From: an uncultured Desulfobulbus sp.
Lineage (GTDB): Bacteria > Desulfobacterota > Desulfobulbia > Desulfobulbales > Desulfobulbaceae
NCBI RefSeq assembly: GCF_963665445.1
Contig: NZ_OY762276.1
Location: forward strand, 1,272,001-1,336,000
DNA length: 64,000 nucleotides
Reading direction: 5' to 3'
The notes under the pieces were generated by a model that made no database searches, was not told the DNA's origin, and saw only the letters and a program-made list of their open reading frames with translations. The position numbers and the translations under genes are program-made. Positions 1-64,000 of the stretch are shown in pieces (within the stretch, counting starts at the first letter, position 1; every line of letters begins with the position of its first letter).

Positions 1-267
1 ATCGACTACAGCGACGGCACCTTTGACGGTCGTCTCCATTTCCGTACCGTGGGACCGATGCGCGATACCGACTGGGTCACGGCCGGATATCCGGAGATCG
101 AATATCCCACATTCACCGTGGTCGATCTGGTGGTGGGCTACAACTTTCTTCAGCACCACCGGGTCGCCCTGACCGTGGATAACCTCTTTGACAAGGACTA
201 CTACGAGAAAAAGGGCTATCCCAAGCCGGGCCAATCATTTTTCGTCAGTTATACCTATACATTCTAA
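1..267 (+). CDS. TonB-dependent outer-membrane receptor, C-terminal end (partial)
   Basis: The frame is open from the first base, so this is the 3' end of a longer gene. The last 88 residues carry typical features of a TonB-dependent receptor C-terminus: alternating hydrophobic/polar beta strands, the NLFDKDYYEK motif of the penultimate strand, and a final aromatic strand ending YTYTF with terminal Phe, as expected for outer-membrane barrel assembly. The family takes up siderophores, heme, cobalamin or metal chelates using TonB energy. The substrate cannot be read from this fragment. The next gene, a corrinoid adenosyltransferase, starts 22 bp later on the same strand, which suggests a corrinoid or other metallo-tetrapyrrole substrate (inference). 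Confidence 0.85.
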   Translation: MDYSDGTFDGRLHFRTVGPMRDTDWVTAGYPEIEYPTFTVVDLVVGYNFLQHHRVALTVDNLFDKDYYEKKGYPKPGQSFFVSYTYTF

Positions 268-289
268 ACCTGAGCGACAAGGAGCGACC

Positions 290-811
290 ATGGCAAAGGG
301 GTTGTTGATCGTCCTCACCGGTGACGGCAAGGGAAAGACCACCTCGGCCCTGGGGATGGCCCTAAGGGCCGCCGGGCATGGGCTGCGGGTCTGTTTCATC
401 CAGTTTATCAAGGGGAGCTGGCACTATGGCGAGATGGATGCGGCCAAACGGTTTGAGGATCTGATCGATTTTCACGTCATGGGCCGGGGCTTTACCTGGA
501 AATCGGAGGATATGGAAGAGGATGCCCGCCTGGCGCGGGAGGCCTGGTCGCATGCCTGCGGGGCCATTGAATCCGGGCGCTATCATCTGGTGGTGCTGGA
601 TGAGTTCACCTATCTGCTCCATTACCGGATGCTTGCCATCGAGCCCTGCCTCAGCTTTTTTGCCGCCCATTGTCCCAAACAGCATGTGATCATCACCGGC
701 CGTTACGCACCTCAGGCCCTGGTAGCGGCCGCTGATCTGGTCACGGAAATGCGGGTGGTCAAGCATCCCTACAAAAGCGGGATCATGGCCCAGAAGGGGA
801 TCGAATTCTGA
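290..811 (+). CDS. cobO: Cob(I)yrinic acid a,c-diamide / corrinoid adenosyltransferase (CobO/BtuR family)
   Basis: This cytoplasmic enzyme transfers the 5'-deoxyadenosyl group of ATP to cob(I)alamin or its precursors. The 173-residue product matches the family along its length: P-loop GDGKGKTT near residues 10-17, the QFIKGSW motif, GFTW, the LDEFTY segment and the VKHPYKSGIMAQKGIE tail. The start at 290 is preceded by AAGGAG with good spacing; an in-frame upstream start at 188 would run back into the TonB gene. Its stop overlaps the next ATG by one base (TGATG), so translation is probably coupled. The organism needs adenosylcobalamin for the mutase encoded at 40.5-44.8 kb, but the gene's place beside a CobN homologue suggests a dedicated role in this cluster. 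Confidence 0.93.
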   Translation: MAKGLLIVLTGDGKGKTTSALGMALRAAGHGLRVCFIQFIKGSWHYGEMDAAKRFEDLIDFHVMGRGFTWKSEDMEEDARLAREAWSHACGAIESGRYHLVVLDEFTYLLHYRMLAIEPCLSFFAAHCPKQHVIITGRYAPQALVAAADLVTEMRVVKHPYKSGIMAQKGIEF

Positions 812-1938
812 TGGAAACCACGCCCTCGACTGCAGATCAAGGTTGCCAGATCAACTATTTGATTCTCGCGCTTACCACTCGCTGCAATCTGCGCTGCCGC
901 TACTGCTACCACGGCAGTCTGGAAAATCGATTGGATATGGATCCGGCTACCCTGAGCCAGGTACTGGACCTGGCTGCAAGGGGCTCCGGGCCGCTGCATA
1001 TTCAGCTGAGCGGCGGCGAGCCCTGCCTGGTGCCTGAGCTGATAGAGAGGGCCTGCCGCGAGGCCCGTCAGATATCCCGCCCCATGAGCATGGGCATTCA
1101 GGTGAACGGCACCTGCCTCAACAGGCAGGTCATCGGCCTGATTCGGGAATACCGTCTGCAGGTGGGAGTGAGTCTCGACGGCACGCCCAAGGTGCAGGAG
1201 GCCCTTCGCGGTCGGGCCTCCGAGACCCTGCGCGGCCTGATGCTCCTGGAGCGGGAGGAGATTCCCTTTCGGGTCACCACGGTGATCAGCCAGGAAAACG
1301 TCGGCCAGTTGGACCGGCTGGCCCTGCTCCTGGGCGGGTTTCGTCAGGCTCGGGGGATCGGTCTTGATCTGCTGGTCTGCAAGGGAAATTGTGCAGAGCG
1401 CAACGATGCACCGGCCCCTGCGGAGGCAGATGCCCTGGTCCGTGGGCTTCAAGGGCTGACCAGGACACTGGATGAGATCAATTGCAGGAGAAGCATTCCC
1501 CTGCGATTGCGGGAATGGGATCTGGTGCGGCACATGCTGGCACGCCGTGAACCACAGCAGAATCGGGTCTTCTGTCAGGCCGCCCAGGGCGCGAGCCTGG
1601 CCGTTCATCCCGATGGCCGCTTGTTTCCCTGTGGGCAAAGCCTTGGCGATGAACGATTTGCCGCAAACCTTGCAGAGGTGGGCAATCGTCCCTGCTTGCC
1701 GCCGACTTCGCTCCGCTCACTGCACAAAGACTGTTCGGGCTGCCCGCTTGAGCACTGTTGTCCGGGCGACTGCCCCAGCCGCCTGTTCTATAATCCTCCG
1801 GCGGTTCGGAAGTTGGCCTGTACCCTCTACCAGACCCTGGCGGCGGCCTGCGGCAACGAGCAAACCGAGACCGCCGTTTCTTCCAATTTTTCCAATGACG
1901 GATTGATCCATGAACGGAGGCATCCATGTCGTCTTTAA
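811..1938 (+). CDS. Radical SAM/SPASM-domain protein
   Basis: The N-terminus has the radical SAM signature C25-x3-C29-x2-C32 (TTRCNLRCRYCY), followed by the SGGEP motif for SAM binding. The C-terminal third is a SPASM-type auxiliary cluster domain: HPDGRLFPCG, then CSGCPLEHCCPGDCPS around residues 309-325. SPASM enzymes usually modify peptides or proteins, or act in cofactor maturation. No precursor peptide gene is visible nearby, so the substrate is unknown. The gene is translationally coupled to cobO upstream and overlaps the nitrilase gene downstream by 13 bp, so it belongs to the metallo-tetrapyrrole-type operon. The domain assignment is firm; a role in macrocycle or protein modification is inference. 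Confidence 0.85.
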   Translation: METTPSTADQGCQINYLILALTTRCNLRCRYCYHGSLENRLDMDPATLSQVLDLAARGSGPLHIQLSGGEPCLVPELIERACREARQISRPMSMGIQVNGTCLNRQVIGLIREYRLQVGVSLDGTPKVQEALRGRASETLRGLMLLEREEIPFRVTTVISQENVGQLDRLALLLGGFRQARGIGLDLLVCKGNCAERNDAPAPAEADALVRGLQGLTRTLDEINCRRSIPLRLREWDLVRHMLARREPQQNRVFCQAAQGASLAVHPDGRLFPCGQSLGDERFAANLAEVGNRPCLPPTSLRSLHKDCSGCPLEHCCPGDCPSRLFYNPPAVRKLACTLYQTLAAACGNEQTETAVSSNFSNDGLIHERRHPCRL

Positions 1939-3482
1939 AGCTTGGATTGTTGCATCTGGCCATCCAGCACAAGAAACCTGAACACAACCGCCAACAGCTT
2001 TTTGACCTCTGCCGGGAAGCCGGAGAACGCGGTATGCAGCTGATCGCCGCCCCGGAACTGGCCATATCCGGATACTCCTTTGCGAGCATTCGCGACATGG
2101 AACCCTACGCAGAGACTCTCAAAGGGCCGACCTTGACCGGGATGGCCGTAATATGTCGAGAGTACTCCATGTACGCCTGTATCGGTATGGCCGAGCGGGA
2201 CCCGGACAGCGGTATTCTCTACAACAGCGCCTTTGTGATCGATCCGCAGGGTGCTGTCGTTTGCCGCTATCGGAAGATGAACGCCGAATTCCGCTGGGCC
2301 TGTCCCGGCAATCCCTGCGATGACAACACCTTTCTCACCCCCTGGGGACGGGTCGGGGTGCTGATCTGCTCGGATTGCTACCACAGCCTGATGCCGCGGG
2401 TGACTGCCCTGCGCGGGGCCAATCTGCTCTTGGTGCTGGCCAACTGGCCGCCGGTGGGTGAGCTCGATCCTGTGGAGATTTGGCGGGCGCGGGCTGTGGA
2501 AAACGGCCTCTATGTCGCGGTCTGCAACCGTACCGGTCTCGATGCCACCATGGATTGCCGCAAGGGTCCTTCGGCCCTGATCAGTAACCAGGGCGCCATT
2601 CATCTGCAGAAAGTAGTACGAAAATCCAAGTTGGTGCGGGCCAGTGTGCCGTTGAACAGTGATCAGAGTCTCAAGGGGGGGCACCGGCTCAAGCGATTGG
2701 CAAACCGGCACCATGAGCACATGCACGCCTGTTATCTCAATCGTGCCGGCATCAGCGATCTGACATCTTTACTGCAACTGCCACGAACCGGTCAGTTGCA
2801 ACTCTGCTGTCATTGTCCTGATCCGAAAATCGGCATGCGCCCGACCCTGTCGCAGATCGAGGCAAGCAGTGGTACCGCCGCCACCCTCCATATCCTGCCG
2901 ACCGGCCATTATGACGACACCGATATCGACGGCCTGCGCATCTGGTGCGCGGCCACCGGGCACAAGGTGGTGCTCAGCAGAAGCAGTGAAAGCGGGGAAA
3001 GTTTGTACTGGTTTGACGGCAAGGAGCAGCCCCGGTTCCGTTCATGGGACAGTGAGCATGGCGATGAGGACGAGGAGGGCGATTTTCCGGTGTTTGATTG
3101 CGGCGCCGCCCGGGTTCATCTCGTGCCCGGTTGCGGTCTCTATCATCCGGAGCTGTTTTTGGCCTGTGCCAAACAGGGGGCGGATCTGGTGATCCTCTTC
3201 AACCGGAGCTTCAACGACAAGCTGTGTCTGTTGGCCGGTGCCCGCACCATCGAACAGGTGGCGGTCGCCCTCTGTTCCCCCCAGGGGGCCGGAATCTGGA
3301 CAACGCCGGAGGGGCACCAGCGCTGGGGGGAAATGCTGGCCGGTCCGGGCGAGCATTGCACCGCGATCCTCGATACCTGCAGGACCCGCACCAAACGATT
3401 CCAGGAAAGGATCGATTACCGCACCCTGCTCCAGGATCCGCAGACGACGGCCAACAGCGAATCTACGCAGGCACATGCCTAA
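1926..3482 (+). CDS. Nitrilase-superfamily protein with a second, degenerate nitrilase-like domain
   Basis: Residues 1-260 form a carbon-nitrogen hydrolase domain with the E-K-C triad in place: Glu in APELAISGY, Lys in YRKMNAEF and Cys in LICSDCYH. Such enzymes hydrolyse or transfer amide groups. At 518 residues it is about twice the usual length. The second half contains a stretch (PGCGLYHPELF, then KQGADLVILFNR) that lines up with the nucleophile region of the first half (CSDCYH, then RGANLLLVLANW), but Gly replaces the catalytic Cys, so this copy is probably inactive. The start has GGAGG at the right distance and overlaps the radical SAM gene. Corrinoid side-chain amides would be a natural substrate in this cluster, but that is inference. 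Confidence 0.82.
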   Translation: MSSLKLGLLHLAIQHKKPEHNRQQLFDLCREAGERGMQLIAAPELAISGYSFASIRDMEPYAETLKGPTLTGMAVICREYSMYACIGMAERDPDSGILYNSAFVIDPQGAVVCRYRKMNAEFRWACPGNPCDDNTFLTPWGRVGVLICSDCYHSLMPRVTALRGANLLLVLANWPPVGELDPVEIWRARAVENGLYVAVCNRTGLDATMDCRKGPSALISNQGAIHLQKVVRKSKLVRASVPLNSDQSLKGGHRLKRLANRHHEHMHACYLNRAGISDLTSLLQLPRTGQLQLCCHCPDPKIGMRPTLSQIEASSGTAATLHILPTGHYDDTDIDGLRIWCAATGHKVVLSRSSESGESLYWFDGKEQPRFRSWDSEHGDEDEEGDFPVFDCGAARVHLVPGCGLYHPELFLACAKQGADLVILFNRSFNDKLCLLAGARTIEQVAVALCSPQGAGIWTTPEGHQRWGEMLAGPGEHCTAILDTCRTRTKRFQERIDYRTLLQDPQTTANSESTQAHA

Positions 3483-3495
3483 ACCGGAGGTTGCC

Positions 3496-6400
3496 ATGAA
3501 AATCGTTTTTCTCCACGGACAGATGTTCCAGTCCCAGACCTGGTCCAGGGCCCATGCAATCCTGCGTGAGGAGGGGATCGAACTCCTCTTTTTCGGCCAG
3601 CACAACAAGGCCCGGGAGGCAATCGATCTGCTGCGAGAAGGTGGGGTCGATCTCTGCATTGCCCAGTTGTTTCGCGACATGCCCGGCTATGATGAACTGG
3701 TGGACGCAGCCCAGGGAGTTCCCCATCGGATCGATCTTGGACCGCAGACAGAGACCGAGTTCACCACGCTTGCACCTGAGCAGGCGGCGGGTTTCGCCGC
3801 CTATCTCCGGCAGGTCTCGCTGGCGAACTTTGTCAATGGCATCCGCTTTTTCGCGGCTGCCATCGGCAGGGAACGGGTCTTTGATCCTCCCGAGGAAGTG
3901 CGCACCTGCGGTCTCTACCATCCCAGGCATACGGGGTTGTTTGCCGCCAGCATCGATTACCTCTCCTGGCAGTCTGAACGCCTCGCCCAGGTGGGGGAAC
4001 GTCCCCTGGTGGCACTGCTCTGCTATTACGGCCAGATCGTCGAGCAGAACCAGGCCGAGATCGATGCCTTGATCGACGCCCTGGAAAAACACGACCTGAT
4101 GCCCCTGTGCATAGTGACCGAGGGGATGGCCGACAGCAGCCTGCCCCTCGCGCAGCGCTATCCCTGGATCCGTCATATAGAGGATGCAAGACCGCAGATA
4201 CTCTTGAATCTGTTGGCTGGACGCATCCTCGCCCAGAGCGAGGATGTAAGGCTCCTCAAGGATCTGAACCTGCCGATCGTGCAACTGCTGCGCATCTATC
4301 AGCAAAGCCCGGAGCAGTGGCGCCAGGACACCTATGGGTTCGGTACGGGTGCCCAGTCCATGGTGTTCAGCCTCACACAGCCGGAGATGGCCGGGGTGAT
4401 CGAGCCCACGGCCATTGCCGCCACCGTCGGCGAGACCGACCCGCTCACCGGGCTCTTTCTCCGCCGCTATCTGCCCCTGCCGGAACAGATAGAGCTCCTC
4501 TGTGGCCGGCTTAAGCGCTGGATCAGGCTGCGGACGCTGGCCAACGGGAACAAGCGGTTGACCATCGTCCTCCACAACAACCCCTGCAAGGGGGTGGAGG
4601 CAACCCTTGGCCTGGCCGCTGGACTGGATACCTTCGCCAGCCTGGCCGCCCTGATCACCGCACTGCGGGAGGCGGGCTACGACACCGGCGGCGCTCCGGA
4701 GGTGGGCAGGGAACTGCTCGAACTGCTGCTTGCGCGCAAGGCCATCTCCGAGTTTCGCTGGACCACCACCGATGAGATCGTGGCCAAGGGCGGCGTGCTC
4801 CACTCTGCCGATGAGGAGGAGTACCAGCGGATACTGGCCGCCATGCCCGCGACCTCCAGGGAGCGGGTTGAGGCGGACTGGGGCCTCTTTCCCGGTGAGG
4901 GCATGGTGTATGAACAGGAAGGCCGGAAAACCCTGTTGGTGACCGGACTGCGGTTCGGCAACCTCCAGATCATCGTCCAGCCCAAGCGCGGCTGCTACGG
5001 GGCCAAGTGCAACGGCGAGGTCTGCCGGATCCTGCACGATCCCCATCTCTCGCCACCGCCCCACTGGCTCGCCACCTACGCCTATATCCGCGAGACCTCG
5101 GATGCGGTGATTCATTTCGGTGCCCATGGCGCCCTCGAGTTCCTCCCCGGCAAACAGGTTGGGCTCTCCACCGGTTGTTTTCCCGAGATCACCCTGGGCG
5201 ATCTGCCCAATATCTACCTCTACATCATGGATGTGCCCGGCGAGGGGCTGGTGGCCAAGCGGCGGGGCAGGGCGGTGATGGTGGATCACCTCACCCCGGT
5301 ATACCGGCCCGCTTCACCGGAGCGTCAGACCGTGGAGCTGGAGGACCTGCTCGACCAATACCAGAAGGCCGGGCAGCACGCGGAAACAAAGCGGCAGCAG
5401 ATCTTGCGGTCGCAGATGGCTCCCCTGATGCAGCGCATGGGGGCCTTGGATGAATCTTTTGACGGGCAGGATCTGGCAGTCTTTGACCAGGCCGTTGATT
5501 TGCTCTCTCGAAGAATATCGCGGAGCAAACGGATCCTTGCCGCCGACGGGCCGCACATGCTGGGGACCGCGCCCGACACCCACGGGATCGCCACCATGCT
5601 GGCCACCCTGCTTGGTAAACCCGCCGACGGCTTGCCGAGCCTGGCCGAGATCGCGAATTGTTCCGAGAGCGCATCGGGCACTGTCTTTGAGGATGCGGTT
5701 GCCGTGCTCGAACCGCTTGTGCAACCGGCTCCCACCCAGGAAAGCTCTTGCGAGGCCACGCGTCGTTTTCCCCGACTTCAGGGCTGGTGCCGAGAAATCG
5801 GTGGCCGCATCGAAAGCTGCACCCGGGAAATTTCCCAGCTCCTCAAGGCTCTTGACGGCGAGTTCATCGAGCCGGGACTCTGCGGCTCCTTATCCCTGGG
5901 TAAGACCGACACCCTGCCCACGGGAAGGAATTTTTTCACCAGCGATGTTGCGGCCATGCCCACCAGGGCCGCTTGGGAGGTGGGGCAGGTCTTGGCGGAT
6001 AACCTGTTGCGCAAATACTTTCGCGATGAGGGCCGATTTCCCGAGAGCGTGGGCATCAGCCTGTGGAGCATCGACGCCTTCAAATCCGACGGCGAGGTCT
6101 TCTGCCAGACCCTGGCCCTGATGGGGATGCGACCGGTATGGCAGGTGAATGGCCGGGTATCCGGGGTTGCACCCCTGGATCTGGACGAATTGGTGGTGGA
6201 GCTTGACGATGGCCGCAGCCTGCCCCGCCCCCGGGTGGATGTCCTCATTCAGACCAGCTCAATCCTGCGCGACATGGTCCCCCATTTTGCCGATCTGCTC
6301 GATGAGGCCGCGGTCATGGCCGGGGATCTGGAAGAACCGCTTGAACGTAATGCGATCCGCAAGCATACCCTGGAGCAGTTTGAGGCGCTCCGCCGGGAGT

Positions 6401-7281
6401 TGGGCGAGGGTCGCAGCGGCGATGAGCTGCGTCGCCTGGCCAGCTTTCGTGTCTTCTCCTCGGCTCCGGGCGCCAGCGGCACCGGCGTCGGCCTGGCCCT
6501 GGATGCCTCGGCCTGGAAAGACGAGGCGGATCTGGCGGAAACCTACATCAACCGGAGCGGGTTCGCCTACGGCTCGGAAAAAGTGGGCAACCGGGCCATG
6601 GGGGTGGAGGCGCAGCAGATGTTCGCCAACCGCCTCAAGCAGGTCAATGTCACCTATATGCGCCAGTATTCCCCGGAATACGATCCCATGGACTGCAGCT
6701 GCTACACCGGTTGCCTGGGCGGGATGTCGGTGGCGGCCAAGGCGGTTTCCGGCAGACGTGCGCGGATCTATTTCGCCGATACCAACACCGAGGACGATCA
6801 TTCGGTGCGCGATTTTGCCGAGGATCTGGAGGCCTCGATCATGGCCAAGCTACTCAATGACAACTGGATCAATCAGCGGCAGACCGAGGGCTACCAGGGG
6901 GCGGGCGATGTTGCCAGCCGGGTCAACACCCTCTTCAAGTGGAGCGCCACCACCGAAACCGTGGCTGGGTGGGTCTTTGACCGGGTGGTCACCACCTATC
7001 TCCAGGATGCCGAACGCCTGGAGTGGTTGCGCCGGGAAAACCCCTACGGTCTGGAGGAGATAACCCGCCGGTTGCTCGAGGCGCAGAGTCGCGGCATGTG
7101 GAAGGCGCCGGAAGACCTGCTCACCGTTGTCCAGGAGGCGGCGCTGTTGATCGAGGGCGATATGGAGGAAAATCTAGGCGAGGTCCGCGAAGAGTTCCAG
7201 GGCTCCAAGGTCGAAGTGCTGACCGCAAATGACGTGGACAAATGGCAACCTGCTTGGCGTTTGGAGCGTGTAGGGGGATAA
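3496..7281 (+). CDS. cobN: CobN-type cobaltochelatase / magnesium-chelatase H-like large subunit
   Basis: The 1261-residue product has the length of CobN and its hallmark block HFGAHGALEFLPGK near residues 540-553, with PKRGCYGAKCNGE just before it and, in the C-terminal third, YGSEKVGNRAMG and DCSCYTGCLGG. The family binds tetrapyrroles; CobN with CobS and CobT inserts Co(II) into hydrogenobyrinic acid diamide in the aerobic B12 pathway. Related HmuS proteins in anaerobe heme-uptake loci have been linked to iron removal from heme. No CobS/CobT or ChlI/ChlD ATPase gene is present in the window. The start at 3496 has CCGGAGG five bases upstream; the in-frame ATG at 3475 lies inside the nitrilase gene. 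A role in inserting or removing metal here is inference. Confidence 0.9.
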   Translation: MKIVFLHGQMFQSQTWSRAHAILREEGIELLFFGQHNKAREAIDLLREGGVDLCIAQLFRDMPGYDELVDAAQGVPHRIDLGPQTETEFTTLAPEQAAGFAAYLRQVSLANFVNGIRFFAAAIGRERVFDPPEEVRTCGLYHPRHTGLFAASIDYLSWQSERLAQVGERPLVALLCYYGQIVEQNQAEIDALIDALEKHDLMPLCIVTEGMADSSLPLAQRYPWIRHIEDARPQILLNLLAGRILAQSEDVRLLKDLNLPIVQLLRIYQQSPEQWRQDTYGFGTGAQSMVFSLTQPEMAGVIEPTAIAATVGETDPLTGLFLRRYLPLPEQIELLCGRLKRWIRLRTLANGNKRLTIVLHNNPCKGVEATLGLAAGLDTFASLAALITALREAGYDTGGAPEVGRELLELLLARKAISEFRWTTTDEIVAKGGVLHSADEEEYQRILAAMPATSRERVEADWGLFPGEGMVYEQEGRKTLLVTGLRFGNLQIIVQPKRGCYGAKCNGEVCRILHDPHLSPPPHWLATYAYIRETSDAVIHFGAHGALEFLPGKQVGLSTGCFPEITLGDLPNIYLYIMDVPGEGLVAKRRGRAVMVDHLTPVYRPASPERQTVELEDLLDQYQKAGQHAETKRQQILRSQMAPLMQRMGALDESFDGQDLAVFDQAVDLLSRRISRSKRILAADGPHMLGTAPDTHGIATMLATLLGKPADGLPSLAEIANCSESASGTVFEDAVAVLEPLVQPAPTQESSCEATRRFPRLQGWCREIGGRIESCTREISQLLKALDGEFIEPGLCGSLSLGKTDTLPTGRNFFTSDVAAMPTRAAWEVGQVLADNLLRKYFRDEGRFPESVGISLWSIDAFKSDGEVFCQTLALMGMRPVWQVNGRVSGVAPLDLDELVVELDDGRSLPRPRVDVLIQTSSILRDMVPHFADLLDEAAVMAGDLEEPLERNAIRKHTLEQFEALRRELGEGRSGDELRRLASFRVFSSAPGASGTGVGLALDASAWKDEADLAETYINRSGFAYGSEKVGNRAMGVEAQQMFANRLKQVNVTYMRQYSPEYDPMDCSCYTGCLGGMSVAAKAVSGRRARIYFADTNTEDDHSVRDFAEDLEASIMAKLLNDNWINQRQTEGYQGAGDVASRVNTLFKWSATTETVAGWVFDRVVTTYLQDAERLEWLRRENPYGLEEITRRLLEAQSRGMWKAPEDLLTVVQEAALLIEGDMEENLGEVREEFQGSKVEVLTANDVDKWQPAWRLERVGG

Positions 7282-7345
7282 ACCGGAATCAAGCCCTGCT
7301 GCGATCTGCGCAATTCTCAAATTTTGCACTACTAAGGAGTAATCC

Positions 7346-8128
7346 ATGCATCGTATGACGACCCTTCTTTTTCAAACCCTGTTTTTTCTCGTAACTCTAG
7401 GTCTGTCTGTTGCCCAGGCCCACTACCTCTGGCTCAATGCCGATGATTACCGGCCCAAGGAAAAGGGTATACCTCTGTTTTCCGTGGGCTGGGGGCACAA
7501 CTTTTACAGCCCGGTGGGCGATATCCTTACCGACCCGGAAATGCTTGCTCAGATCGATCTGATCGACCCCGCCGGCAAAAAGATGACCATGGATCGAATA
7601 AACGGGTTCCAGTATCAGGCTCACCACCAGTACGGCCCGGGTGTCTATCTGGCCTCGACCGCGATCAAGGAGCGATTTTCCACCAAGACCAAGGAGGGGT
7701 ACAAACATCAATCCAAAATAGGGCTGAGCGATGTGCTTTCGTCCCGCTATCTGGGAATGTATGCCAAAGCGATCATCAACGTCGGTGAGGCCAGTGAGGC
7801 CGCGAACCTCTCCACCCCCCTCGGAACGCCTCTGGAACTGGTTCCTCTGACCAACCCAGCCAGTCTGCAGCCCGGCGATTTTTTTCGCTTCAGCCTGCTT
7901 TACCAGGGCAAACCTCTGGCAGAGGAGGTCAATGCCACCTATGCAGGGTTTTCCCCGCATAATGCCTGGCCTTATACCTGCCGAACCGACAAGGACGGTG
8001 TGGGGGCGATCCGCATTCTTCAGCCGGGAATCTGGGTGATCAAGGTGAATTACAGGGCACCCTATCCCAACCTGGAGGAGGCCGACGAATACTCCTACAC
8101 AGCATCCTTGACTTTTGAAGTCCGCTGA
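7346..8128 (+). CDS. Exported DUF4198-like protein
   Basis: A 260-residue product starts with a clear signal peptide (hydrophobic FFLVTLGLSVAQA, cleavage probably before HYLWL). The HYLWLNADDY start of the mature protein and the later GDFFRFSLLYQGKPLAEEVNATY and DKDGVGAIRILQPGIWVIKV segments are typical of DUF4198 periplasmic proteins, a family often found beside nickel or other metal uptake genes. The function is unknown. A strong AAGGAG precedes the start. It follows cobN after 64 bp and precedes a second exported protein, so it probably supplies a periplasmic binding or handling step for whatever the TonB receptor imports (inference). Confidence 0.75.
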   Translation: MHRMTTLLFQTLFFLVTLGLSVAQAHYLWLNADDYRPKEKGIPLFSVGWGHNFYSPVGDILTDPEMLAQIDLIDPAGKKMTMDRINGFQYQAHHQYGPGVYLASTAIKERFSTKTKEGYKHQSKIGLSDVLSSRYLGMYAKAIINVGEASEAANLSTPLGTPLELVPLTNPASLQPGDFFRFSLLYQGKPLAEEVNATYAGFSPHNAWPYTCRTDKDGVGAIRILQPGIWVIKVNYRAPYPNLEEADEYSYTASLTFEVR

Positions 8129-8153
8129 ACAGGGCGTGGGGAGGCCGAAATCC

Positions 8154-9167
8154 ATGCGAAGGTTGTGTATTATCCTGGGGTTGATACCGTTTTTGCTCGG
8201 CGTGGCACCGGATTTGGTGTCAGCCGGGCAATCCCTGCCGGTCTGCTCCTGGCATCTGGCCGAGGAGGGCCTCTATGTCTACCGATTTGACATGGATCGC
8301 CTCAATTGGCGACAGATCAGAGATGAACGACAGCAACGGCAAAGGGTTCAGGAAAGTCCTAAACACCTGAGCCTTGTCCGGGCCGATCTGGCCGCTCCCT
8401 TCATCCCCTTCGCAAATCGGGATCAGACCATTTTCGAAAACGGTGAGGTCCTCACCCGGGCCCCGGACGGAGGAAGTGCCAAAGTGACATTTTCCAAAGA
8501 TCTTGGTGAAATCGTCATTCCCGAGGACCTTGGGCTCAACGGACGCTATCTGGTCGGCGGACATTTTGTCGCAGGCGGCAATGCGGGGAAACCTCGACTG
8601 CACCTTTATCCCAAGATAATGGTCGGCCATTACAGGCATGACGGCCGTCCCGGATCGACACCGGCCTTTTTTTTCAATGATCCCGCCATAGCGCTTGAAA
8701 TTGGTCCGGCCCGCTCGCCGCAGATGAACCGCATGGGGGGGGGATTTCAGCGGCCGCATGATGAGTATGTCATGGAAGTGCGCTATTTGGGCCGTCCCCT
8801 GGCCGGGGCGACGGTCGACGCGATCGGCGAGGGGAGCGGCTGGCGTAGAGAGTACCGCACCGATGCCTCAGGCAGGTTCACCGTCATCCCCTTTGACGAT
8901 CGCTCTAGGCCGCGCCATTACGATAAAATGCTTTATGTGGTCAAGGTCGAGGAACCGCAGCGGAATGCGCTTCATATCGCGACCCTGCCGATGATCATTT
9001 TTCGCAACCGGCCGGAATGGACCAGCCATATCTGGGGGTATGCGACTTGGGCCGGATTTGGCCTGGCAGGCGCCTGCCTGCTTGCTGGCGGAGCCATGCT
9101 GCGTAACCGCAGGCAGCAACGGCAGACCCTGGTTCGTTTTGATCAGTGCCGAATCAAGGAGGAGTAG
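8154..9167 (+). CDS. Exported, C-terminally anchored DUF4198-like protein
   Basis: The 337-residue product has an N-terminal signal peptide (LCIILGLIPFLLGVAPDLVSA), a long periplasmic region, and a C-terminal membrane segment (near residues 300-325) followed by the basic tail RNRRQQR, so it is anchored with the tail in the cytoplasm. The segment EVRYLGRPLAGATVDA followed by TDASGRFTVIPFDD resembles the second half of DUF4198 and carboxypeptidase-regulatory-like folds, matching the preceding gene. The start at 8154 gives a proper signal peptide; an earlier in-frame start overlaps the upstream gene. The function is unknown. A role as a periplasmic partner of the DUF4198 protein is inferred from the tandem arrangement. 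Confidence 0.68.
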   Translation: MRRLCIILGLIPFLLGVAPDLVSAGQSLPVCSWHLAEEGLYVYRFDMDRLNWRQIRDERQQRQRVQESPKHLSLVRADLAAPFIPFANRDQTIFENGEVLTRAPDGGSAKVTFSKDLGEIVIPEDLGLNGRYLVGGHFVAGGNAGKPRLHLYPKIMVGHYRHDGRPGSTPAFFFNDPAIALEIGPARSPQMNRMGGGFQRPHDEYVMEVRYLGRPLAGATVDAIGEGSGWRREYRTDASGRFTVIPFDDRSRPRHYDKMLYVVKVEEPQRNALHIATLPMIIFRNRPEWTSHIWGYATWAGFGLAGACLLAGGAMLRNRRQQRQTLVRFDQCRIKEE

Positions 9168-9169
9168 CC

Positions 9170-10141
9170 GTGCGTATTGCTACCATTCGTTGGCTGGTGT
9201 TGATCATTTCCTTTGCGCTTCTTCTCTTTGGTGCCTGTACCGGGTTGCATCTGGGCAGTTTTCTCCCCACCTTTTCCTGTTGTTTTGTTCCTGCCAGGGC
9301 CGGAACCTGTTTTTTCCTTCCCCTGCAGCAGAGTCTGGGGTCGTTTACCTGGGAGGATATGCGACTTTTTTTCTTTGAGCGGTTTTTCTGGTTCAGCCTG
9401 CTGGTGCTCATACTCGGCCGGGCCTGGTGCGGTTGGATATGTCCGCTTGGATTTTTTCAGGATGCCCTTGACTGGCTGCGGCGGAAAATCGGCATGGGCT
9501 ACGGGCGCTTTGGTCATGCATTGCGCAGACGTCTTGCCTGGCTGAAATGGATTTTTTTTGGTGTGGCAGTGCTCATTCCCCTGTGGGTGGCTTTTCCCGT
9601 CTTCTTTCCTCCCGTGGCGCTTGACCTCAACATCCCCTTTTGCCAGCTCTGCCCGGGGAAATACATTTTGCCGTTGATCACCTTTTCCCAGGACCGGATT
9701 CTGGTGGATTTCGAATCCACGACCCGTTTGGTGATGTCCTCCCTGGGGCTGCTGTTTTCGATCACGGTCATTGTCGGCGCTTTTGTAAAACGCCGTTTCT
9801 GGTGCCCCTACTGTCCGTTGGGGTTGTTGATGTCCTGGTACCGTAAATGGAGCCTGTTCAAACTGAAAAAAGACGACGCCACCTGCACCCATTGTCAGAT
9901 TTGCGCCAATGTCTGCCCCATGGAGATCGAGGAGGTTTTCCGCTCCCGTGGCCGGATCGATGTCACCTTTGCAGACTGCATTCTCTGTCTGAAGTGTATC
10001 GAGCACTGTCCGGAAAACGATGCCCTGCGCGCCGACTTTCTCGGGCGGACCATCTACCGATCCTCAGCGCAAGGATTTTTCAATCATCCCGCTCTCCCCA
10101 CCCGAGCATCCCTGTCATCCGCGAACAAAACGCATGAATAA
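9170..10141 (+). CDS. NapH/CcoG-like membrane ferredoxin with 4Fe-4S clusters
   Basis: A 323-residue membrane protein with about four to five hydrophobic segments. It has two membrane-proximal motifs of the NapH/NosR type (CGWICPLGFF and CPYCPLGLL) and a C-terminal two-cluster ferredoxin domain (CTHCQICANVCP and CILCLKCIEHCP). Such proteins carry electrons from the quinone pool or a cytoplasmic donor across or along the membrane. The start is GTG at 9170, preceded by AAGGAGGAG; an ATG frame start at 9146 lies within the upstream gene. The stop overlaps the next start. In this cluster it could feed electrons to, or take them from, the HgdB/HgdC-like pair that follows (inference). Confidence 0.85.
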   Translation: MRIATIRWLVLIISFALLLFGACTGLHLGSFLPTFSCCFVPARAGTCFFLPLQQSLGSFTWEDMRLFFFERFFWFSLLVLILGRAWCGWICPLGFFQDALDWLRRKIGMGYGRFGHALRRRLAWLKWIFFGVAVLIPLWVAFPVFFPPVALDLNIPFCQLCPGKYILPLITFSQDRILVDFESTTRLVMSSLGLLFSITVIVGAFVKRRFWCPYCPLGLLMSWYRKWSLFKLKKDDATCTHCQICANVCPMEIEEVFRSRGRIDVTFADCILCLKCIEHCPENDALRADFLGRTIYRSSAQGFFNHPALPTRASLSSANKTHE

Positions 10142-11429
10142 AGTGATCCAACCCCAAGTCAACAACCGTCAGCTGCGGCAAATCGGTCGGGAAGCCGCCC
10201 GGCAGCTGCAGCTTCTTCGCGAACTGCCGGGAGCACCGGCCTACCTTGCGCCCTTTATCGACGCCCTGGAAAGGGTCTTTGTCGCCAACGATCCAGGCCC
10301 CTTGCTCCAGGGTGACGATGGGCCGAGGCCGGTTATCGGCATCTACTGCATCCTGGTGCCGGAGGAGTTGATCTATGCGGCCGGTGCCATCCCCCTGCGA
10401 CTCTGCGGCGGCTGTTCCTCCTCCTGCGCGGCGGGCGAGGAGCATGTGCCCCGCGATGGTTGTCCCTTGGCCAAATCCTCGCTTGGCCTGACCGCGCAAC
10501 CGGGACTTGCCGTCTACGATCTCTGCGATGTGGTGATCGTACCCACCACTTGCGATGCCAAGCGTAAGTTTGCCGAGGAGTTGTCCCGCTTTCGCGAGGT
10601 GTGGATGCTGGAGGTGCCCCATCTCAAGGATTCGGAAATCTCCCAGCACGCCTGGCTGCAACAGGTCGAGGCACTGAAGGCACGGCTTGAAGCGTATATG
10701 CGCGAAAAAAGCGGCAAGGTCTGCACAATCACCGCGCCTGGGCTCGAATGGGCGATTGCCAGACAGGCACAGGCGCAAGTGCAGATGCGGCGGCTGCAGC
10801 TGTTGCGGAGCCGGGACGTCACCTCTATCTGGGGACGGCAGGCCCTGCTGGTTGCCGGTGCCTACTCCTTTATGGAGGTCGGTGCTTGGACCGCAGCGCT
10901 TACCCGGTTGAACGATGAGCTGGAGGAGGGGCATGCGATACACAAAGAGACGTCCCCGCGCATGCTCATTGCCGGCAGTCCGGTGATTTTCCCCAACTTC
11001 AAGCTGCCCAACCTGATCGAAGAGTTGGGGGCGGTTGTGGTGGCGGATGAATCCTGTGTCGGCGACCGAACACTCTACGACCCGGTGGGTCATCCGGAAC
11101 GCAACCTGCACGCGCAGCTCATCAGTCTGGCTGCCCGTTACCTCATGCCCTGTATCTGTCCGAGTTTCGCCCCCAACGAGGACCGATTGGTCACCCTGCG
11201 CCGAATGATCGCCACCCACCGGGTCGACGGAGTGGTCTACCATGTGCTCAAGGGGTGTGTGGTCTATGACTTTGAGGTCGGTCGGGTGGAACGGGCGCTG
11301 AAGGAGTGCAATGTCCCTGTGGTCCGCATCGAAACCGACTACAGCCCGGAGGATGTGGAACAGTTGCGTACCCGCATTGAGGCGTTTGTCGAGATGCTTA
11401 TGCAACGCAAGAAGAAAACAAAGGAGTGA
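10134..11429 (+). CDS. 2-hydroxyacyl-CoA dehydratase D-family protein (HgdB-like, probable double-cubane-type Fe-S protein)
   Basis: The 431-residue product belongs to the HgdB/FldC/BcrB family. Conserved cysteines are seen in LCGGCSSSC (about residues 89-97), DGC (about 110), PTTC (about 139), DESC (about 305) and PCICPS (about 339). Members either dehydrate 2-hydroxyacyl-CoA as a two-subunit enzyme or, as single-subunit double-cubane proteins, reduce small molecules at very low potential. Only one such subunit gene is present, followed seven bases later by the activator gene, which is the arrangement of the stand-alone reductase type. The start at 10134 overlaps the preceding stop by eight bases. 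There are no CoA-transferase or acyl-CoA genes nearby, which argues against amino-acid fermentation. Confidence 0.85.
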   Translation: MNKVIQPQVNNRQLRQIGREAARQLQLLRELPGAPAYLAPFIDALERVFVANDPGPLLQGDDGPRPVIGIYCILVPEELIYAAGAIPLRLCGGCSSSCAAGEEHVPRDGCPLAKSSLGLTAQPGLAVYDLCDVVIVPTTCDAKRKFAEELSRFREVWMLEVPHLKDSEISQHAWLQQVEALKARLEAYMREKSGKVCTITAPGLEWAIARQAQAQVQMRRLQLLRSRDVTSIWGRQALLVAGAYSFMEVGAWTAALTRLNDELEEGHAIHKETSPRMLIAGSPVIFPNFKLPNLIEELGAVVVADESCVGDRTLYDPVGHPERNLHAQLISLAARYLMPCICPSFAPNEDRLVTLRRMIATHRVDGVVYHVLKGCVVYDFEVGRVERALKECNVPVVRIETDYSPEDVEQLRTRIEAFVEMLMQRKKKTKE

Positions 11430-11435
11430 CACACT

Positions 11436-12221
11436 ATGGAATACTTTGCGGGTATTGACGCCGGTTCAACCTACGTCAAGGTGGCGGTCCTGACCGGGGA
11501 GGGCGAGTTGGCCGGATACCAGCACCGGCCCACCGGTATCGATGCGGCCGGCAATTCGCGCATCATGCTGGATTCGATCATGGAGGGGCTGGGTACATCT
11601 ACCTCAACTCTTCGGGCAATCATGGCCACCGGCTACAGCCGCAGGATCATCGACGTGGCCCACGACACCATCACCGAGATCCGCGCCCATGCCGCCGGGG
11701 CACTGCTGACCGCACCACTGCAGGCCAGCATCCGTACCGTCATCGATATCGGCGGCCAGGACAGCAAGGTGATCGTTCTCGGCGAGGACGGCGACACCCA
11801 GAATTTCGTGATGAACGACAAGTGCGCTGCCGGAACCGGGCGTTTTCTCGAATCCCTGGCCCGGGTTTTGGAACTGACGGTCGCCGATCTCGGCCCCCTG
11901 TCCCTGCAATCCACCGCCCCGGCCACCATCAACTCCACCTGCGTCGTCTTTGCCGAGTCCGAGGTTATCTCCCTGGTCGCGCGGAAAACACCGGCCAGGG
12001 ATATCGTCGCCGGTATTCATGAGGCCCTGGCCAAGCGCATCGGCGGCATGGCGCGCAAGGCCCGCTTTGAGCCGGGAGTGCTCCTTACCGGAGGCGGCGG
12101 CCTCAACCCCGGTATTGTTCAGGCCCTGGAGGATGAACTGATGGTGGATATTCACCTGCCACTCTATCCGCAGCTCAACGGTGCCATCGGTGCGGCCAGA
12201 TTGGCCGGAGAACAGGGGTAA
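11436..12221 (+). CDS. ASKHA-family activator ATPase of 2-hydroxyacyl-CoA dehydratase (HgdC-like)
   Basis: The 261-residue product is a complete activase: phosphate-1 loop GIDAGSTYVKV near residues 6-16, DIGGQDSKV near 104-112, NDKCAAGTGRFLE with the first bridging cysteine near 131, and a second cysteine in NSTCVVFAESEV near 168. In known homologues a single 4Fe-4S cluster bridges the dimer through these two cysteines, and ATP hydrolysis drives one electron at very low potential into the partner HgdB-type protein. AAAGGAG precedes the start. Immediate pairing with the HgdB-like gene makes the functional link strong. The final electron acceptor is unknown; a corrinoid, heme or other tetrapyrrole is suggested by the context (inference). 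Confidence 0.92.
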   Translation: MEYFAGIDAGSTYVKVAVLTGEGELAGYQHRPTGIDAAGNSRIMLDSIMEGLGTSTSTLRAIMATGYSRRIIDVAHDTITEIRAHAAGALLTAPLQASIRTVIDIGGQDSKVIVLGEDGDTQNFVMNDKCAAGTGRFLESLARVLELTVADLGPLSLQSTAPATINSTCVVFAESEVISLVARKTPARDIVAGIHEALAKRIGGMARKARFEPGVLLTGGGGLNPGIVQALEDELMVDIHLPLYPQLNGAIGAARLAGEQG

Positions 12222-12225
12222 GTCA

Positions 12226-12867
12226 ATGCCCACTCTTTCGCTCATTGGTACCGGGCTGCTGCTGGGCTTGGCCACGGGGCCGTCCTGTCTGGCTTCCTGC
12301 GCTCCGGTGGTGGTACCGGTGCTGTTGTGCACGACCGCGCCTTCAGTGCATAGGCGGTTTGCCTGGCCCATGCTCAGCAGCCTTCTCTTCGGTCGTCTGC
12401 TTGCCTATATTCTGGTCGGCGCCTTGGCGGGAGTCAGCGGGCGTTCCCTTCAGGTGATCAACGCTGATCTCGTGCCATGGCTGAGTCTGGTGCTGGCCCT
12501 CATTCTGCTCGCACACGGTCTTGGTCTGCTGCGAAATTTTATGTGCTGTACTGTCGGACGGTTGGGAGGTTTCGCTTCGCCTTTTATTCTGGGAGTACTC
12601 ACCGGCCTTTCGCTGTGTCCGCCGTTTGTTGTCGCTGTCTCCTGGGTCTGGGGCCAAGAGATGGGGCCATTGCCGGGTATGCTATTTTTCTTCGCCTTTT
12701 TTGGCGGCACCTCGATGTATCTCCTGCCCCTTGGGTTTGGCGGCTATCTTGCCCAAGGCCCATCCTTTGTTCGGCTGGGGCGATTGCTTTCCGTTTGCAG
12801 TGGGCTCTTTTTTCTGCTGCAATTTTTCTTGACGGTGCGGGGAAAAATATGGATCAGTCCGGGCTAA
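12226..12867 (+). CDS. Small polytopic membrane protein, CcdA/UreH/TauE-like
   Basis: The 213-residue product is nearly all hydrophobic, with about six membrane segments. Cysteines lie in the first segment (GPSCLASCAPVVVP) and again in GLSLCPPFVVAVSW, a symmetric arrangement resembling DsbD/CcdA-type electron or thiol carriers and the UreH_2/TauE group of putative metal or sulfite transporters. The start chosen gives a normal N-terminal membrane segment; the in-frame ATG at 12181 lies inside the activator gene. It begins four bases after that gene and is co-transcribed. It could move reductant across the membrane or transport a metal released by the cluster; both are inference. Confidence 0.7.
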   Translation: MPTLSLIGTGLLLGLATGPSCLASCAPVVVPVLLCTTAPSVHRRFAWPMLSSLLFGRLLAYILVGALAGVSGRSLQVINADLVPWLSLVLALILLAHGLGLLRNFMCCTVGRLGGFASPFILGVLTGLSLCPPFVVAVSWVWGQEMGPLPGMLFFFAFFGGTSMYLLPLGFGGYLAQGPSFVRLGRLLSVCSGLFFLLQFFLTVRGKIWISPG

Positions 12868-13050
12868 GGGGGTGTTCGCAAATAACTTGGGCAAAATTGC
12901 GCTCATATTTGGGTCAGATTTGGTTGTGGCGATCAGCGCAAAACCGCAGGCGTAGCAGGGCTACGTCGAGGATTGTGTGTTTGAGCCGCTGCCAAAGATG
13001 GCCCGAAGATGAGATGCAAGATGTTCAAGTTATTTGCTGACAGCCCCTAA
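12865..13050. repeat. MITE-like element with terminal inverted repeats, inside the operon
   Basis: The 186-bp gap between two cluster genes is bounded by imperfect 25-bp inverted ends: 12865-12889 and 13026-13050 match at 21 of 25 positions, including the perfect core GCAAATAACTTG. Inside lies a perfect short palindrome CGTAGC-AGG-GCTACG (about 12952-12966). No ORF is convincing. The element starts at the stop of one gene and ends two bases before the next start, so the mRNA probably carries it as a large folded spacer. A non-autonomous mobile element or a REP-like structure is likely. Confidence 0.6.
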
Positions 13051-13052
13051 GC

Positions 13053-14081
13053 ATGAAAATGTTGATCATCCCTTTTGAGCAGGCCCGCATGATTGCCCCG
13101 CTTGTCAAGGTGGCCCTTCTCGTCGCTCACCAGGCCGTCCAGTTCCTGCCCTTTACCTTTGTCGCCCTGGTGGTCACCGAGTTGATGCTTCGCTACGGGG
13201 TCTTTGCCAAATTGGAGCCCCTGGGAAAACCGTTGACCCGCATGTCCCGGCTGCCCTCGGTGAGCACCCTGACCCTGATCACCGGCATGGGATCGGTCCT
13301 TGCGGCGAATTCGATGCTGGTCACCTACCGTAGCAAGAACATCATCAACGATCGGGAACTGGTGCTCTCCTCCCTGCTCAACTCGATCCCGGTCTATCTC
13401 AAGGAACTGCTTACCTACCATTTTCCGGTGATCTTGCCCCTGTTGGGTCCCTGGGTGGGCGGTATCTACCTGGTGACCTTCTGGCTGGCAGGGGTGATCA
13501 AGCTGGCGGTGGTCATTGTCGCCGGTCGGCTGCTCCTTGGCTCTGGTCGTGAGGAAGGGGCGGGCGAGAAAACGCGATCCTCCGACGGCAGCGGAAAGCA
13601 GGAAGAGGCACGTTTTATTCCCACGCTGGTGGACGCTGTCAAAAAACAGAGCCGCCTCTTTCTCCGCATCACCGCCTACAGCCTGGGCATGATGTTTGTG
13701 GTCCTCTTAGGCCTGGAACTGGGAGTGTTCGACTGGACCGATGCCGTGATCGGGCCGATGGCCCGCCAGGTCGGTCTGCCCGCTGTGGTCCTGGGGCCGC
13801 TGGGAGTCTATGCGGTGAGCCCGCTGGCCGGCGTTTCGTCCCTGGCCGCTCTCCTCAGCCAGCACCTGATCACCGGGCAGCAGGCGATTGTCGCCCTGAT
13901 GATCGGTGGCCTGGTGATGGCGCCCATCATGTATTTGCGCACCATGTTGCCCAACTATGTCGGGCTTTTTGGGGCGAAGATAGGGGGATGGATTGTCCTG
14001 CTTTCCCTTTGCTGTGCCCTGGGCGCACGTAGCCTGGTCCTTGGCCTGGTCCTCTGGGGAGGGCATTTTTGCACCCGGTAA
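13053..14081 (+). CDS. Nucleoside-recognition (GATE) domain membrane protein
   Basis: The 342-residue protein has about eight membrane segments in two halves separated by a hydrophilic stretch near residues 165-195. The pattern ITGMGSVLAANSMLVTYRSKNIINDRELVLSSLLNS is typical of nucleoside-recognition/GATE domains, also found in FeoB and SpoIIM-type transporters. The ligand is unknown for most members. The gene ends the 1-14 kb cluster and has a weak Shine-Dalgarno because the repeat element lies directly upstream. A role as permease for a product or metal of this cluster is inference; it could also be unrelated and merely downstream. Confidence 0.75.
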   Translation: MKMLIIPFEQARMIAPLVKVALLVAHQAVQFLPFTFVALVVTELMLRYGVFAKLEPLGKPLTRMSRLPSVSTLTLITGMGSVLAANSMLVTYRSKNIINDRELVLSSLLNSIPVYLKELLTYHFPVILPLLGPWVGGIYLVTFWLAGVIKLAVVIVAGRLLLGSGREEGAGEKTRSSDGSGKQEEARFIPTLVDAVKKQSRLFLRITAYSLGMMFVVLLGLELGVFDWTDAVIGPMARQVGLPAVVLGPLGVYAVSPLAGVSSLAALLSQHLITGQQAIVALMIGGLVMAPIMYLRTMLPNYVGLFGAKIGGWIVLLSLCCALGARSLVLGLVLWGGHFCTR

Positions 14082-14263
14082 AACTGCCAGCGGCTTTCAG
14101 GGAGGAATGTTTCACCGTGATCTTTGTTCGATGAGATCTGTCCCAGAGTAGAATTTTTTTTGATGATGCTTGTGTCAATCAACCAGCAGTTCCCGATTTT
14201 TCCAGAGTCCTCGTATTCATTGGGCTTCCGAGTAGAGCGGGTGCTGCTGGCTAATTGAGAATA

Positions 14264-14478
14264 TCGTTCTCGTAAAAAGCCTCGAGAACGACGTTTCGAG
14301 CTTTGTAAGTTGCTGATTTTACGATGCGTGACATTCGGGCTTTTGACTTTTTACGAAGCCATCAATATTGTCGTTCTCGTAAAAAACCTCGAGAACGACG
14401 TTTCGAGTTTTGTAAGTTGCTGATTTCACGATGCGTGACATTCAGGCTTTTGACCTTTTACGAAGCCATCAATATTCA
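14264..14478 (-). repeat. Two tandem copies of a dispersed 107-bp repeat
   Basis: Two units start at 14264 and 14371, so the period is 107 bp. Each unit read on the minus strand has the order: GCTTCGTAAAA, AAGCCTGAATGTCACGCATCG (one copy differs by one base), AACTTAC, CTCGAAACGTCGTTCTCG and a closing hairpin in which CGTTCTCG pairs with CGAGAACG around a short loop. The copy at 14371-14478 overlaps the 3' end of the PRPP-synthetase-like gene. Matching units occur at 49518-49694 and 58414-58628, and decayed ones elsewhere. The remaining part of the 14082-14263 gap shows no gene. Confidence 0.85.
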
Positions 14479-15664
14479 GCATCAGCGGATTGTCACTTTT
14501 GACAGGCGTTTGCTGTGCAACGGCATACGGGGTTGCCTTTTGTAAGGGGTGATGCCCCTTTAAAAGCGCAGAAACAGAGTTATGATCTTCACTCTCCTCA
14601 TTATATGCACTTGCGTGCAGCGCGGATAAAATTGCCCCTAAGTATTTCCCCGTTTTGATGACATGAATAATGGAGCTTTGTTCAATCGCGTTGGCGATGT
14701 CAGGACTGGTCAGGATGTGGTTGTATGTATCGGTGATGAAAACCACGTCAAGATCACTTGCATTGATTCTGTCGATCGAAGCCGTTGCCGTTTCCTTGGT
14801 GGGATCTGTTGTAAAGAGTCCACTTGTCGCGCAAAGTGTAACGGATCGCGCGCCTTGCTTTTTCAGCAGCATTGCAAGGTCACACGCCGTCCCGCCTGAA
14901 GCCACCATGTCTTCAAATATAACGACATCCTTGCCTTCCACATCTGAACTAAAACCTTTGATTTTTATTTTTCCCGTTGTCTTGTCCCGGTCTTTTAAAC
15001 CTTGAGGCCAGTCATCTTGATCTGGATTTCCATGAAGCCCTAAGACATAAGACAAACTTGCACGAAATGAGCGACTGATACGTTTGGTCGAACCCGCATC
15101 GGCGTGGGATGGTAAAAGATTTTCGCGGTAGATAAGACCTTGTTCAATCATACTTTTCAGTTGAATCGCGAAGGGAAAGGCAAAATGGGTGATAGTACAG
15201 GTTTCAACATTCCCGTTGCCATCTAAAAACTTTTCCCGTGTCAATCCTGCATTATGGGGGTCAGCCACAACAACAGAAGAACAAAGTGGGCGTAGGGTCT
15301 CAATGGTATCGATCAGTGCCGGCGCGTTGCGTTCATCCCACATATCATCCGAGCGGCCATACCACATATAGGGCAATACCAAACAAATGTGCTGCGCGCC
15401 GGAACGTTTTGCTGCGCGTAACAAAAGACGTGCCTCCTTTTCCTGTTTGTTTGGGTCCCCTGAGGCTGATGCAACAACAATGACCCCGTGTCCGCGCATA
15501 TTTTGTTCCAGGGTGGTTTGAATTTCTTTGTCGTTAAATTGCTTGTAGTTGATGGCAACAATTCGAGTTTTCATACACTCTGCAATATCATGGGCCAAAT
15601 GCTGACTGCTAAATCCGGAAATGATGAGCGGTGTGCATAGGGAGGAGGGGGAGGCATTTGTCAT
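14426..15664 (-). CDS. Ribose-phosphate pyrophosphokinase-like protein (PRPP synthetase family)
   Basis: The 412-residue protein shares the two-domain PRPP-synthetase/phosphoribosyltransferase fold: an N-terminal half with DPNKQEKEARLLLRAAKRSGA and LVLPYMWYGRSD, and a C-terminal PRPP loop VVIFEDMVASGGTACDLA. Ordinary PRPP synthetases have about 315 residues; the extra length is a linker near residues 180-240 and a C-terminal tail. The last 15 or so residues (from DGFVKGQKPECHAS) are encoded by the 107-bp repeat, which also supplies the stop. Base composition is more AT-rich than that of flanking genes, hinting at transfer. It stands alone between convergent and same-strand neighbours. Catalytic activity is uncertain; a housekeeping copy probably exists elsewhere. 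Confidence 0.75.
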   Translation of the reverse strand: MTNASPSSLCTPLIISGFSSQHLAHDIAECMKTRIVAINYKQFNDKEIQTTLEQNMRGHGVIVVASASGDPNKQEKEARLLLRAAKRSGAQHICLVLPYMWYGRSDDMWDERNAPALIDTIETLRPLCSSVVVADPHNAGLTREKFLDGNGNVETCTITHFAFPFAIQLKSMIEQGLIYRENLLPSHADAGSTKRISRSFRASLSYVLGLHGNPDQDDWPQGLKDRDKTTGKIKIKGFSSDVEGKDVVIFEDMVASGGTACDLAMLLKKQGARSVTLCATSGLFTTDPTKETATASIDRINASDLDVVFITDTYNHILTSPDIANAIEQSSIIHVIKTGKYLGAILSALHASAYNEESEDHNSVSALLKGHHPLQKATPYAVAQQTPVKSDNPLMLNIDGFVKGQKPECHAS

Positions 15665-15893
15665 GATTCATCCTTTTATGATGTGAGCGAAGAGGGCTGG
15701 TGTTCGCAAAGAACAGGAGAAATCAGTTCGAGCCAAATCAAGACTAACCCTTGTGATGTAAGGGGTAAAGCGAAAATCGTATTGCGCGACAAAGCGTATT
15801 GCAGACCAGAGACGGCCCCGCCTTTCTGGAGAGAATTAGAGCATGATTGAGGTCATGCCTGACGCTCTATCATGAGAGGGACTGTTACAAAAG

Positions 15894-15922
15894 CCGCCGA
15901 CCATGAGAATCAGGGTCGGCGG
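15894..15922. terminator. GC-rich hairpin, possible terminator
   Basis: A perfect 9-bp stem (CCGCCGACC / GGTCGGCGG) with an 11-base loop lies in the otherwise empty gap 15665-16063. No long T run follows on either strand, so it may be a weak terminator for the minus-strand ferredoxin gene or another structured element. The rest of this 400-bp gap shows no gene or RNA that I recognise. Confidence 0.4.
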
Positions 15923-16063
15923 TGAATAGTAGTGCTTTTAATTTGTTATGTATTTGTGAATAGTTAACTGTATACGATGAATGCTTACGGGGTCAGGAGT
16001 ATGGAAGATGGGCCATGCTTTGAAAACTTGCCCGCGATCGGTTGCGGACCGATGTATCGTTGA

Positions 16064-16888
16064 TCAACAGATTGGGGCCTGCGCATCCATCCCGAAAAAT
16101 TCCGGTTCCTTTCGTCTGCTGCAGTTTTGATGCAGCCTGTCGGCAATGTCGGCGATTGTCCTCCCCTCCCATATTCTTGCCTTTTCCGGACAGCCCTTTA
16201 TGCAGGCGCAACAGCGGATGCATAATTCTGTTGTGGTAAGAACCGCCTCTCCGTCGATACGGATGGCACCTGTTGGACAGAGGGAGACACAGGTGCCGCA
16301 AAGCGTACATGCGCTTGCATGCGTCACCGGGGCAATGCTCATGGAATGGCGTTCTTTGTAGGGGTGATTGCCGGGTATGGGCACATCCTGCAGTTCCTTG
16401 AACGATTGAACCGCATTGAGATGCTCTTTCACCCTCCTGCCAAAATCAACGGCCTTCTCCACATCCTCACTATCCGGTCGGCCATTGGCAATGGGTACCT
16501 CCGGAGTTGCAAAAGAGTGTTCGCCGATGAAGGCAGCCCCGGCAAGGGGAACAAAGCCCAAGGTCAGGGTAAGTTCTTTGAGCTCCAGCAAGGCATCTTC
16601 AAAGGCCCTGTTGCCATACGTGACCACGAGAACAGCCGGGGTGTTGTTCGCCTGGATCTGTTGCAACCGCTTGACCGCATCGACGGGCAGGCGGCCCCCG
16701 TACACGGGAGCGCCAATAAGGGCCAGTTCCTCTGCAGGTACGGCGGTTTTTTGTTGGGCTGACTGGGGCAGGGTAAGGTTCATCTGCTCCACCTGTTCTG
16801 CTCCAATGCCTTCAGCGATATTTTTTAAAATTATGGCGGTTGTTCCAGTTGGGGAAAAAGAGATGAGCCTGACTTGTTTAATGTCCAT
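16064..16888 (-). CDS. EFR1-type flavodoxin/ferredoxin fusion protein
   Basis: The 274-residue product has an N-terminal flavodoxin-like domain with the FMN-binding loop SFSPTGTT near residues 10-17, GAPVYGGRLP and VVTYGNRAFEDAL, then a C-terminal ferredoxin domain with two 4Fe-4S motifs (CTLCGTCVSLCP and CIRCCACIKGCP). This is the EFR1 architecture; such proteins are soluble electron carriers of unknown partner. It lies 29 bp downstream of the gapN-like gene on the same strand and is probably co-transcribed, so it might take or deliver electrons linked to that dehydrogenase, but no direct evidence shows this. Confidence 0.88.
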   Translation of the reverse strand: MDIKQVRLISFSPTGTTAIILKNIAEGIGAEQVEQMNLTLPQSAQQKTAVPAEELALIGAPVYGGRLPVDAVKRLQQIQANNTPAVLVVTYGNRAFEDALLELKELTLTLGFVPLAGAAFIGEHSFATPEVPIANGRPDSEDVEKAVDFGRRVKEHLNAVQSFKELQDVPIPGNHPYKERHSMSIAPVTHASACTLCGTCVSLCPTGAIRIDGEAVLTTTELCIRCCACIKGCPEKARIWEGRTIADIADRLHQNCSRRKEPEFFGMDAQAPIC

Positions 16889-16917
16889 TTTTTTCTACCT
16901 GCTTTCGATGAGGGGGG

Positions 16918-18519
16918 TTAGAGGATGAAATCCGTTGAAATGAAACGGGAATAGCGTTCGGTGGTGATCGATTTCAGGATTTTTCTATTTGCATCGGTCT
17001 GTTTTGTGGCCACCAGGGTTCGTATGGTGAAGGCCCTGAGCGCATCGGACACGGAAAGGGTGCCCTCGGCGGAATCTTTGCGGCCGGTGAAGGGAAAAAC
17101 GTCGGGTCCGCGCTGGCATTGGCAGTTGATGTTGACTCGGCAGACCTGGTTGACCAGGGGATCGATCAACTGGGCAAGGATTTGCGGATCGCGACCGAAG
17201 AGACTGACCTGTTGCCCGTAATTGGATTGCAGCACATAGTCCATCGGCTCATCGATGTCCGAGAAGGCAACGACCGGAACAACAGGACCGAATTGCTCCT
17301 CGCTATAGAGGCGCATGTCCGGAGTCACCGGATAGAGGATCGCGGGCGTGAGCAAGGTTTGCGCAACCCGGCCGCCGTTTTCATTGACGATGGCCGCACC
17401 CTTGCTGCGGGCATCGTCGATCAGGCCACTGAGGTAGGTGGTTTTATCGGGTTCGGGCAGTGGCGTGATACAGGTGCCGCTTTCCCAGGGCAAGCCGACT
17501 TTGAGGCCATCGACGGCAGCGGAGAATCGGGTGAGAAAGGTATCGACGATATCCTGGTGGACAAAGAGGATTTTGAGCGCGGTGCATCGTTGGCCGTTGA
17601 AGGAGAGCGAGCCCAGGACGCACTCCTCCACTGCGTGTTCCAGGTCGGCGTCCGGCAGGACAATGGCTGCATTCTTCGCCTCCAGTCCGAGGATGGAGCG
17701 CAGACGATGGGGGCGCGGGTGCTGTTTTTTGAGGGCATCGGCGACCCGGCTGCTGCCGATAAAGGCCAGGGCATCAACGTTGCTTGAGCGCATCAGTGGC
17801 CCGATGATTCTCTCGCCGTCGCCATAGACCGTGTTGACCACCCCCGGAGGGAAGGCATCGCGGAAGGCCTCAAGGAGCGGCCGGTGGAGGAGGACGCCAA
17901 TCTTGGGTGGTTTGAAGATGACCGTATTGCCCATGATGAGGGCGGGGATCAACGTGGTGAAGGTTTCGTTGAGCGGATAGTTGAACGGTCCCATACAGAG
18001 GGTGACCCCGAGGGGGGCGCGGCGAATCTGGGCGATCACCCCCTGCTCGATGACAAAGCGCGACGACACCCGATCAAGGTCCTTGAGTGCGTCCATGGTA
18101 TCGCGGATATAGACAAGGGTCCGGTCGAACTCCTTTTCGGAGTCGGGCAGGGTTTTGCCGATCTCCCACATGAGCAGCTTGACGATTTCCTCCCGCTGCT
18201 CCTGCATACGAAAGGCGAAGTCCTCCATATGCCGGATCCGCTCCTCCACCGCCATGGTGGGCCATGCACCGCGGCCGTTGTCGTAGGCGCGGCATGCCGA
18301 AGCAAGGGCCTCCAGGGCCTGTTGTTCCTCGAGCAGGGGGTACTGCCCGATAAGGGTGGGCGCAGGGCCATTGGCTGTGACCGTGCAGACCGGGGACAGG
18401 ACCTCCTGCAAGGGGCCGTTCCATTCTTTGAGGATTCCGTCGCAGAGGTAATGGCGCTGGATAACTGGCGACGGGATACGCCATTTTTCCGGGACCGCGT
18501 TGTTGAAGGGTGTTTGCAT
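16918..18519 (-). CDS. gapN: NADP-dependent non-phosphorylating glyceraldehyde-3-phosphate dehydrogenase-like (aldehyde dehydrogenase family)
   Basis: The 533-residue protein is an aldehyde dehydrogenase with NAD(P)-binding motifs ([27 protein letters not shown]), the glutamate motif [15 protein letters not shown] and the catalytic cysteine in [10 protein letters not shown] near residue 311. FNGQRCTA and the [21 protein letters not shown]-terminal region match GapN, which oxidises glyceraldehyde 3-phosphate directly to 3-phosphoglycerate with NADP reduction. The start at 18519 is chosen because AGGAG lies five bases upstream; in-frame starts further upstream extend into a region without family similarity. 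Substrate assignment within aldehyde dehydrogenases is by resemblance only. Confidence 0.83.
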
Positions 18520-18994
18520 GAATGCTCCTGTCATTATCGATTGAGTTCCTTCGCGAGCGATGCCCGCGAATCGAGAGATCAACGTATTGCCGATTCTTGA
18601 TTTTTCAATACCAACTTTTCTAAAAAAAAATCCTGATTCGTCATGAATTGCATTTGGGAGAGACGACTGTTCGCAACCATGGCAACACATACCTGCCTGA
18701 CAACGCAGAAACGGTGAAATACATTTTACCCGCCTCTCACATGTCAAGATCCAGCTATAAATCAGGCACGCCAACAATGTGGTAGTCCCATTGCCGATGA
18801 ATGTGAGCAAACCATGGCCAATAGAATAGCATATTGTTTTTTTTACAAAAAAGTGTATACTGACTCGCAGTCGAAAATCAGTTTTTGGTGATTTTCTTCC
18901 ACGGGCTCGGGCCAGTTCCTCTCTCTTCCGGGTACCGACTAAAGTTGTTTGCCCTGCAGCTGTCTTTCGCTTATGCGGCTGCCAGGGAGGAGTC
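18520..18994. other. Intergenic region between divergent genes
   Basis: This 475-bp region separates the minus-strand gapN-like gene from the plus-strand dihydroorotate dehydrogenase-like gene and must hold promoters for both. An AT-rich stretch near 18825-18865 (TTGTTTTTTTTACAAAAAAG) includes a TTTTTT/AAAAAA inverted arrangement. The minus-strand frame stays open through it but shows no protein similarity, so I read it as non-coding. Confidence 0.5.
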
Positions 18995-19996
18995 ATGCAT
19001 AACGAGGACACGATGTCAGATCTTTCCACCACGTACCTCGGCCTTCCTCTGCACAACCCGCTTCTTGTCGGGAGCTGCGGTTTGACCAATTCCCTTGCGT
19101 CCATCAAAGAACTCGCTCGTCACGGCGCCGGGGGAATTGTGCTCAAATCCTTGTTCGAGGAACAGATTGAGGCGGAATACGCGCACAACCTCGCCCATTA
19201 CCATTCCGACCACCCAGCCTCTCTCGATTACATTCGTCATTACACCAGGGACAACGCCCTGGACGAATATCTGCACCTGATCGCGGATGCGAAAAAAGCA
19301 GTGTCCGTTCCGATCATTGCCAGCATCAACTGCATTTCCAACAAGGGATGGATCTCGTTTGCCCGGGCCATCGAGTCCCAGGGGGCGGATGCGCTTGAAC
19401 TCAATATTTCCCTGCTGCCGAGCAACCCGGACCGCAGCGCCCAGGAAAATGAAAACATCTATTTCGATATCCTCGAAAAAGTGCGGCTGCAGGTCAGCAT
19501 CCCCATCGCCCTGAAGATGAGCCGTTACTCGTCCACCCTGGCCAATCTGGTGGCCCGGCTGAGCTGGACCGGCAAGGTGGATGGGTTTGTCCTCTTTAAC
19601 CGCTATTACCGCCCGGATATCGATATCGATTCCATGACCGTCAAGGCGGCCGATATTTTCAGCAGTTCTCTGGAAAGCATCGAGACCCTGCGCTGGATCG
19701 CTTTGCTTTCGCGGGCAACCGATCGCGATCTGGTGGCCTCCACCGGCATCCATGACAGTGAAGGGGTGATCAAGCAACTCCTTGCCGGCGCCAGAGCGGT
19801 GGAGGTGGTGAGCACCCTCTATCAAAACGGGCCGCAGCAGATCACCCGCATGTTGGAGGGCCTCAGTCAATGGATGGCTGCCCACTCCTACGAGTGCATC
19901 GATGCATTCCGCGGCATCCTCAGTTATCAGAAAACCGAGAACCCCGCCGCCTATGAGCGGATTCAGTTCATGAAGCAGTACGGAGGCATCGTGTGA
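18995..19996 (+). CDS. Dihydroorotate dehydrogenase-like flavoprotein
   Basis: The 333-residue product is a TIM-barrel of the dihydroorotate dehydrogenase-like group: N-terminal [20 protein letters not shown], central LELNIS, the lysine motif IALKMS and C-terminal [31 protein letters not shown], which binds FMN phosphate. This group is distinct from pyrimidine-pathway PyrD, and its substrate is not established. GGGAGGAG precedes the start. It stands 100 bp upstream of rnfC on the same strand; an association with the Rnf operon is possible but not shown. Whether it serves as the cell's PyrD cannot be decided here. Confidence 0.8.
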
Positions 19997-20096
19997 ACGG
20001 CATGACGCGCGGCCTCATGGCCTCTGGTAAGAGCAAGAGGTTGTTCGTCCCCGTGGTTAGTCTGTCCTCGGTGGCGAATAGACCGGGAGGAGCACT

Positions 20097-21425
20097 ATGA
20101 CCTCTCTTTTCACCTTTCCCAAAGGCGGGGTCCATCCGCCGGAGGCCAAGTCGCACACGGCGAACCTGGCCATTGAAACCATGCCGGTACCCGATACCCT
20201 GGAGTTGATCCTCGGGCAGCATATCGGCGCCCCCTGTACGCCGGCGGTCAAAAAAAACGACATGGTGGAGGAAGGCGATGTCCTGGGCACTGTGGCCAAG
20301 GGGCTGGGAACACCCCTGCATGCACCGGTGCAGGGCACCGTCACCGGACTGGGGACGTCCGCCCATCCGGTGCGGGTCAGTACCCCTTCCGTTACCCTGG
20401 CCGTGGATCATGCGGCCCCCGCGCGGCAGTACGCCAAACAATCCTGGGGGGACAAGAGCCCAGGCGAACTGCTGGCAACGATCAGGCAGGGGGGCATTGT
20501 CGGTCTGGGGGGGGCGGGGTTTCCCACCTATGCCAAGCTGCAACCGCCCGCCCAACCGGCGGTGGACACCCTGCTGCTCAACGGAGCCGAATGCGAGCCT
20601 TACATCACCGGCGATGACCGGCAGATGCGCGAGTCGGCTGCGGAGATTGTCGAAGGGGCCAGAATCCTGCTCAGGATTCTCGGCATCCGCCAATGCCTGA
20701 TCGGGATCGAGGCCAACAAGCCGGAGGCCATTGCCGCCATGAACCGGGCGGCGGAGGCCGCCTCCACCGTGGATGCCGCGATTGTGGTGCGTTCCCTCCG
20801 GGTCAAATATCCGCAGGGTGCGGAAAAACAGCTGATTCTCGCCCTGACCGGGCGGAAGGTCCCTGCCGGGGCACTGCCGTCGTCTGTGGGTGTGGTGGTG
20901 CAGAATGTCTCCACCGCCAAGGCGGTCCAGGATGTGGTGGTCTACGGCAAGCCCCTGCTTGACAAGGTGGTGACCATCGCCGGTAAAGGCATCGCCCGTC
21001 CGGCCAACCTGCGGGTCAAGATCGGCACCAAAATCCAGGATATCGTCACGTATCTGGGCGGTGTCGGGCCGGACCTGGCCAAGGTGGTCATTGGTGGCCC
21101 TATGATGGGGTTTGCCGTCTCCTCGCTGGCTATCCCGGTCACCAAAACCACCTCTGCGGTACTTTTTCTCACCGAGGAGGAAATCGACCCCCAGCCTCAC
21201 GGCCAATGCATCCGCTGCGGCTGGTGTCTGGAGGCCTGTCCCATGGGACTGGAGCCCAAGGAAATCGGTTTGTATGTGGAGGCGGGCCGCTCGCAGGACA
21301 CGGCACCCTTCGGGGTGTTCGATTGTTTTGAATGCGGCAGCTGCGCCTATGTCTGCCCGGCCAAGCGTCCCTTGGTGCAGTTCATCCGCCTGGCCAAGAT
21401 GAAGGCCAAGCGTCTGTCGGTCTGA
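20097..21425 (+). CDS. rnfC: Rnf complex subunit C
   Basis: RnfC is the peripheral NADH-binding subunit of the Rnf ferredoxin:NAD+ oxidoreductase, a membrane complex that couples electron transfer to ion pumping. The 442-residue protein has the barrel-sandwich N-terminus, the glycine-rich nucleotide loop GLGGAGFPTYAKL, LLLNGAECEPYITGDDR for FMN/NADH binding, and two C-terminal 4Fe-4S motifs near residues 370 (CIRCGWCLEACP) and 409 (CFECGSCAYVCP). It opens a gene order C-D-G-E-A-B followed by apbE. GGGAGGAG precedes the start. Direction of flow (NAD reduction or ferredoxin reduction) cannot be read from sequence. Confidence 0.96.
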   Translation: MTSLFTFPKGGVHPPEAKSHTANLAIETMPVPDTLELILGQHIGAPCTPAVKKNDMVEEGDVLGTVAKGLGTPLHAPVQGTVTGLGTSAHPVRVSTPSVTLAVDHAAPARQYAKQSWGDKSPGELLATIRQGGIVGLGGAGFPTYAKLQPPAQPAVDTLLLNGAECEPYITGDDRQMRESAAEIVEGARILLRILGIRQCLIGIEANKPEAIAAMNRAAEAASTVDAAIVVRSLRVKYPQGAEKQLILALTGRKVPAGALPSSVGVVVQNVSTAKAVQDVVVYGKPLLDKVVTIAGKGIARPANLRVKIGTKIQDIVTYLGGVGPDLAKVVIGGPMMGFAVSSLAIPVTKTTSAVLFLTEEEIDPQPHGQCIRCGWCLEACPMGLEPKEIGLYVEAGRSQDTAPFGVFDCFECGSCAYVCPAKRPLVQFIRLAKMKAKRLSV

Positions 21426-21557
21426 GAAAATCTGCATTAACAATAAGGCAACAAAACCACGAGGCCGGTAGGCAACGAGATTTTCCGTTCCAGGTCAAAG
21501 GGGTAAGGGCAGGGGGATAATCCCTCGCCTTGCCGACAATTCAAGAGGAGAGCCGTC

Positions 21558-22610
21558 ATCGAACCGCACATTTCCACATCTCCGTCATCCGTATCGGGAG
21601 GCCGGTGGAAAGTCTCTGTTTCACCCCATGTCAAAAGCAAGGAGACCGTTGCCAGAATTATGTGGACGGTGGTCGCCTGCCTTATGCCCTCCCTGCTGCT
21701 TTCCGCCTTCCTCTTCGGCAGCCGCACCCTGCTGCTTTCCGCTGTTTCCGTGGCCAGTTGCGTGGCCGTGGAGGCGGTGACCGAGAAACTGCTCGGAAGG
21801 CCGATCACCATCCGCGACGGCAGCGCCGTGCTCACCGGCGTCCTGATCGCCTTTGTCATTCCGCCGGGCGTCTCTTACCTGCTGCCGGTGCTGGCGGCGG
21901 TAATGGCGATCTACATCGGCAAGCAGATCTTTGGCGGCATCGGCTACAACATCTTCAACCCGGCGCTTCTGGCCCGGGCCTTTCTTCTGGCGAGCTTTCC
22001 GGTGGCCATGACCTCGGCCTGGTTGCCGCCGCTGCACGATTTTTCCCCCTTCGCGACCTTGGCCGGCTCGGTGGATGCGGTGACTTCCGCCACCCCCCTG
22101 GCGGTGATCAAGGAACAGGGAATGGCCGCTTTCGTCCACATGTTCGGCTCGGGATGGGAAACCTACGGTTCCTTTTTCCTCGGCTGGCGCCCCGGCTGTA
22201 TCGGCGAGACCTCGGGCCTGCTTCTGGTCCTCGGCGGCCTCTACCTGTTCTATCGCGGTTATATCACCTGGCATATTCCGGTTTCGATGCTGGCGACCAT
22301 CGCCCTGTTGAGTTGGATCTTCGGCGGCCCGACCCTCTGTAGCGGCGACCCGCTCCTGGCGGTGCTCAACGGCGGCGCCCTGCTTGGTGCCATCTACATG
22401 GCCAACGACTATGTGACCAGCCCGTCGCAGAAACGCGCCCAGGTTCTCTACGGGATCGGCATAGGCGCCCTCACCGTGCTCATCCGTCAAAAAGGCGGTT
22501 ATCCCGAAGGCGTCTGCTATGCCATTTTGTTGATGAATGCCCTCAGTCCGGTGCTGGACGGGTGGTTTAAGCCGGTGCGCTTCGCGCCTCCCCAGGGAGA
22601 TGCGCAATGA
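21558..22610 (+). CDS. rnfD: Rnf complex subunit D, with a non-canonical start codon
   Basis: RnfD is a membrane subunit carrying covalent FMN. The protein has many membrane segments and the flavinylation motif DAVTSATPL. The first ATG in frame (21660) is too late: the RnfD-typical N-terminal SPHVKSKETVARIMW lies partly upstream of it. From the in-frame TAA at 21504 to 21660 there is no ATG, GTG or TTG. The best candidate is ATC at 21558, seven bases after AAGAGGAG, giving a 350-residue protein. An ATG-to-ATC change, true AUC initiation or a sequencing error are the alternatives. The 130-bp gap after rnfC is unusual for this operon and may hold a leader hairpin (AGGGGGA-TAA-TCCCT near 21512-21525). 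Confidence 0.9.
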   Translation: MEPHISTSPSSVSGGRWKVSVSPHVKSKETVARIMWTVVACLMPSLLLSAFLFGSRTLLLSAVSVASCVAVEAVTEKLLGRPITIRDGSAVLTGVLIAFVIPPGVSYLLPVLAAVMAIYIGKQIFGGIGYNIFNPALLARAFLLASFPVAMTSAWLPPLHDFSPFATLAGSVDAVTSATPLAVIKEQGMAAFVHMFGSGWETYGSFFLGWRPGCIGETSGLLLVLGGLYLFYRGYITWHIPVSMLATIALLSWIFGGPTLCSGDPLLAVLNGGALLGAIYMANDYVTSPSQKRAQVLYGIGIGALTVLIRQKGGYPEGVCYAILLMNALSPVLDGWFKPVRFAPPQGDAQ

Positions 22611-23491
22611 AAGACATTCTGACCATCATCGTCCGTCTGACCCTTTCCTGCCTCATTGCCGGCCTGGTCATGGGCGGGGCCTATATCGTCACCGATAAGG
22701 CGAAAAAGCAAAACGAATATGCCCGTGAACAGCAAACCGTCTATACCCTGCTCGGCTATTCGGACAAAAATCCGGTCCCGGCCCCGCTGGCCTTAAGCGA
22801 AATCTACCGTTATGTGGTCGATCGCCACGGCACCCAGAGCATCGGCTACCTCGTGCCCGACAAGGCCGGCCAGTACCTCTTTGTCAACATCGATCTGGAT
22901 GGCCATTTCCTCAGCCGGACGGCGGTTGCCTTGGGCAAGGATCAGGCCCATGTGGCGGAGGAACGCACCAGGGCCATCCTGGCGGCAATCGGGGTCGCCG
23001 AACTGCACCTGGGAGAGGAAATCACCGTGGTCACCAGCCAGGGCAAGCGGGTTTCCTATCTGCTCACCGGTCGCTTTCCCGGATTCAAGACCTTTATCAG
23101 GGTGATGCTCGCCCTGGATACGGATTTCAACATTTTCGGCCTGGAAATCCTGGAACACGAGGAAGACCCCGGGCTTGGCGGGGAGATCGAGAAAAAATAC
23201 TTCCGCAACCAGTTCACCAACAAGTCCTTTGCCACCCTGAAGCACCTGCAGGTGGTCAAGGCGCCGCTTCCCGAGGAATACCGGCGTGCCCTGACCGGGG
23301 GCCTGAACCGCAAGGAGACGGCAGCTATCATGCGCAAGTACAAGGATACCGATATTTATGCCCTCACCGGAGCCACCATTTCCAGCCGTCACATGACCGA
23401 GGGGGTCAGGTCGGTGGTCGAGAACTTCGCCTATCGCGTCCATATTCTCGACCGGGTTTTGGCCGAACAGGGGATTGTGGTCTCGTTTTAA
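22607..23491 (+). CDS. rnfG: Rnf complex subunit G
   Basis: RnfG is a single-span subunit with a periplasmic FMN-binding domain to which FMN is attached at a threonine by ApbE. The 294-residue protein has an N-terminal membrane anchor (LTLSCLIAGLVMGGAYIV) and the attachment motif ALTGATISSR near residue 260. It is longer than usual RnfG (about 200 residues) owing to a larger middle region. The start overlaps the rnfD stop by four bases (ATGA), showing translational coupling. The matching ApbE is encoded at the end of the operon. Confidence 0.94.
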   Translation: MKDILTIIVRLTLSCLIAGLVMGGAYIVTDKAKKQNEYAREQQTVYTLLGYSDKNPVPAPLALSEIYRYVVDRHGTQSIGYLVPDKAGQYLFVNIDLDGHFLSRTAVALGKDQAHVAEERTRAILAAIGVAELHLGEEITVVTSQGKRVSYLLTGRFPGFKTFIRVMLALDTDFNIFGLEILEHEEDPGLGGEIEKKYFRNQFTNKSFATLKHLQVVKAPLPEEYRRALTGGLNRKETAAIMRKYKDTDIYALTGATISSRHMTEGVRSVVENFAYRVHILDRVLAEQGIVVSF

Positions 23492-23515
23492 GGCTGCAGG
23501 GAGGGATTTCAACTC

Positions 23516-24136
23516 ATGGCTAACGATAAAACACCGCTCCAGCTGGTTGCCCGGGGCATCCTCAGCGAAAATCCGATCTTCAGGCTGGCCCTGTCCATGT
23601 GCCCGGCGGTGGGTATTTCCACCACGGTCATGAATGGATTCATGCTCGGGATCGCGGTCTTTTTTGTCCAGGTCTGTTCCAGCGTGACCATATCCCTGTT
23701 CAAGAACAAAATTCATCCCCGTATCCGCATCCCCACCTATACCCTGACCATCGCCACCTGGGTGACGGTGATCGACCTTACCCTGGCGGCCACCATGCCG
23801 GCGGCCTACGCCAAGATGGGGATATTCGTCAAACTGATCGTCGCCTTTGCCATTATCACCATGCGGTTGGAGATGTTTGCCTGCAAGGAATCGGTCCATG
23901 ATAGTTTTTGGGACGGTTTCGGCATGGGCCTGGGATTCATGATCGGGATGATGGCCATCGGTTTTGTGCGCGAACTGCTGGGCTCCGGAGCGATCCTCGG
24001 GCATGACGTCCTCGGATTCAAACCGCTGTTGTTTTTCATTCTGCCCTGCGCCGGCTTCTTTGTCGTCGGCCTGATGATGGCCTTTTTCAACTGGATTGAA
24101 ATCGTCTACAAACGATACCGGAAGGTGAAATCATGA
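23516..24136 (+). CDS. rnfE: Rnf complex subunit E
   Basis: RnfE is one of two homologous six-helix membrane subunits of Rnf. The 206-residue product matches it: N-terminal NPIFRLALSMCPAVGISTTVMNG with the conserved cysteine for the membrane Fe-S cluster, and the symmetric segment IVAFAIITMRLEMFACKESV with the second cysteine. GGGAGG precedes the start. It overlaps rnfA by four bases. In related complexes RnfE and RnfA share a cluster at their interface that carries electrons across the membrane; the cysteines needed are present here. Confidence 0.95.
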   Translation: MANDKTPLQLVARGILSENPIFRLALSMCPAVGISTTVMNGFMLGIAVFFVQVCSSVTISLFKNKIHPRIRIPTYTLTIATWVTVIDLTLAATMPAAYAKMGIFVKLIVAFAIITMRLEMFACKESVHDSFWDGFGMGLGFMIGMMAIGFVRELLGSGAILGHDVLGFKPLLFFILPCAGFFVVGLMMAFFNWIEIVYKRYRKVKS

Positions 24137-25104
24137 CCGGGAAAAAACTGTTCCATGTCGGCCTGTTCGACCACTTGCGCCATTGCCTGCCGCTCCTGTT
24201 GCTCCTGGCCCTGATGCTGCCGACCCTGGCATCGGCGGCCGAGCTGATTGTCGGCCAACGCTTCGAGGGCAGCTCGGCCATCGTCCTCGATCTGGCCAGT
24301 CCGCTCGATCCGGCAGTGCTTGCCGATCCTGGCCATTACACGGTGCACGCCGAGAGTGATCCGGATATCAAGCTGGCCGTTGACCGGGTCCAGGTCGCGG
24401 CGGACAAACGCAGTGTGACCCTCGGTTTTGCCGAGCCGCTCAACACCACCAAGACCTTTGTGGTCACCGCCCGGGAGCTGAGTCCCGGTGTCATTGCCCG
24501 CTGCAGCGTGGCCAAGCCCTATCTGGGCTATCTGTTCTCCATTTTGCTTTCGGCGCTTTTGGTCAACAATTTCGTGTTCACCAAGTACCTCGGGCTGTGC
24601 GTATTTTTCGGCACATCCAAGAAAAAGAGCACGGCCAAGGGCATGGGCGTGGTGTTCACTCTCGTCATGGTGGTCTCCGCCTCCATGAGTTGGGTTTTTC
24701 ACCGGTTTATTCTCGTTCCCTTTCACCTCGACTTTCTCCAGATCGTGGTGTTCATCGGCCTGGTTTCCCTCACGGTCCAGGCGGTGGATACCATCCTGCG
24801 CAAGGTCAATCCCATTTTATTCCAGTCCTTTGGCGTCTTTCTGGTGCTGGTGATCGCCAACTGCGTGATCATTGCAGTGCCCCTGCTCATGGCCAGCAAC
24901 GACTACTCCTATCCCGAGACCTTTATGTTGTCGCTGGGGGCCGGCGGGGGGTTCCTGCTCGCGCTCTATCTGATGAGTTCGGTCAGGGAACGGCTTGATC
25001 TGGCCAACATCCCTCCCAGTTTCAGAGGGCTGCCCATTGCCTTCATTGTGGCGGGCCAGTTCGCCATGGCCTTTCTCGGCTTTTCCGGCCTGCAGATCTT
25101 CTAA
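24133..25104 (+). CDS. rnfA: Rnf complex subunit A with an exported Ig-like N-terminal extension
   Basis: The C-terminal 195 residues are a normal RnfA: six membrane segments starting with ILLSALLVNNFVFTKYLGLCVFFG, with conserved cysteines in YLGLCVFFG and VLVIANCVIIAVPL. The N-terminus is unusual. It adds a signal peptide (LPLLLLLALMLPTLASAAE) and about 85 residues predicted as beta strands (SSAIVLDLASPLDP, HYTVHAE, KRSVTLGFAEPLNTTKTFVVTA), resembling SbsA/Big_5-type Ig-like domains. Standard RnfA has about 190 residues with the N-terminus thought to be periplasmic, so the extra domain would sit in the periplasm next to RnfG and RnfD. The start overlaps rnfE by four bases, and no internal Shine-Dalgarno start is needed. 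Confidence 0.92.
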   Translation: MTGKKLFHVGLFDHLRHCLPLLLLLALMLPTLASAAELIVGQRFEGSSAIVLDLASPLDPAVLADPGHYTVHAESDPDIKLAVDRVQVAADKRSVTLGFAEPLNTTKTFVVTARELSPGVIARCSVAKPYLGYLFSILLSALLVNNFVFTKYLGLCVFFGTSKKKSTAKGMGVVFTLVMVVSASMSWVFHRFILVPFHLDFLQIVVFIGLVSLTVQAVDTILRKVNPILFQSFGVFLVLVIANCVIIAVPLLMASNDYSYPETFMLSLGAGGGFLLALYLMSSVRERLDLANIPPSFRGLPIAFIVAGQFAMAFLGFSGLQIF

Positions 25105-25151
25105 GCGCCCCCATGAGAAGGAAAGGCATTTTTATCCGGAGTTGAACGTAC

Positions 25152-26027
25152 ATGGATCCTGCATTGGTTAAAATAGCCGTCGCCGGTCTGGTCCTGTTGG
25201 GCTGTATCGGTCTATTTTTCGGAATCGGCCTGGCCCTGGCCGCCCATAGATTTGCGGTCAAAAACAATCCGCTGATCGAGAAGGTTAAGGAGGTGCTGCC
25301 CCAGGCGCAGTGCGGCGGTTGCGGCTATGCCGGCTGTGAGGGCTACGCCATCGCCGTGGTCACCGATCCCGAGGTACCGCCCAATCTCTGTTTTCCCGGC
25401 AAGGAACCGGTCGCCCGACAGGTTGCCGAGTTGACCGGGAAGAAGATGGCCGCCGTGGAAGACCAGGTGGCCGTTGTCCGCTGTTCGCGCACCGAAGGGC
25501 GGGTGAGTCACAAGCACGAATATATCGGCTTTGCCTCCTGCACCGCCGCCAACCTGGCCTTTGGCGGGCCGGTACAATGCCAGTACGCCTGTATCGGTCT
25601 GGGCGAGTGTGTTTCGGCCTGTCCCTTTGACGCCATCACCATGGTCGACAACCTGCCAGTGGTCGACCCGGATACCTGCGTCGGCTGCGGCGTCTGTGTA
25701 CGGACCTGCCCCAAACATATTCTGGAGGTCCAGACCCTCAAGGCCAGGGTATGGGTGCCCTGTTCCACCAAGGATCTGGGGAAAAACGTCAAGGCTGTGT
25801 GCGAGGCTGGGTGCATCGGCTGCAGCCTGTGCGTCAAGGTCTGCCCGGCCCAGGCGGTCAGCCATGAGAGCGGCCGCATTGAGATCGATCACAAGGCCTG
25901 TCTGGCCTATGGGGAGGCATGCGAGGAAATCTGCGTCAGCAAATGCCCCCGGAATATTTTTCGCCACTACCAGGGGCCGCAGGTGCTCAGCCGAGCCCAG
26001 GAAACTGGTCTGAAAATGGCCGGCTAA
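25152..26027 (+). CDS. rnfB: Rnf complex subunit B, poly-ferredoxin
   Basis: RnfB accepts electrons from ferredoxin. The 291-residue protein has an N-terminal membrane anchor, the four-cysteine domain CGGCGYAGCEGYA with the distal NLCFPG, and a chain of 4Fe-4S motifs: CQYACIGLGECVSACP, CVGCGVCVRTCP, CIGCSLCVKVCP and CLAYGEACEEICVSKCP. Two additional clusters compared with the shortest RnfB are typical for sulfate reducers and clostridia. It ends the rnf block and is followed after 21 bp by apbE. Confidence 0.95.
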   Translation: MDPALVKIAVAGLVLLGCIGLFFGIGLALAAHRFAVKNNPLIEKVKEVLPQAQCGGCGYAGCEGYAIAVVTDPEVPPNLCFPGKEPVARQVAELTGKKMAAVEDQVAVVRCSRTEGRVSHKHEYIGFASCTAANLAFGGPVQCQYACIGLGECVSACPFDAITMVDNLPVVDPDTCVGCGVCVRTCPKHILEVQTLKARVWVPCSTKDLGKNVKAVCEAGCIGCSLCVKVCPAQAVSHESGRIEIDHKACLAYGEACEEICVSKCPRNIFRHYQGPQVLSRAQETGLKMAG

Positions 26028-26048
26028 TTCAATTTGAAGAGAATTACA

Positions 26049-27107
26049 ATGAATGCATCGGAACTTGTCTGTAACCGCAAGAGGCGGTCGCTTCTCAAAC
26101 TCGCGGGCCTGCTTGGCCTTGGCGCGGCCGTAACCGGCCTGGTGCCGACGGAGAAGCTTGAATCCCTTCTTTTTCGCCGCAACCAATACAAGGTGAGCGA
26201 GACCCGCCTGGCCATGGGGACCTATGTGGCGATTACCGCCATCCATCCTTCGCGCGACCAGGCAGAGCAGGCCATGGGCGAGGCCTTTGCGGAAATTGAC
26301 CGGCTCACCAGGCTGCTGACCCGTTTTGATGAAGGTTCGTCCATCGGGGTGCTCAATACTACCGGGTACCTGGACGAGGTGCCTGAACCCGTTGCCGCAG
26401 TCATCACCGCCTCGCACCATTATTACCAGCGAACCGGGGGTGTGTTCGACATCACGGTCAAGCCGCTGCTTGATCTGTATCAGACCCGGTTTGCCGCCCA
26501 CCAGGAGCCGACCGAACAGGACATGGCCGCTGCCGTGAAGCTGATCGGCCTGGAGTCATTGGAGGTTCGTGGCAAAACGCTTGCCTTTGCCAGGCCCGGT
26601 ATGGGGGTCACCCTGGACGGCATAGCCAAGGGCTATATTGTTGATCAGGCCTCGGCCCTGTTGCGAGCCCGGGGGATTGAAAATCACCTGATCAACGGCG
26701 GCGGCGATATCCGGGTCAGCGGCCATGCGGCCCAGGGAAAACCCTGGAGTATCGCCGTGCAGAACCCGGACCCAAACGGTCAATATCCGGAAACCTTTAC
26801 CCTGCACAGCGGGGCCGTTGCCACCTCGGGCGACTATGAGGTGTATTATGATCGGGAAAAACTGTTCCATCATATCGTCAATGCCCGTACCGGCCATTCG
26901 CCCCATTTTTGGGAGAGTTCCAGTATCGTTGCGCCGACAGTGACCGAGGCCGATGCCCTGTCCACGGCAGTCTTTCTCATGGAGCCAAAGGACGGTGTGC
27001 GCCTCATTGACACCATGCCCGGATGCGCCTGCCTTCTGCTGGCAAAAGACCGGCCCAAAACCCATTCGCGGGCCTGGTCCTCTTTGACAGGAAAAAATAT
27101 TGGTTGA
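26049..27107 (+). CDS. apbE: FAD:protein FMN transferase, Tat-exported
   Basis: ApbE attaches FMN covalently to threonines of RnfG and RnfD in the periplasm. The 352-residue protein has a twin-arginine signal (RKRRSLLKLAGLLGLGAAVTG), the MGTYVAITA start of the domain, GVTLDGIAKGYIVDQA, the NGGGDIRVSG FAD loop and HHIVNARTGHS near the metal site. ATG at 26049 is chosen over a TTG 15 bases upstream because it gives a normal Tat leader. Co-location with rnfG and rnfD, which both carry flavinylation motifs, defines its role. Confidence 0.94.
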   Translation: MNASELVCNRKRRSLLKLAGLLGLGAAVTGLVPTEKLESLLFRRNQYKVSETRLAMGTYVAITAIHPSRDQAEQAMGEAFAEIDRLTRLLTRFDEGSSIGVLNTTGYLDEVPEPVAAVITASHHYYQRTGGVFDITVKPLLDLYQTRFAAHQEPTEQDMAAAVKLIGLESLEVRGKTLAFARPGMGVTLDGIAKGYIVDQASALLRARGIENHLINGGGDIRVSGHAAQGKPWSIAVQNPDPNGQYPETFTLHSGAVATSGDYEVYYDREKLFHHIVNARTGHSPHFWESSSIVAPTVTEADALSTAVFLMEPKDGVRLIDTMPGCACLLLAKDRPKTHSRAWSSLTGKNIG

Positions 27108-27262
27108 AAGTATGACCCCTCGCTATTTGCTGTGGAATTTATGTGGCTAGGGATCCATCCCTAGCAATTAACGAGGAGCCAAAAAAATCATTTTCCTGGA
27201 GGACAGGGGCAAATCGGGAACTGCTGGTGCAAACTGTCTCACCTCGGCAATGATCCTGCAAG

Positions 27263-27350
27263 ATATCGTTCTCGTAAAAAAATACATGAACGACGTCCCT
27301 GGTTTTGTACCATACCGATTTCACGTGACGTAACTTTCAGCTTTCTGCCA
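27263..27350 (-). repeat. Decayed copy of the dispersed repeat
   Basis: The stretch keeps the order of the 107-bp repeat (ATATCGTTCTCGTAAAAA, GAACGACGT, GATTTCACG, TAACTTTCAGCTTT) with many substitutions. It lies in the 305-bp gap between apbE and the minus-strand HNH gene; no other feature is visible in that gap. Confidence 0.55.
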
Positions 27351-27412
27351 GTTGACGAACTCGTCCTGTTTCACTCTCAGTTGCGCAACAATGAGGTCTT
27401 TCTAGCTTCAGA

Positions 27413-27733
27413 CTATTTTTTATTTTTGGTTTTGTTTTCCAAAAGATGGGAAAGATTGGCGAAAGGAGCGTGCGTGATCGATGGTCCTCTTTCCCCATCG
27501 GGATTATCAGTAGGAAGCCATTCAGCGTCGAGAGAACGAGAGTGTTCGTTATCGTGGCAGTAAATACATAACAACTCCCAGTTGCTTCCATCGGGTGGGT
27601 TGTTTTTATAATTATGGTCTTTGTGATGGACTGTCAATTCGCGCAGGTTTTTTCCGGAGAAATCTCGTCCGCATTTTGCACAGACCCATGGGAGAATCTT
27701 GAGCGCTTGGTTTCGATAATCGACTTTTTTCAT
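27413..27733 (-). CDS. yajD: YajD-like HNH nuclease
   Basis: The 106-residue product matches the YajD family: ALKILPWVCAKCGRDF with the first CxxC, LRELTVHHKDHNYKNNPPDGSNWELLCIYCHDNEH with the HNH motif and second CxxC, and the C-terminal APFANL motif. The four cysteines bind structural zinc and the histidines form the betabeta-alpha metal site. The cellular role of YajD is unknown. Its ATG overlaps the stop of the upstream small ORF by four bases, so the genes are probably coupled. Confidence 0.82.
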   Translation of the reverse strand: MKKVDYRNQALKILPWVCAKCGRDFSGKNLRELTVHHKDHNYKNNPPDGSNWELLCIYCHDNEHSRSLDAEWLPTDNPDGERGPSITHAPFANLSHLLENKTKNKK

Positions 27734-27957
27734 GATTGCCAATGAGTCCCTGCAGAAATGAAGGTTACGTACCATTCCTCAAAAAGATGTTTTATCCACC
27801 CATAGTGGCTCAGGCGCGCTCTTCTGGGGAGCGAAGCATTCGATACATCGTCAACGTCACTCAGATAGCCAAGCAGGTCGATCTCAATGTTCTGCCATTT
27901 GCCAATAAACAGTAAGGTGACGGTTTGCAGAGGAGGGATGTGCGGTTCGAACTTCAT
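27730..27957 (-). CDS. Hypothetical 75-residue protein
   Basis: I do not recognise this product. It begins with an ATG that overlaps the stop of the broken gene upstream (ATGA) and ends with a TGA that overlaps the start of the yajD-like gene (ATGA). Such a double overlap favours real translation over chance. It has a hydrophobic patch (LQTVTLLFIGKW) but no clear membrane segment or motif. It could be a remnant of a longer gene. Confidence 0.4.
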   Translation of the reverse strand: MKFEPHIPPLQTVTLLFIGKWQNIEIDLLGYLSDVDDVSNASLPRRARLSHYGWIKHLFEEWYVTFISAGTHWQS

Positions 27958-28529
27958 CCCCCGTGCACAACCGCATCGGGTATCTCGTAGCGTTCGTCAC
28001 CAATGTGAATGACATTGAGATCAGCTTTCTGCTCGGCCTTGAATTTTCCGGTGTCAGTCTGACCCTGGTCGTAGCCGATCGCACGGCCCTTCTTAAAGAA
28101 TATTACCCGTCTGCTCCCATCAACCTTGGTGATCGTGACCAGAGCCACTGCCGTTGCCCTCCCGTTTGACCCCGAAGAGACAAGAGCCAGTGGGTTGCCC
28201 TTTGCTCATCGAACAGGGGATATTCCCCGTGGCATGGTAGTCGGTCCCGGCAACCTTTGCATCGCGGCTTGGAACATGAGCAGTCGATTTCCCTGCTCCG
28301 TCGATGATCATTTCGAGTCGGTAATGGGCTACCTCGTTGCGGCGTGCCGCTGATCGCATCATATAGACCCGGATTTTATAGTCGCCGCTTGCCGGCAAGG
28401 TGCCCTCGTATTGGTTTTGGTTGAGGCTGCCATTGAACATGGCCACCTCGTTTTGCCCGGGAGCCAGTATATTGAAAGAGGTGGCGCCATGTTTGCTTGC
28501 CAGGCTGACGTTCATGTATTGACCGGCCA
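27954..28529 (-). pseudogene. Broken exported-type beta-domain gene: truncated at the 5' end and frameshifted
   Basis: Two overlapping minus-strand frames together read as one protein. The first (28515 to about 28140) contains GQYMNVSL, FNILAPGQ, DYKIRVYMMRSAARRNEV, TDYHATGNIPCSM and GSCLFGVKREGNGSG. The second (about 28148 to 27954) continues with LVTITKVDGSRRVIFFKKGRAIGYDQ and ends ERYEIPDAVVHGG. A one- or two-base indel near 28140 breaks it. The 5' part is also missing: upstream sequence runs directly into the MFS gene, with no start codon or signal peptide. I recall similar domain arrangements in secreted proteins of unknown function. Confidence 0.7.
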
Positions 28530-28552
28530 GCTTGCTTGACCATGGTTGCCGG

Positions 28553-29761
28553 TCACAGGGAAGGTGTTTGGGGAGGATGGTAACAGAGCAATCCTAATGC
28601 CGCGAGTAGTGCGAACAAGCCTCCCGCCAGAAATGTGGCCGAGGCGCCGAATGCGCTCCATAAAGATCCCGCAATCAAGCTCGCGAGAAGGACCGCTCCC
28701 CCACTGACAAGATTAAACACGCCGAAGGCTGTGCCGCGAAGATCGGACGGGGCGGCATCTGCTACCAGCTTTGACAACAATCCTTGGGTGAACGCCATGT
28801 GGAGGCCCCAGAAAGCCGCACCGATAAATGCAACCCATGGAGATGCTGCCAGCGCCAAGATAATGTCGGCAAGAACAAGTATTGCCAGGCCAAACACAAG
28901 AAGGGCTCTGGCTGAATGTCGATCCGCTGCCGCACCCGCTGGATAGGCAAACAGGGAGTAAGCGACATTCATCACGATCATGATTACGGGGATGGAGCTC
29001 AGGGCAAGTCCTAGATCCTGACCTCGAAGAATCAGAAAGGCCTCGCTAAATCGGGCAAGCGTGAAGACTGCACCAAGGACGACAACCAGCCAAAACTGCA
29101 TAGGCAATCGCTTGCTGTCCATCAATGTCAGCCGTTTTTGAGTATCAGCAACCCGGGGCATGGATTGAGGTTCACGCACCATGATAACCAGAAGAAGAAC
29201 GGCAATGCATGCCGGGGCAAACGCTATCCATAAAATTGTTCTGATATCGGTTGTGAGCCAGTGCATGACGAGTACAACGAGGAGTGGCCCGATAAAGGCG
29301 CCAACAGAATCGAGAGCTTGGCGCAACCCATAGGCAGACCCGCGAAGATCGACTGGTGTAATATCAGCAAGCAGCGCGTCGCGTGGCGCATCACGAATAC
29401 CTTTGCCGATTCGATCGACAAAGCGTGCTCCGAATACCCAGCCAATTGTCGTTGCCAGTGGAAATATCATTTTGGTGACGGCACTGAGTGCGTATCCAAC
29501 GACAACAAGAAACTTACGCTTTTGGCAAAAATCGCTGATTACTCCGGAACATACCTTGGAAAGAGCTGCAGTTCCCTCGGCAAAGCCTTCGATGAGGCCA
29601 ATCGTCACCATGGATGTACCGAGCACTGTTGCCATGAATATTGGCAAGAGGCTATGAACGAGTTCGGAGGAGATGTCCATAAACATGGAGACTAATCCAA
29701 GCCCCCAGACACCTATGGGCAATCTGCGATGAACCTGTTTGGGGGAATACCTTGGGTGCAT
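28553..29761 (-). CDS. Major facilitator superfamily transporter
   Basis: The product of about 402 residues has twelve predicted membrane segments and the MFS loop motif between helices 2 and 3 (CSGVISDFCQKRK) with the related GARFVDRIGKGIRDAPRDALLADI typical of a subgroup annotated as putative metabolite or drug transporters. The substrate is unknown. No strong Shine-Dalgarno helps choose between ATG at 29761 and an upstream GTG at 29782. The remnant gene follows it. The 29783-30021 gap shows no gene. Confidence 0.83.
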   Translation of the reverse strand: MHPRYSPKQVHRRLPIGVWGLGLVSMFMDISSELVHSLLPIFMATVLGTSMVTIGLIEGFAEGTAALSKVCSGVISDFCQKRKFLVVVGYALSAVTKMIFPLATTIGWVFGARFVDRIGKGIRDAPRDALLADITPVDLRGSAYGLRQALDSVGAFIGPLLVVLVMHWLTTDIRTILWIAFAPACIAVLLLVIMVREPQSMPRVADTQKRLTLMDSKRLPMQFWLVVVLGAVFTLARFSEAFLILRGQDLGLALSSIPVIMIVMNVAYSLFAYPAGAAADRHSARALLVFGLAILVLADIILALAASPWVAFIGAAFWGLHMAFTQGLLSKLVADAAPSDLRGTAFGVFNLVSGGAVLLASLIAGSLWSAFGASATFLAGGLFALLAALGLLCYHPPQTPSL

Positions 29762-30021
29762 AGGTCTTGGTTGCTTTTCCACAAGGGAGAATTGGCTGTA
29801 GAGTTACGCGTTATCCAGAATGAATTTGCGGTACTGTGTTCATTAAGGAGGCTGCGCCAGGATCGTTCTTTGGAGGTATTCTCTCTCTGCAGTTTTGAAT
29901 ATATCCCTATGTTCCTTATCCTCAGAGGAAAATATACCGTTCTGTCCCGGAAAGATAACAATTATCCAACAATCTAGGTGAGCATGTACTGCGTTCCACT
30001 GCAGCATTCTCAAAAGCGGCA

Positions 30022-30615
30022 TCAACGACAAGGTTGGATTACATATTTCGACCCATGGGGGACCAGTTCTCGGATTCGTTGCAGGTCAGTCTCGGTGAGC
30101 CGGGATTGGTCAAAGGTGGTACGGAAGTGGTGGCCAATGCCGCTGCTGGCGAGCAGTTGCAGAGAACGTTGCAGGGCGCACCTGTCCACCTCGGTCCCGG
30201 CAAGTTCCGAATAACGCTCAAACGGAGCCTTGATGTCCATGGCCACGTAGTCCAGCAGGTTGTTGGTGAGCAACAGGTCCAGTAGATCGGGGTTGCTGCC
30301 GTTGGTGTCCAGCTTGACCGCATAGCCCAGTCTTTTGAGTGCGGAGCAGAAATCCGGCAATGCCGGCTGCAGGGTGGGCTCGCCGCCGCTGAGGACCACG
30401 CCTGCCAACTGCCCGACCCGTTCCCGCAGGCGGGCAAGGATTTCCCGCGGCGGATGGCTTCCGGCCCGATTGCGGGGTATGAGCTGGCCGTTGTGGCAAA
30501 AGGGGCAGCGAAAGTTGCAGCCCTGAAAAAAGACCACGGCCGCAACCTTACCGGGATAATCGATAAAGCTGTTGGGGTGGTAGCCGCCGATACGTAGCTC
30601 AGAAACTGTGGTCAT
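30022..30615 (-). CDS. nrdG: Anaerobic ribonucleoside-triphosphate reductase activating protein (NrdG2 type)
   Basis: This radical SAM enzyme installs the glycyl radical on NrdD. It has the signature GCNFRCPFCHN near residues 32-42, the VVFFQGC lead, SGGEPTLQ and YVAMDIKAP. IGGYHPNSFIDYPGK is typical of the NrdG2 subgroup. At 197 residues it is somewhat shorter than usual (about 230): it ends KYVIQPCR where relatives continue, so the C-terminus may have been lost. Its start overlaps the nrdD stop by 17 bp, so the two are translationally coupled and share the riboswitch-controlled promoter. Confidence 0.9.
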   Translation of the reverse strand: MTTVSELRIGGYHPNSFIDYPGKVAAVVFFQGCNFRCPFCHNGQLIPRNRAGSHPPREILARLRERVGQLAGVVLSGGEPTLQPALPDFCSALKRLGYAVKLDTNGSNPDLLDLLLTNNLLDYVAMDIKAPFERYSELAGTEVDRCALQRSLQLLASSGIGHHFRTTFDQSRLTETDLQRIRELVPHGSKYVIQPCR

Positions 30616-32722
30616 AGGTTAACCGCGCTGCAAATTCCGCCTGCTTGCCCTCGTGCCAGTGCTGAATTGGGCGGAGATAGCCCACCACCCGGGAATAGAT
30701 TTCAGTTCTGCTCCCGCAATGGGGGCAGAGGTGCTGTTCACCGGCCAGATACCCATGCTCCGGGCAGATCGAAAAGGTCGGTGTGAGGGTGAAGTAGGGC
30801 AGCCGGTAGCGGGTGCAGACGGTCTTGATAAAGGATTTGACCGTCTGCGGATCGATGTTGGAGTCGCCGATAAAGCAGTGTACCACCGTGCCGCCGGTGT
30901 ACTTGGTCTGCAGCTCGTCCTGGTGATCGAGCAGTTCAAAGATGTCGCTGGTGTAGTTGACCGGCAATTGGGTCGAGTTGGCATAGATGGGAATTGTTTC
31001 CTTGGGGCTGCAGGTCAGGGAGGCGCGCATCCCCGGGAAGCGTTGAGCATCCAGTTTCGCCAGGCGATGACCGGTGCCTTCGGCGGGGGTTGCCTCCAGG
31101 TTGTACTGGTTGCCGGTTTCCACCTGAAATTCCTGCAGGCGGTTGCGCATGTGGTCAAGAACGCTCAGGGCAAAGGTTCGTCCGCGCTCTCTACCGATAT
31201 CCTCACCCAGGAGGTTGAGGCAGGCCTCGTTGACCCCGATGAGGCCGATGGTGGAGAAGTGGTTTTCCCAGTAGCGGTTGAACCGCTGGTGAATGGCGCG
31301 GAGATAGAACCTGATATAGGGGTAGAGCCCTTTATCGGTGAAGGTTTCCAGGACCTTGCGCTTAGTCTCAAGCGAGGTCTTGGCAATTTGCATCAGCCGG
31401 TCCAGGCGACGGAAAAAATCAGCCTCGTCAACGGCCTGGTACCCCAGCGCCGCCATGTTGATGGTGACCACGCCGACGGAACCGGTGAGGGGGTTGGCGC
31501 CGAACAGCCCACCGCCCCGTTTTTCCAGCTCACGGGTGTCGAGCCGCAAGCGGCAGCACATGGAGCGGGCATCGTCCGGGCGAAGATCGGAGTTGATGAA
31601 GTTGGCAAAGTAGGGCAGGCCGTAGCGGGCCGTGGTCTGCCAGAGCCGCTCAAGGCTGGGATGGTCCCAGTTAAATTCAGCGGTGATGTTGTAGGTGGGA
31701 ATGGGGAAGGTGAACACCCGTCCTTTCGCATCCCCCTCGGCCATGACCTCGAGAAAGGCCTGGTTGAGCAGGTTCATCTCATACTGATACTCCCCGTAGA
31801 ACGAATCCCGTTCCTGGCCGCCGATGACGATCGGAATCTCCTTCAGGTTGGAGCTTGGGGTGAGATCCATGGTCAGGTTGGTGAAGGGGGTCTGAAAACC
31901 GACCCTGGTGGGCACGTTGAGATTAAAGACAAACTCCTGCAGGGCCTGTTTGACCTCGCGAAAACTGAGGCCGTCATGGCGGATAAAGGGGGCGAGCAGG
32001 GTGTCGAAACTGGAGAAGGCTTGGGCTCCGGCCGCTTCGCCCTGGAGGGTATAGAAGAAGTTGACGATCTGTCCGAGTGCGCTGCGAAAATGGTTGGCCG
32101 GTGCGCTCTCGGCCTTGCCGGGGGCACCGGTGAAGCCGCAGAGGAGCAGGTCACGCAGATCCCAGCCGACGCAGTAGACCGAGAGCAGGTTGAGATCGTG
32201 GATATGGAGATCACCTCTGAGGTGGGCATCACGGACCTCGGCGGGGTATATCTTGTTGAGCCAGTAGGTGCGGCTGAGTTCGCTGGAGATGTAGTTGTTC
32301 AACCCCTGGAGCGAGTAGGACATGTTGGAGTTTTCCTGCACCTGCCAGTCGAGTTGCTGCAGGTAGCCGTCGATCAGGTCAAGATCGGTCTGGGTGACCA
32401 TCTCCCGCAGGCGGGCGTGCTGATCGCGGTAGAGGATGTAGGCCTTGGCGGTTTTCTTGAAGGCAGAGGAGAGCAGCACCTCTTCCACCACGTCTTGGAT
32501 TTCCTCGACATCGGGAATTTCCGCTTCAATGAGGGATTGGGCGATGGCCAGCACCTGCATGGTCAAGCGTCTGGCCTCGGGTTGGCCGAATTCTCCGCTG
32601 GCCTGACCGGCTTTTAGAAGGGCATGGGTGATCTTGGACGCCTCGAAGGGGACCAGGCGCTGATCGCGTTTTTTAATGGTGGTGAAGAAGGGGACAAAGG
32701 ACTGCGGACGAACCTGTGGCAT
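30599..32722 (-). CDS. nrdD: Anaerobic (class III) ribonucleoside-triphosphate reductase
   Basis: NrdD makes deoxyribonucleotides with a glycyl radical under anoxia. The 707-residue protein has an N-terminal ATP-cone (KRDQRLVPFEASKITHALLKAG), the long catalytic domain, a C-terminal zinc site (CPEHGYLAGEQHLCPHCG) and the glycyl radical loop RVVGYLRPIQ with Gly near residue 681. ATG at 32722 is preceded by AAGGAG at good spacing; an in-frame ATG at 32746 is less well placed. A cobalamin riboswitch lies in its leader although NrdD itself does not use B12, suggesting that a B12-dependent class II reductase exists elsewhere in the genome and that nrdDG is turned down when B12 is plentiful (inference). 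Confidence 0.96.
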   Translation of the reverse strand: MPQVRPQSFVPFFTTIKKRDQRLVPFEASKITHALLKAGQASGEFGQPEARRLTMQVLAIAQSLIEAEIPDVEEIQDVVEEVLLSSAFKKTAKAYILYRDQHARLREMVTQTDLDLIDGYLQQLDWQVQENSNMSYSLQGLNNYISSELSRTYWLNKIYPAEVRDAHLRGDLHIHDLNLLSVYCVGWDLRDLLLCGFTGAPGKAESAPANHFRSALGQIVNFFYTLQGEAAGAQAFSSFDTLLAPFIRHDGLSFREVKQALQEFVFNLNVPTRVGFQTPFTNLTMDLTPSSNLKEIPIVIGGQERDSFYGEYQYEMNLLNQAFLEVMAEGDAKGRVFTFPIPTYNITAEFNWDHPSLERLWQTTARYGLPYFANFINSDLRPDDARSMCCRLRLDTRELEKRGGGLFGANPLTGSVGVVTINMAALGYQAVDEADFFRRLDRLMQIAKTSLETKRKVLETFTDKGLYPYIRFYLRAIHQRFNRYWENHFSTIGLIGVNEACLNLLGEDIGRERGRTFALSVLDHMRNRLQEFQVETGNQYNLEATPAEGTGHRLAKLDAQRFPGMRASLTCSPKETIPIYANSTQLPVNYTSDIFELLDHQDELQTKYTGGTVVHCFIGDSNIDPQTVKSFIKTVCTRYRLPYFTLTPTFSICPEHGYLAGEQHLCPHCGSRTEIYSRVVGYLRPIQHWHEGKQAEFAARLTYDHSF

Positions 32723-32785
32723 GGCTCTCTCCTTGACGCGAGGCAAGAGTGAATTGAAGGGCAGCCTAATCGTGGGGGCTGCGGT

Positions 32786-32965
32786 TTCACGGCAGGTCTT
32801 CGGACTTTCAGGCGATGATTGACCTACTGATTGCCACTTCCCGGTCGTGCTCGACCAGTGTTTTCGACAAGGTTCGTTCCTGATTACCGCTGCGCGACAG
32901 TTCCGGATTCACACCGGATTCCCTTTTCATCCTCTTGCTGGAATGCAGCAAGGGGAAACCGCTTG
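32786..32965 (-). promoter_or_regulatory. Cobalamin riboswitch upstream of nrdDG
   Basis: Read on the minus strand, the leader has an aptamer closing stem (GCGGTTTC with GAAACCGC), the core GGGAATCCGGTGTGAATCC, the four-way junction strand CGCGCAGCGGTAA and the 3' block GTCCGAAGACCTGCC, all typical of the cobalamin class. The B12-box block here reads GACCGGGAAGTGGCAATC. After the aptamer, GCAGCC and GGCTGC can pair about 55 bases before the start, and no T-run terminator follows, so control is probably by translation initiation. Confidence 0.9.
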
Positions 32966-32970
32966 ATCGC

Positions 32971-32999
32971 TATATATAGTGGTTTAACTTTCGAGTCAA
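32971..32999 (-). promoter_or_regulatory. Sigma-70-type promoter of nrdDG
   Basis: On the minus strand, TTGACT (32994-32999) and TATATA (32971-32976) are 17 bp apart. Transcription would begin around 32964, right at the 5' edge of the cobalamin aptamer, which fits a riboswitch leader. Confidence 0.75.
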
Positions 33000-33296
33000 C
33001 GCTAAAAATGGGGGCTATAGGTTGTTGGGCCGGAGAAGGGTGTCGGCTCCTTCGCTTTCCGGTGAAGATGAGGCGGCAAAGAAAAGGGAAGCTTTTTTGT
33101 TTAGATGTCCGTGTGAAGCCAATTAAAATATAACAAATTTTTATTTCCTGTTTACAGTTACACCTGGTAATTTTTCTTATATTCTCAAAATACTTCGTGT
33201 GCTCATTCCTCGTTGAATGCATTTTTTTCGACATTGCCCGATCCTTTGTAGAAGAGGGTGTCTTCTCCTGAAAATGAGCCTCGAACGTATCTTGTT

Positions 33297-33396
33297 TGTC
33301 GTTCTTGGCAAAGGATACGAGAACGATGTGTCGATCTTCAATACGTGCTGATGTGGCGATGCTTGGATTGTCGGACTTTGGGTTTTTCCGGGTCCA
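33297..33396 (+). repeat. Decayed copy of the dispersed repeat upstream of the feo genes
   Basis: GTCGTTCT, ACGAGAACGATG, CTTCAATACGTGCTGATG, GGCGATGC and TCGGACTTTGGGTTTTTCCG follow the order of the 107-bp repeat in the 14.3-kb orientation, with many changes. It occupies part of the 33000-33495 gap between the nrdD promoter and the dtxR-feoA gene. No other gene is visible there; an AT-rich stretch near 33121-33185 could hold the feo promoter. Confidence 0.5.
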
Positions 33397-33495
33397 TCGA
33401 GGTTGCCAATGCCCGCCTGAGAAGAGTCGTCTTCTTGGGCAAGGAGTTCCCCGGCTATCACTTGCCAACGAACATATTGGGATACCGTAGCAGCT

Positions 33496-34401
33496 ATGAG
33501 TGAACAGATTCAGATACAACATGCGTTAAAGTTTCTTGCCGAGTGTGAATACGAGCAATTGGCCGTAACACCCGAAACACTTGCCGAAAAGCTCGAAATT
33601 CCGCTTCGTCAGAGCAGGCAACTCCTGCAGGACCTGAATGCGGCTGGGTTGATCGAGACGGAGTTGTTCACCCTGACAGAGAGTGGACGGGAGTATGCGC
33701 TGCATGTGCTCAAGGCACATCGGCTCTATGAAACCTATCTGGCCAAAAAAACCGGTCACCATGAATCCCAGTGGCATAGGCTTGCCGATGAGCGCGAGCA
33801 TGAACTCACCAGGGAGGATGTAGCAAAACTGGCCCAGGAGCTGGGGTACCCGCGTTTTGATCCCCATGGCGACCCCATCCCCTCAACAACTGGGGAGATG
33901 CCACAAAAACGTGGTCGCCTGCTTGCCGATCATCCTGCCGGCTGGGTGGGGCGTGTTGTCCATATCGAGGATGAACCCGCCCATCTCTATGCCCGCATTG
34001 TCCAGGCCGGTATAGCCACCGATAGCATCCTTCGTGTTGAGTACAAGGATGCGCAGACCCTCAGCATCCGTCTGGAAGGACAAACCTTTGCCTTCCCTTT
34101 GGAGGTGGCCATGAACATCACGGTGGTCGAGTTGGAGGGAGCCCAGAGCTTTGATGAGAGCATCGAGCGTTTGTCAACCTTGCCTCTTGGTGCGCAGGCC
34201 GAAATCGTTGGCATGTCTTCGCTGTGTCGCGGCCTTGAACGAAATCGTCTGCTCGATTTAGGCGTCGTTCCCGGTACCGTGACCACGGCAGAACTGATGA
34301 ACCCCTCGGGAAGCCCGGTGGGGTATCGTATTCGCGGCGCCTGTATTGCTCTTCGTAAGGAACAGGCCGATCGCATTCGTATTCGAAAGGTGGGGCAGTA
34401 A
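33496..34401 (+). CDS. DtxR/MntR-type regulator fused to FeoA
   Basis: The 301-residue product begins with a winged-helix DNA-binding region (AVTPETLAEKLEIPLRQSRQLLQDLNAAGLIE), continues with the DtxR dimerisation/metal region (HRLYETYLAKKTGHHESQWHRLADEREHELT) and ends with a FeoA SH3-like domain (LPLGAQAEIVGM to GYRIRGACIALRKEQADRIRIR, about residues 225-298). FeoA supports ferrous iron uptake by FeoB, and DtxR regulators sense Fe(II) or Mn(II). The two FeoB parts follow on the same strand, so this protein probably both regulates and assists the transporter. There is no obvious Shine-Dalgarno before the ATG. Confidence 0.88.
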   Translation: MSEQIQIQHALKFLAECEYEQLAVTPETLAEKLEIPLRQSRQLLQDLNAAGLIETELFTLTESGREYALHVLKAHRLYETYLAKKTGHHESQWHRLADEREHELTREDVAKLAQELGYPRFDPHGDPIPSTTGEMPQKRGRLLADHPAGWVGRVVHIEDEPAHLYARIVQAGIATDSILRVEYKDAQTLSIRLEGQTFAFPLEVAMNITVVELEGAQSFDESIERLSTLPLGAQAEIVGMSSLCRGLERNRLLDLGVVPGTVTTAELMNPSGSPVGYRIRGACIALRKEQADRIRIRKVGQ

Positions 34402-34402
34402 C

Positions 34403-35221
34403 ATGACACAACAAAAAGAAGCGCATGGCTGCAAAGACTGCCCTGTTGCCGGTGGGGGCAGACTGGAAAAGCTGGGGGTGAAACTCGGTCAGGCCGATTT
34501 CGTCATCGCCCTGGCGGGGAATCCCAATACCGGTAAGAGCACGGTGTTCAATGCCATGACCGGCCTCAGGCAGCATACGGGCAATTGGCCGGGAAAAACA
34601 ATAGCCCGGGCTGAGGGCGGTTTTTCCCTTAATGGTAAAAAATATAAGCTGGTTGATCTCCCCGGGACCTATTCATTGCTCTCCGCTACGGAAGACGAGG
34701 AAGTTGCCCGTAATTATATCCTTTTTGGCCGCCCGGATGTCACTATTGTCGTTCTTGATCCCATGCGGTTGGAACGGAACCTCAATCTGGCCCTGCAGGT
34801 ACTGCAGATCACGCAAAAGGCGATAGTTTGTGTGAATCTCATGGATGAGGCCAGGGCTCACGGCCTGGAGGTTGATGCCCGCGGCTTGGCTCGCGATCTT
34901 GGCGTTCCGGTGGTGCTGGCTGCCGCTCGCCAGGGGGAGGGCATCAATGAACTCCTCAATGAGATCGATGCCATGGCCAATGGCCGCAGTTCGTGCAATC
35001 CGCGCCGGTTGAAATATGACATTGCTTCTGTGCAGGAGAGCATTGATGAGCTGGCGGCTGCCCTGGCTGAAGAATTCCCCAACATGCCGCACCGGGAGTG
35101 GGTGGCCCTGCGTCTGCTCGAGGGGGATTCGCGTATTGTCGAGGCCGTGGCTTCCGGGGAAATCGGATTGCTTGCAAAAGATCACGTAGCCACCGGTACG
35201 ATCAGTGCCTGCGGTAATTGA
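34403..35221 (+). CDS. feoB: FeoB GTPase domain as a separate protein
   Basis: The 272-residue protein is the N-terminal G-protein part of the ferrous iron transporter FeoB: G1 GNPNTGKST at residues 39-47, G2 region with HTGNWPGKT, G3 DLPGTYSL, G4 NLMDEA, and a following guanine-dissociation-inhibitor region. A short Cys motif (CKDCPVAG) near residues 10-17 precedes the domain. The gene begins one base after the dtxR-feoA stop. It ends at a single TGA; the reading frame continues open beyond it into the FeoB membrane part (next entry), so the two parts derive from one FeoB split by this stop. Confidence 0.9.
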   Translation: MTQQKEAHGCKDCPVAGGGRLEKLGVKLGQADFVIALAGNPNTGKSTVFNAMTGLRQHTGNWPGKTIARAEGGFSLNGKKYKLVDLPGTYSLLSATEDEEVARNYILFGRPDVTIVVLDPMRLERNLNLALQVLQITQKAIVCVNLMDEARAHGLEVDARGLARDLGVPVVLAAARQGEGINELLNEIDAMANGRSSCNPRRLKYDIASVQESIDELAAALAEEFPNMPHREWVALRLLEGDSRIVEAVASGEIGLLAKDHVATGTISACGN

Positions 35222-35296
35222 AGCGATCGACCGGAAACAAATCCATGCATTGGTTTGGCCCTGCCGCCAAAGGTCCCGGCCATGAGGAACATATAT

Positions 35297-36709
35297 ATGA
35301 AAGCGGAACAGATTATACAACGAGCAAATGAGTTGCGTTGGAAACTTCCCCAGGATTTTCATGACCGCTGGGTGGAAATGGTCTATGCGGAATCGGCCCG
35401 TATTGCATCCCGCAATGTGGAACAGAAGGGGACCAGTCATCGGCTGACTTGGGAAAGACGGTTGGATACGATACTGACTAACCGATGGACCGGCATGCCC
35501 ATTATGGTGCTCATGCTGGCCTTGGTCCTTTGGATTACCATCATCGGCGCTAACGTTCCTTCGAGCCTGCTGGCAACACTCCTTCTCGACCACGGCCACC
35601 CCTTTTTTCAACATCTGGCCCAATCGGCGCATCTGCCATGGTGGCTTTCCGGGGTCCTGGTCGACGGCCTGTATCTGACCATGGCCTGGGTGGTGAGCGT
35701 CATGCTGCCACCCATGGCGATTTTTTTTCCCCTTTTTACCATGTTGGAGGACTTCGGCTATTTGCCCCGGGTTGCCTTCAACATGGACCACCTTTTTCAA
35801 CGGGTTGGCGCCCACGGTAAACAGTCGCTGACCATGAGCATGGGCTGGGGCTGCAATGCCGCCGGAATCGTCGCCACCCGGGTCATCGATTCCCCTCGGG
35901 AACGGCTCATTGCGATCATAACCAACAACTTTGCGCTCTGTAACGGTCGCTGGCCGACCCAGATCCTGTTGGCTACGGTGTTTCTCGGTGCCCTTGCTCC
36001 ACCTGCCATAGCCGGACTCGTCTCCGCCGGTGCCGTGCTTGCGGTGGCCTTGTTGGGAGTGTTTCTGACCTTCCTTTCCTCCTGGATGTTGTCGACAACC
36101 GTGCTGAAAGGTGAAGCCTCCACCTTTACCCTGGAATTGCCTCCCTTTCGGCCGCCCAATATCCTTCGAACCCTCTACACCTCGCTCATCGACAGGACCT
36201 TGATCGTCCTCTGGCGCGCCATCGTTTTTGCGGCTCCTGCGGGAGTGATCCTGTGGTCTATCTGCAATATTCATATTGGAGGTACCACCCCGGCGCAATG
36301 GCTGATCAGGGTACTCGAAGGACCGGGATGGTTGATCGGCCTCAACGGTGTCATCCTTGTTGCCTATATAGTCGCCATTCCTGCCAATGAGATCGTCATT
36401 CCCACGATCCTGATGCTGACCGTTATGACCACCGGGGTGGCGGGAGTGGGGCAGGGTGCAGGAGTCATGTTCGAAACAAGCGATACCACCCTGGCGATGC
36501 TGCTGCATGCCGGTGGTTGGACAACGCTCACCGCTGTCTGTCTGATGCTGTTCAGCCTCTGCCACAACCCCTGCTCGACCACCATTTATACAATCTATAA
36601 AGAGACCAAGAGCCTGAAATGGACGTTGGTCTCCACCTTTATGCCCATTGGTTATGGTCTTGTCATCTGTGGTCTTGTCGCGCTTGTGTGGCGTATGCTT
36701 GGCAGTTGA
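35297..36709 (+). CDS. feoB: FeoB membrane domain as a separate protein
   Basis: This is the permease half of FeoB: about ten membrane segments and two GATE motifs, GWGCNAAGIVATRVIDSPRER and later NEIVIPTILMLTVMTTG, with the cysteines GWGCN and FALCNGRWP. It lies in the same reading frame as the GTPase-domain gene, 75 bases after its TGA, with no frameshift. ATG codons at 35282 and 35297 are both possible starts; GAGG precedes the latter. At about 470 residues it covers the whole usual FeoB membrane part. Together with the GTPase domain and FeoA it should form a complete Fe(II) uptake system. The 407 bp after it (to 37116) show no gene. Confidence 0.88.
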   Translation: MKAEQIIQRANELRWKLPQDFHDRWVEMVYAESARIASRNVEQKGTSHRLTWERRLDTILTNRWTGMPIMVLMLALVLWITIIGANVPSSLLATLLLDHGHPFFQHLAQSAHLPWWLSGVLVDGLYLTMAWVVSVMLPPMAIFFPLFTMLEDFGYLPRVAFNMDHLFQRVGAHGKQSLTMSMGWGCNAAGIVATRVIDSPRERLIAIITNNFALCNGRWPTQILLATVFLGALAPPAIAGLVSAGAVLAVALLGVFLTFLSSWMLSTTVLKGEASTFTLELPPFRPPNILRTLYTSLIDRTLIVLWRAIVFAAPAGVILWSICNIHIGGTTPAQWLIRVLEGPGWLIGLNGVILVAYIVAIPANEIVIPTILMLTVMTTGVAGVGQGAGVMFETSDTTLAMLLHAGGWTTLTAVCLMLFSLCHNPCSTTIYTIYKETKSLKWTLVSTFMPIGYGLVICGLVALVWRMLGS

Positions 36710-37116
36710 ATACGCCTGCTCGCATTTGATCGAAGAGTGCTCTGCTCCCCCGGTGTCATCTCGACCACAGGGAGAGATCTCATTTCGTTACGCTGAGTTC
36801 TGGTGGGGATCATATTTTATTTATACTACGCAGCTTCCGAGTCTCGGACTTTTTACCATATCGTAATGTATTGATGAACCGTACTCGGCATTTACGCTTC
36901 TACCACTTGGCAGGGGCATCATAATGCTGTTTTTGCACCGCGGTTTGACCTATACTGGGGAGAAATACAGGGGATTTAACCTGAAACACTCGGATGTTGG
37001 CGTGATTGCACCGTGTCCCGAGGTTCGGTTGTAAGTGGACATAGACCATTATCTGCGACACACTCTCTCTCAATGCCTGTGAGCAAGGGCATCATCTTGA
37101 ACAGGGTTTTGCCACG

Positions 37117-39711
37117 ATGAAACTTCCTTCCCGCCGCAATCTGCACGCCTTTTTCCCTTTCCTCAACTGGTGGCCCATGGTGAATCGTCATACCCTCCGT
37201 GACGATCTGCTGGCAGGGGCTACCGGTGCCCTCGTCGTCCTGCCGCAGGGCGTGGCTTTTGCCACCATTGCGGGTTTGCCGCCGGAATATGGCTTGTACG
37301 CAGCCATGGTGCCAACTGTTATCGCTGCACTGTTCGGTTCCAGTTGGCACTTGGTTTCCGGCCCGACAACGGCGATCTCAGTGGCACTGTACGCAGTGCT
37401 GTCGCAGCATTTTGAACCAGGGTCGAGTCAATATATCAGCATGGCCCTGACCTTGACCTTTATGGCTGGTGTTTTCCAGGCGGCATTGGGACTTGCGCGT
37501 ATGGGGGCCCTGGTCAATTTTATCTCGCATAGCGTGGTCATCGGTTTCACCGCTGGTGCGGCTTTGCTCATCGCAGCCAGCCAGATCCGTCACTTTTTCG
37601 GCATCGAGATCGAGCGGGGTGTTCCTCTCTACGAAATTTTCCATCAACTTTTTCTCCAGATCGGTAACATCAAGCTGCCGGTCCTCTCTATCAGCCTGGT
37701 GACCCTGGCAACCGGTATTGTGATCAAGCGCTGCTGTCCCAAGATACCCTTCATGGTTGCGGCCATGGTTGTCGGCAGTGTGACGGCGGTCCTGTTGAAT
37801 TACTGGTTGGGTGCTGCAGCTACCGGGATTCGTACAGTGGGGGCCTTACCGGCGCATCTCCCGCCCTTGTCGCACCCGGATTTGTCGCTGGAAAGCCTCC
37901 AGTTTGCGGTTGCTCCCGCCCTCGTCATCACCATGCTGGGATTAACCGAGGCCGTGGCCATTGCCCGGGCCATTTCTGTCCGTTCCGAGCAATGCATCAA
38001 CGGTAACCAGGAGTTTATCGGCCAAGGCCTGGCCAATATTATCGGCAGTTTTTTTTCCGGATATTCCTCGTCGGGCTCCTTCAACCGTAGCGGGGTGAAT
38101 TTCGAGGCCGGCGCTAAAACTCCACTGGCGTCAGTCTTTGCTTCGTTTCTGTTGCTGCTCTTGTTGCTGGTGGTCGGGCGTTTGGCAGCCTACCTGCCCA
38201 ATGCGGCCATGGCCGGAATTTTGTTTTTGGTGGCCTGGGGACTTATCGATTTTCACCATATCCGCCATATCTGGCAGACCAGCAAGGCCGAAGCAATCAT
38301 TTTACTGTGTACCTTCAGTGGTACCCTGGTCAGTATTGAAGCAGGCATTTTTAGCGGGGTGTTCCTGTCGCTCGTGGTGTACCTCTACCGCGCCTCGAAA
38401 CCGGAAATCATGCCGATGGTGCCGGCCACCGAAACGGGTGCCTATCACTTTGTGCTCGTTCATAACGAGCCAGAATGTCCGCAGTTGAAGATAGTGCGGA
38501 TCAACGGCCCGGTCTTTTTTGGTTCTGCAGGCCATGTGCAGCAGGCATTGCGCAATATTGATAGCGAAAACCCGCAGTGCAAATCCGTGCTGATCGCCGC
38601 TGCCAGTTTCAACTATATCGATATCGCCGGCGCGGAGGCCCTGGCCCAGGAGGCACGCCGCCGCCGTCGTCAGGGAGGAGGCATCTATTTTTATCGGCTC
38701 AAGGAATCTATTTATGAATTTCTCCGCCAGGGCGATTATCTGAAGGATTTTGGCGAGGACGCTTTCTTTCCGGTGAAGACCCATGTCACCGGAGCCATCT
38801 ATTGGAAACTGAACCCTGATATCTGTCGTACCTGCAAGGTGCGCATTTTTACAGAATGCAACCTTGGCGTTTTACCCGGCGGGTTGCGTCGTCAGCGCAT
38901 CATGCTGGCCACCGACGGTAGTGCCTTCAGCCACGCTCCAGAAACTGTTGCCATCGCTCTGGCCAAGGCCTTTGGCGTCAAGCTGGATGTGATGACCAGT
39001 GTGGAAACTCCCGAGTCCGATGAAATTGCCACCGCAAATTTGGAGCAGGCCAGCAGAAAAGCAGAGGCTGCTGGTGTGGAATACGAGACATGTATCAGTT
39101 ATGGCAAAGATCCGGTGGAGCAGGTGGTGTCCACCGCTCGGGAGATGCACACCAATATCCTCATTATCGGCCGTCGTCCGTTGCGCGGGGATATGAAGGA
39201 GCGGTTGATTGGCGACGTTGCCCAGCAGATTCTGGTCGGATCCCCCTGCCATGTGCTCGTAGCAAACTGGCAGGTTCAGCCCTGGAAAAAACACATTCTG
39301 ATTGCTGTTGAGGACAGTCAAATCAGTGAAACGGTCATTGAGGTTGCAGTCCAGATCGCCAAAGCTTCAAAACTTCCGGTAACTCTGCTCACGAGCGTGG
39401 CCGCAGAGTCCAAGCGTGAGAAGGCCGAAGAACAACTGGCAGCGAAGCTCGACCTGCTCAAGGCGGAGAATATTGAAGCGAAGGGGCATATCGTCGTCGG
39501 TAAGACTCCGGATCGTGCCATTATCGAGACATCCGGGGAAATCGGCGCTGATCTGGTCATCATCGGCAATGACCAGCGTAAAGGCTTGGCGCGTAAGATT
39601 GCCGGCCCAACCACGGACCGCGTGGTCGTTGGCCTCTCTTGTGCGGTCCTCGTGGTGAAACGTGCTCCGGAACCAAGTTCATTGACAGCCGCAGTGCGAC
39701 AGCAGGCTTGA
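37117..39711 (+). CDS. SulP-family anion transporter fused to STAS and two universal stress domains
   Basis: The 864-residue protein starts with a SulP permease (DLLAGATGALVVLPQGVAFATIAGLPPEYGLYAA, about 12-14 membrane segments to residue 430), then a STAS domain (about 450-560; VRINGPVFFGSAGHV, SFNYIDIAGAEAL), then two tandem UspA domains starting near residues 591 (RIMLATDGSAFSH) and 726 (HILIAVEDSQ). The first Usp copy ends with a recognisable nucleotide loop (GRRPLRGDMKERLIGDVAQQILVGSPCHVLV); the second is similar but more diverged. SulP proteins carry sulfate, bicarbonate or other anions. In a sulfate reducer sulfate is one candidate substrate; bicarbonate is another. The Usp pair may sense ATP or cell state (inference). 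Confidence 0.88.
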   Translation: MKLPSRRNLHAFFPFLNWWPMVNRHTLRDDLLAGATGALVVLPQGVAFATIAGLPPEYGLYAAMVPTVIAALFGSSWHLVSGPTTAISVALYAVLSQHFEPGSSQYISMALTLTFMAGVFQAALGLARMGALVNFISHSVVIGFTAGAALLIAASQIRHFFGIEIERGVPLYEIFHQLFLQIGNIKLPVLSISLVTLATGIVIKRCCPKIPFMVAAMVVGSVTAVLLNYWLGAAATGIRTVGALPAHLPPLSHPDLSLESLQFAVAPALVITMLGLTEAVAIARAISVRSEQCINGNQEFIGQGLANIIGSFFSGYSSSGSFNRSGVNFEAGAKTPLASVFASFLLLLLLLVVGRLAAYLPNAAMAGILFLVAWGLIDFHHIRHIWQTSKAEAIILLCTFSGTLVSIEAGIFSGVFLSLVVYLYRASKPEIMPMVPATETGAYHFVLVHNEPECPQLKIVRINGPVFFGSAGHVQQALRNIDSENPQCKSVLIAAASFNYIDIAGAEALAQEARRRRRQGGGIYFYRLKESIYEFLRQGDYLKDFGEDAFFPVKTHVTGAIYWKLNPDICRTCKVRIFTECNLGVLPGGLRRQRIMLATDGSAFSHAPETVAIALAKAFGVKLDVMTSVETPESDEIATANLEQASRKAEAAGVEYETCISYGKDPVEQVVSTAREMHTNILIIGRRPLRGDMKERLIGDVAQQILVGSPCHVLVANWQVQPWKKHILIAVEDSQISETVIEVAVQIAKASKLPVTLLTSVAAESKREKAEEQLAAKLDLLKAENIEAKGHIVVGKTPDRAIIETSGEIGADLVIIGNDQRKGLARKIAGPTTDRVVVGLSCAVLVVKRAPEPSSLTAAVRQQA

Positions 39712-39722
39712 AATGGTTTTGG

Positions 39723-39757
39723 TGGAGTCAGATGTCCACCTCTGCCTCCATTTTTTT
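39723..39757 (+). terminator. Rho-independent terminator after the SulP gene
   Basis: A 10-bp stem with one mismatch (TGGAGTCAGA / TCTGCCTCCA) with an 8-base loop is followed by seven T. It separates the SulP gene from the cobalamin-regulated leader that starts downstream. Confidence 0.8.
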
Positions 39758-39761
39758 ATGC

Positions 39762-39791
39762 TTGACAAGTGGATTTGAAAGCGGTTAGGTA
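39762..39791 (+). promoter_or_regulatory. Probable promoter of the mutAB leader
   Basis: TTGACA at 39762-39767 is a consensus -35 box; 18 bp downstream TAGGTA (39786-39791) is a weak -10. It lies just after the SulP terminator and about 35 bp before the first cobalamin aptamer. No other good promoter is visible between the two riboswitches. Confidence 0.5.
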
Positions 39792-39825
39792 AATGCGCTT
39801 GACGCAGTAAGAAGTACATATTTTT

Positions 39826-39990
39826 ACATTTTCAGGTTCCGCAAGGATGAAAAGGGAACCCGGTGCGAATCCGGGACGGGCCCGCCGCTGTATTCGGGGA
39901 CGAACGCTGCAGAATGTCACTGGCCAAAAGGCTGGGAAGGCGCAGTCAGTAGGGTGATCCGAAAGTCAGAAGACCTACCTGAGAAAAATG
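39826..39990 (+). promoter_or_regulatory. Cobalamin riboswitch 1 of a tandem pair
   Basis: The closing stem is formed by CATTTTCAGGT and ACCTGAGAAAAATG. The core AAGGGAACCCGGTGCGAATCC, the junction CGCCGCTGTATTCGGGGACGA, the B12 box TGTCACTGGCC with CTGGGAAGGCGC, and the 3' block AGTCAGAAGACCTACC are all present. A strong terminator (40046-40087) follows about 55 bases later, so control is at transcription termination. Confidence 0.92.
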
Positions 39991-40045
39991 TTTTTTGCTT
40001 TCCCCCTGGACCAGGGAGAGTGCCGATACGTGGATAAACCAGGGC

Positions 40046-40087
40046 ATCCTCGGATCAATTTTATATTGATCCGAGGATTTTTTTTTG
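40046..40087 (+). terminator. Terminator between the two cobalamin riboswitches
   Basis: A perfect 14-bp stem (ATCCTCGGATCAAT / ATTGATCCGAGGAT) with a 5-base loop is followed by a run of nine or more T. It forms the expression platform of riboswitch 1. Confidence 0.92.
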
Positions 40088-40165
40088 TGGTGTCATGGGA
40101 AATTATTGGGAGCTGTTGGTCCGGTGCATTAAGGAAGTTCTGTTTTAACTCGTTGTTATAAGTAG

Positions 40166-40335
40166 GAAAATCGGTGCCACCGTTTGGTGGCCTAAAAGGG
40201 AAAACGGTGCAAGTCCGTTGCGGTCCGGCCGCTGTAACCGAGGACGAAATTCGCATCATGTCACTGATCAACGCTGATCGGGAAGACGCGGAGAGTAGGT
40301 TGATCCGGAAGCCAGAAGACCTGCCGATTTTTTGA
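40166..40335 (+). promoter_or_regulatory. Cobalamin riboswitch 2 of a tandem pair
   Basis: AAAATCGG and CCGATTTTTT close the aptamer. AAGGGAAAACGGTGCAAGTCC, GGCCGCTGTAACCGAGGACGA, TGTCACTGATC, TCGGGAAGACGCGGAGAGTAGG and GCCAGAAGACCTGCC are the conserved blocks. It is clearly a full aptamer and differs in sequence from copy 1, so the pair is not a recent duplication. A second terminator follows at 40426-40460, directly before mutA. Confidence 0.94.
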
Positions 40336-40425
40336 TCAGCGTAAGCGGCCGTGGTTCCCGTTGTTGATCCCAGCACCTGTGCAGGTTGTTTCTTCAGCCT
40401 GTGATCCCAGGTGCAGAATCAGGGG

Positions 40426-40460
40426 AACCCCCGGTCCGAAAGGGCTGGGGGTTTTTTTTT
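40426..40460 (+). terminator. Terminator between riboswitch 2 and mutA
   Basis: AACCCCC pairs with GGGGGTT, followed by T9; the loop contains a weaker inner pairing. Upstream, GCACCTG (near 40373) and CAGGTGC (near 40408) can form another hairpin that may compete. It ends about 24 bases before the mutA start. Confidence 0.88.
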
Positions 40461-40483
40461 AACCTAGCAACAAGGAGTATGAG

Positions 40484-42622
40484 ATGGGAACAGCATTGGA
40501 CATTCTCAAGGATTTCCCGGCAAACACCCACGCGGAGTGGATGGAAGCGGTGGATAAACAGCTCAAGGGCAAACCCTTTGAAAAGACCTTGGTGAAGAAG
40601 ACCTACGAGGGCATCGATATTCAGCCGATGTACTTCATGCAGGATCTCGAAGGCCTTCCCCAGGTGGACAGCCTGCCGGGTGAAGCACCCTACATGCGCG
40701 GCACCACAGCATCGGGAAGCAAGGTGAACAGTTGGCATATCGCCCAGGAAATCACCCTCGCCGACCCGCAGGATTTCAATCAGGCAGCCCAGTACGACCT
40801 CACCCGCGGGCAGAACAGTCTCAATATCGTCCTTGATCGGGCGACGCTCTCCGGACAGGATCCGGCGCAGGCCCCTGCGGAGATGGTCGGCAAGTCCGGT
40901 TTGTCGCTTTCCTGTCTGGCGGATGCCAAAACCGCCTTGAACGGTATTGATCTCACTGCGCATCCCTTTCGCCTGACCTGCGGCGCTTTCGGTCTTGCGC
41001 CTGCTGCCCTGATCATCGCACTGGTCCAGGAACAGGGTGGGGCAACGGAAAATCTTCAGGGCTCGCTGGTGGTCGATCCCCTGGGCGTGCTTGCGGTTGA
41101 GGGCAAACTCCCTGCCTCGCTTGCGACACTCTATGATCGCATGGCACAGCTGACCCGCTGGGCCATGGATCATGCGCCCAAACTGCGCACCATCGTCATC
41201 GATACCGATGGCTACCGCAACAGCGGCGGCAGCGCGGTTCAGGATATCGGTTACGCCCTGGCAACCGGCGTGGCCTATATCCGGGCACTGCTGGAGCGGG
41301 GGCTTGGTATCGACGACATTGCCCCGCGGATGAGTTTCGAGTTTGCCATCGGCAATGATTTTTTCATGGAGATCGCCAAGTTCCGTGCGGCCCGCTTTGC
41401 CTGGACGCAGATTGTCCAATCCTTTGGCGGCGACAGCCAGTCGCAGAAGATGCATATCCATGCCCGTACCGCCACCTGGAACAAGACCGAGGTCGATCCC
41501 TGGGTCAACATGCTGCGTGTCTCCACCGAGGCCTTTTCCGGAATTGCGGGAGGCGTGGACAGCCTCCATGTCAGCCCCTTTGACGAGATCTTCCGTACGC
41601 CCAACGAGTTCTCCCGGCGCATTGCCCGCAACGTCCACATCGTGCTCAAGGAAGAGGGCCATTTCGACAAGGTGGTCGATCCGGCCGGCGGCTGCTGGTA
41701 TGTGGAGAAGATCACCGCACAGCTGGCGGAAAAGGCCTGGCCCCTGTTCCAGGAGATCGAAGCCGGGGGCGGCATGGCCCAGGCCCTTGCCCTGGGCATA
41801 CCCCAGGACGCGGTGGCCGTGACCGCAGCCCAGCGCGCAAAGAATGTGGCCACCCGCACCGACCGCTTCGTGGGCACCAACATGTACCCCAATCTCCTGG
41901 AAAAACGGCAGCTCGCCGAACCCTTTGACCATCAGGGCTTCAAGGAAAAACGAATTCAGGCGGTCAAGGCCCATGCCAACACGGTGGACAGTGGCGCCTG
42001 TGCTGCCGCCCTGGCAGCCATTGGCGAACGGCTCTCCATCCTCGATGGGGAACTGATGACCCGGGCCATTGGAGCTGTCCGCAAGGGCGCATCCCTGGGC
42101 ATGCTCTCGGCCGCCCTGCAGGGAGAGGGACAGGAAACCCCCAGCGCGAAACCGCTCAACATTCATCGAGGTGCCGAACCCTTTGAGCGCATCCGCCGGG
42201 CCACCGAGGCCTTTGCGGCGCAAAAAGGAGCCACCCCCAAACTCTTTTTGGCCAATATGGGGCCGATTCCCCAGCATAAGGGACGTGCGGATTTTTCCAC
42301 CGCATTTTTCAATGTCGGCGCCTTTGAGACCATCGCAAACAACGGTTTTGCCACGGCGGATGAGGCCGCCAAGGCCACCCTTGAATCCGGAGCCAAGGCA
42401 GTGGTCATCTGTTCCACCGATGCCACCTATCCCGAGATCGTGCCTGATCTGACCCGGCAGATCAAGACAGCCGATCCCGGAATCATGGTCATTCTCGCGG
42501 GTTATCCCAAAGAGCATATCGACGCTTTCAAAGAGGCCGGGGTGGATGAATTCCTCCATGTCCGCGTCAATGCCCTCGATCTGCTGACCAAACTGCAAAA
42601 ACATCTGGAGGTGATTGCATGA
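40484..42622 (+). CDS. mutA: Methylmalonyl-CoA mutase small (beta) subunit
   Basis: The 712-residue protein has the TIM-barrel region of the mutase and a degenerate C-terminal B12-binding domain: where the catalytic subunit has DGHDRG, it reads [13 protein letters not shown] near residue 591, so it cannot supply the cobalt-ligand histidine in the usual motif. It forms a heterodimer with MutB. The reaction interconverts succinyl-CoA and (R)-methylmalonyl-CoA, the central step of propionate formation or oxidation. ACAAGGAG precedes the start. It lies behind two cobalamin riboswitches and overlaps mutB by four bases (ATGA). Confidence 0.95.
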
Positions 42623-44799
42623 GCGCACCGGATTTTACCACCATTGGACTGAATCCCAAGATATCGCCAGCCAGCTACGAGGCCTGGGCGGCAAATATCA
42701 AGAAGGAAACCGGCCTCAGCGCCGAAGAGCTCGTTTGGCGAACCGTGGAGCAGATTGACGTCAAACCGCTCTACACCCGCAAGGACTACGAGGGGCTCGA
42801 CCACCTGGGCTACATGGCCGGTATCCCGCCCTTCATGCGCGGCCCCTATGCCACCATGTTCGTCCAGCGGCCCTGGACCGTACGTCAGTACGCCGGTTTC
42901 TCCACCGCCGAGGAGAGTAATGCCTTCTACCGCCGCAACCTGGCCGCCGGTCAGATGGGTCTTTCCATCGCCTTTGACCTGGCCACCCACCGCGGCTACG
43001 ACTCCGATCACGAGCGCGTGGTCGGCGATGTGGGCAAGGCCGGTGTCGCCGTGGACTCGATCCTGGACATGAACATCCTCTTTGCCGGTATTCCGCTCGA
43101 TCAGATGACGGTTTCCATGACCATGAACGGCGCGGTCTTGCCGATCATGGCCTTCTACATCGTCGCGGCCGAGGAGCAGGGGGTCAAACAGGAGCAGCTG
43201 GGCGGCACCATCCAGAACGATATCCTCAAGGAATATATGGTGCGCAACACCTATATCTATCCGCCGGCGCAGAGTATGCGCATCATCTCCGATATCTTCG
43301 CCTACACATCACAGAACATGCCGAAATACAACAGTATCAGTATTTCCGGCTACCATATGGAAGAGGCCGGCGCCACCTCGGATATCGAAATGGCCTACAC
43401 CCTGGCCGACGGCTGGGATTATGCCCGTGCCGGTGTCAACGCGGGCATGAGCATCGATACCTTTGCTCCGCGGCTCTCCTTCTTCTGGGCGCAGGGCATG
43501 AACTACTTCATGGAGATCGCCAAGATGCGTGCGGCCCGCGTGCTTTGGGCCAAGATCATCAAGACCTTCAACCCCAAGAACGTCAAATCCCTGGCCCTGC
43601 GAACCCACAGCCAGACCTCGGGGTGGAGCCTCACCGAGGGCGACCCCTTCAACAACGTCTGCCGCACCTGCATCGAGGGCATGGCCGCCGCCCTGGGCCA
43701 TACCCAGTCGATGCACACCAACTCCCTGGACGAGGCCATTGCCCTGCCCACGGAATTTTCCGCCCGTATTGCCCGGAACACCCAGTTGTATCTCCAGGAC
43801 GAGACCAACATCCTTCGTCCGGCCGATCCCTGGGCGGGTTCGTTCTACCTCGAGGCCCTTACCGGTGCAATCATGAAGCGCGGCTGGGACCTGATTCAGG
43901 AGGTGGAAAACCTGGGCGGCATGGCCAAGGCCATCGAGACCGGTCTGCCCAAGATGCGTATCGAGGAGGCCGCCGCCCGCCGCCAGGCCGGCATCGACTC
44001 CGGCCGGGAAAAGATCGTCGGCGTCAACAGCTACTGCCTGGACAAGGAGGATGCCCTGGATACGCTGGAGGTCGACAACACTGCGGTCCGCGAGGCCCAG
44101 CTCAAACGTCTTGCGAAACTGAAGGCCGAGCGTGACGAGTCCAAATGTCAGGCTGCCCTGAACGCCCTGACCCAGTGCGCCAAGACCGGTGAGGGCAACC
44201 TGCTGGCCCTGTCGATCGAGGCGGCCCGGGCGAGGGCTTCACTGGGTGAAATCAGTTTTGCCCTGGAAAAAGAATGGGGGAGGCATACGGCCGTGATTCG
44301 ATCGATTTCTGGTGTCTACAAAGCCGAATTCAGCGAGAAGGAAGAGGTGCAGAAGGTCATTGCCATGACCAAGGAGTTTGAGAAGATCGAGGGCCGCCGG
44401 CCGCGTATCATGGTGGCCAAGCTGGGCCAGGACGGACACGACCGTGGGGCCAAGGTCATTTCCACTGCCTTTGCCGATCTCGGTTTTGACGTCGATATCG
44501 GACCGCTGTTCCAGACCCCGGAGGAGGCCGCCCGCCAGGCGGTGGAAAACGATGCCCATATCATCGGCTTCAGCTCATTGGCCGCCGGCCACAAGACGCT
44601 CCTGCCCGCCCTGGTGGAGGAGTTGGAAAAGTTGGGTCGGCCGGACATCATGTGCGTCATCGGCGGGGTTATCCCGGCGCCGGATTATCAGTATCTCTAT
44701 GACCATGGGGCGGCCGCCATCTTTGGTCCGGGTACGGTCATTCCGGTGGCAGCGATGAAGGTGTTGGAGGAACTGAAATTGCGACTGCATGCAGAATAG
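42619..44799 (+). CDS. mutB: Methylmalonyl-CoA mutase large (alpha) catalytic subunit
   Basis: The 726-residue catalytic subunit has the substrate barrel with [28 protein letters not shown], the [18 protein letters not shown] motif and TMNGAVLP, and the C-terminal B12 domain with [10 protein letters not shown] near residue 602, whose histidine ligates cobalt (base-off, His-on), and GVIPAPDY near the end. It needs adenosylcobalamin, which links it to the adenosyltransferase gene at the left of the window. It is co-translated with mutA and followed by meaB. Confidence 0.97.
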
Positions 44800-44813
44800 G
44801 GCGACGCATCCCT

Positions 44814-44855
44814 AAGAGTGCCCCTGCACCTGCGTTGTCCGCGGGGGCACCTCTT
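44814..44855 (+). promoter_or_regulatory. Hairpin between mutB and meaB
   Basis: GTGCCCC pairs with GGGGCAC around an 19-base loop, and the stem extends with AAGA/TCTT after a one-base bulge. No T run follows directly. It may slow transcription or protect the mutAB message end, lowering meaB expression. Confidence 0.5.
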
Positions 44856-44880
44856 CAACTCTTTTACGGAAGGAGAACAA

Positions 44881-46026
44881 ATGTCATCTGACACCAAAAG
44901 GCCGGAATGGGCACCGGAGGGCAACTGCGAAGGGTTTGCCTGCCGGGTGATGGATGGGGTGGAAGCGGGACATGATGGGATCAGCACCTACAAGAGCACG
45001 GACCACGTGGTCAAACCGGCGGTGCAGCACCGGCGCAAGCAACTGACGGCCCAGGAGTTTGCCGACGGCGTTCGCCGGGGCGAGCGGGCCGTGCTTGGTC
45101 GGGCCATAACCCTGGTGGAGTCCAACGCTGCCCACCATGTGGAAAAGGCGCAGGAGGTGTTGAAGATCCTCCTGCCCTTCACCGGCAACTCGATCCGCGT
45201 CGGCATCACCGGTGTGCCCGGCGTGGGCAAGTCGACCTTTATCGAATCCTTTGGCTGCCACCTGATCGAACAGGGGCACAAGGTGGCTGTCCTGGCGGTG
45301 GATCCCTCGAGTTCCATCTCCGGCGGCTCCATTCTCGGCGATAAGACCCGCATGGAGCGGTTGAGCCGCGATGAACGCTGCTTTATCCGCCCCTCGCCGG
45401 CGGGCACCACCTTGGGCGGGGTTGCGCGCAAGACCCGCGAGACCATGCTGGTGTGCGAGGCGGCCGGGTTCGACGTGATCCTCATCGAGACCGTGGGAGT
45501 GGGCCAGAGCGAGACCACGGTCCGCTCCATGGTTGATTTCTTTCTCCTGCTGATGTTGGCCGGCGCCGGTGACGAACTGCAGGGGATCAAAAAGGGGATC
45601 ATGGAGTTGGCCGATGCCCTGGTGATCAACAAGGCGGACGGGAAAAACAAACTCTTTGCCGAGACCGCCCGGGCGGAATACGAGCGGGCCATGCATTACC
45701 TGCAACCCTCCACCGAAGGCTGGACCTCCCATGCCTTCACCTGCTCCGCCATGACCAACGAGGGGATCGACAACATCTGGAAGGTCATTGGTAAATACCG
45801 CGAGATCACCAACAAGTCGGGTGTGTTTGAGCGGCACCGCAAGGAGCAGAACATCAAGTGGGTTCATGATATGGTGGATGATCATCTGCGATCGCTCTTT
45901 GCCAAACATCCGGGAGTGAACCGGATTATCAAGGATGTCGAACGCAGTGTGGCGGGCGGCGTGCTTCCGGCGGTGGCTGCGGTGCAGCAGCTTATCAGTG
46001 TTTTTGAATGTAAAAGCCCTGAGTGA
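44881..46026 (+). CDS. meaB: Methylmalonyl-CoA mutase-associated GTPase (MeaB/ArgK)
   Basis: MeaB is a G3E-family GTPase that gates adenosylcobalamin delivery to the mutase and protects it from inactivation. The 381-residue protein has Walker A GVPGVGKST near residue 110, AVDPSS, GDKTRM, the switch region ETVGVGQSET and the NKAD base-specificity motif. An N-terminal stretch of about 50 residues (RPEWAPEGNCEGFACRVMDG) is longer than in typical members. The ATG at 44881 has GGAAGGAG upstream; a GTG at 44818 lies inside the hairpin. It is directly downstream of mutAB. Confidence 0.95.
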   Translation: MSSDTKRPEWAPEGNCEGFACRVMDGVEAGHDGISTYKSTDHVVKPAVQHRRKQLTAQEFADGVRRGERAVLGRAITLVESNAAHHVEKAQEVLKILLPFTGNSIRVGITGVPGVGKSTFIESFGCHLIEQGHKVAVLAVDPSSSISGGSILGDKTRMERLSRDERCFIRPSPAGTTLGGVARKTRETMLVCEAAGFDVILIETVGVGQSETTVRSMVDFFLLLMLAGAGDELQGIKKGIMELADALVINKADGKNKLFAETARAEYERAMHYLQPSTEGWTSHAFTCSAMTNEGIDNIWKVIGKYREITNKSGVFERHRKEQNIKWVHDMVDDHLRSLFAKHPGVNRIIKDVERSVAGGVLPAVAAVQQLISVFECKSPE

Positions 46027-46361
46027 AACTGGTTTGAAAAATCACCAGCTTGAAAATTTGATGTCGTGAAACCAGTAGGTTGCATGGTTTTAGGTGTCGT
46101 TCACGTGGCTATAAACGGGAACGATCGAGAAAAATGCAGAACCCGTCCCGTCCACTTTTCCTGCCTGGGAATTGTATCCGGTTGCCATGTCACATTCCGG
46201 GCGCTCTGTTTGCCGACGGAGCGCCGCTTCAATGCTTTGGAGGGATGGGTGGCCCGGGACGGAGTCTGCGTGGTTGTCGGGTTGGAAAGTGCACCGCGTT
46301 TTCACGACGTGGTGAGGGTGCGCAGTTGTCAGAAGGACGGAATGAACGCGAGGAGGTTCAT

Positions 46362-46556
46362 ATGAAAAGTGCACAGATAACATTGGAACTGTCGGGCAAA
46401 ACACTCGAAAATTTACTGTATCTCTCCCATCGGCTTCATCGGCACCCAAACGAGCTCACCGTTGATCTGCTCTATGCAGCGATCGAGGTATCCATGGATA
46501 ACGAAGAAGCAAGCATGGCTCTCACTCTCAGCCAAACAACCGATGAGATTCAGTAA
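46362..46556 (+). CDS. Small protein of 64 residues, function unknown
   Basis: AGGAGG with 5-base spacing makes this start convincing. The product (TLELSGKTLENLLYLSHRLHRHPNELTVDLLYAAIEVS) is mostly helical and could resemble a small ribbon-helix-helix-like or adaptor protein, but I do not recognise it. The longer in-frame ORF from 46080 lacks support. The gap 46027-46361 shows only a weak trace of the dispersed repeat near 46095-46140 (GTGTCGTTCACG, GGGAACGATCGAG). Confidence 0.55.
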   Translation: MKSAQITLELSGKTLENLLYLSHRLHRHPNELTVDLLYAAIEVSMDNEEASMALTLSQTTDEIQ

Positions 46557-46580
46557 ATCGTCTCAAACCTCCGCCTTGCC

Positions 46581-46625
46581 GCCCGGTCCCGGAGGAGAGC
46601 CGGTGCCGGGACCGGGCGCTTTCCC
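46581..46625. terminator. Strong hairpin, probable terminator between convergent genes
   Basis: A perfect 12-bp stem (GCCCGGTCCCGG / CCGGGACCGGGC) with a 13-base loop, followed on the plus strand by GCTTTCCCTT. It lies between the convergent 64-residue ORF and the Cys-tailed protein gene and probably serves one or both. Confidence 0.75.
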
Positions 46626-46979
46626 TTACTGATTGTCATGGCATGTGCAGTTCTTGCACCTGCCGCAACATCCCTTCTTTCGCTTCTCGTAAACAATCAC
46701 CCGGCCCTTGTCAGGGCTGATATCCAGCCCCTTGATGCCGGTCATGTACATTTTTTCCTGGGGCAACCCGAGGATGTTGATCTGATCGGCCAGGGCGGTT
46801 CTGGAATCCGGAGCAATGGTGGTCACTTGGGCGGTGTGGATGAAGATGTTTCCCCGGCCGGAATAGGTGCTGGCGATGGTGCTGGTGAGTTGGAGGGCGA
46901 TTTCCGCGGAAAAATGGCCGTCAAGTTTGATGTGCAGGTTGCCGTTGCGTTGATCGGCTTGAATGGATTGTGTTTGCAT
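46626..46979 (-). CDS. Small protein with a Cys-rich metal-binding tail
   Basis: The 117-residue product has an alpha/beta N-terminal part (NLHIKLDGHFSAEIALQLTSTIASTYSGRGNIFIHT) that resembles a STAS/anti-sigma-antagonist-like fold, and a C-terminal tail KKGCCGRCKNCTCHDN with five cysteines and a histidine, likely to bind metal. The start at 46979 follows GAGGAA. It is 86 bp downstream of the DUF2325 gene on the same strand, so the two may be co-expressed. The function is unknown. Confidence 0.6.
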   Translation of the reverse strand: MQTQSIQADQRNGNLHIKLDGHFSAEIALQLTSTIASTYSGRGNIFIHTAQVTTIAPDSRTALADQINILGLPQEKMYMTGIKGLDISPDKGRVIVYEKRKKGCCGRCKNCTCHDNQ

Positions 46980-47065
46980 GGGTGGTTCCTCAAAGATAAG
47001 GGTAACGGAAATTGTTGCCATTCTCGGCAAGAACCCCGAGAAAGACAGTTTTTAATATGCCATCA

Positions 47066-48343
47066 TTATTGAACAATTTCGCCAAGACCCCGTGCCAGAG
47101 ACGACAGGCCTGAGCTGCGCATGAGGACAAAGGGTTTCTGGTAGCGTTTGCACATCTTTTTGACGCAGTTGCAGGCATCGTGACTGATGCAGTCGACGGG
47201 GCAGAGGACGGCATCTGCTGTGGTCAGCAGCTTGGGCAGCAGGTTGCGCGATGCCTCTCTCCCCCCGTCGTGATGGAGGAAGTTGCCGCCGGATTGCTCA
47301 ACGAGTTGCCGATAATGGGGGACCATCTTGTGCAGGCCACCCACATAGAGCACGGTTTTGCCGCAGAGGTTGATCCCCGGACAGTTGGCGGTGTTCTTGT
47401 CGGCGCAGTTCACGCAAGGATCCTGTTGCTGATCGTGACTGATATGCTGAAAGAGGACCGCCTCCAGGGAGGCAATTTCCCGCATATGATCCATTTCCCG
47501 CAGCTCCATCTCTTGGCGCACCTTCTGCACCTGCTGCAGCTGGCGGGAGGTGCGGGTGAGTTCGTCACGGAGAAGTTCCAACTCCTCGGTGAGTTCATCG
47601 ACCCGTCCGAAGAGGCTGTTGTTGTTCTGGCGCAGGTCGGCGATGATCTGTCGTTCTTTTGTGCTGTTATCCCCCGACTGAAGATTTTTGATCTGGTTCT
47701 GCAACTTGGCAATCTCTTCTTGCTGTCGATGGTGTTCCTGATGATGACGGCGGCTATCGAGGAGTTTCTGCTCAAGAGTCCGGTTTTCTTCCAGCAATTT
47801 TTTACGCTCTTTGCGGAACTCCTGCCGCTCAGCCCCCATCACCTCCTTGAGCATCTCCGTTTTTTGCCGCAACTCGGCGATCACCTGCCGGTTGCGATGG
47901 GTGCTGTTGGTGCAGTCATGACTGATCATGTGCAACTGCCCGTAGCATTTCCCCACCAGACCGTCCGAGGCGGAGGGGTGGGTCAGCACGCCCCACCAGG
48001 CTGCATCGATTCTCCCCTGGTCCAGGTCTTCTTTCCACAGCGCTGCAATTTCGCTCTCTGTTTCCGCCTTGCCGTATTTTTTGACGTCATTTCGATATTT
48101 TTTTTCCAGATATTTGTTGAGTGCCTTGCCTGCTGCATCGTTTTGGTCCGAGATCCTGATGAAATGCGCGTGCAGTCGATAATCGTCGAGTCGAGTCGGG
48201 GTCTGATAGATTTTTTCCTTGCTCAGTTTGCGTAACTCGATTCGATTGAGGCAGGTTCCGATCAGTGCGCATTTAAAGCAGTTGTCGATTTCCCAGATTT
48301 TTCGTTGCGGCAGGCTTCCTGTCAAAGTGGTCATGGTCTCCAT
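47066..48343 (-). CDS. DUF2325-domain protein with long coiled coil
   Basis: The product of about 425 residues has three parts: an N-terminal region with CFKCALIGTC (possible metal site) and HDCTNSTHRNRQ, a long charged coiled coil (about residues 160-310), and a C-terminal DUF2325 domain (GKTVLYVGGLHKMVPHYRQLVE, then TADAVLCPVDCISHDACNCVKKMCKRYQKPFVLMR). A CVNCADKNTANCPG cysteine cluster precedes that domain. DUF2325 proteins are of unknown role; similar ones are found near metal and stress genes. ATG at 48343 or 48334 are both possible starts. Confidence 0.72.
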   Translation of the reverse strand: METMTTLTGSLPQRKIWEIDNCFKCALIGTCLNRIELRKLSKEKIYQTPTRLDDYRLHAHFIRISDQNDAAGKALNKYLEKKYRNDVKKYGKAETESEIAALWKEDLDQGRIDAAWWGVLTHPSASDGLVGKCYGQLHMISHDCTNSTHRNRQVIAELRQKTEMLKEVMGAERQEFRKERKKLLEENRTLEQKLLDSRRHHQEHHRQQEEIAKLQNQIKNLQSGDNSTKERQIIADLRQNNNSLFGRVDELTEELELLRDELTRTSRQLQQVQKVRQEMELREMDHMREIASLEAVLFQHISHDQQQDPCVNCADKNTANCPGINLCGKTVLYVGGLHKMVPHYRQLVEQSGGNFLHHDGGREASRNLLPKLLTTADAVLCPVDCISHDACNCVKKMCKRYQKPFVLMRSSGLSSLARGLGEIVQ

Positions 48344-48717
48344 GATGAGCGCCTTTAGGTAGAGGAAATAAGGGGTTGTGGGATGCTTTATTTTGTTAGC
48401 CAAAACTAATTTTTAGCTATAGTGCCCCCTGGAGGGGGAAAAGTCAATATTTTTATTAGGGTCGTCTAATATGTGGTGATTGTGTCGGTGCCTGTCGCTG
48501 TGAGTGCTCTTGGGAAATTCGACAAAAGCACCCTGAACAGCAGTTTTTCTTTATGGATGTTCGAAAGGCCAGAACATGAAGGAGACGGGCCACCCATCTC
48601 CAAAAAGATGATTTTGGGGCTGGTTGCTGACAGGATAAGAGGGGAGTAGTCGATCTTGCACGTTTTTACGCAAGCGCGGTGCCATGAAAAATAAGAGGGT
48701 GCAAGGATAGACAAGCG

Positions 48718-49311
48718 ATGAGTCGAATCGAAGAAATTATTCAACAGATAAAGCTGCTTGAGAAAGAGCTGCTCACGGAAATTCAAAAAAAGGAAGCCGA
48801 ATTTTACTACAAGATAAGGGGGAAAAGGATTGTTTTCGAAGATGAGGCGAAACAGTACCAAAAGCAGTTTTTTGTCAAGGTTTCCAGTTATTGCAAAGAT
48901 CTGCCCCTGCTCAATATCCTTACCATCCCGTTCATCTGGGGCTGCCTCTTTCCAGCGGTGTTCATGGACGTCACCGTGACCCTCTACCAGTTCATCTGCT
49001 TTTCCTTGTACAGAATTCCGAAGGTCAAAAGAAGTGAGTATATTGTCATTGACCGGTATGCCTTGGCCTACCTCAATATTATCGAAAAGATCAACTGCAT
49101 CTACTGCGGATATTTCAACGGACTGATCGCCTATGTTCAGGAAGTTGCCGCGCGAACCGAACAGTACTGGTGCCCGATCAAGCATGCACGCAGGGTTTCC
49201 TACATGCACGGCCGCTATCACAAATTTCTCGAGTTCGGCGACGGCAAGGGCTACAAGGAGCGGCTTGAGCAGTTGCGCAGCGATTTCACGGATCTTGAGA
49301 ATGAACCATGA
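48718..49311 (+). CDS. Conserved-looking hypothetical protein with a membrane segment
   Basis: I do not recognise this 197-residue protein. It begins with a charged helix (IIQQIKLLEKELLTEIQKKEAEF), has one or two hydrophobic segments near residues 62-100 (LNILTIPFIWGCLFPAVF, VTLYQFICFSLY), and a Cys/His-containing C-terminal part (CIYCGYFNG, YWCPIKHARRV). The coding pattern is even along its length and the product has no low-complexity stretches, so it is probably real. No clear Shine-Dalgarno is visible. The gap upstream (48404-48717) shows no gene. Confidence 0.6.
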   Translation: MSRIEEIIQQIKLLEKELLTEIQKKEAEFYYKIRGKRIVFEDEAKQYQKQFFVKVSSYCKDLPLLNILTIPFIWGCLFPAVFMDVTVTLYQFICFSLYRIPKVKRSEYIVIDRYALAYLNIIEKINCIYCGYFNGLIAYVQEVAARTEQYWCPIKHARRVSYMHGRYHKFLEFGDGKGYKERLEQLRSDFTDLENEP

Positions 49312-49517
49312 ATTTTCAGGAAAAATGGAGGAATTGCAGCTGCAACTGAAAACCACGAGCAAAAGGTGGTTGCTTCTCCCGGCAATTTTGACTAATCATG
49401 CACCTCTATTGATGGACTCCCGGGGCTGGATGCTTGTTTCGGTGTGCACCCTGTGACAAGAGCAAGAGATCAGTGACGCAAACATGATGGTATCGGGAAA
49501 AATTTAAAGCCTCAAAA

Positions 49518-49694
49518 GTGACAGCCTCGTAAAAAGTCACAAGCTGAGAAATCACGGTTAGTCAAATCAATACGTTAGAAGGCAAGAAACGTCGTTCTCG
49601 TGGCTTTTTACGAGAACGACAAAAGTGACCATCACAAAAACAGTATGTTACGAAGATCGAAACGTCATTCTCGGGCTTTTTGACGAGAACGACA
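49518..49694 (+). repeat. Two copies of the dispersed repeat, the second shortened
   Basis: The first unit (about 49518-49620) opens with GACAGCCTCGTAAAAAGTCA and ends with CGTTCTCGTGGCTTTTTACGAGAACG, the family's closing hairpin. The second (about 49621-49694) keeps TTACGAAGATCGAAACGTC and a variant hairpin. Both lie in the leader region upstream of livK. The rest of the 49312-49776 gap shows no gene. Confidence 0.75.
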
Positions 49695-49776
49695 TGCTTC
49701 GCCGGGAAAGGAATCCGGGAGAGTGAAACGGCGTTTTACGCTGTTGCATAAACGGCAAAATTATGGAGGAATTGCA

Positions 49777-50907
49777 ATGAAATCGAAGGGTTCTGTTCTG
49801 TTGTGCCTTGCCTTGGCAGTGTTCCTGCTCAGCGTGGGAACAACCTGGGCCAAGACTGTCCGCATCGGTCTGATGTGCCCCCTGACCGGTTCCTGGGCCA
49901 GTGAAGGCGAGGATATGAAACAGATCGTCGAGATGCTGGTCAACGAGACCAACAAGACCGGCGGCATCAACGGCACCAAGGTCGAACTGGTGGTCGAGGA
50001 TGACGGCGGCGATCCCCGTCAGGCCGCCCTGGCCGCAACCCGCCTGACCACCAAGGATATCGTCGCGGTGATCGGCACCTATGGCTCCTCGGTCACCGAG
50101 GCCTCGCAGAATATTTATGCCGAGTCCGATATTCTCCAGATCGCAACCGGATCCACCGCCATCCGTCTCTCCGAAAAGGGGCTGCCACTCTTTATGCGCA
50201 CCTGTCCCCGAGACGACGAACAGGGCCGGGTTGCGGCCAAGACCCTGGACAGCCTCGGTTTCAACAAAATCGCCATCCTCCATGACAACACCTCCTATGC
50301 CAAGGGCCTCGCGGATGAGGCAAAGACTCTGCTCGAGTCCCAGGGCAAGACCATCGTCTTCTTTGATGCCTTGACTCCAGGTGAGCGCGACTATAACGCC
50401 ATCCTCACCAAACTCAAATCCGCAGAGCCGGATGTGCTGTTCTTCACCGGCTATTATCCCGAGGCCGGCATGCTCCTGCGGCAGAAGATGGATATGGGCT
50501 GGAACGTACCCATGCTGGGCGGTGACGCCACCAACAACCCCGACCTGGTCAAGATTGCCGGTGCCAAGGCAGCCGAAGGCTACATGTTTCTCAGCCCGCC
50601 GGTTCCCGGGGATCTCAATACCCCGGTGGCTAAAAAATTCTTGGCCGATTATCAGGCCGCCTACGGCAAGGCTCCGGGGTCGGTCTGGGCAGTTCTCGCC
50701 GGTGATGCCTACCGGGTAATTGCCGAGGCTGTCGCCAAGACCGGCAAGACCGACAGCGAGAAACTGACTGCCTACCTGAAAAACGATCTCAAGGATTTCT
50801 CTGGCCTGACCGGCAAGATCTCCTTCAACGACAAGGGTGACCGGGTCGGCGACCTCTACCGGGTCTACAAGGTCGATGCGGAAGGGAAATTTACCCTGCA
50901 GCCTTAA
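49777..50907 (+). CDS. livK: Branched-chain amino acid ABC transporter, periplasmic binding protein
   Basis: The 376-residue protein has a signal peptide (VLLCLALAVFLLSVGTTWA) followed by the type I periplasmic binding fold of LivK: VRIGLMCPLTGSWASEGEDM, VELVVEDDGGDPRQA, VIGTYGSSVTEAS and SVWAVLAGDAYRVI. It delivers leucine, isoleucine, valine or a related amino acid to the LivHMGF transporter encoded immediately downstream. TGGAGGAATT precedes the start. A terminator follows the gene, which should give more binding protein than permease. Confidence 0.93.
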   Translation: MKSKGSVLLCLALAVFLLSVGTTWAKTVRIGLMCPLTGSWASEGEDMKQIVEMLVNETNKTGGINGTKVELVVEDDGGDPRQAALAATRLTTKDIVAVIGTYGSSVTEASQNIYAESDILQIATGSTAIRLSEKGLPLFMRTCPRDDEQGRVAAKTLDSLGFNKIAILHDNTSYAKGLADEAKTLLESQGKTIVFFDALTPGERDYNAILTKLKSAEPDVLFFTGYYPEAGMLLRQKMDMGWNVPMLGGDATNNPDLVKIAGAKAAEGYMFLSPPVPGDLNTPVAKKFLADYQAAYGKAPGSVWAVLAGDAYRVIAEAVAKTGKTDSEKLTAYLKNDLKDFSGLTGKISFNDKGDRVGDLYRVYKVDAEGKFTLQP

Positions 50908-50927
50908 AGCCTGCACACTGTCCGTCG

Positions 50928-50962
50928 GCGCCGCCATGCTCGTGTATGGCGGCGCTTTTATT
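50928..50962 (+). terminator. Terminator or attenuator between livK and livH
   Basis: A perfect 10-bp GC-rich stem (GCGCCGCCAT / ATGGCGGCGC) with an 8-base loop is followed by TTTTATTT. Partial readthrough would set the livK to livHMGF ratio. Confidence 0.85.
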
Positions 50963-51064
50963 TCGGTCCGATGAGGGGGCGGTCGTGACTGCCCCAAACC
51001 CGGGGAGCGTTGCCCAGGTTCCCCGACCGAAAGACAATGCACACCTTTTTTCCTCACAGATGCT

Positions 51065-51970
51065 ATGGAAGAATTTTTTCAACAGCTGACCAACGGGCTG
51101 GCCGTGGGTGGCATATATGCCCTGATCGCCCTGGGATACACCATGGTGTACGGGGTCTTGAAGCTGATCAACTTTGCCCACGGAGACCTGTTCACCATCG
51201 GCGCCTACCTCGGGCTCACTCTGCTGGTCTCCTTCGGCCTGTTCGACAAGATCGGTCCCCTGGCGGCTGTGCTGCTCCTGGTAATCATGGTTATGGCGCT
51301 GGTGGCCGTTATCGGAGCCCTGCTCGAGCGGGTGGCCTACAAACCGCTGCGCCAGTCGCACCGACTTACCGCCGTGGTCTCCGCCCTGGGGGCCTCGATC
51401 TTTTTCCAGAACGCGGTCATGGCCATCTACGGTCCGGGGCTCCTGGTCTATCCCCATGATCTGCTTCCGAGGATCGCGGTCAACATCTTTGGGGTCGATA
51501 TCCCCCTGATGCGGATTGTCATGTTTCTGGCCTCGGTGGTGCTCATGGGCGCGCTCTATTTTTTCATACAGAAGACCAAGATCGGCACCGCCATCCGCGC
51601 GGTGGCCATTGACCAGGGCGCGGCCCGACTCATGGGCATCAATGTGGATAGGGTGATTATGCTCGTGTTCTGCATCGGCCCGGCCCTGGGCGGCGCTGCG
51701 GGCCTGATGGTCGGCCTCTACTACGGCCAGATCAACTTCAGCATGGGCTGGATGTACGGGCTCAAGGCCTTTACCGCAGCCATTCTCGGCGGGATCGGCA
51801 ACATTCCCGGGGCCATGGTCGGCGGACTGCTGCTCGGGGTGATCGAGGCTTTGGGTGCGGCCTATATTTCCATAGCCTGGAAGGATGCCATCTCCTTCTG
51901 TGTGTTGATTCTGATCCTCATTGCCCGCCCCACCGGTCTTCTTGGGGAAAGGGTGGCTGAAAAAGTATGA
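51065..51970 (+). CDS. livH: Branched-chain amino acid ABC transporter, permease LivH
   Basis: The 301-residue membrane protein matches LivH: N-terminal GLAVGGIYALIALGYTMVYGVLKLINFAHGD, and the cytoplasmic coupling motif RAVAIDQGAARLMGINVDR that contacts the ATPase, with about eight membrane segments. It pairs with LivM. It starts 158 bp after livK, beyond the terminator, and overlaps livM by four bases. Confidence 0.94.
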   Translation: MEEFFQQLTNGLAVGGIYALIALGYTMVYGVLKLINFAHGDLFTIGAYLGLTLLVSFGLFDKIGPLAAVLLLVIMVMALVAVIGALLERVAYKPLRQSHRLTAVVSALGASIFFQNAVMAIYGPGLLVYPHDLLPRIAVNIFGVDIPLMRIVMFLASVVLMGALYFFIQKTKIGTAIRAVAIDQGAARLMGINVDRVIMLVFCIGPALGGAAGLMVGLYYGQINFSMGWMYGLKAFTAAILGGIGNIPGAMVGGLLLGVIEALGAAYISIAWKDAISFCVLILILIARPTGLLGERVAEKV

Positions 51971-52923
51971 AAGCAAGCAATATTCTCGCGATCGTCTTTG
52001 CGGCGATCATGGCCACCTGCCCGATGTTCCTCAACGCCTACTGGACCGATGTGATGAACAACGTGGGCATCTACGCCATTTTGGCTTTGAGCCTGAACAT
52101 CATCCTCGGCCATGCCGGACTGTTTCACATGGGACATGCGGCTTTTTACGCTCTCGGCGCCTACCTGACGGCCATCCTCAACACCCACTACGGCGTCCCC
52201 GTGCTGTGGCTGATGCTGCCCGCCGGGATCCTGGCCGGCCTGTTCGCCCTGGTGGTGGCCCGGCCGATCATTCATCTGCGCGGTGACTATCTCTTGATCG
52301 TGACCATCGGTATCGTCGAAATCGTCCGTATCGCCCTGATCAACAACGTGTTCGACATCACGGGCGGGGCCAACGGCATCTTCGGCATCAGCCGTCCTCT
52401 GCTCTTCGGCTTCAAGATCGCCAAGCCGCTCCATTTCTACTATCTCATCTGGGGTTTTACCGCCCTGACCATCTTTCTCTTTCTCCGCCTGGAGCATTCC
52501 CGGTTCGGGCGAGCCCTGCTCTACATCAAGGAAGACGAGGTCGCCGCCGGCGGCAGCGGCATCAACGTGGCTCGTTACAAGCTCGAGGCTTTTGTCATCG
52601 GCGCTGTCTGGGCCGGGATGTGCGGCACCATCTATGCTTCGAAGATGACCATCATTGCCCCGGAATCCTTTTCCTTTGCCGAATCGGTCATTCTCTTTAC
52701 CATCGTCATCCTCGGCGGTTCCGGCTCCATTCCCGGGGTGATTCTCGGCGCCTTTCTCCTGGTCGGCCTGCCCGAGGTCTTTCGCGGCCTAGCCGAGTAC
52801 CGTATGCTGGTCTTTGGTGCGGCGATGATGGTAATGATGATTTTCCGCAACCAGGGACTGCTGCCGCCACGGCCCAAGCAGTATGATATCGGTGTATTGG
52901 AACCGGCGGGAGGTGGCAAATGA
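51967..52923 (+). CDS. livM: Branched-chain amino acid ABC transporter, permease LivM
   Basis: The 318-residue protein has LivM motifs: NIILGHAGLFHMGHAAFYALGAY, LRGDYLLIVTIGIVEIVRI and the coupling region FGRALLYIKEDEVAAGGSGINVARYK. It has about nine membrane segments. Its start and stop both overlap the neighbouring genes by four bases, so livHMG are translationally coupled. Confidence 0.94.
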   Translation: MKASNILAIVFAAIMATCPMFLNAYWTDVMNNVGIYAILALSLNIILGHAGLFHMGHAAFYALGAYLTAILNTHYGVPVLWLMLPAGILAGLFALVVARPIIHLRGDYLLIVTIGIVEIVRIALINNVFDITGGANGIFGISRPLLFGFKIAKPLHFYYLIWGFTALTIFLFLRLEHSRFGRALLYIKEDEVAAGGSGINVARYKLEAFVIGAVWAGMCGTIYASKMTIIAPESFSFAESVILFTIVILGGSGSIPGVILGAFLLVGLPEVFRGLAEYRMLVFGAAMMVMMIFRNQGLLPPRPKQYDIGVLEPAGGGK

Positions 52924-53687
52924 GCGTCCTGTTGCAGGTGGGCAGCCTCTGCAAGAGTTTCGGCGGGTTGATGGCGGTCAACGAGGTCAGTTTCGAGGTA
53001 GAGCGCGGCAGCATCGTCGGTCTGATCGGTCCCAACGGTGCAGGCAAGACCACGGTGTTCAACCTGATCACCGGCAACTACCAACCCAACTCCGGCACCG
53101 TGCTTTTCGACGGCACCAGTCTGGTCGGCCTGCCCACCCACACCATTGTCGAGCAGGGCATTGCCCGCACCTTTCAGACCATCCGTCTCTTCCAGAACAT
53201 GTCGGTTTTGGAAAACGTGCTGGCCGGATGTCACTGCCGCATGCGTTGCGGATCGGTGGCAGCAATGCTGCGCACCAAAGCGCAACGGCAGGAAGAGAAG
53301 GCGGCCATGGCCCGGGCCATGGCGGAACTGGAATTCGTCGGCCTGGCCCGCGAGTGGCAAAACAGGGCGAAAAATCTCTCCTACGGCAACCAGCGGCTAT
53401 TGGAGATCGCCCGTGCCCTGGCCACCGAGCCCAAACTGGTGGTGCTCGACGAACCGGCCGGCGGGATGAACGATCAGGAGACCAAGGAATTGATCGACCT
53501 GATCAGGGCCATTCAACAGCGCGGCATCACAGTCCTTTTGATCGAGCATGACATGGGGTTGGTGATGCAGGTCTGCTCCTCCCTGGTTGTGCTCGAATAC
53601 GGCATGAAAATCGCGACCGGATCGCCTGCCGAAATTCAGGCCAACCCGAAGGTCATCGAAGCCTATCTCGGTGTTGATGATGAATAG
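52920..53687 (+). CDS. livG: Branched-chain amino acid ABC transporter, ATPase LivG
   Basis: The 255-residue ATPase has Walker A GPNGAGKTT near residue 40, the Q-loop region ARTFQTIRLFQNMSVLENV, signature LSYGNQRLLEIARAL, Walker B KLVVLDEPAGG and the H-loop LLIEHDM. The signature deviates in the usual LivG manner (LSYGNQR for LSGGQQR). It overlaps livM by four bases and precedes livF. Confidence 0.95.
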   Translation: MSVLLQVGSLCKSFGGLMAVNEVSFEVERGSIVGLIGPNGAGKTTVFNLITGNYQPNSGTVLFDGTSLVGLPTHTIVEQGIARTFQTIRLFQNMSVLENVLAGCHCRMRCGSVAAMLRTKAQRQEEKAAMARAMAELEFVGLAREWQNRAKNLSYGNQRLLEIARALATEPKLVVLDEPAGGMNDQETKELIDLIRAIQQRGITVLLIEHDMGLVMQVCSSLVVLEYGMKIATGSPAEIQANPKVIEAYLGVDDE

Positions 53688-53697
53688 AGGAACCCCC

Positions 53698-54411
<714 letters not shown>

Positions 54412-54447
54412 GTCCATACTCCACTGCAACAGACGTTACACCATTCA

Positions 54448-54480
54448 GGGCTGCGCCGGTTTTCCGGTGCAGCCCTTTTG
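54448..54480 (+). terminator. Terminator of the liv operon
   Basis: GGGCTGCGCCGG pairs with CCGGTGCAGCCC (one G-T/bulge allowed) around a 4-base loop and is followed by TTTTGCATTTT. Confidence 0.85.
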
Positions 54481-54680
54481 CATTTTCCACAAGATGTGCA
54501 GAATTTTGCCCATTCACGTGTAAGGTGAGAAATGAACCGCGCAAGAAATTTTCTTGGCTTTTTGCCAACCTTCCCCCAAAATGCAGTTACGTTATGTAAA
54601 GAATCTAAGGGGCGAAGCCAAATTTTTCCCTTGTGCTCATCGCTTCGAATTTGATCAATTCCAAAATAATGAGACTTTGC

Positions 54681-56729
54681 ATGTATAGAAATCTCCGCTT
54701 AAGCAGTAAGTTGATGCTTTCCATCGGCATCGTGATTCTCGCCTCCTTTACGGCGACTGTCGGCTTTGTCACCTTAAAGGCAACCAACCTTGCCCAGGTC
54801 GAGGCACAAGAACGTTTTGAGTCGATCGCCCGCGAATACTCCAATCAAATCCAGTTGGATGTTGATAACGCCTTTGCCAGTGCACGGGCTTTGGCCTACG
54901 CTTCGGGACAACTGAAAACGAGCGGCAAAGAGTTCAAACGAGAAACCCTCCTCACCATGATGCAGGGCATTCTCTCCGAAAATACCAACTATTTCGGCAT
55001 TTGGGCTGTGTGGGAACCCGGCGGAATTGACGGCCTGGATGATCAATATAAAGGCGCGCCTGGGAATAAAGAAAACGGGCGATTTGCTCCCTACTGGAAC
55101 CGTGTGGGTGGGGTCCATCTTGAGACCTGTACAGACCTCAGCGGGGAATGGTACACCAAATCCAGGGATACGATGCGGGAGGTGATCATCGATCCCACGG
55201 CCTACGACATTTCCGGGACAAAGGTATTTGTCGTCAGTGTGTGTGTGCCGATAATTGTCAATGGTCGAGCCCTTGGTGTTGTGGGTGTTGATTTTTCCAT
55301 GGAGCAGATCAGTGCCCTGGTTTCCAAGATTCGCCCCTATGAGACCGGATATGCCGTACTGGTCACCGACAGCGGTATGATCTCGGCGCATCCTGAACCA
55401 GGCAATGTTACCAAATTCACCAAGGATATTTATCCCGCGGAAATTTTGGCGGCAAGTCGGGAAACCGGGACAACCCATCACAACTTTACCCTGGAAACGA
55501 CCGGTGAACCCTCGCTGATGATTATCACTCCGGTCGTCACCGGAAAAACCGAGACCACCTGGAAACTCTTTATCAATGCACCAATGGAGAAAATTCTTCA
55601 GCAGGTGGTACGGATGCGCAATGGCAGCATCCTGATTTCCGGGCTCTCGTTCTGTTTTCTTATTGCCGTGATTTTTATGCTAGCGCGGATTGTCATTGTC
55701 AGACCGGTGAATCATGTCATCGCAAGTCTCGACGATATTACCAAGGGGGAGGGCGATCTCACCAAACGGCTGGACGTTGCAAGCAATGACGAGTTGGGCC
55801 AGCTTTCCGCCGGATTCAACACCTTTCTTGAAAAATTGCAGACAATGATCAAGGATGTCTCCAGCGGTGTGGGAACCCTTTCCTCGTCTTCCAGCGAGCT
55901 AAAATCCATTGCCGAGCAGTTGGCCGGTGGTGCCCATCATACCTCTGAAACCTCCAGTTCTGCCTCACGTTCAGCCCAGGAGATGACCGGCAACATGACC
56001 TCGGTGTCCGCGGCAATGGAGCAATCGAGCACCAATATCAATATCGTCGCCACTGCCGTCGAGGAGATGAACAGCACCATCAGCGAGATTGCAAAGAGTG
56101 CGGAAAACGCCCGGGGTGTTTCCGAAAGCGCGGTTTCCAAGGTGACCGACTCTTCCGCCAAAATGGTTGAGCTGACTTCGGCGGCGGAGGCCATCGGAAA
56201 AATCGTGGAAACCATCACTGAAATTTCCGAACAGGTCAATCTGCTGTCGCTCAATGCCACCATCGAGGCGGCCAGGGCAGGGGAGGCCGGCAAGGGATTT
56301 GCGGTTGTCGCCAATGAGATCAAGGAACTTGCCCGGCAAACTTCCCAGGCCACAGGGGATATCAAGGATAAGGTTCAGCGGATCCAGGAAAGTTCTTCCA
56401 GCACCATGAGCGGCATTGCCGAGATCAAGACGGTCATCGATAACGTGAACGACATCGTCCATATCATTGCCACGGCCGTGGAAGAGCAGACCGTGGCGAC
56501 CCAGGAAATTGCAGAAAATCTGAGCCAGGCCTCAGCGGGCATCGAAGAGGTCAACCAGAATGTGAGCCAGAGTTCAGCGGCTGCGATTGAAATAGAAAAG
56601 GATATTGAAGACGTGAGCAACTCTGCAGCAGGCATTGCTCAGAGCAGCAATCAGGTCAAAAACAGTTCGGAAAACCTCGCCCAGTTGGCGGAGAAGTTGA
56701 GCCATATGGTCGGGCAGTTCAAGTTGTAA
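54681..56729 (+). CDS. Methyl-accepting chemotaxis protein with periplasmic dCache sensor
   Basis: The product of about 682 residues has a membrane segment near residues 10-32, a periplasmic dCache-type sensor (about 35-305; [51 protein letters not shown]), a second membrane segment (about 315-337), HAMP, and a signalling domain with the hairpin tip [35 protein letters not shown]. The sensor motif YWNR plus the D in GVVGVDFS resembles amino-acid-binding dCache domains, which would fit its place next to the liv operon, but the ligand is unproven. ATG codons at 54633, 54669 and 54681 are possible; none has a strong Shine-Dalgarno. Confidence 0.9.
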
Positions 56730-56801
56730 AAATACCCTAAAGGACTTTTGGATAGAGTGCTTCCACATCGGAGGCGCACAAAATCAGAATGGTGCAAGAC
56801 G

Positions 56802-56842
56802 AAAACAGTCATTTCAGTGTTCTTTTGAAATGGCTGTTTTTT
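56802..56842 (+). terminator. Terminator after the chemoreceptor gene
   Basis: AAAACAGTCATTTCA pairs with TGAAATGGCTGTTTT (one G-T pair) and is followed by more T. It extends past the in-frame ATG at 56830, which argues for the later start of the next gene. Confidence 0.85.
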
Positions 56843-56886
56843 CGTCTATTGGTACAACCGATTATAGGAATGTTGCAGGTGGATGG

Positions 56887-57666
56887 ATGAGAGGAAAAGG
56901 GAAAATTATCAAGTGGCAGGAGGAGAAAGGCTTTGGCTTTATACGGCTTAACAATGAGCTGGCGGAAATATTTTTCCACGAGAAGTGTTTGCTCAACCCA
57001 TTGAGAAAACCACAGGTCGGCGACGAAGTCTCTTTTGTCATTTCGACCAATCCTGAGGGGAAAAAAAGAGCCGAGCGTGTTGTCTATAAAGGGGAGCGCG
57101 ACCAGAGAGTTCGCGATAGGATATTTGACGGGATCTACTCGACAGGGGCGTGTCTCTTCCTGCTGTGTGTCGGATATTTCGTGTATCTCGGAAAAGTTGA
57201 TCCCATTTTTTTGGTGTTGTATCTCTTTTTCAGCATCATCACCTTTGTGCTCTACTGGTGGGACAAGAAAAAAGCACAAAGCGAGGGCCAAAGAATCCCT
57301 GAAAAACGGCTCCATTTCTATAGTATAATAGGCGGATGGCCCGGTGCACTTGTCGCCCAACGAATGCTTCATCATAAATCTCGCAAGAGATCCTTCCTAA
57401 CAGTCTTTTATGTGACCCTTGCCCTCAACCTTGCAGGGTTGGTCGCCTACTCGTCTACCGGGGCAAATTTTTTGCTCTATGATTCGATTGTGACAAGAAT
57501 ACAGGGGGCGCTTCGCCAATATTTTCCAAGTTCTCCCCATGCAGTTGTTCGTGGAAATAAGGCGCCTGTCTACAGCTGGATAGATGAGGATGGGAAAAAA
57601 GTATATTCAAATACAGGGTTTCCAGTCAATCAGCAGTACCGGGATGGACGCATTGAATGGCAATGA
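56887..57666 (+). CDS. Cold-shock domain / DUF1294 membrane protein with DUF4124-like tail
   Basis: The 259-residue protein begins with a cold-shock domain (GKIIKWQEEKGFGFIRLNN, IFFHEKCL, GDEVSF), continues with a membrane part that contains DUF1294 (YWWDKKKAQSEGQRIPEKRLHFYSIIGGWPGALVAQRMLHHKSRKRSF), and ends with an extra membrane segment and a tail (APVYSWIDEDGKKVYSNTG) resembling DUF4124. Cold-shock plus DUF1294 is a known pairing of unknown role; the DUF4124-like tail is a further addition. GCAGGTGGATGG precedes the start at 56887. Confidence 0.8.
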   Translation: MRGKGKIIKWQEEKGFGFIRLNNELAEIFFHEKCLLNPLRKPQVGDEVSFVISTNPEGKKRAERVVYKGERDQRVRDRIFDGIYSTGACLFLLCVGYFVYLGKVDPIFLVLYLFFSIITFVLYWWDKKKAQSEGQRIPEKRLHFYSIIGGWPGALVAQRMLHHKSRKRSFLTVFYVTLALNLAGLVAYSSTGANFLLYDSIVTRIQGALRQYFPSSPHAVVRGNKAPVYSWIDEDGKKVYSNTGFPVNQQYRDGRIEWQ

Positions 57667-58156
57667 GGTCTCACTCTTGTGTATTGATGGCCATTGAATT
57701 TCAACTCGAACCTGTTCAATACAATTCGCAAAGTCGGAAGAATGCCTGTTCGCCGCAGGGTGAGGGCCTCCCCATCTGTAGATGACGAGATCTCTCGCTG
57801 ATCGAACTGAAAGACATGGGGCGAGTTTTGATGATGTAGTCCCTATGGATGCCATCCCGAAACGAAGGTGAGGGCTCTCCCAGGCAGATGCTTTGGCTGG
57901 ACTTCGAAGGTCATCAGATATTGTTTTGATTTCGAGAATGCGCCATGGGTGTTGCTGCACTGTTGGAAGGAGACGGGCACAGCCTGCTCAATACCTTTTT
58001 CGGTTTCAGTTAGGGCTGTCTTTTTCAGGCAAGGAGATTGAGGAAGCCTCCAGCAAATTTTTCCTCGTTTCAAGCCTCCACCATTACCGAAGGGTTGCGG
58101 CGGGGGCCGTGGTGTTGTTGTGGCTTGTTAACCTACCCGCAATCAGGAGGAAAACC
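57667..58156. other. Intergenic region without a convincing gene
   Basis: Minus-strand frames in this stretch (for example 57607-57960) show no protein family resemblance and overlap the gene before it. The region may be decayed coding sequence. The last 40 bases contain the AGGAGG of the small secreted protein gene. Confidence 0.4.
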
Positions 58157-58414
58157 ATGTTCAAGTATTCTCTCTTCTTGAGCTTTGCTTTGTTGTTCGT
58201 TGCTGTCGTTGGCGAAAATTCTGCTGTCGCCCCGCCCAAATATCTCGAAATTAAGAATTTCAAGCAGTGCTTGACGACTCAGAAATTCGATACCTGGGAA
58301 GGTTGGTGCATGCCTGCCCTGAAGCCGGAAACCTGTCCTGCAGAAAGCTGGGAACAACTCAATGCCCTTGACGAGAACGACAAAGTCCCCCCATGTCCCA
58401 TGGTGAAAAACTGA
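58157..58414 (+). CDS. Small secreted protein with four cysteines
   Basis: The 85-residue product has a clear signal peptide (LFLSFALLFVAVVGENSAVA) and a mature part of about 60 residues with four cysteines (KQCLTT, GWCMPA, ETCPAE, PPCPMV), which could form two disulfides. AGGAGG lies six bases before the ATG. I do not recognise the family. Its stop directly abuts the repeat at 58414. Confidence 0.7.
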   Translation: MFKYSLFLSFALLFVAVVGENSAVAPPKYLEIKNFKQCLTTQKFDTWEGWCMPALKPETCPAESWEQLNALDENDKVPPCPMVKN

Positions 58415-58628
58415 ATGTTGACAGCCTCGTAAAAAGTCAAAAGCCTGAATGTCACGCATCGTGAAATCGGTAACTTACGAAGCTCGAAACGTCGTTTTCG
58501 TGGCTTTTTACGAGAACGACAATGTTGACAGCCTCGTAAAAAGTCAAAAGCCTGAATGTCACGCATCGTGAAATCGGTAACTTACGAAGCTCGAAACGTC
58601 GTTTTCGTGGCTTTTTACGAGAACGACA
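58414..58628 (+). repeat. Two tandem, nearly identical copies of the 107-bp repeat
   Basis: Units begin at 58414 and 58521 (period 107). The two are almost base-for-base identical: AATGTTGACAGCCTCGTAAA at the front, CCTGAATGTCACGCATCG in the middle, and CGTTTTCG paired with CGAGAACG at the end. The ORF that starts at 58556 lies in the second copy and is probably spurious. Confidence 0.92.
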
Positions 58629-58849
58629 ATGTTATTGAGGAAAAACATGAGACCGATGAATTGACTGTGATTGTGTTGTCCCCCGGTGGCCAGGCAGTTC
58701 GTTCATCTGTTCGGGAGACCTATAAAAGGGACATTTTCTTCCCTGGGCTCATTTCGGCCGCAGCCGTTCACTCTTGGCGTTTTGTAGAGTACCACCTGAG
58801 GAGAAAGGGCAGTGGCGGGGAACACAAGAAACTGTCTGGGGGTATTATT

Positions 58850-58886
58850 CCGGAAAAGGCAAGGTGTGAAATCTTGCCTTTTCCGG
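58850..58886. terminator. Perfect 14-bp hairpin at the 3' side of the PEP-CTERM gene
   Basis: CCGGAAAAGGCAAG and CTTGCCTTTTCCGG pair perfectly around a 9-base loop. It lies 13 bp beyond the stop of the minus-strand PEP-CTERM gene. No long T run follows, but the stem's position favours a terminator or mRNA-stabilising role. Confidence 0.65.
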
Positions 58887-58899
58887 TTGTTCGGAAAAG

Positions 58900-59514
58900 T
58901 TATTGACGTTTTTTCCGGGAAAAACTGGATAAGCCAATGAGACCGGTACCGAAAAGAAGCATGGTTGCTGGTTCGGGAACTGGCGAGGTCTTTTCCACTA
59001 AAAAGCCCGCAATGTTGTCCAGATTGGCTTCATCGTTCCAGTATCCATTCCAGTTGGCTCCCAGATACTGCTCGGCACCGGCTCCGCCGGCATCGTTTGG
59101 CTCACCGGAGCCCCAGTAGGTAAAACCCCAGGGTTCAGCTGTGACCCAGGTCCAGCCCGTTGCAGCATTGGGCTCTGTCGGGGGAGTTTGGTAGCCGCCA
59201 AGCCAAATTTCACCTGCAAATGATGCAAGAAGGTTGCTCATTATAAAGGAGTTTTCTGAGGCGGAGGTGATCGTTGCAAGGTAATCCCCAAGAGAATTGC
59301 CACCATTCACCCAGGTGTTGACGGCATTCCAGCTTTTATCAGGTAATTCTTGGCCAGCAATGTACTTGTACAAAAAATATTCATGTTTGACGCCACCATC
59401 AATCCAAGTCGCCGAGTCGACATACACGAGATCGTAGTAGCTGCATGCCATTGAAATTTGAGCAGAACAACAGATGGCACCTACAATGATTCCTGCTGCA
59501 AACAATTTTTTCAT
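58900..59514 (-). CDS. PEP-CTERM protein with C-type-lectin-like domain
   Basis: The 204-residue product has a signal peptide (LFAAGIIVGAICCSAQISMA), a C-type-lectin-like domain (TWVNGGNSLGDYLATITSASENSFI, IWLGGYQ, WTWVTAEPWGFTYWGSGEPND and EQYLGANWNGYWNDEAN) and a C-terminal PEP-CTERM sorting signal VPEPATMLLFGTGLIGL followed by SRKKRQ. PEP-CTERM proteins are processed by exosortase in bacteria that make exopolysaccharide. No exosortase gene is in this window. A calcium/carbohydrate-binding extracellular role is inferred from the domain. Confidence 0.88.
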   Translation of the reverse strand: MKKLFAAGIIVGAICCSAQISMACSYYDLVYVDSATWIDGGVKHEYFLYKYIAGQELPDKSWNAVNTWVNGGNSLGDYLATITSASENSFIMSNLLASFAGEIWLGGYQTPPTEPNAATGWTWVTAEPWGFTYWGSGEPNDAGGAGAEQYLGANWNGYWNDEANLDNIAGFLVEKTSPVPEPATMLLFGTGLIGLSSFSRKKRQ

Positions 59515-59548
59515 TTTTTCCTCCCCATATCATGTCCATTGAGTGTTG

Positions 59549-59640
59549 TTCTCGTTATAAGCCTCGAGACCGACGTTTCCCTCTTCGCTGCAGACTGATT
59601 TCGGTAACTTTCAGTTATTTGGCTTGTGACGAGACCATCA
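59549..59640 (-). repeat. Decayed copy of the dispersed repeat
   Basis: GTTCTCGTTATAAGCCTCGAGACCGACGTTTC, GATTTCGGTAACTTTCAG and TGTGACGAGACCATCA keep the order of the repeat with many changes. The rest of the 59515-59934 gap is AT-rich (TTTAAAAATTTGTTATATGC) with no gene. Confidence 0.5.
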
Positions 59641-59934
59641 TTGATTGACTGTGCGCACTTAGAAATAACCAAGCAGGAATTGGGCCATTTTTAAAAATTT
59701 GTTATATGCTTAAAAATATTGAAACTTTTTTATATTCTTTGCCGCCACAGTGAGCGATTTCCGAAATATTGAAATTTTTTTGTAGAAAAGTACGGAATTA
59801 AGGAATTTGATGTTCTGCAAGGTCATCCATGAACCAGGTCAAGCCTGGGTGAAGCATTCCCCCCAACGGTTTCACTGCAGAGAGCAATGCATGTTCACAA
59901 CCAGGAGTGTGCAACGGGAATCGAACCGGTGCAG

Positions 59935-60240
59935 TCAAAAGGGGGGGAGAGTCTTCCGGTGGTGCGCCGGAATTCGGGCTGGGGAGAAGATTCTCGGTTC
60001 GCGAAGAGAGTGGCAAAGATCTGACAAAATATTTTTTTCTATATGCTTGCCGCCTTTGAGCAGTTTCTTGGTGCCGAATTTGTCGGGCGAGCGAATGCGA
60101 AAATAGTAGGAAGCCGATCCTTGGGGGGCCATGTCGAGCAACAGGGTCGTTCGTTCGGTCGAGGCCAGGTAGGCGAGGTTGACCGAGGTGGCTGTCTTGC
60201 CCACTCCTCCCTTGATATTGTAGACTGCAAGCACACTCAT
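59935..60240 (-). pseudogene. Truncated ParA/MinD-type ATPase
   Basis: The first 70 or so residues are a ParA-type N-terminus: [19 protein letters not shown] with the deviant Walker A, LAYLAS and [15 protein letters not shown]. After [10 protein letters not shown] the frame no longer resembles the family and stops at residue 101; family members need about 190-260 residues, including switch motifs. Overlapping frames downstream (to about 59800) give no clear continuation. AGGAG precedes its start and it lies 11 bp after the CHAD gene, so a CHAD-ParA operon was probably present and has decayed. Confidence 0.75.
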
Positions 60241-60251
60241 AACGACTCCTG

Positions 60252-61796
60252 CTATTTCTTAAAGAGTTGATGGCAAAGATCGGTGGTCTCTGCATCCGAG
60301 AACTGGGCAAAGGCTTCCTTGAATTGACCGCGTAAGGCCAGTTGCTCTTGATAGAGGCTCTGCATCAATCCACCAAGGGCAGCGGCGATGGCCACTTGAT
60401 CCTTGCTTGCCGTTTTCCCGTTCATGGAACTCAGGGCGTCGCGGAGCATGGTCTGCTGCACCGAGAGGTCATTGAAAATACCGAGAATATCCTGCAGTTT
60501 TTTCAGATGTTTAATGATTCCCTGCAATTGCTCTTGTGGATAGAGGCTGTTGAAGAACTCCATGGAGTAGCGGAGTTTTTTGCACTGAATGCGCAAGCGA
60601 TGGACCTCTTCATCCGGCGTTGTTGTGTCCAGATTGAATCCACAGCGGAGCACCTTTTTATGGTGCCGGTGGATTATCGGATCTGCCACCTCCTTGATGG
60701 GGACATGAGCCACGGGAGCAGGATGGAGGTCATCCAGTTCGAGGCAGCGCTGCCAGTCGTCAAAAAGGGTTGCAATCTCTTTGGTCCGTAAACGGCGGGA
60801 GAGCGTGTTTTGTTCCGCCTGTCGCTGCTTGTACAGATCCTTGAAAAAGAGTTCCAGCCCGGGCTGCAAGGAGGGGGGCAGGCGATCCAGATACTTCTGC
60901 CGATCCTTGAGATAGACATCCAAGTCCCGGGTCGGACCGGTCACGCTCCCCAGAGCCGCAAACTCTTGTTTGAACCGGGCAACCACCGTTACCGGGAGCA
61001 CATCTTTCACCAGGCTGAGACCGGAACGGGTCCGGCGGATGGCAACCCGGAGGTCATGGAGAAATTCGATGTCCCAATCAGCGCGCACACCGGGGATGTT
61101 TTTGCGCATGGTTTCGAGAAGAAGCAGATAAATCTCGCGCATGGCATGGCGGGCAGGGCTTTCGGGATGGAGCGTTAGATTGAACTTGGAACTGTAATCC
61201 AGCGGATAACGGCCGCAGCTGCGGCACGCCTCCTCAAAGCCGATGAGCGAGGAAACGTCCTGCCGAATCGAGTTGTCCGCGAGGATGGTTCTCGCCCGGA
61301 CAAGTTCCTGATCATAGCCGCGAACTGCAAACAGCCGTACCAGGCGATAGCTGAATTCCTGACCTTCTGGGCGCTGCCGTTCGATGGTCAACCGTACCAC
61401 GGTCTTCTCATCTTGATTGAGCAACCGGTATTGACGGCCATCCAGAAGAACCGTGGCCAGCGGTAGAAGACAGCGTATCCCCGCCATTGGTTCCAGTGTC
61501 TCGCGCAAGCGGCCTGGTGGGAAATCAGCGGCAAAACACGGCTGACTGAGGGACGGCCCTTCCTGTTCCAGGTCCGCTTCACTGCTCTCACCGTGGTGGA
61601 GGGCCCACGATTGATCATGATGGTGCAGTATGTACTCCTGCCGGAACAGTCGCCAGTCAAAGGTGTCGACGTAGTCGACCTTGGTACTGTATTCCGGCAA
61701 GGCTTCGATGGAAAAATTTGACTCCAGAGCTTGGAGCACCTGATCGGTGTCAACATCTTCTGGTATCAGCCATGTTTCTGCGAGGTACGGATTCAT
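60252..61796 (-). CDS. CHAD-domain protein
   Basis: The 514-residue protein has a C-terminal CHAD domain (about residues 215-505) with [28 protein letters not shown], the second repeat [18 protein letters not shown] and the closing [15 protein letters not shown]. The conserved histidines and basic residues bind polyphosphate in known members. The N-terminal 200 residues look like a diverged CYTH-like (triphosphate tunnel) region ([22 protein letters not shown]). An IS66 element is inserted 38 bp upstream of the start and probably separates the gene from its promoter. It may be involved in polyphosphate granule biology (inference). Confidence 0.85.
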
Positions 61797-61834
61797 ATTC
61801 TTGGGGGCACTGCCAGAGTTTTCGTTGATTTGTA

Positions 61835-63547
61835 GTAACTATTCAGCTCACCATGCTGAATTTGTTAAAAAAGTGCTTGACATGGTTTTCGGTTAAATTT
61901 TGTATTTTCCAGTGCGATTGGCAAACTGCCCAATTCCCCCCATTGAAGCACCGCTACGGCCTTTTGGTGCATGTTGATCGAGGGCACGCGGCAGGCGGAT
62001 CGCAGAAAAAATTACAAACCGTCCCAGGGGCAGTTTTGGGACTAAAATTTCGATTTTAAAACCCGTGGTATAGTGTCGGCAAGACACAAACACGGGGGTT
62101 GGAGTGACAATCGATAACATCAATGTAGAAGAGACAATCCAGCGGGTTACCAGCTTGATAGCCGCTGAGCAGGATCTTTCACCGGCGCTGAAAAGCAGCC
62201 TGGAAGTTCTGTTGCTCTTGGTTTCATTGTTGTTGAATCGCCTTGGTCTCAATAGCAAAAACAGTAGCAAGCCGCCGTCGACCGATCCTTTCCGCACTAA
62301 AAAACCTCGTTCTGCGAGTGGTCGCAAACCCGGCGGTCAGCCTGGTCATGCTGGAACGACACTGAGACCTGTCAGTGATCCCGATATCATCAAGGAGATT
62401 GTTATCGATCGCAGCCTGCTTCCCCCTGGGCGCTATCGCAGCAGCGGCCACGAGGCACGCCAGGTCATTGACCTGGACATCACCACCCTGGTGACCGAAT
62501 GGCGTGCCGAGATCGTGGTGGATGAACAGGGCAGACGTCATGTCGCACCGTTTCCGGAAGGGATCACCAGGCCGGTACAGTATGGCATCGGCGTGAAGGT
62601 CAATGCTGTGTATATGTCGCAGTTCCAGATGGTGCCATATAATCGGATCGAGGACCACTTCCTGGAGCAGATGGGTATTCCGGTCAGTAGCGGTTCCATT
62701 GTCAATTTCAACCGTGACGCCTTTGATCGTCTGGCCTTCTTCGAGCAGTGGGTGCAAAAGGCGTTGCAACAAGAGGACTTGCTTCATGTCGACGAGACAG
62801 GGATCAACATCGGTGGCAAACGATGCTGGCTGCATAATGTTTCCAGTCTTGGGTTAAGCCATTTCGCTCCCCATGCAAAACGGGGCGGTGAGGCAATAGA
62901 GTCCATCGGTATCCTCCCAGGTTTCCACGGGATACTCTGCCACGATCATTGGAAACCCTATTTCCATTACGGCCGGGTTCATGCCTTGTGCAATGCGCAC
63001 CATTTGCGTGAACTGGAACGGGCCTGGGAGCAAGATGGTCAACAATGGGCCCAGCAGCTCAGCCTGCTGCTCAAGGAGGCCAATGAGATGGTCCATGGCG
63101 CTGGCGGATGTCTCGATTCCGCCACGGCAGAGCAGTACAGGGTGCGATATCGAGAACTCTTGCAACAAGCCGAACTGGAATGCCCGGCACCGGCCCCTAA
63201 GCTCAACAACGGAAAACGGGGACGAATAGCCAAATCGAAATCCAGAAACCTGCTGGAGCGATTACAGAGCTTTGAAAACGACGTTCTTCGGTTCTTGGAC
63301 GATCCGCTGGTGCCTTTCACCAATAACCAGGCAGAAAATGACCTGCGGATGATCAAGGTGCAGCAGAAGGTGTCAGGGTGCTTCCGTTCAATGGAAGGTG
63401 CAGAGACTTTCTGCCGTATCCGTAGCTACATCACGACCTGTAGAAAACAAGGCATTACTGCGTCCAAAGCACTGCGCTTACTCTTCCAGGGCAGATGGCC
63501 CGATTTTATGAGTACGCTTGTGGTTTCGGTTTGCGCTGAATAGTTAC
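61835..63547 (+). mobile_element. IS66-family insertion sequence, complete
   Basis: The element spans 1713 bp. Its ends are inverted repeats starting GTAACTATTCAGC (left, 61835) and, on the opposite strand, the same bases at 63547. It is flanked by a perfect 8-bp direct repeat GATTTGTA (61827-61834 and 63548-63555), the target duplication size expected for IS66. It has one transposase gene and lacks the accessory tnpA/tnpB genes of larger IS66 members, like the ISBst12-type subgroup. The intact target duplication suggests a recent insertion. Confidence 0.93.
62104..63543 (+). CDS. IS66-family transposase (TnpC type)
   Basis: The 479-residue transposase has the N-terminal coiled region, the Ser-Lys-Pro-rich linker NSSKPPSTDPFRTKKPRSA, a zinc-finger-like region and the DDE catalytic domain: HVDETG near residue 230, CHDHWKPYFHYGRVHALCNAHHLREL near 279 and NNQAENDLRMIKVQQKVSG with the catalytic Glu near 410. 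GTG at 62104 follows GGGGGTTGGA. There is no stop or frameshift, so it is probably functional. Confidence 0.92.
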   Translation: MTIDNINVEETIQRVTSLIAAEQDLSPALKSSLEVLLLLVSLLLNRLGLNSKNSSKPPSTDPFRTKKPRSASGRKPGGQPGHAGTTLRPVSDPDIIKEIVIDRSLLPPGRYRSSGHEARQVIDLDITTLVTEWRAEIVVDEQGRRHVAPFPEGITRPVQYGIGVKVNAVYMSQFQMVPYNRIEDHFLEQMGIPVSSGSIVNFNRDAFDRLAFFEQWVQKALQQEDLLHVDETGINIGGKRCWLHNVSSLGLSHFAPHAKRGGEAIESIGILPGFHGILCHDHWKPYFHYGRVHALCNAHHLRELERAWEQDGQQWAQQLSLLLKEANEMVHGAGGCLDSATAEQYRVRYRELLQQAELECPAPAPKLNNGKRGRIAKSKSRNLLERLQSFENDVLRFLDDPLVPFTNNQAENDLRMIKVQQKVSGCFRSMEGAETFCRIRSYITTCRKQGITASKALRLLFQGRWPDFMSTLVVSVCAE

Positions 63548-63921
63548 GATTTGTATTTGTGATGGAGTCAGAGGCGACCTTACCGCTTTACCTGTTACTT
63601 TCGCACCTGCCCTCATTTCGACCAAACATAACGGTAAGTTCCTTTTGCTTCAAGAGGTTGGTCATTTCCTCTCTCCATCGAATCGCTGACCATCATCCTC
63701 CTGGGAGGGGCCAAATCTCGAACGATGGCTCCTGCCATGGTGCGGATCTTTCAGCATTCGAAGCGTCGCCAACCCTTTTTAATTCCTAACAATTATCTAA
63801 TGATTTCTTAATTTGGTTCATGCTGAAAAATTGGTTATTATCTGCTTGAAAGTTATCATCTTGAAATTTTGATTGTTTTGAAAAAATTCAGGATCCCAGG
63901 ATTTCCGTAATCTGCTTTCAG

Positions 63922-63975
63922 CTGGTTACGAAGCTCGAAACGCCATTCTCGAGGCTTTTGCCGAGAATGACACAT
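63922..63975 (+). repeat. Partial copy of the dispersed repeat at the right end
   Basis: GGTTACGAAGCTCGAAACGCC and TTCTCGAGGCTTTTGCCGAGAATGACA match the 3' half of the 107-bp repeat, including its closing hairpin. The region 63556-63921 shows no gene. Confidence 0.65.
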
Positions 63976-64000
63976 CTTGAGGATGAAAACGATGCATGCT

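Follow-up and report, generated by a model that had tools for sequence, protein, structure and literature searches.

The window analysed is a 64,000-nt stretch of DNA from an uncultured Desulfobulbus sp. (GCF_963665445.1, NZ_OY762276.1, 1,272,001-1,336,000). Gene calls and curated profile scores placed every gene of the cluster on the + strand, neighbouring genes being closely spaced or overlapping, and all genes listed as a co-directional cluster in a first-pass annotation were present. The start that the annotation had set at the window edge was revised: the cluster begins 1.7 kb upstream of the window, 3' of a cobalamin riboswitch. The TonB-dependent receptor is 642 aa in all and starts 1662 bases 5' of the window, with its C-terminal end at 1..267 (TonB_dep_Rec 21.9 bits for the piece, cut-off 27). 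The next genes encode a BtuR/CobO corrinoid adenosyltransferase (290..811; PF02572 221 bits; TIGR00708 213 bits, over the cut-off), a radical SAM/SPASM protein that fits no named family (811..1938; PF04055 55.5 bits; best NCBIfam match PapB, 98 bits against a cut-off of 340), a nitrilase-type carbon-nitrogen hydrolase of 518 aa (1926..3482; PF00795, CN_hydrolase, 121 bits), a CobN-type class I chelatase large subunit of 1261 aa (3496..7281; PF02514, CobN-Mg_chel, 1000 bits), and an exported DUF4198 protein (7346..8128; PF10670 131.5 bits). They are followed by a predicted membrane-anchored two-domain beta protein of the DUF4198 type (8154..9167), a NapH-like polyferredoxin membrane protein (9170..10141; Fer4_5 56 bits), a putative double-cubane-type reductase (DCCP) of a NapH-linked subfamily (10134..11429; HGD-D 299 bits), an ATP-dependent activase of the HgdC/DCCP-reductase type (11436..12221; BcrAD_BadFG 182 bits), a DsbD_2-type membrane protein (12226..12867; PF13386 60.5 bits), and a Gate-domain membrane protein (13059..14081; PF07670 31.2 bits). 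A relative of the Gate protein (33% identity) lies between CobN and ChlI in locus L157. The sequence scan gave a weak terminator-like hairpin 3' of the last gene (14388..14407, + strand) and another such site at 12795-12822, these sites being no commoner than in shuffles; no terminator-like site was found within 64 bases 3' of CobN. The cluster is a fusion of two modules. Module A consists of BtuR, the radical SAM protein, the nitrilase, and CobN. Module B consists of the DUF4198-type protein (8154..9167), the NapH-like protein, DCCP, and the activase, and the DsbD_2-type gene was also assigned to it.

The riboswitch (RF00174, 102.5 bits, gathering 31.5) was located at about window -2176 to -1973, 310 bases 5' of the receptor gene and about 11 kb from the reductase genes. 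Its position directly 5' of the predicted transcription unit makes the 12-gene cluster a putative cobalamin-riboswitch regulon. A second cobalamin riboswitch precedes the adjoining upstream operon, which encodes BtuFCD, a second CobN, a ChlD/ChlI AAA+ pair (L009 11383-14456, with an apparent copy in L010), and CbiZ. The first-pass annotation had named a corrinoid, heme, or nickel tetrapyrrole as substrate. Because a cobalamin riboswitch precedes the cluster, a corrinoid or cobalt is the likelier substrate; BtuR and CbiZ agree, and heme and nickel were made less likely. A cluster for heme uptake is consistent with the full-length receptor orthologue in L024, which matched both barrel and plug profiles and scored closest to heme-receptor models (239 bits, cut-off 317; B12 receptor 158 bits, cut-off 600; neither passed), and with HmuS acting as a heme de-chelatase in Bacteroides, as stated in excerpts of PMC12583661. 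Set against the riboswitch, BtuR, and CbiZ, this explanation is most improbable, and even the HmuS-type operon of the same genome, which encodes a BtuF-CbiZ fusion, has a cobalamin riboswitch 5' of it.

CobN had been described as "lone". That description failed, since the genome contains four CobN/HmuS-type genes and the ChlD/ChlI pair lies upstream; with this AAA+ pair at hand, the argument that CobN had no partner fails as well. ChlI and ChlD as stand-ins for CobS and CobT were proposed by Rodionov et al., as cited in excerpts of PMC9227772. A search of the genome for CobT gave 0 matches, and AAA+ partner subunits are available as the ChlD/ChlI type. CbiD, a CbiK-like gene, and a cbi-type cluster are also present. 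In the tree (LG+G4, quick method, with B. theta HmuS absent), the window CobN formed its own clade beside canonical CobN and apart from the HmuS-type clade, both separate clades having 100% SH-aLRT. Cysteines 364, 500, 505, and 510 were invariant in 18/18 window-type CobN proteins and in 0/14 of the other CobN/HmuS proteins compared. The stretch that holds them (4585..5025, + strand) is a candidate site for an Fe-S cluster or a metal, and the analysis brings to light a clade of CobN proteins marked by these four cysteines. The GxHG histidine and PGEG glutamate of the window CobN align with HmuS residues 538 and 577; the histidine is replaced by glutamate in L118 and L149, the two most distant members of the subclade. 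No signal peptide was apparent by eye.

CobN, the radical SAM gene, and the nitrilase gene adjoin in each of the seven closest CobN loci (window, L024, L044, L026, L027, L034, and L035), a neighbourhood that is more than chance. The nitrilase occurred in 11 of the 75 genomes searched, the window's own included, and all 11 belong to the genus. It was found without CobN in the fetched stretches of seven other loci, with the radical SAM gene in L028 and without it in L029-L033 and L036.

The pair in module B had been called HgdB/HgdC-like. The ATP-driven activase was confirmed (TIGR00241 226.6 bits, over the cut-off of 125.4, with its cysteine motifs kept); the closest kin of its partner are double-cubane proteins. 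The closest solved structures were 7yyl and 6eno (E ~1e-58), with BzdN at 5.6e-18 and the HadC type at 1.1e-13. The pair is therefore best described, from sequence, as a putative double-cubane-type reductase with its activase. When kinship to acyl-CoA dehydratases was tested, the pair did not group there; a 2-hydroxyacyl-CoA dehydratase was rejected, with one HGD-D subunit in the cluster and 87.8 bits on the HadC model (cut-off 700). The window DCCP scored 323.5 bits on NF040772 and did not reach the cut-off of 350, so it was filed as a related subfamily and not as an equivalog. Its module-B relatives scored 365.1 bits in L039, which passes, and 192.5 bits in L109. Seven of its cysteine columns are common to 20 ordinary DCCP rows, and one of these seven, Cys91, was present in 90% of NapH-linked rows. 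The NapH-like protein scored 78.9 bits on TIGR02163 (NapH/MauN subfamily; cut-off 213, not passed) and is NapH-like only; 16 cysteines were invariant across 12 aligned sequences, and its structure model (mean pLDDT 75.8) had no PDB match at E 0.001. The second exported protein (8154..9167) scored 16.8 bits on Pfam DUF4198, below the cut-off of 34. Its AlphaFold2 model (pLDDT 85.6) gave Zcp with cobalt bound as the best Foldseek match (E 2.5e-9, TM 0.41). The predicted fold modestly resembles that of DUF4198-type metal-binding proteins, at a TM of about 0.4 by query length.

The recurrence of the two modules differed. Module A is partly conserved in the genus, and module B recurs across phyla, usually without a chelatase; the conservation expected for the neighbourhood held for the modules and not for the whole arrangement. 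CobN fused with module B was found in only three genomes (window, G001 without BtuR, and D. rhabdoformis DSM 8777, locus L044), and 39 of the 49 genomes holding the reductase module, many of them drafts, had no CobN/HmuS match. The whole cluster as one conserved pathway was thus rejected, and the single dedicated CobN-HgdBC pathway of the first-pass annotation was not supported in the form given. The cluster as a tetrapyrrole-type import and processing unit with an ATP-driven low-potential electron pair was supported, and no paper with this combination of parts was found among those listed in searches of open-licence papers, as had been supposed. In the phylum scan, the DCCP profile exceeded 500 bits in 5/297 genomes, and other matching genes scored at most ~360 bits, which left genome co-occurrence statistics without power.

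In line with the first-pass annotation, CobN may remove or swap the metal of a tetrapyrrole taken up by the cell, and the DCCP pair may be the partner dedicated to supplying it with low-potential electrons. In L050 and L109 the NapH-DCCP-activase trio is next to an HmuS-type chelatase, in L101 the distance to one is ~19 kb, and in the three genomes with the fused arrangement the trio is next to CobN; the window CobN also keeps the two residues that align with those of HmuS. According to excerpts of PMC12583661, Bacteroides HmuS depends on a reductant that has not been traced to its natural source; module B is a candidate to fill this gap by providing class I (de)chelatases with strong reductant. 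This reading was nevertheless judged improbable, given the 39 genomes without a chelatase match, the position of the window CobN outside the HmuS-type clade, the histidine replaced in L118 and L149, and ChlD/ChlI partners that fit insertion. Cobalt recycling, in which an Fe-S CobN of this anaerobe, fed by the ATP-driven DCCP system via the NapH-like relay, would reduce the cobalt of an imported corrinoid and strip or exchange it, is equally doubtful. To our knowledge, no enzyme that removes cobalt from a corrin has been described.

A cobalamin riboswitch preceded 11 of the 62 module-B loci. Those in the window, L024, L045, L050, L101, L102, and L109 were detected with Rfam, and those in L175, L176, L181, and L183 with model R1. 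The 62 loci were the window (with L009), L024, L037-L043, 41 clustered loci, L117, and 11 of L173-L184; duplicates were dropped from the counts (L066=L038, L103=L037, L104=L042; L177, L114=L109), L051-L053 are near-copies, and L044, L079, L117, and L173-L184 were scanned with model R1 only. No cobalamin riboswitch was found at the other 51 loci, 13 of which had too little upstream sequence (L044, L046, L048, L049, L052, L053, L058, L064, L069, L071, L073, L079, and L180). A Mo/W riboswitch lies upstream of L051. Module B is therefore not B12-specific. Among 18 ordinary DCCP loci (298 kb scanned), none had a cobalamin riboswitch, with less than 1.5 kb of upstream sequence in six of them (L081, L083, L086, L088, L093, and L100) and several hosts being clostridia or archaea, groups outside the training set of R1. 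L098, with a weak R1 match (22.1 bits) and no Rfam match, was left out of the count; in L150 to L155, R1 detected no cobalamin riboswitch. The genomes of the 11 riboswitch-bearing loci held at least 94 riboswitches in ~44.4 Mb, which puts a chance match within 500 bases upstream at ~0.05% per locus, the counts being lower bounds. On the DCCP tree, with L048 and L049 left out, the riboswitch label needed five changes on separated branches and is therefore recurrent; without L101 and L175, where no activase was seen next to DCCP, three changes were still needed. The tree kept 6 of the 20 ordinary DCCP rows and omitted L173 (DCCP cut), L176 (DCCP split into two frames), and L108_7409.

This recurrent placement bears on the proposal that the DCCP pair acts on an unrelated small molecule and merely shares the operon. 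Excerpts of a 2025 paper (PMC11971306) describe reduction of acetylene, hydrazine, and azide by known DCCP and call it unclear how double-cubane protein reactions matter physiologically. Riboswitches on separate branches, together with NapH in 43/44 and a DUF4198-type gene in 34/44 clustered loci, made the proposal highly unlikely.

Metal-ion uptake deserves more weight, and is still rather unlikely. A TonB-imported metal chelate would be reduced in the periplasm, the DUF4198 protein would take the ion, and DsbD_2, whose gene is 3' of the activase in many module-B loci, would import it; the metal would be cobalt where a B12 riboswitch is present and another metal elsewhere. Several findings are consistent with this: the best matches to the DUF4198-type fold are structures with bound metal; L048 has a CbiM cobalt transporter as a neighbour, as does L049 judging by likeness; a Mo/W riboswitch stands at L051; and in genomes that gave no chelatase match, module B comes with an ExbB-ExbD-TonB set of its own. 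The CbiZ, BtuR, BtuFCD, and CobN/HmuS neighbours in riboswitch-bearing loci point instead to corrinoids. Such neighbours include a BtuF-CbiZ fusion by module B in L181, with a 34% relative in L183, a divergent CbiK in L045, and BtuCD-like genes with a CbiK piece in L050.

The reading preferred here, at a probability of roughly 55%, is a B12-riboswitch-controlled operon for corrinoid or cobalt acquisition in which module B serves as an ATP-driven low-potential reductase. Gene content, the riboswitches, the recurrence of the module 3' of riboswitches, and the conserved cysteines were observed directly; for the substrate, electron path, and chemistry, the following is what we infer. A corrinoid or a cobalt complex would enter the periplasm through the TonB receptor, and there its metal would probably be bound by the membrane-anchored DUF4198-type protein. 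DCCP, its activase, and the NapH-like protein would form one reductase: at the cost of ATP, the activase would supply DCCP with electrons of very low potential, and the NapH-like protein would relay electrons at the membrane, either donating them or letting them out. The target would most likely be the cobalt of the imported corrinoid, e.g., Co(III)/Co(II) to Co(I). Co(I) is the form required by BtuR for adenosylation. CobN with the ChlD/ChlI pair, CbiZ, the radical SAM protein, and the nitrilase may process the ring or side chains, and metal removal by CobN is possible. One DCCP subfamily is thereby given a concrete setting, TonB-linked uptake repeatedly 3' of cobalamin riboswitches, alongside a NapH-like protein and a periplasmic one of metal-binding type, and a role of the module-B reductase in B12 or cobalt uptake is now open to direct test.

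Compared with the aerobic CobNST system, the window CobN belongs to a sister clade and shares the GxHG and PGEG motifs, but it carries four extra invariant cysteines, the AAA+ partner subunits at hand are of the ChlD/ChlI type, and CbiD and a cbi-type cluster are found in its genome, which gave no CobT match. The HmuS de-chelatase of the Hmu system is of the same class I chelatase family and its type adjoins the trio in L050 and L109, whereas the window CobN falls outside the HmuS-type clade and lacks an apparent signal peptide. TonB-BtuFCD-CobN-ChlI/ChlD operons have the same order in L151 to L155 and in the adjoining operon of the window's genome, and those compared are without NapH-DCCP-activase. 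With DCCP and DCCP-R (6eno, 7yyl), module B has in common the single HGD-D subunit, the ATP-driven activase, and the seven shared cysteine columns. Unlike ordinary DCCP, the NapH-linked subfamily lacks the cysteine at window column 125, gains Cys340 (50/52 rows), falls outside the clade that the ordinary rows form, and is set in Ton and B12 loci.

The TonB receptor, chelatase and reductase genes listed by the first-pass annotation were all present in the first 14 kb of the window, all on the + strand. The genome is one contig of 5.08 Mb, with the window at 1272001-1336000. The TonB receptor gene starts at L009:18339, in the stretch upstream of the window (L009), and a cobalamin riboswitch lies ahead of it (L009:17824-18029). 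The cluster was divided into module A (BtuR, radical SAM, nitrilase, CobN) and module B (DUF4198-type protein, NapH-like protein, double-cubane-type reductase DCCP and its ATP-driven activase). No description of this gene combination was found in the open-licence literature. The nearest named relative seen was Desulfobulbus rhabdoformis (locus L044), with a DCCP-like protein of 77% identity.

A profile from nine DCCPs, run on a named genome collection, retrieved 67 loci, and DCCP was joined to a NapH-like gene in 43 of them. With L053, whose NapH side was cut off, 44 clustered loci were obtained, three duplicating loci already collected. A DUF4198-type gene was present in 34, activase in 42, DsbD_2 in 30, ExbB in 20, ExbD in 19 and a TonB receptor in 24. 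By record title, the hosts were deltaproteobacterial groups, Nitrospirae, Spirochaetia, Bacteroidetes, alphaproteobacteria, anammox bacteria and others.

A cobalamin riboswitch preceded 11 of the 62 module-B loci examined; 13 of the remaining loci had no upstream sequence. Seven were detected with Rfam (window, L024, L045, L050, L101, L102, L109) and four (L175, L176, L181, L183) with R1, our own model trained on the Rfam hits. No activase adjoined DCCP in L101 and L175, and DCCP was split in L176. No riboswitch was found at seven loci, L037-L043. The 18 control loci of ordinary DCCPs, outside the NapH-linked subfamily, had none in 298 kb, either by R1 or by a pattern that had recovered 10 out of 11 riboswitches in the loci used to test it; six of the 18 had <1.5 kb upstream. 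On the 67-DCCP tree, the riboswitch label required five changes, all forced by starred branches (quick method); five changes also remained without doubtful rows, and three once L101 and L175 were dropped too. The 11 genomes held at least 94 riboswitches in ~44.4 Mb, giving a chance of ~0.05% per locus for one within 500 bases upstream.

The neighbouring genes agreed with a B12 link. A BtuF-CbiZ fusion followed the activase in L181, and L183 had a relative of the fusion (34%). L045 had a divergent CbiK and a BtuF-like gene; L050 had BtuCD-like genes, part of a CbiK gene and a gene for a tetrapyrrole methylase, besides HmuS, a class I de-chelatase related to CobN. HmuS neighboured module B in L109, and CbiM did so in L048. 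A Mo/W-cofactor riboswitch at L051 1336-1455, ~6.6 kb upstream of a NapH-DCCP-activase module, means that module-B substrates may vary between loci. It stands ahead of genes that all run in one direction and include a TonB receptor and, farther along, this module.

ATP-driven reduction of cobalt in an imported corrinoid is the favoured reading. BtuR requires Co(I), and BtuR would therefore be the natural acceptor step for cobalt reduced by the ATP-driven system. The physiological relevance of DCCP is termed unclear in PMC11971306. Metal removal coupled to the chelatase is a rather improbable alternative. For HmuS, PMC12583661 describes a required reductant of unknown natural source. A CobN/HmuS-family match was found in 10 of 49 searchable module-B genomes (that of L044 left out) and was absent in 39, many being drafts; module B thus seems to work without a chelatase in most hosts.

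The closest solved relatives of DCCP were double-cubane proteins. Seven cysteine columns, one at 90%, were common to 52 DCCP rows outside the ordinary clade and 20 ordinary rows. At window column 125 the Cys of the ordinary rows was missing from the 52, of which 50 had gained Cys340. The NapH-like protein had 16 invariant cysteines in 12 sequences. The protein at 8154-9167 was predicted to have a helix at the N-terminus, beta domains, and a membrane helix at the C-terminus. Foldseek ranks 1-8 for its predicted fold were all Zcp, either metal-free or with cobalt, zinc or copper; a nickel-bound DUF4198 protein ranked 13, below unrelated beta proteins. Reduction of a metal chelate is the other alternative, unlikely yet ahead of chelatase-coupled removal. 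An HHxCxWGH motif was common to the DUF4198-type proteins of L061, L062, L065, L066, L070, L075, L103, L104 and L105, with NH or QH variants in some others of module B; the window's form lacks it, hinting, from sequence, at another metal or ligand.

Among 75 genomes of relatives, own included, window-type DCCP (identity >=75%) occurred only in G000 and G001, and nitrilase in 11, all within the genus. CobN, radical SAM and nitrilase genes adjoined in 7/7 closest CobN loci (window, L024, L044, L026, L027, L034, L035); no CobN occurred in the stretches fetched of seven more nitrilase loci (L028-L033, L036). A CbiK gene adjoined nitrilase in L026 and, by likeness, in L029 and L030. Module A lay behind TonB receptors, in some cases with CbiZ too. 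The stretches fetched from G010, G012, G013 and G021 had module A without reductase genes, and those from G013 and G021 also without BtuR. In another family (G085, L149), a radical SAM protein of 33% identity sits between ChlD/ChlI and two CobN genes. The window's Gate-domain membrane protein may be a partner of CobN and not of the reductase, since a 33% identical relative (G199, L157 4076-5050) sits between CobN and ChlI.

CobN had been described as a lone chelatase, and this did not hold: the genome has four CobN/HmuS-type genes. A second operon, with its own cobalamin riboswitch (L009:213-394), precedes the receptor's riboswitch. It encodes a CcsA-type protein, a ResB-like protein, BtuF-, BtuC- and BtuD-like proteins, another CobN, another TonB receptor, an AAA+ pair of the ChlD/ChlI type, an ABC pair and CbiZ; the BtuFCD and ABC names were assigned by sequence likeness alone. 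Its CobN gene (L009 5743-9521) consists of two reading frames, of 1172 aa and an overlapping 86 aa. The ChlD/ChlI-type pair occurs twice (L009 11383-14456, L010 6202-9275), with the same lengths and starts, apparently nearly identical (unaligned), and is a possible AAA+ partner for CobN. The genome has CbiD in a cbi-type cluster that also carries a CbiK-like gene (L159:16526-17455, by likeness), and no match to CobT; late cobalt insertion of the canonical kind is therefore probably not needed. The HmuS-type operon (L011 4798-15402) has a cobalamin riboswitch in front and a BtuF-CbiZ fusion inside, which suggests a corrinoid role for its HmuS-type protein rather than a heme role.

Other cobalamin riboswitches were observed in the window. 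A tandem pair (39817-39996 and 40155-40342, +) lies directly 5' of a methylmalonyl-CoA mutase gene pair (40541-44799), and at L026 and L028 the same tandem again precedes a related gene. Another (32774-32978, -) lies 5' of a gene for an anaerobic class III ribonucleotide reductase (30599-32722, -).

The CobN-family tree resolved three clades with SH-aLRT of 99-100%: HmuS-type (8 rows, with one sequence in duplicate), canonical CobN (7 rows, including annotated Sinorhizobium, Deinococcus and Halorussus proteins) and window-type (18 rows). Cysteines 364, 500, 505 and 510 were present in 18/18 window-type sequences and 0/14 others. Compared with solved CobN and ChlH, the stretch of the window's CobN with Cys500/505/510 is longer by 5 residues. 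As a precedent, the references of PMC7689651 include work on a BchH bearing an iron-sulfur cluster.
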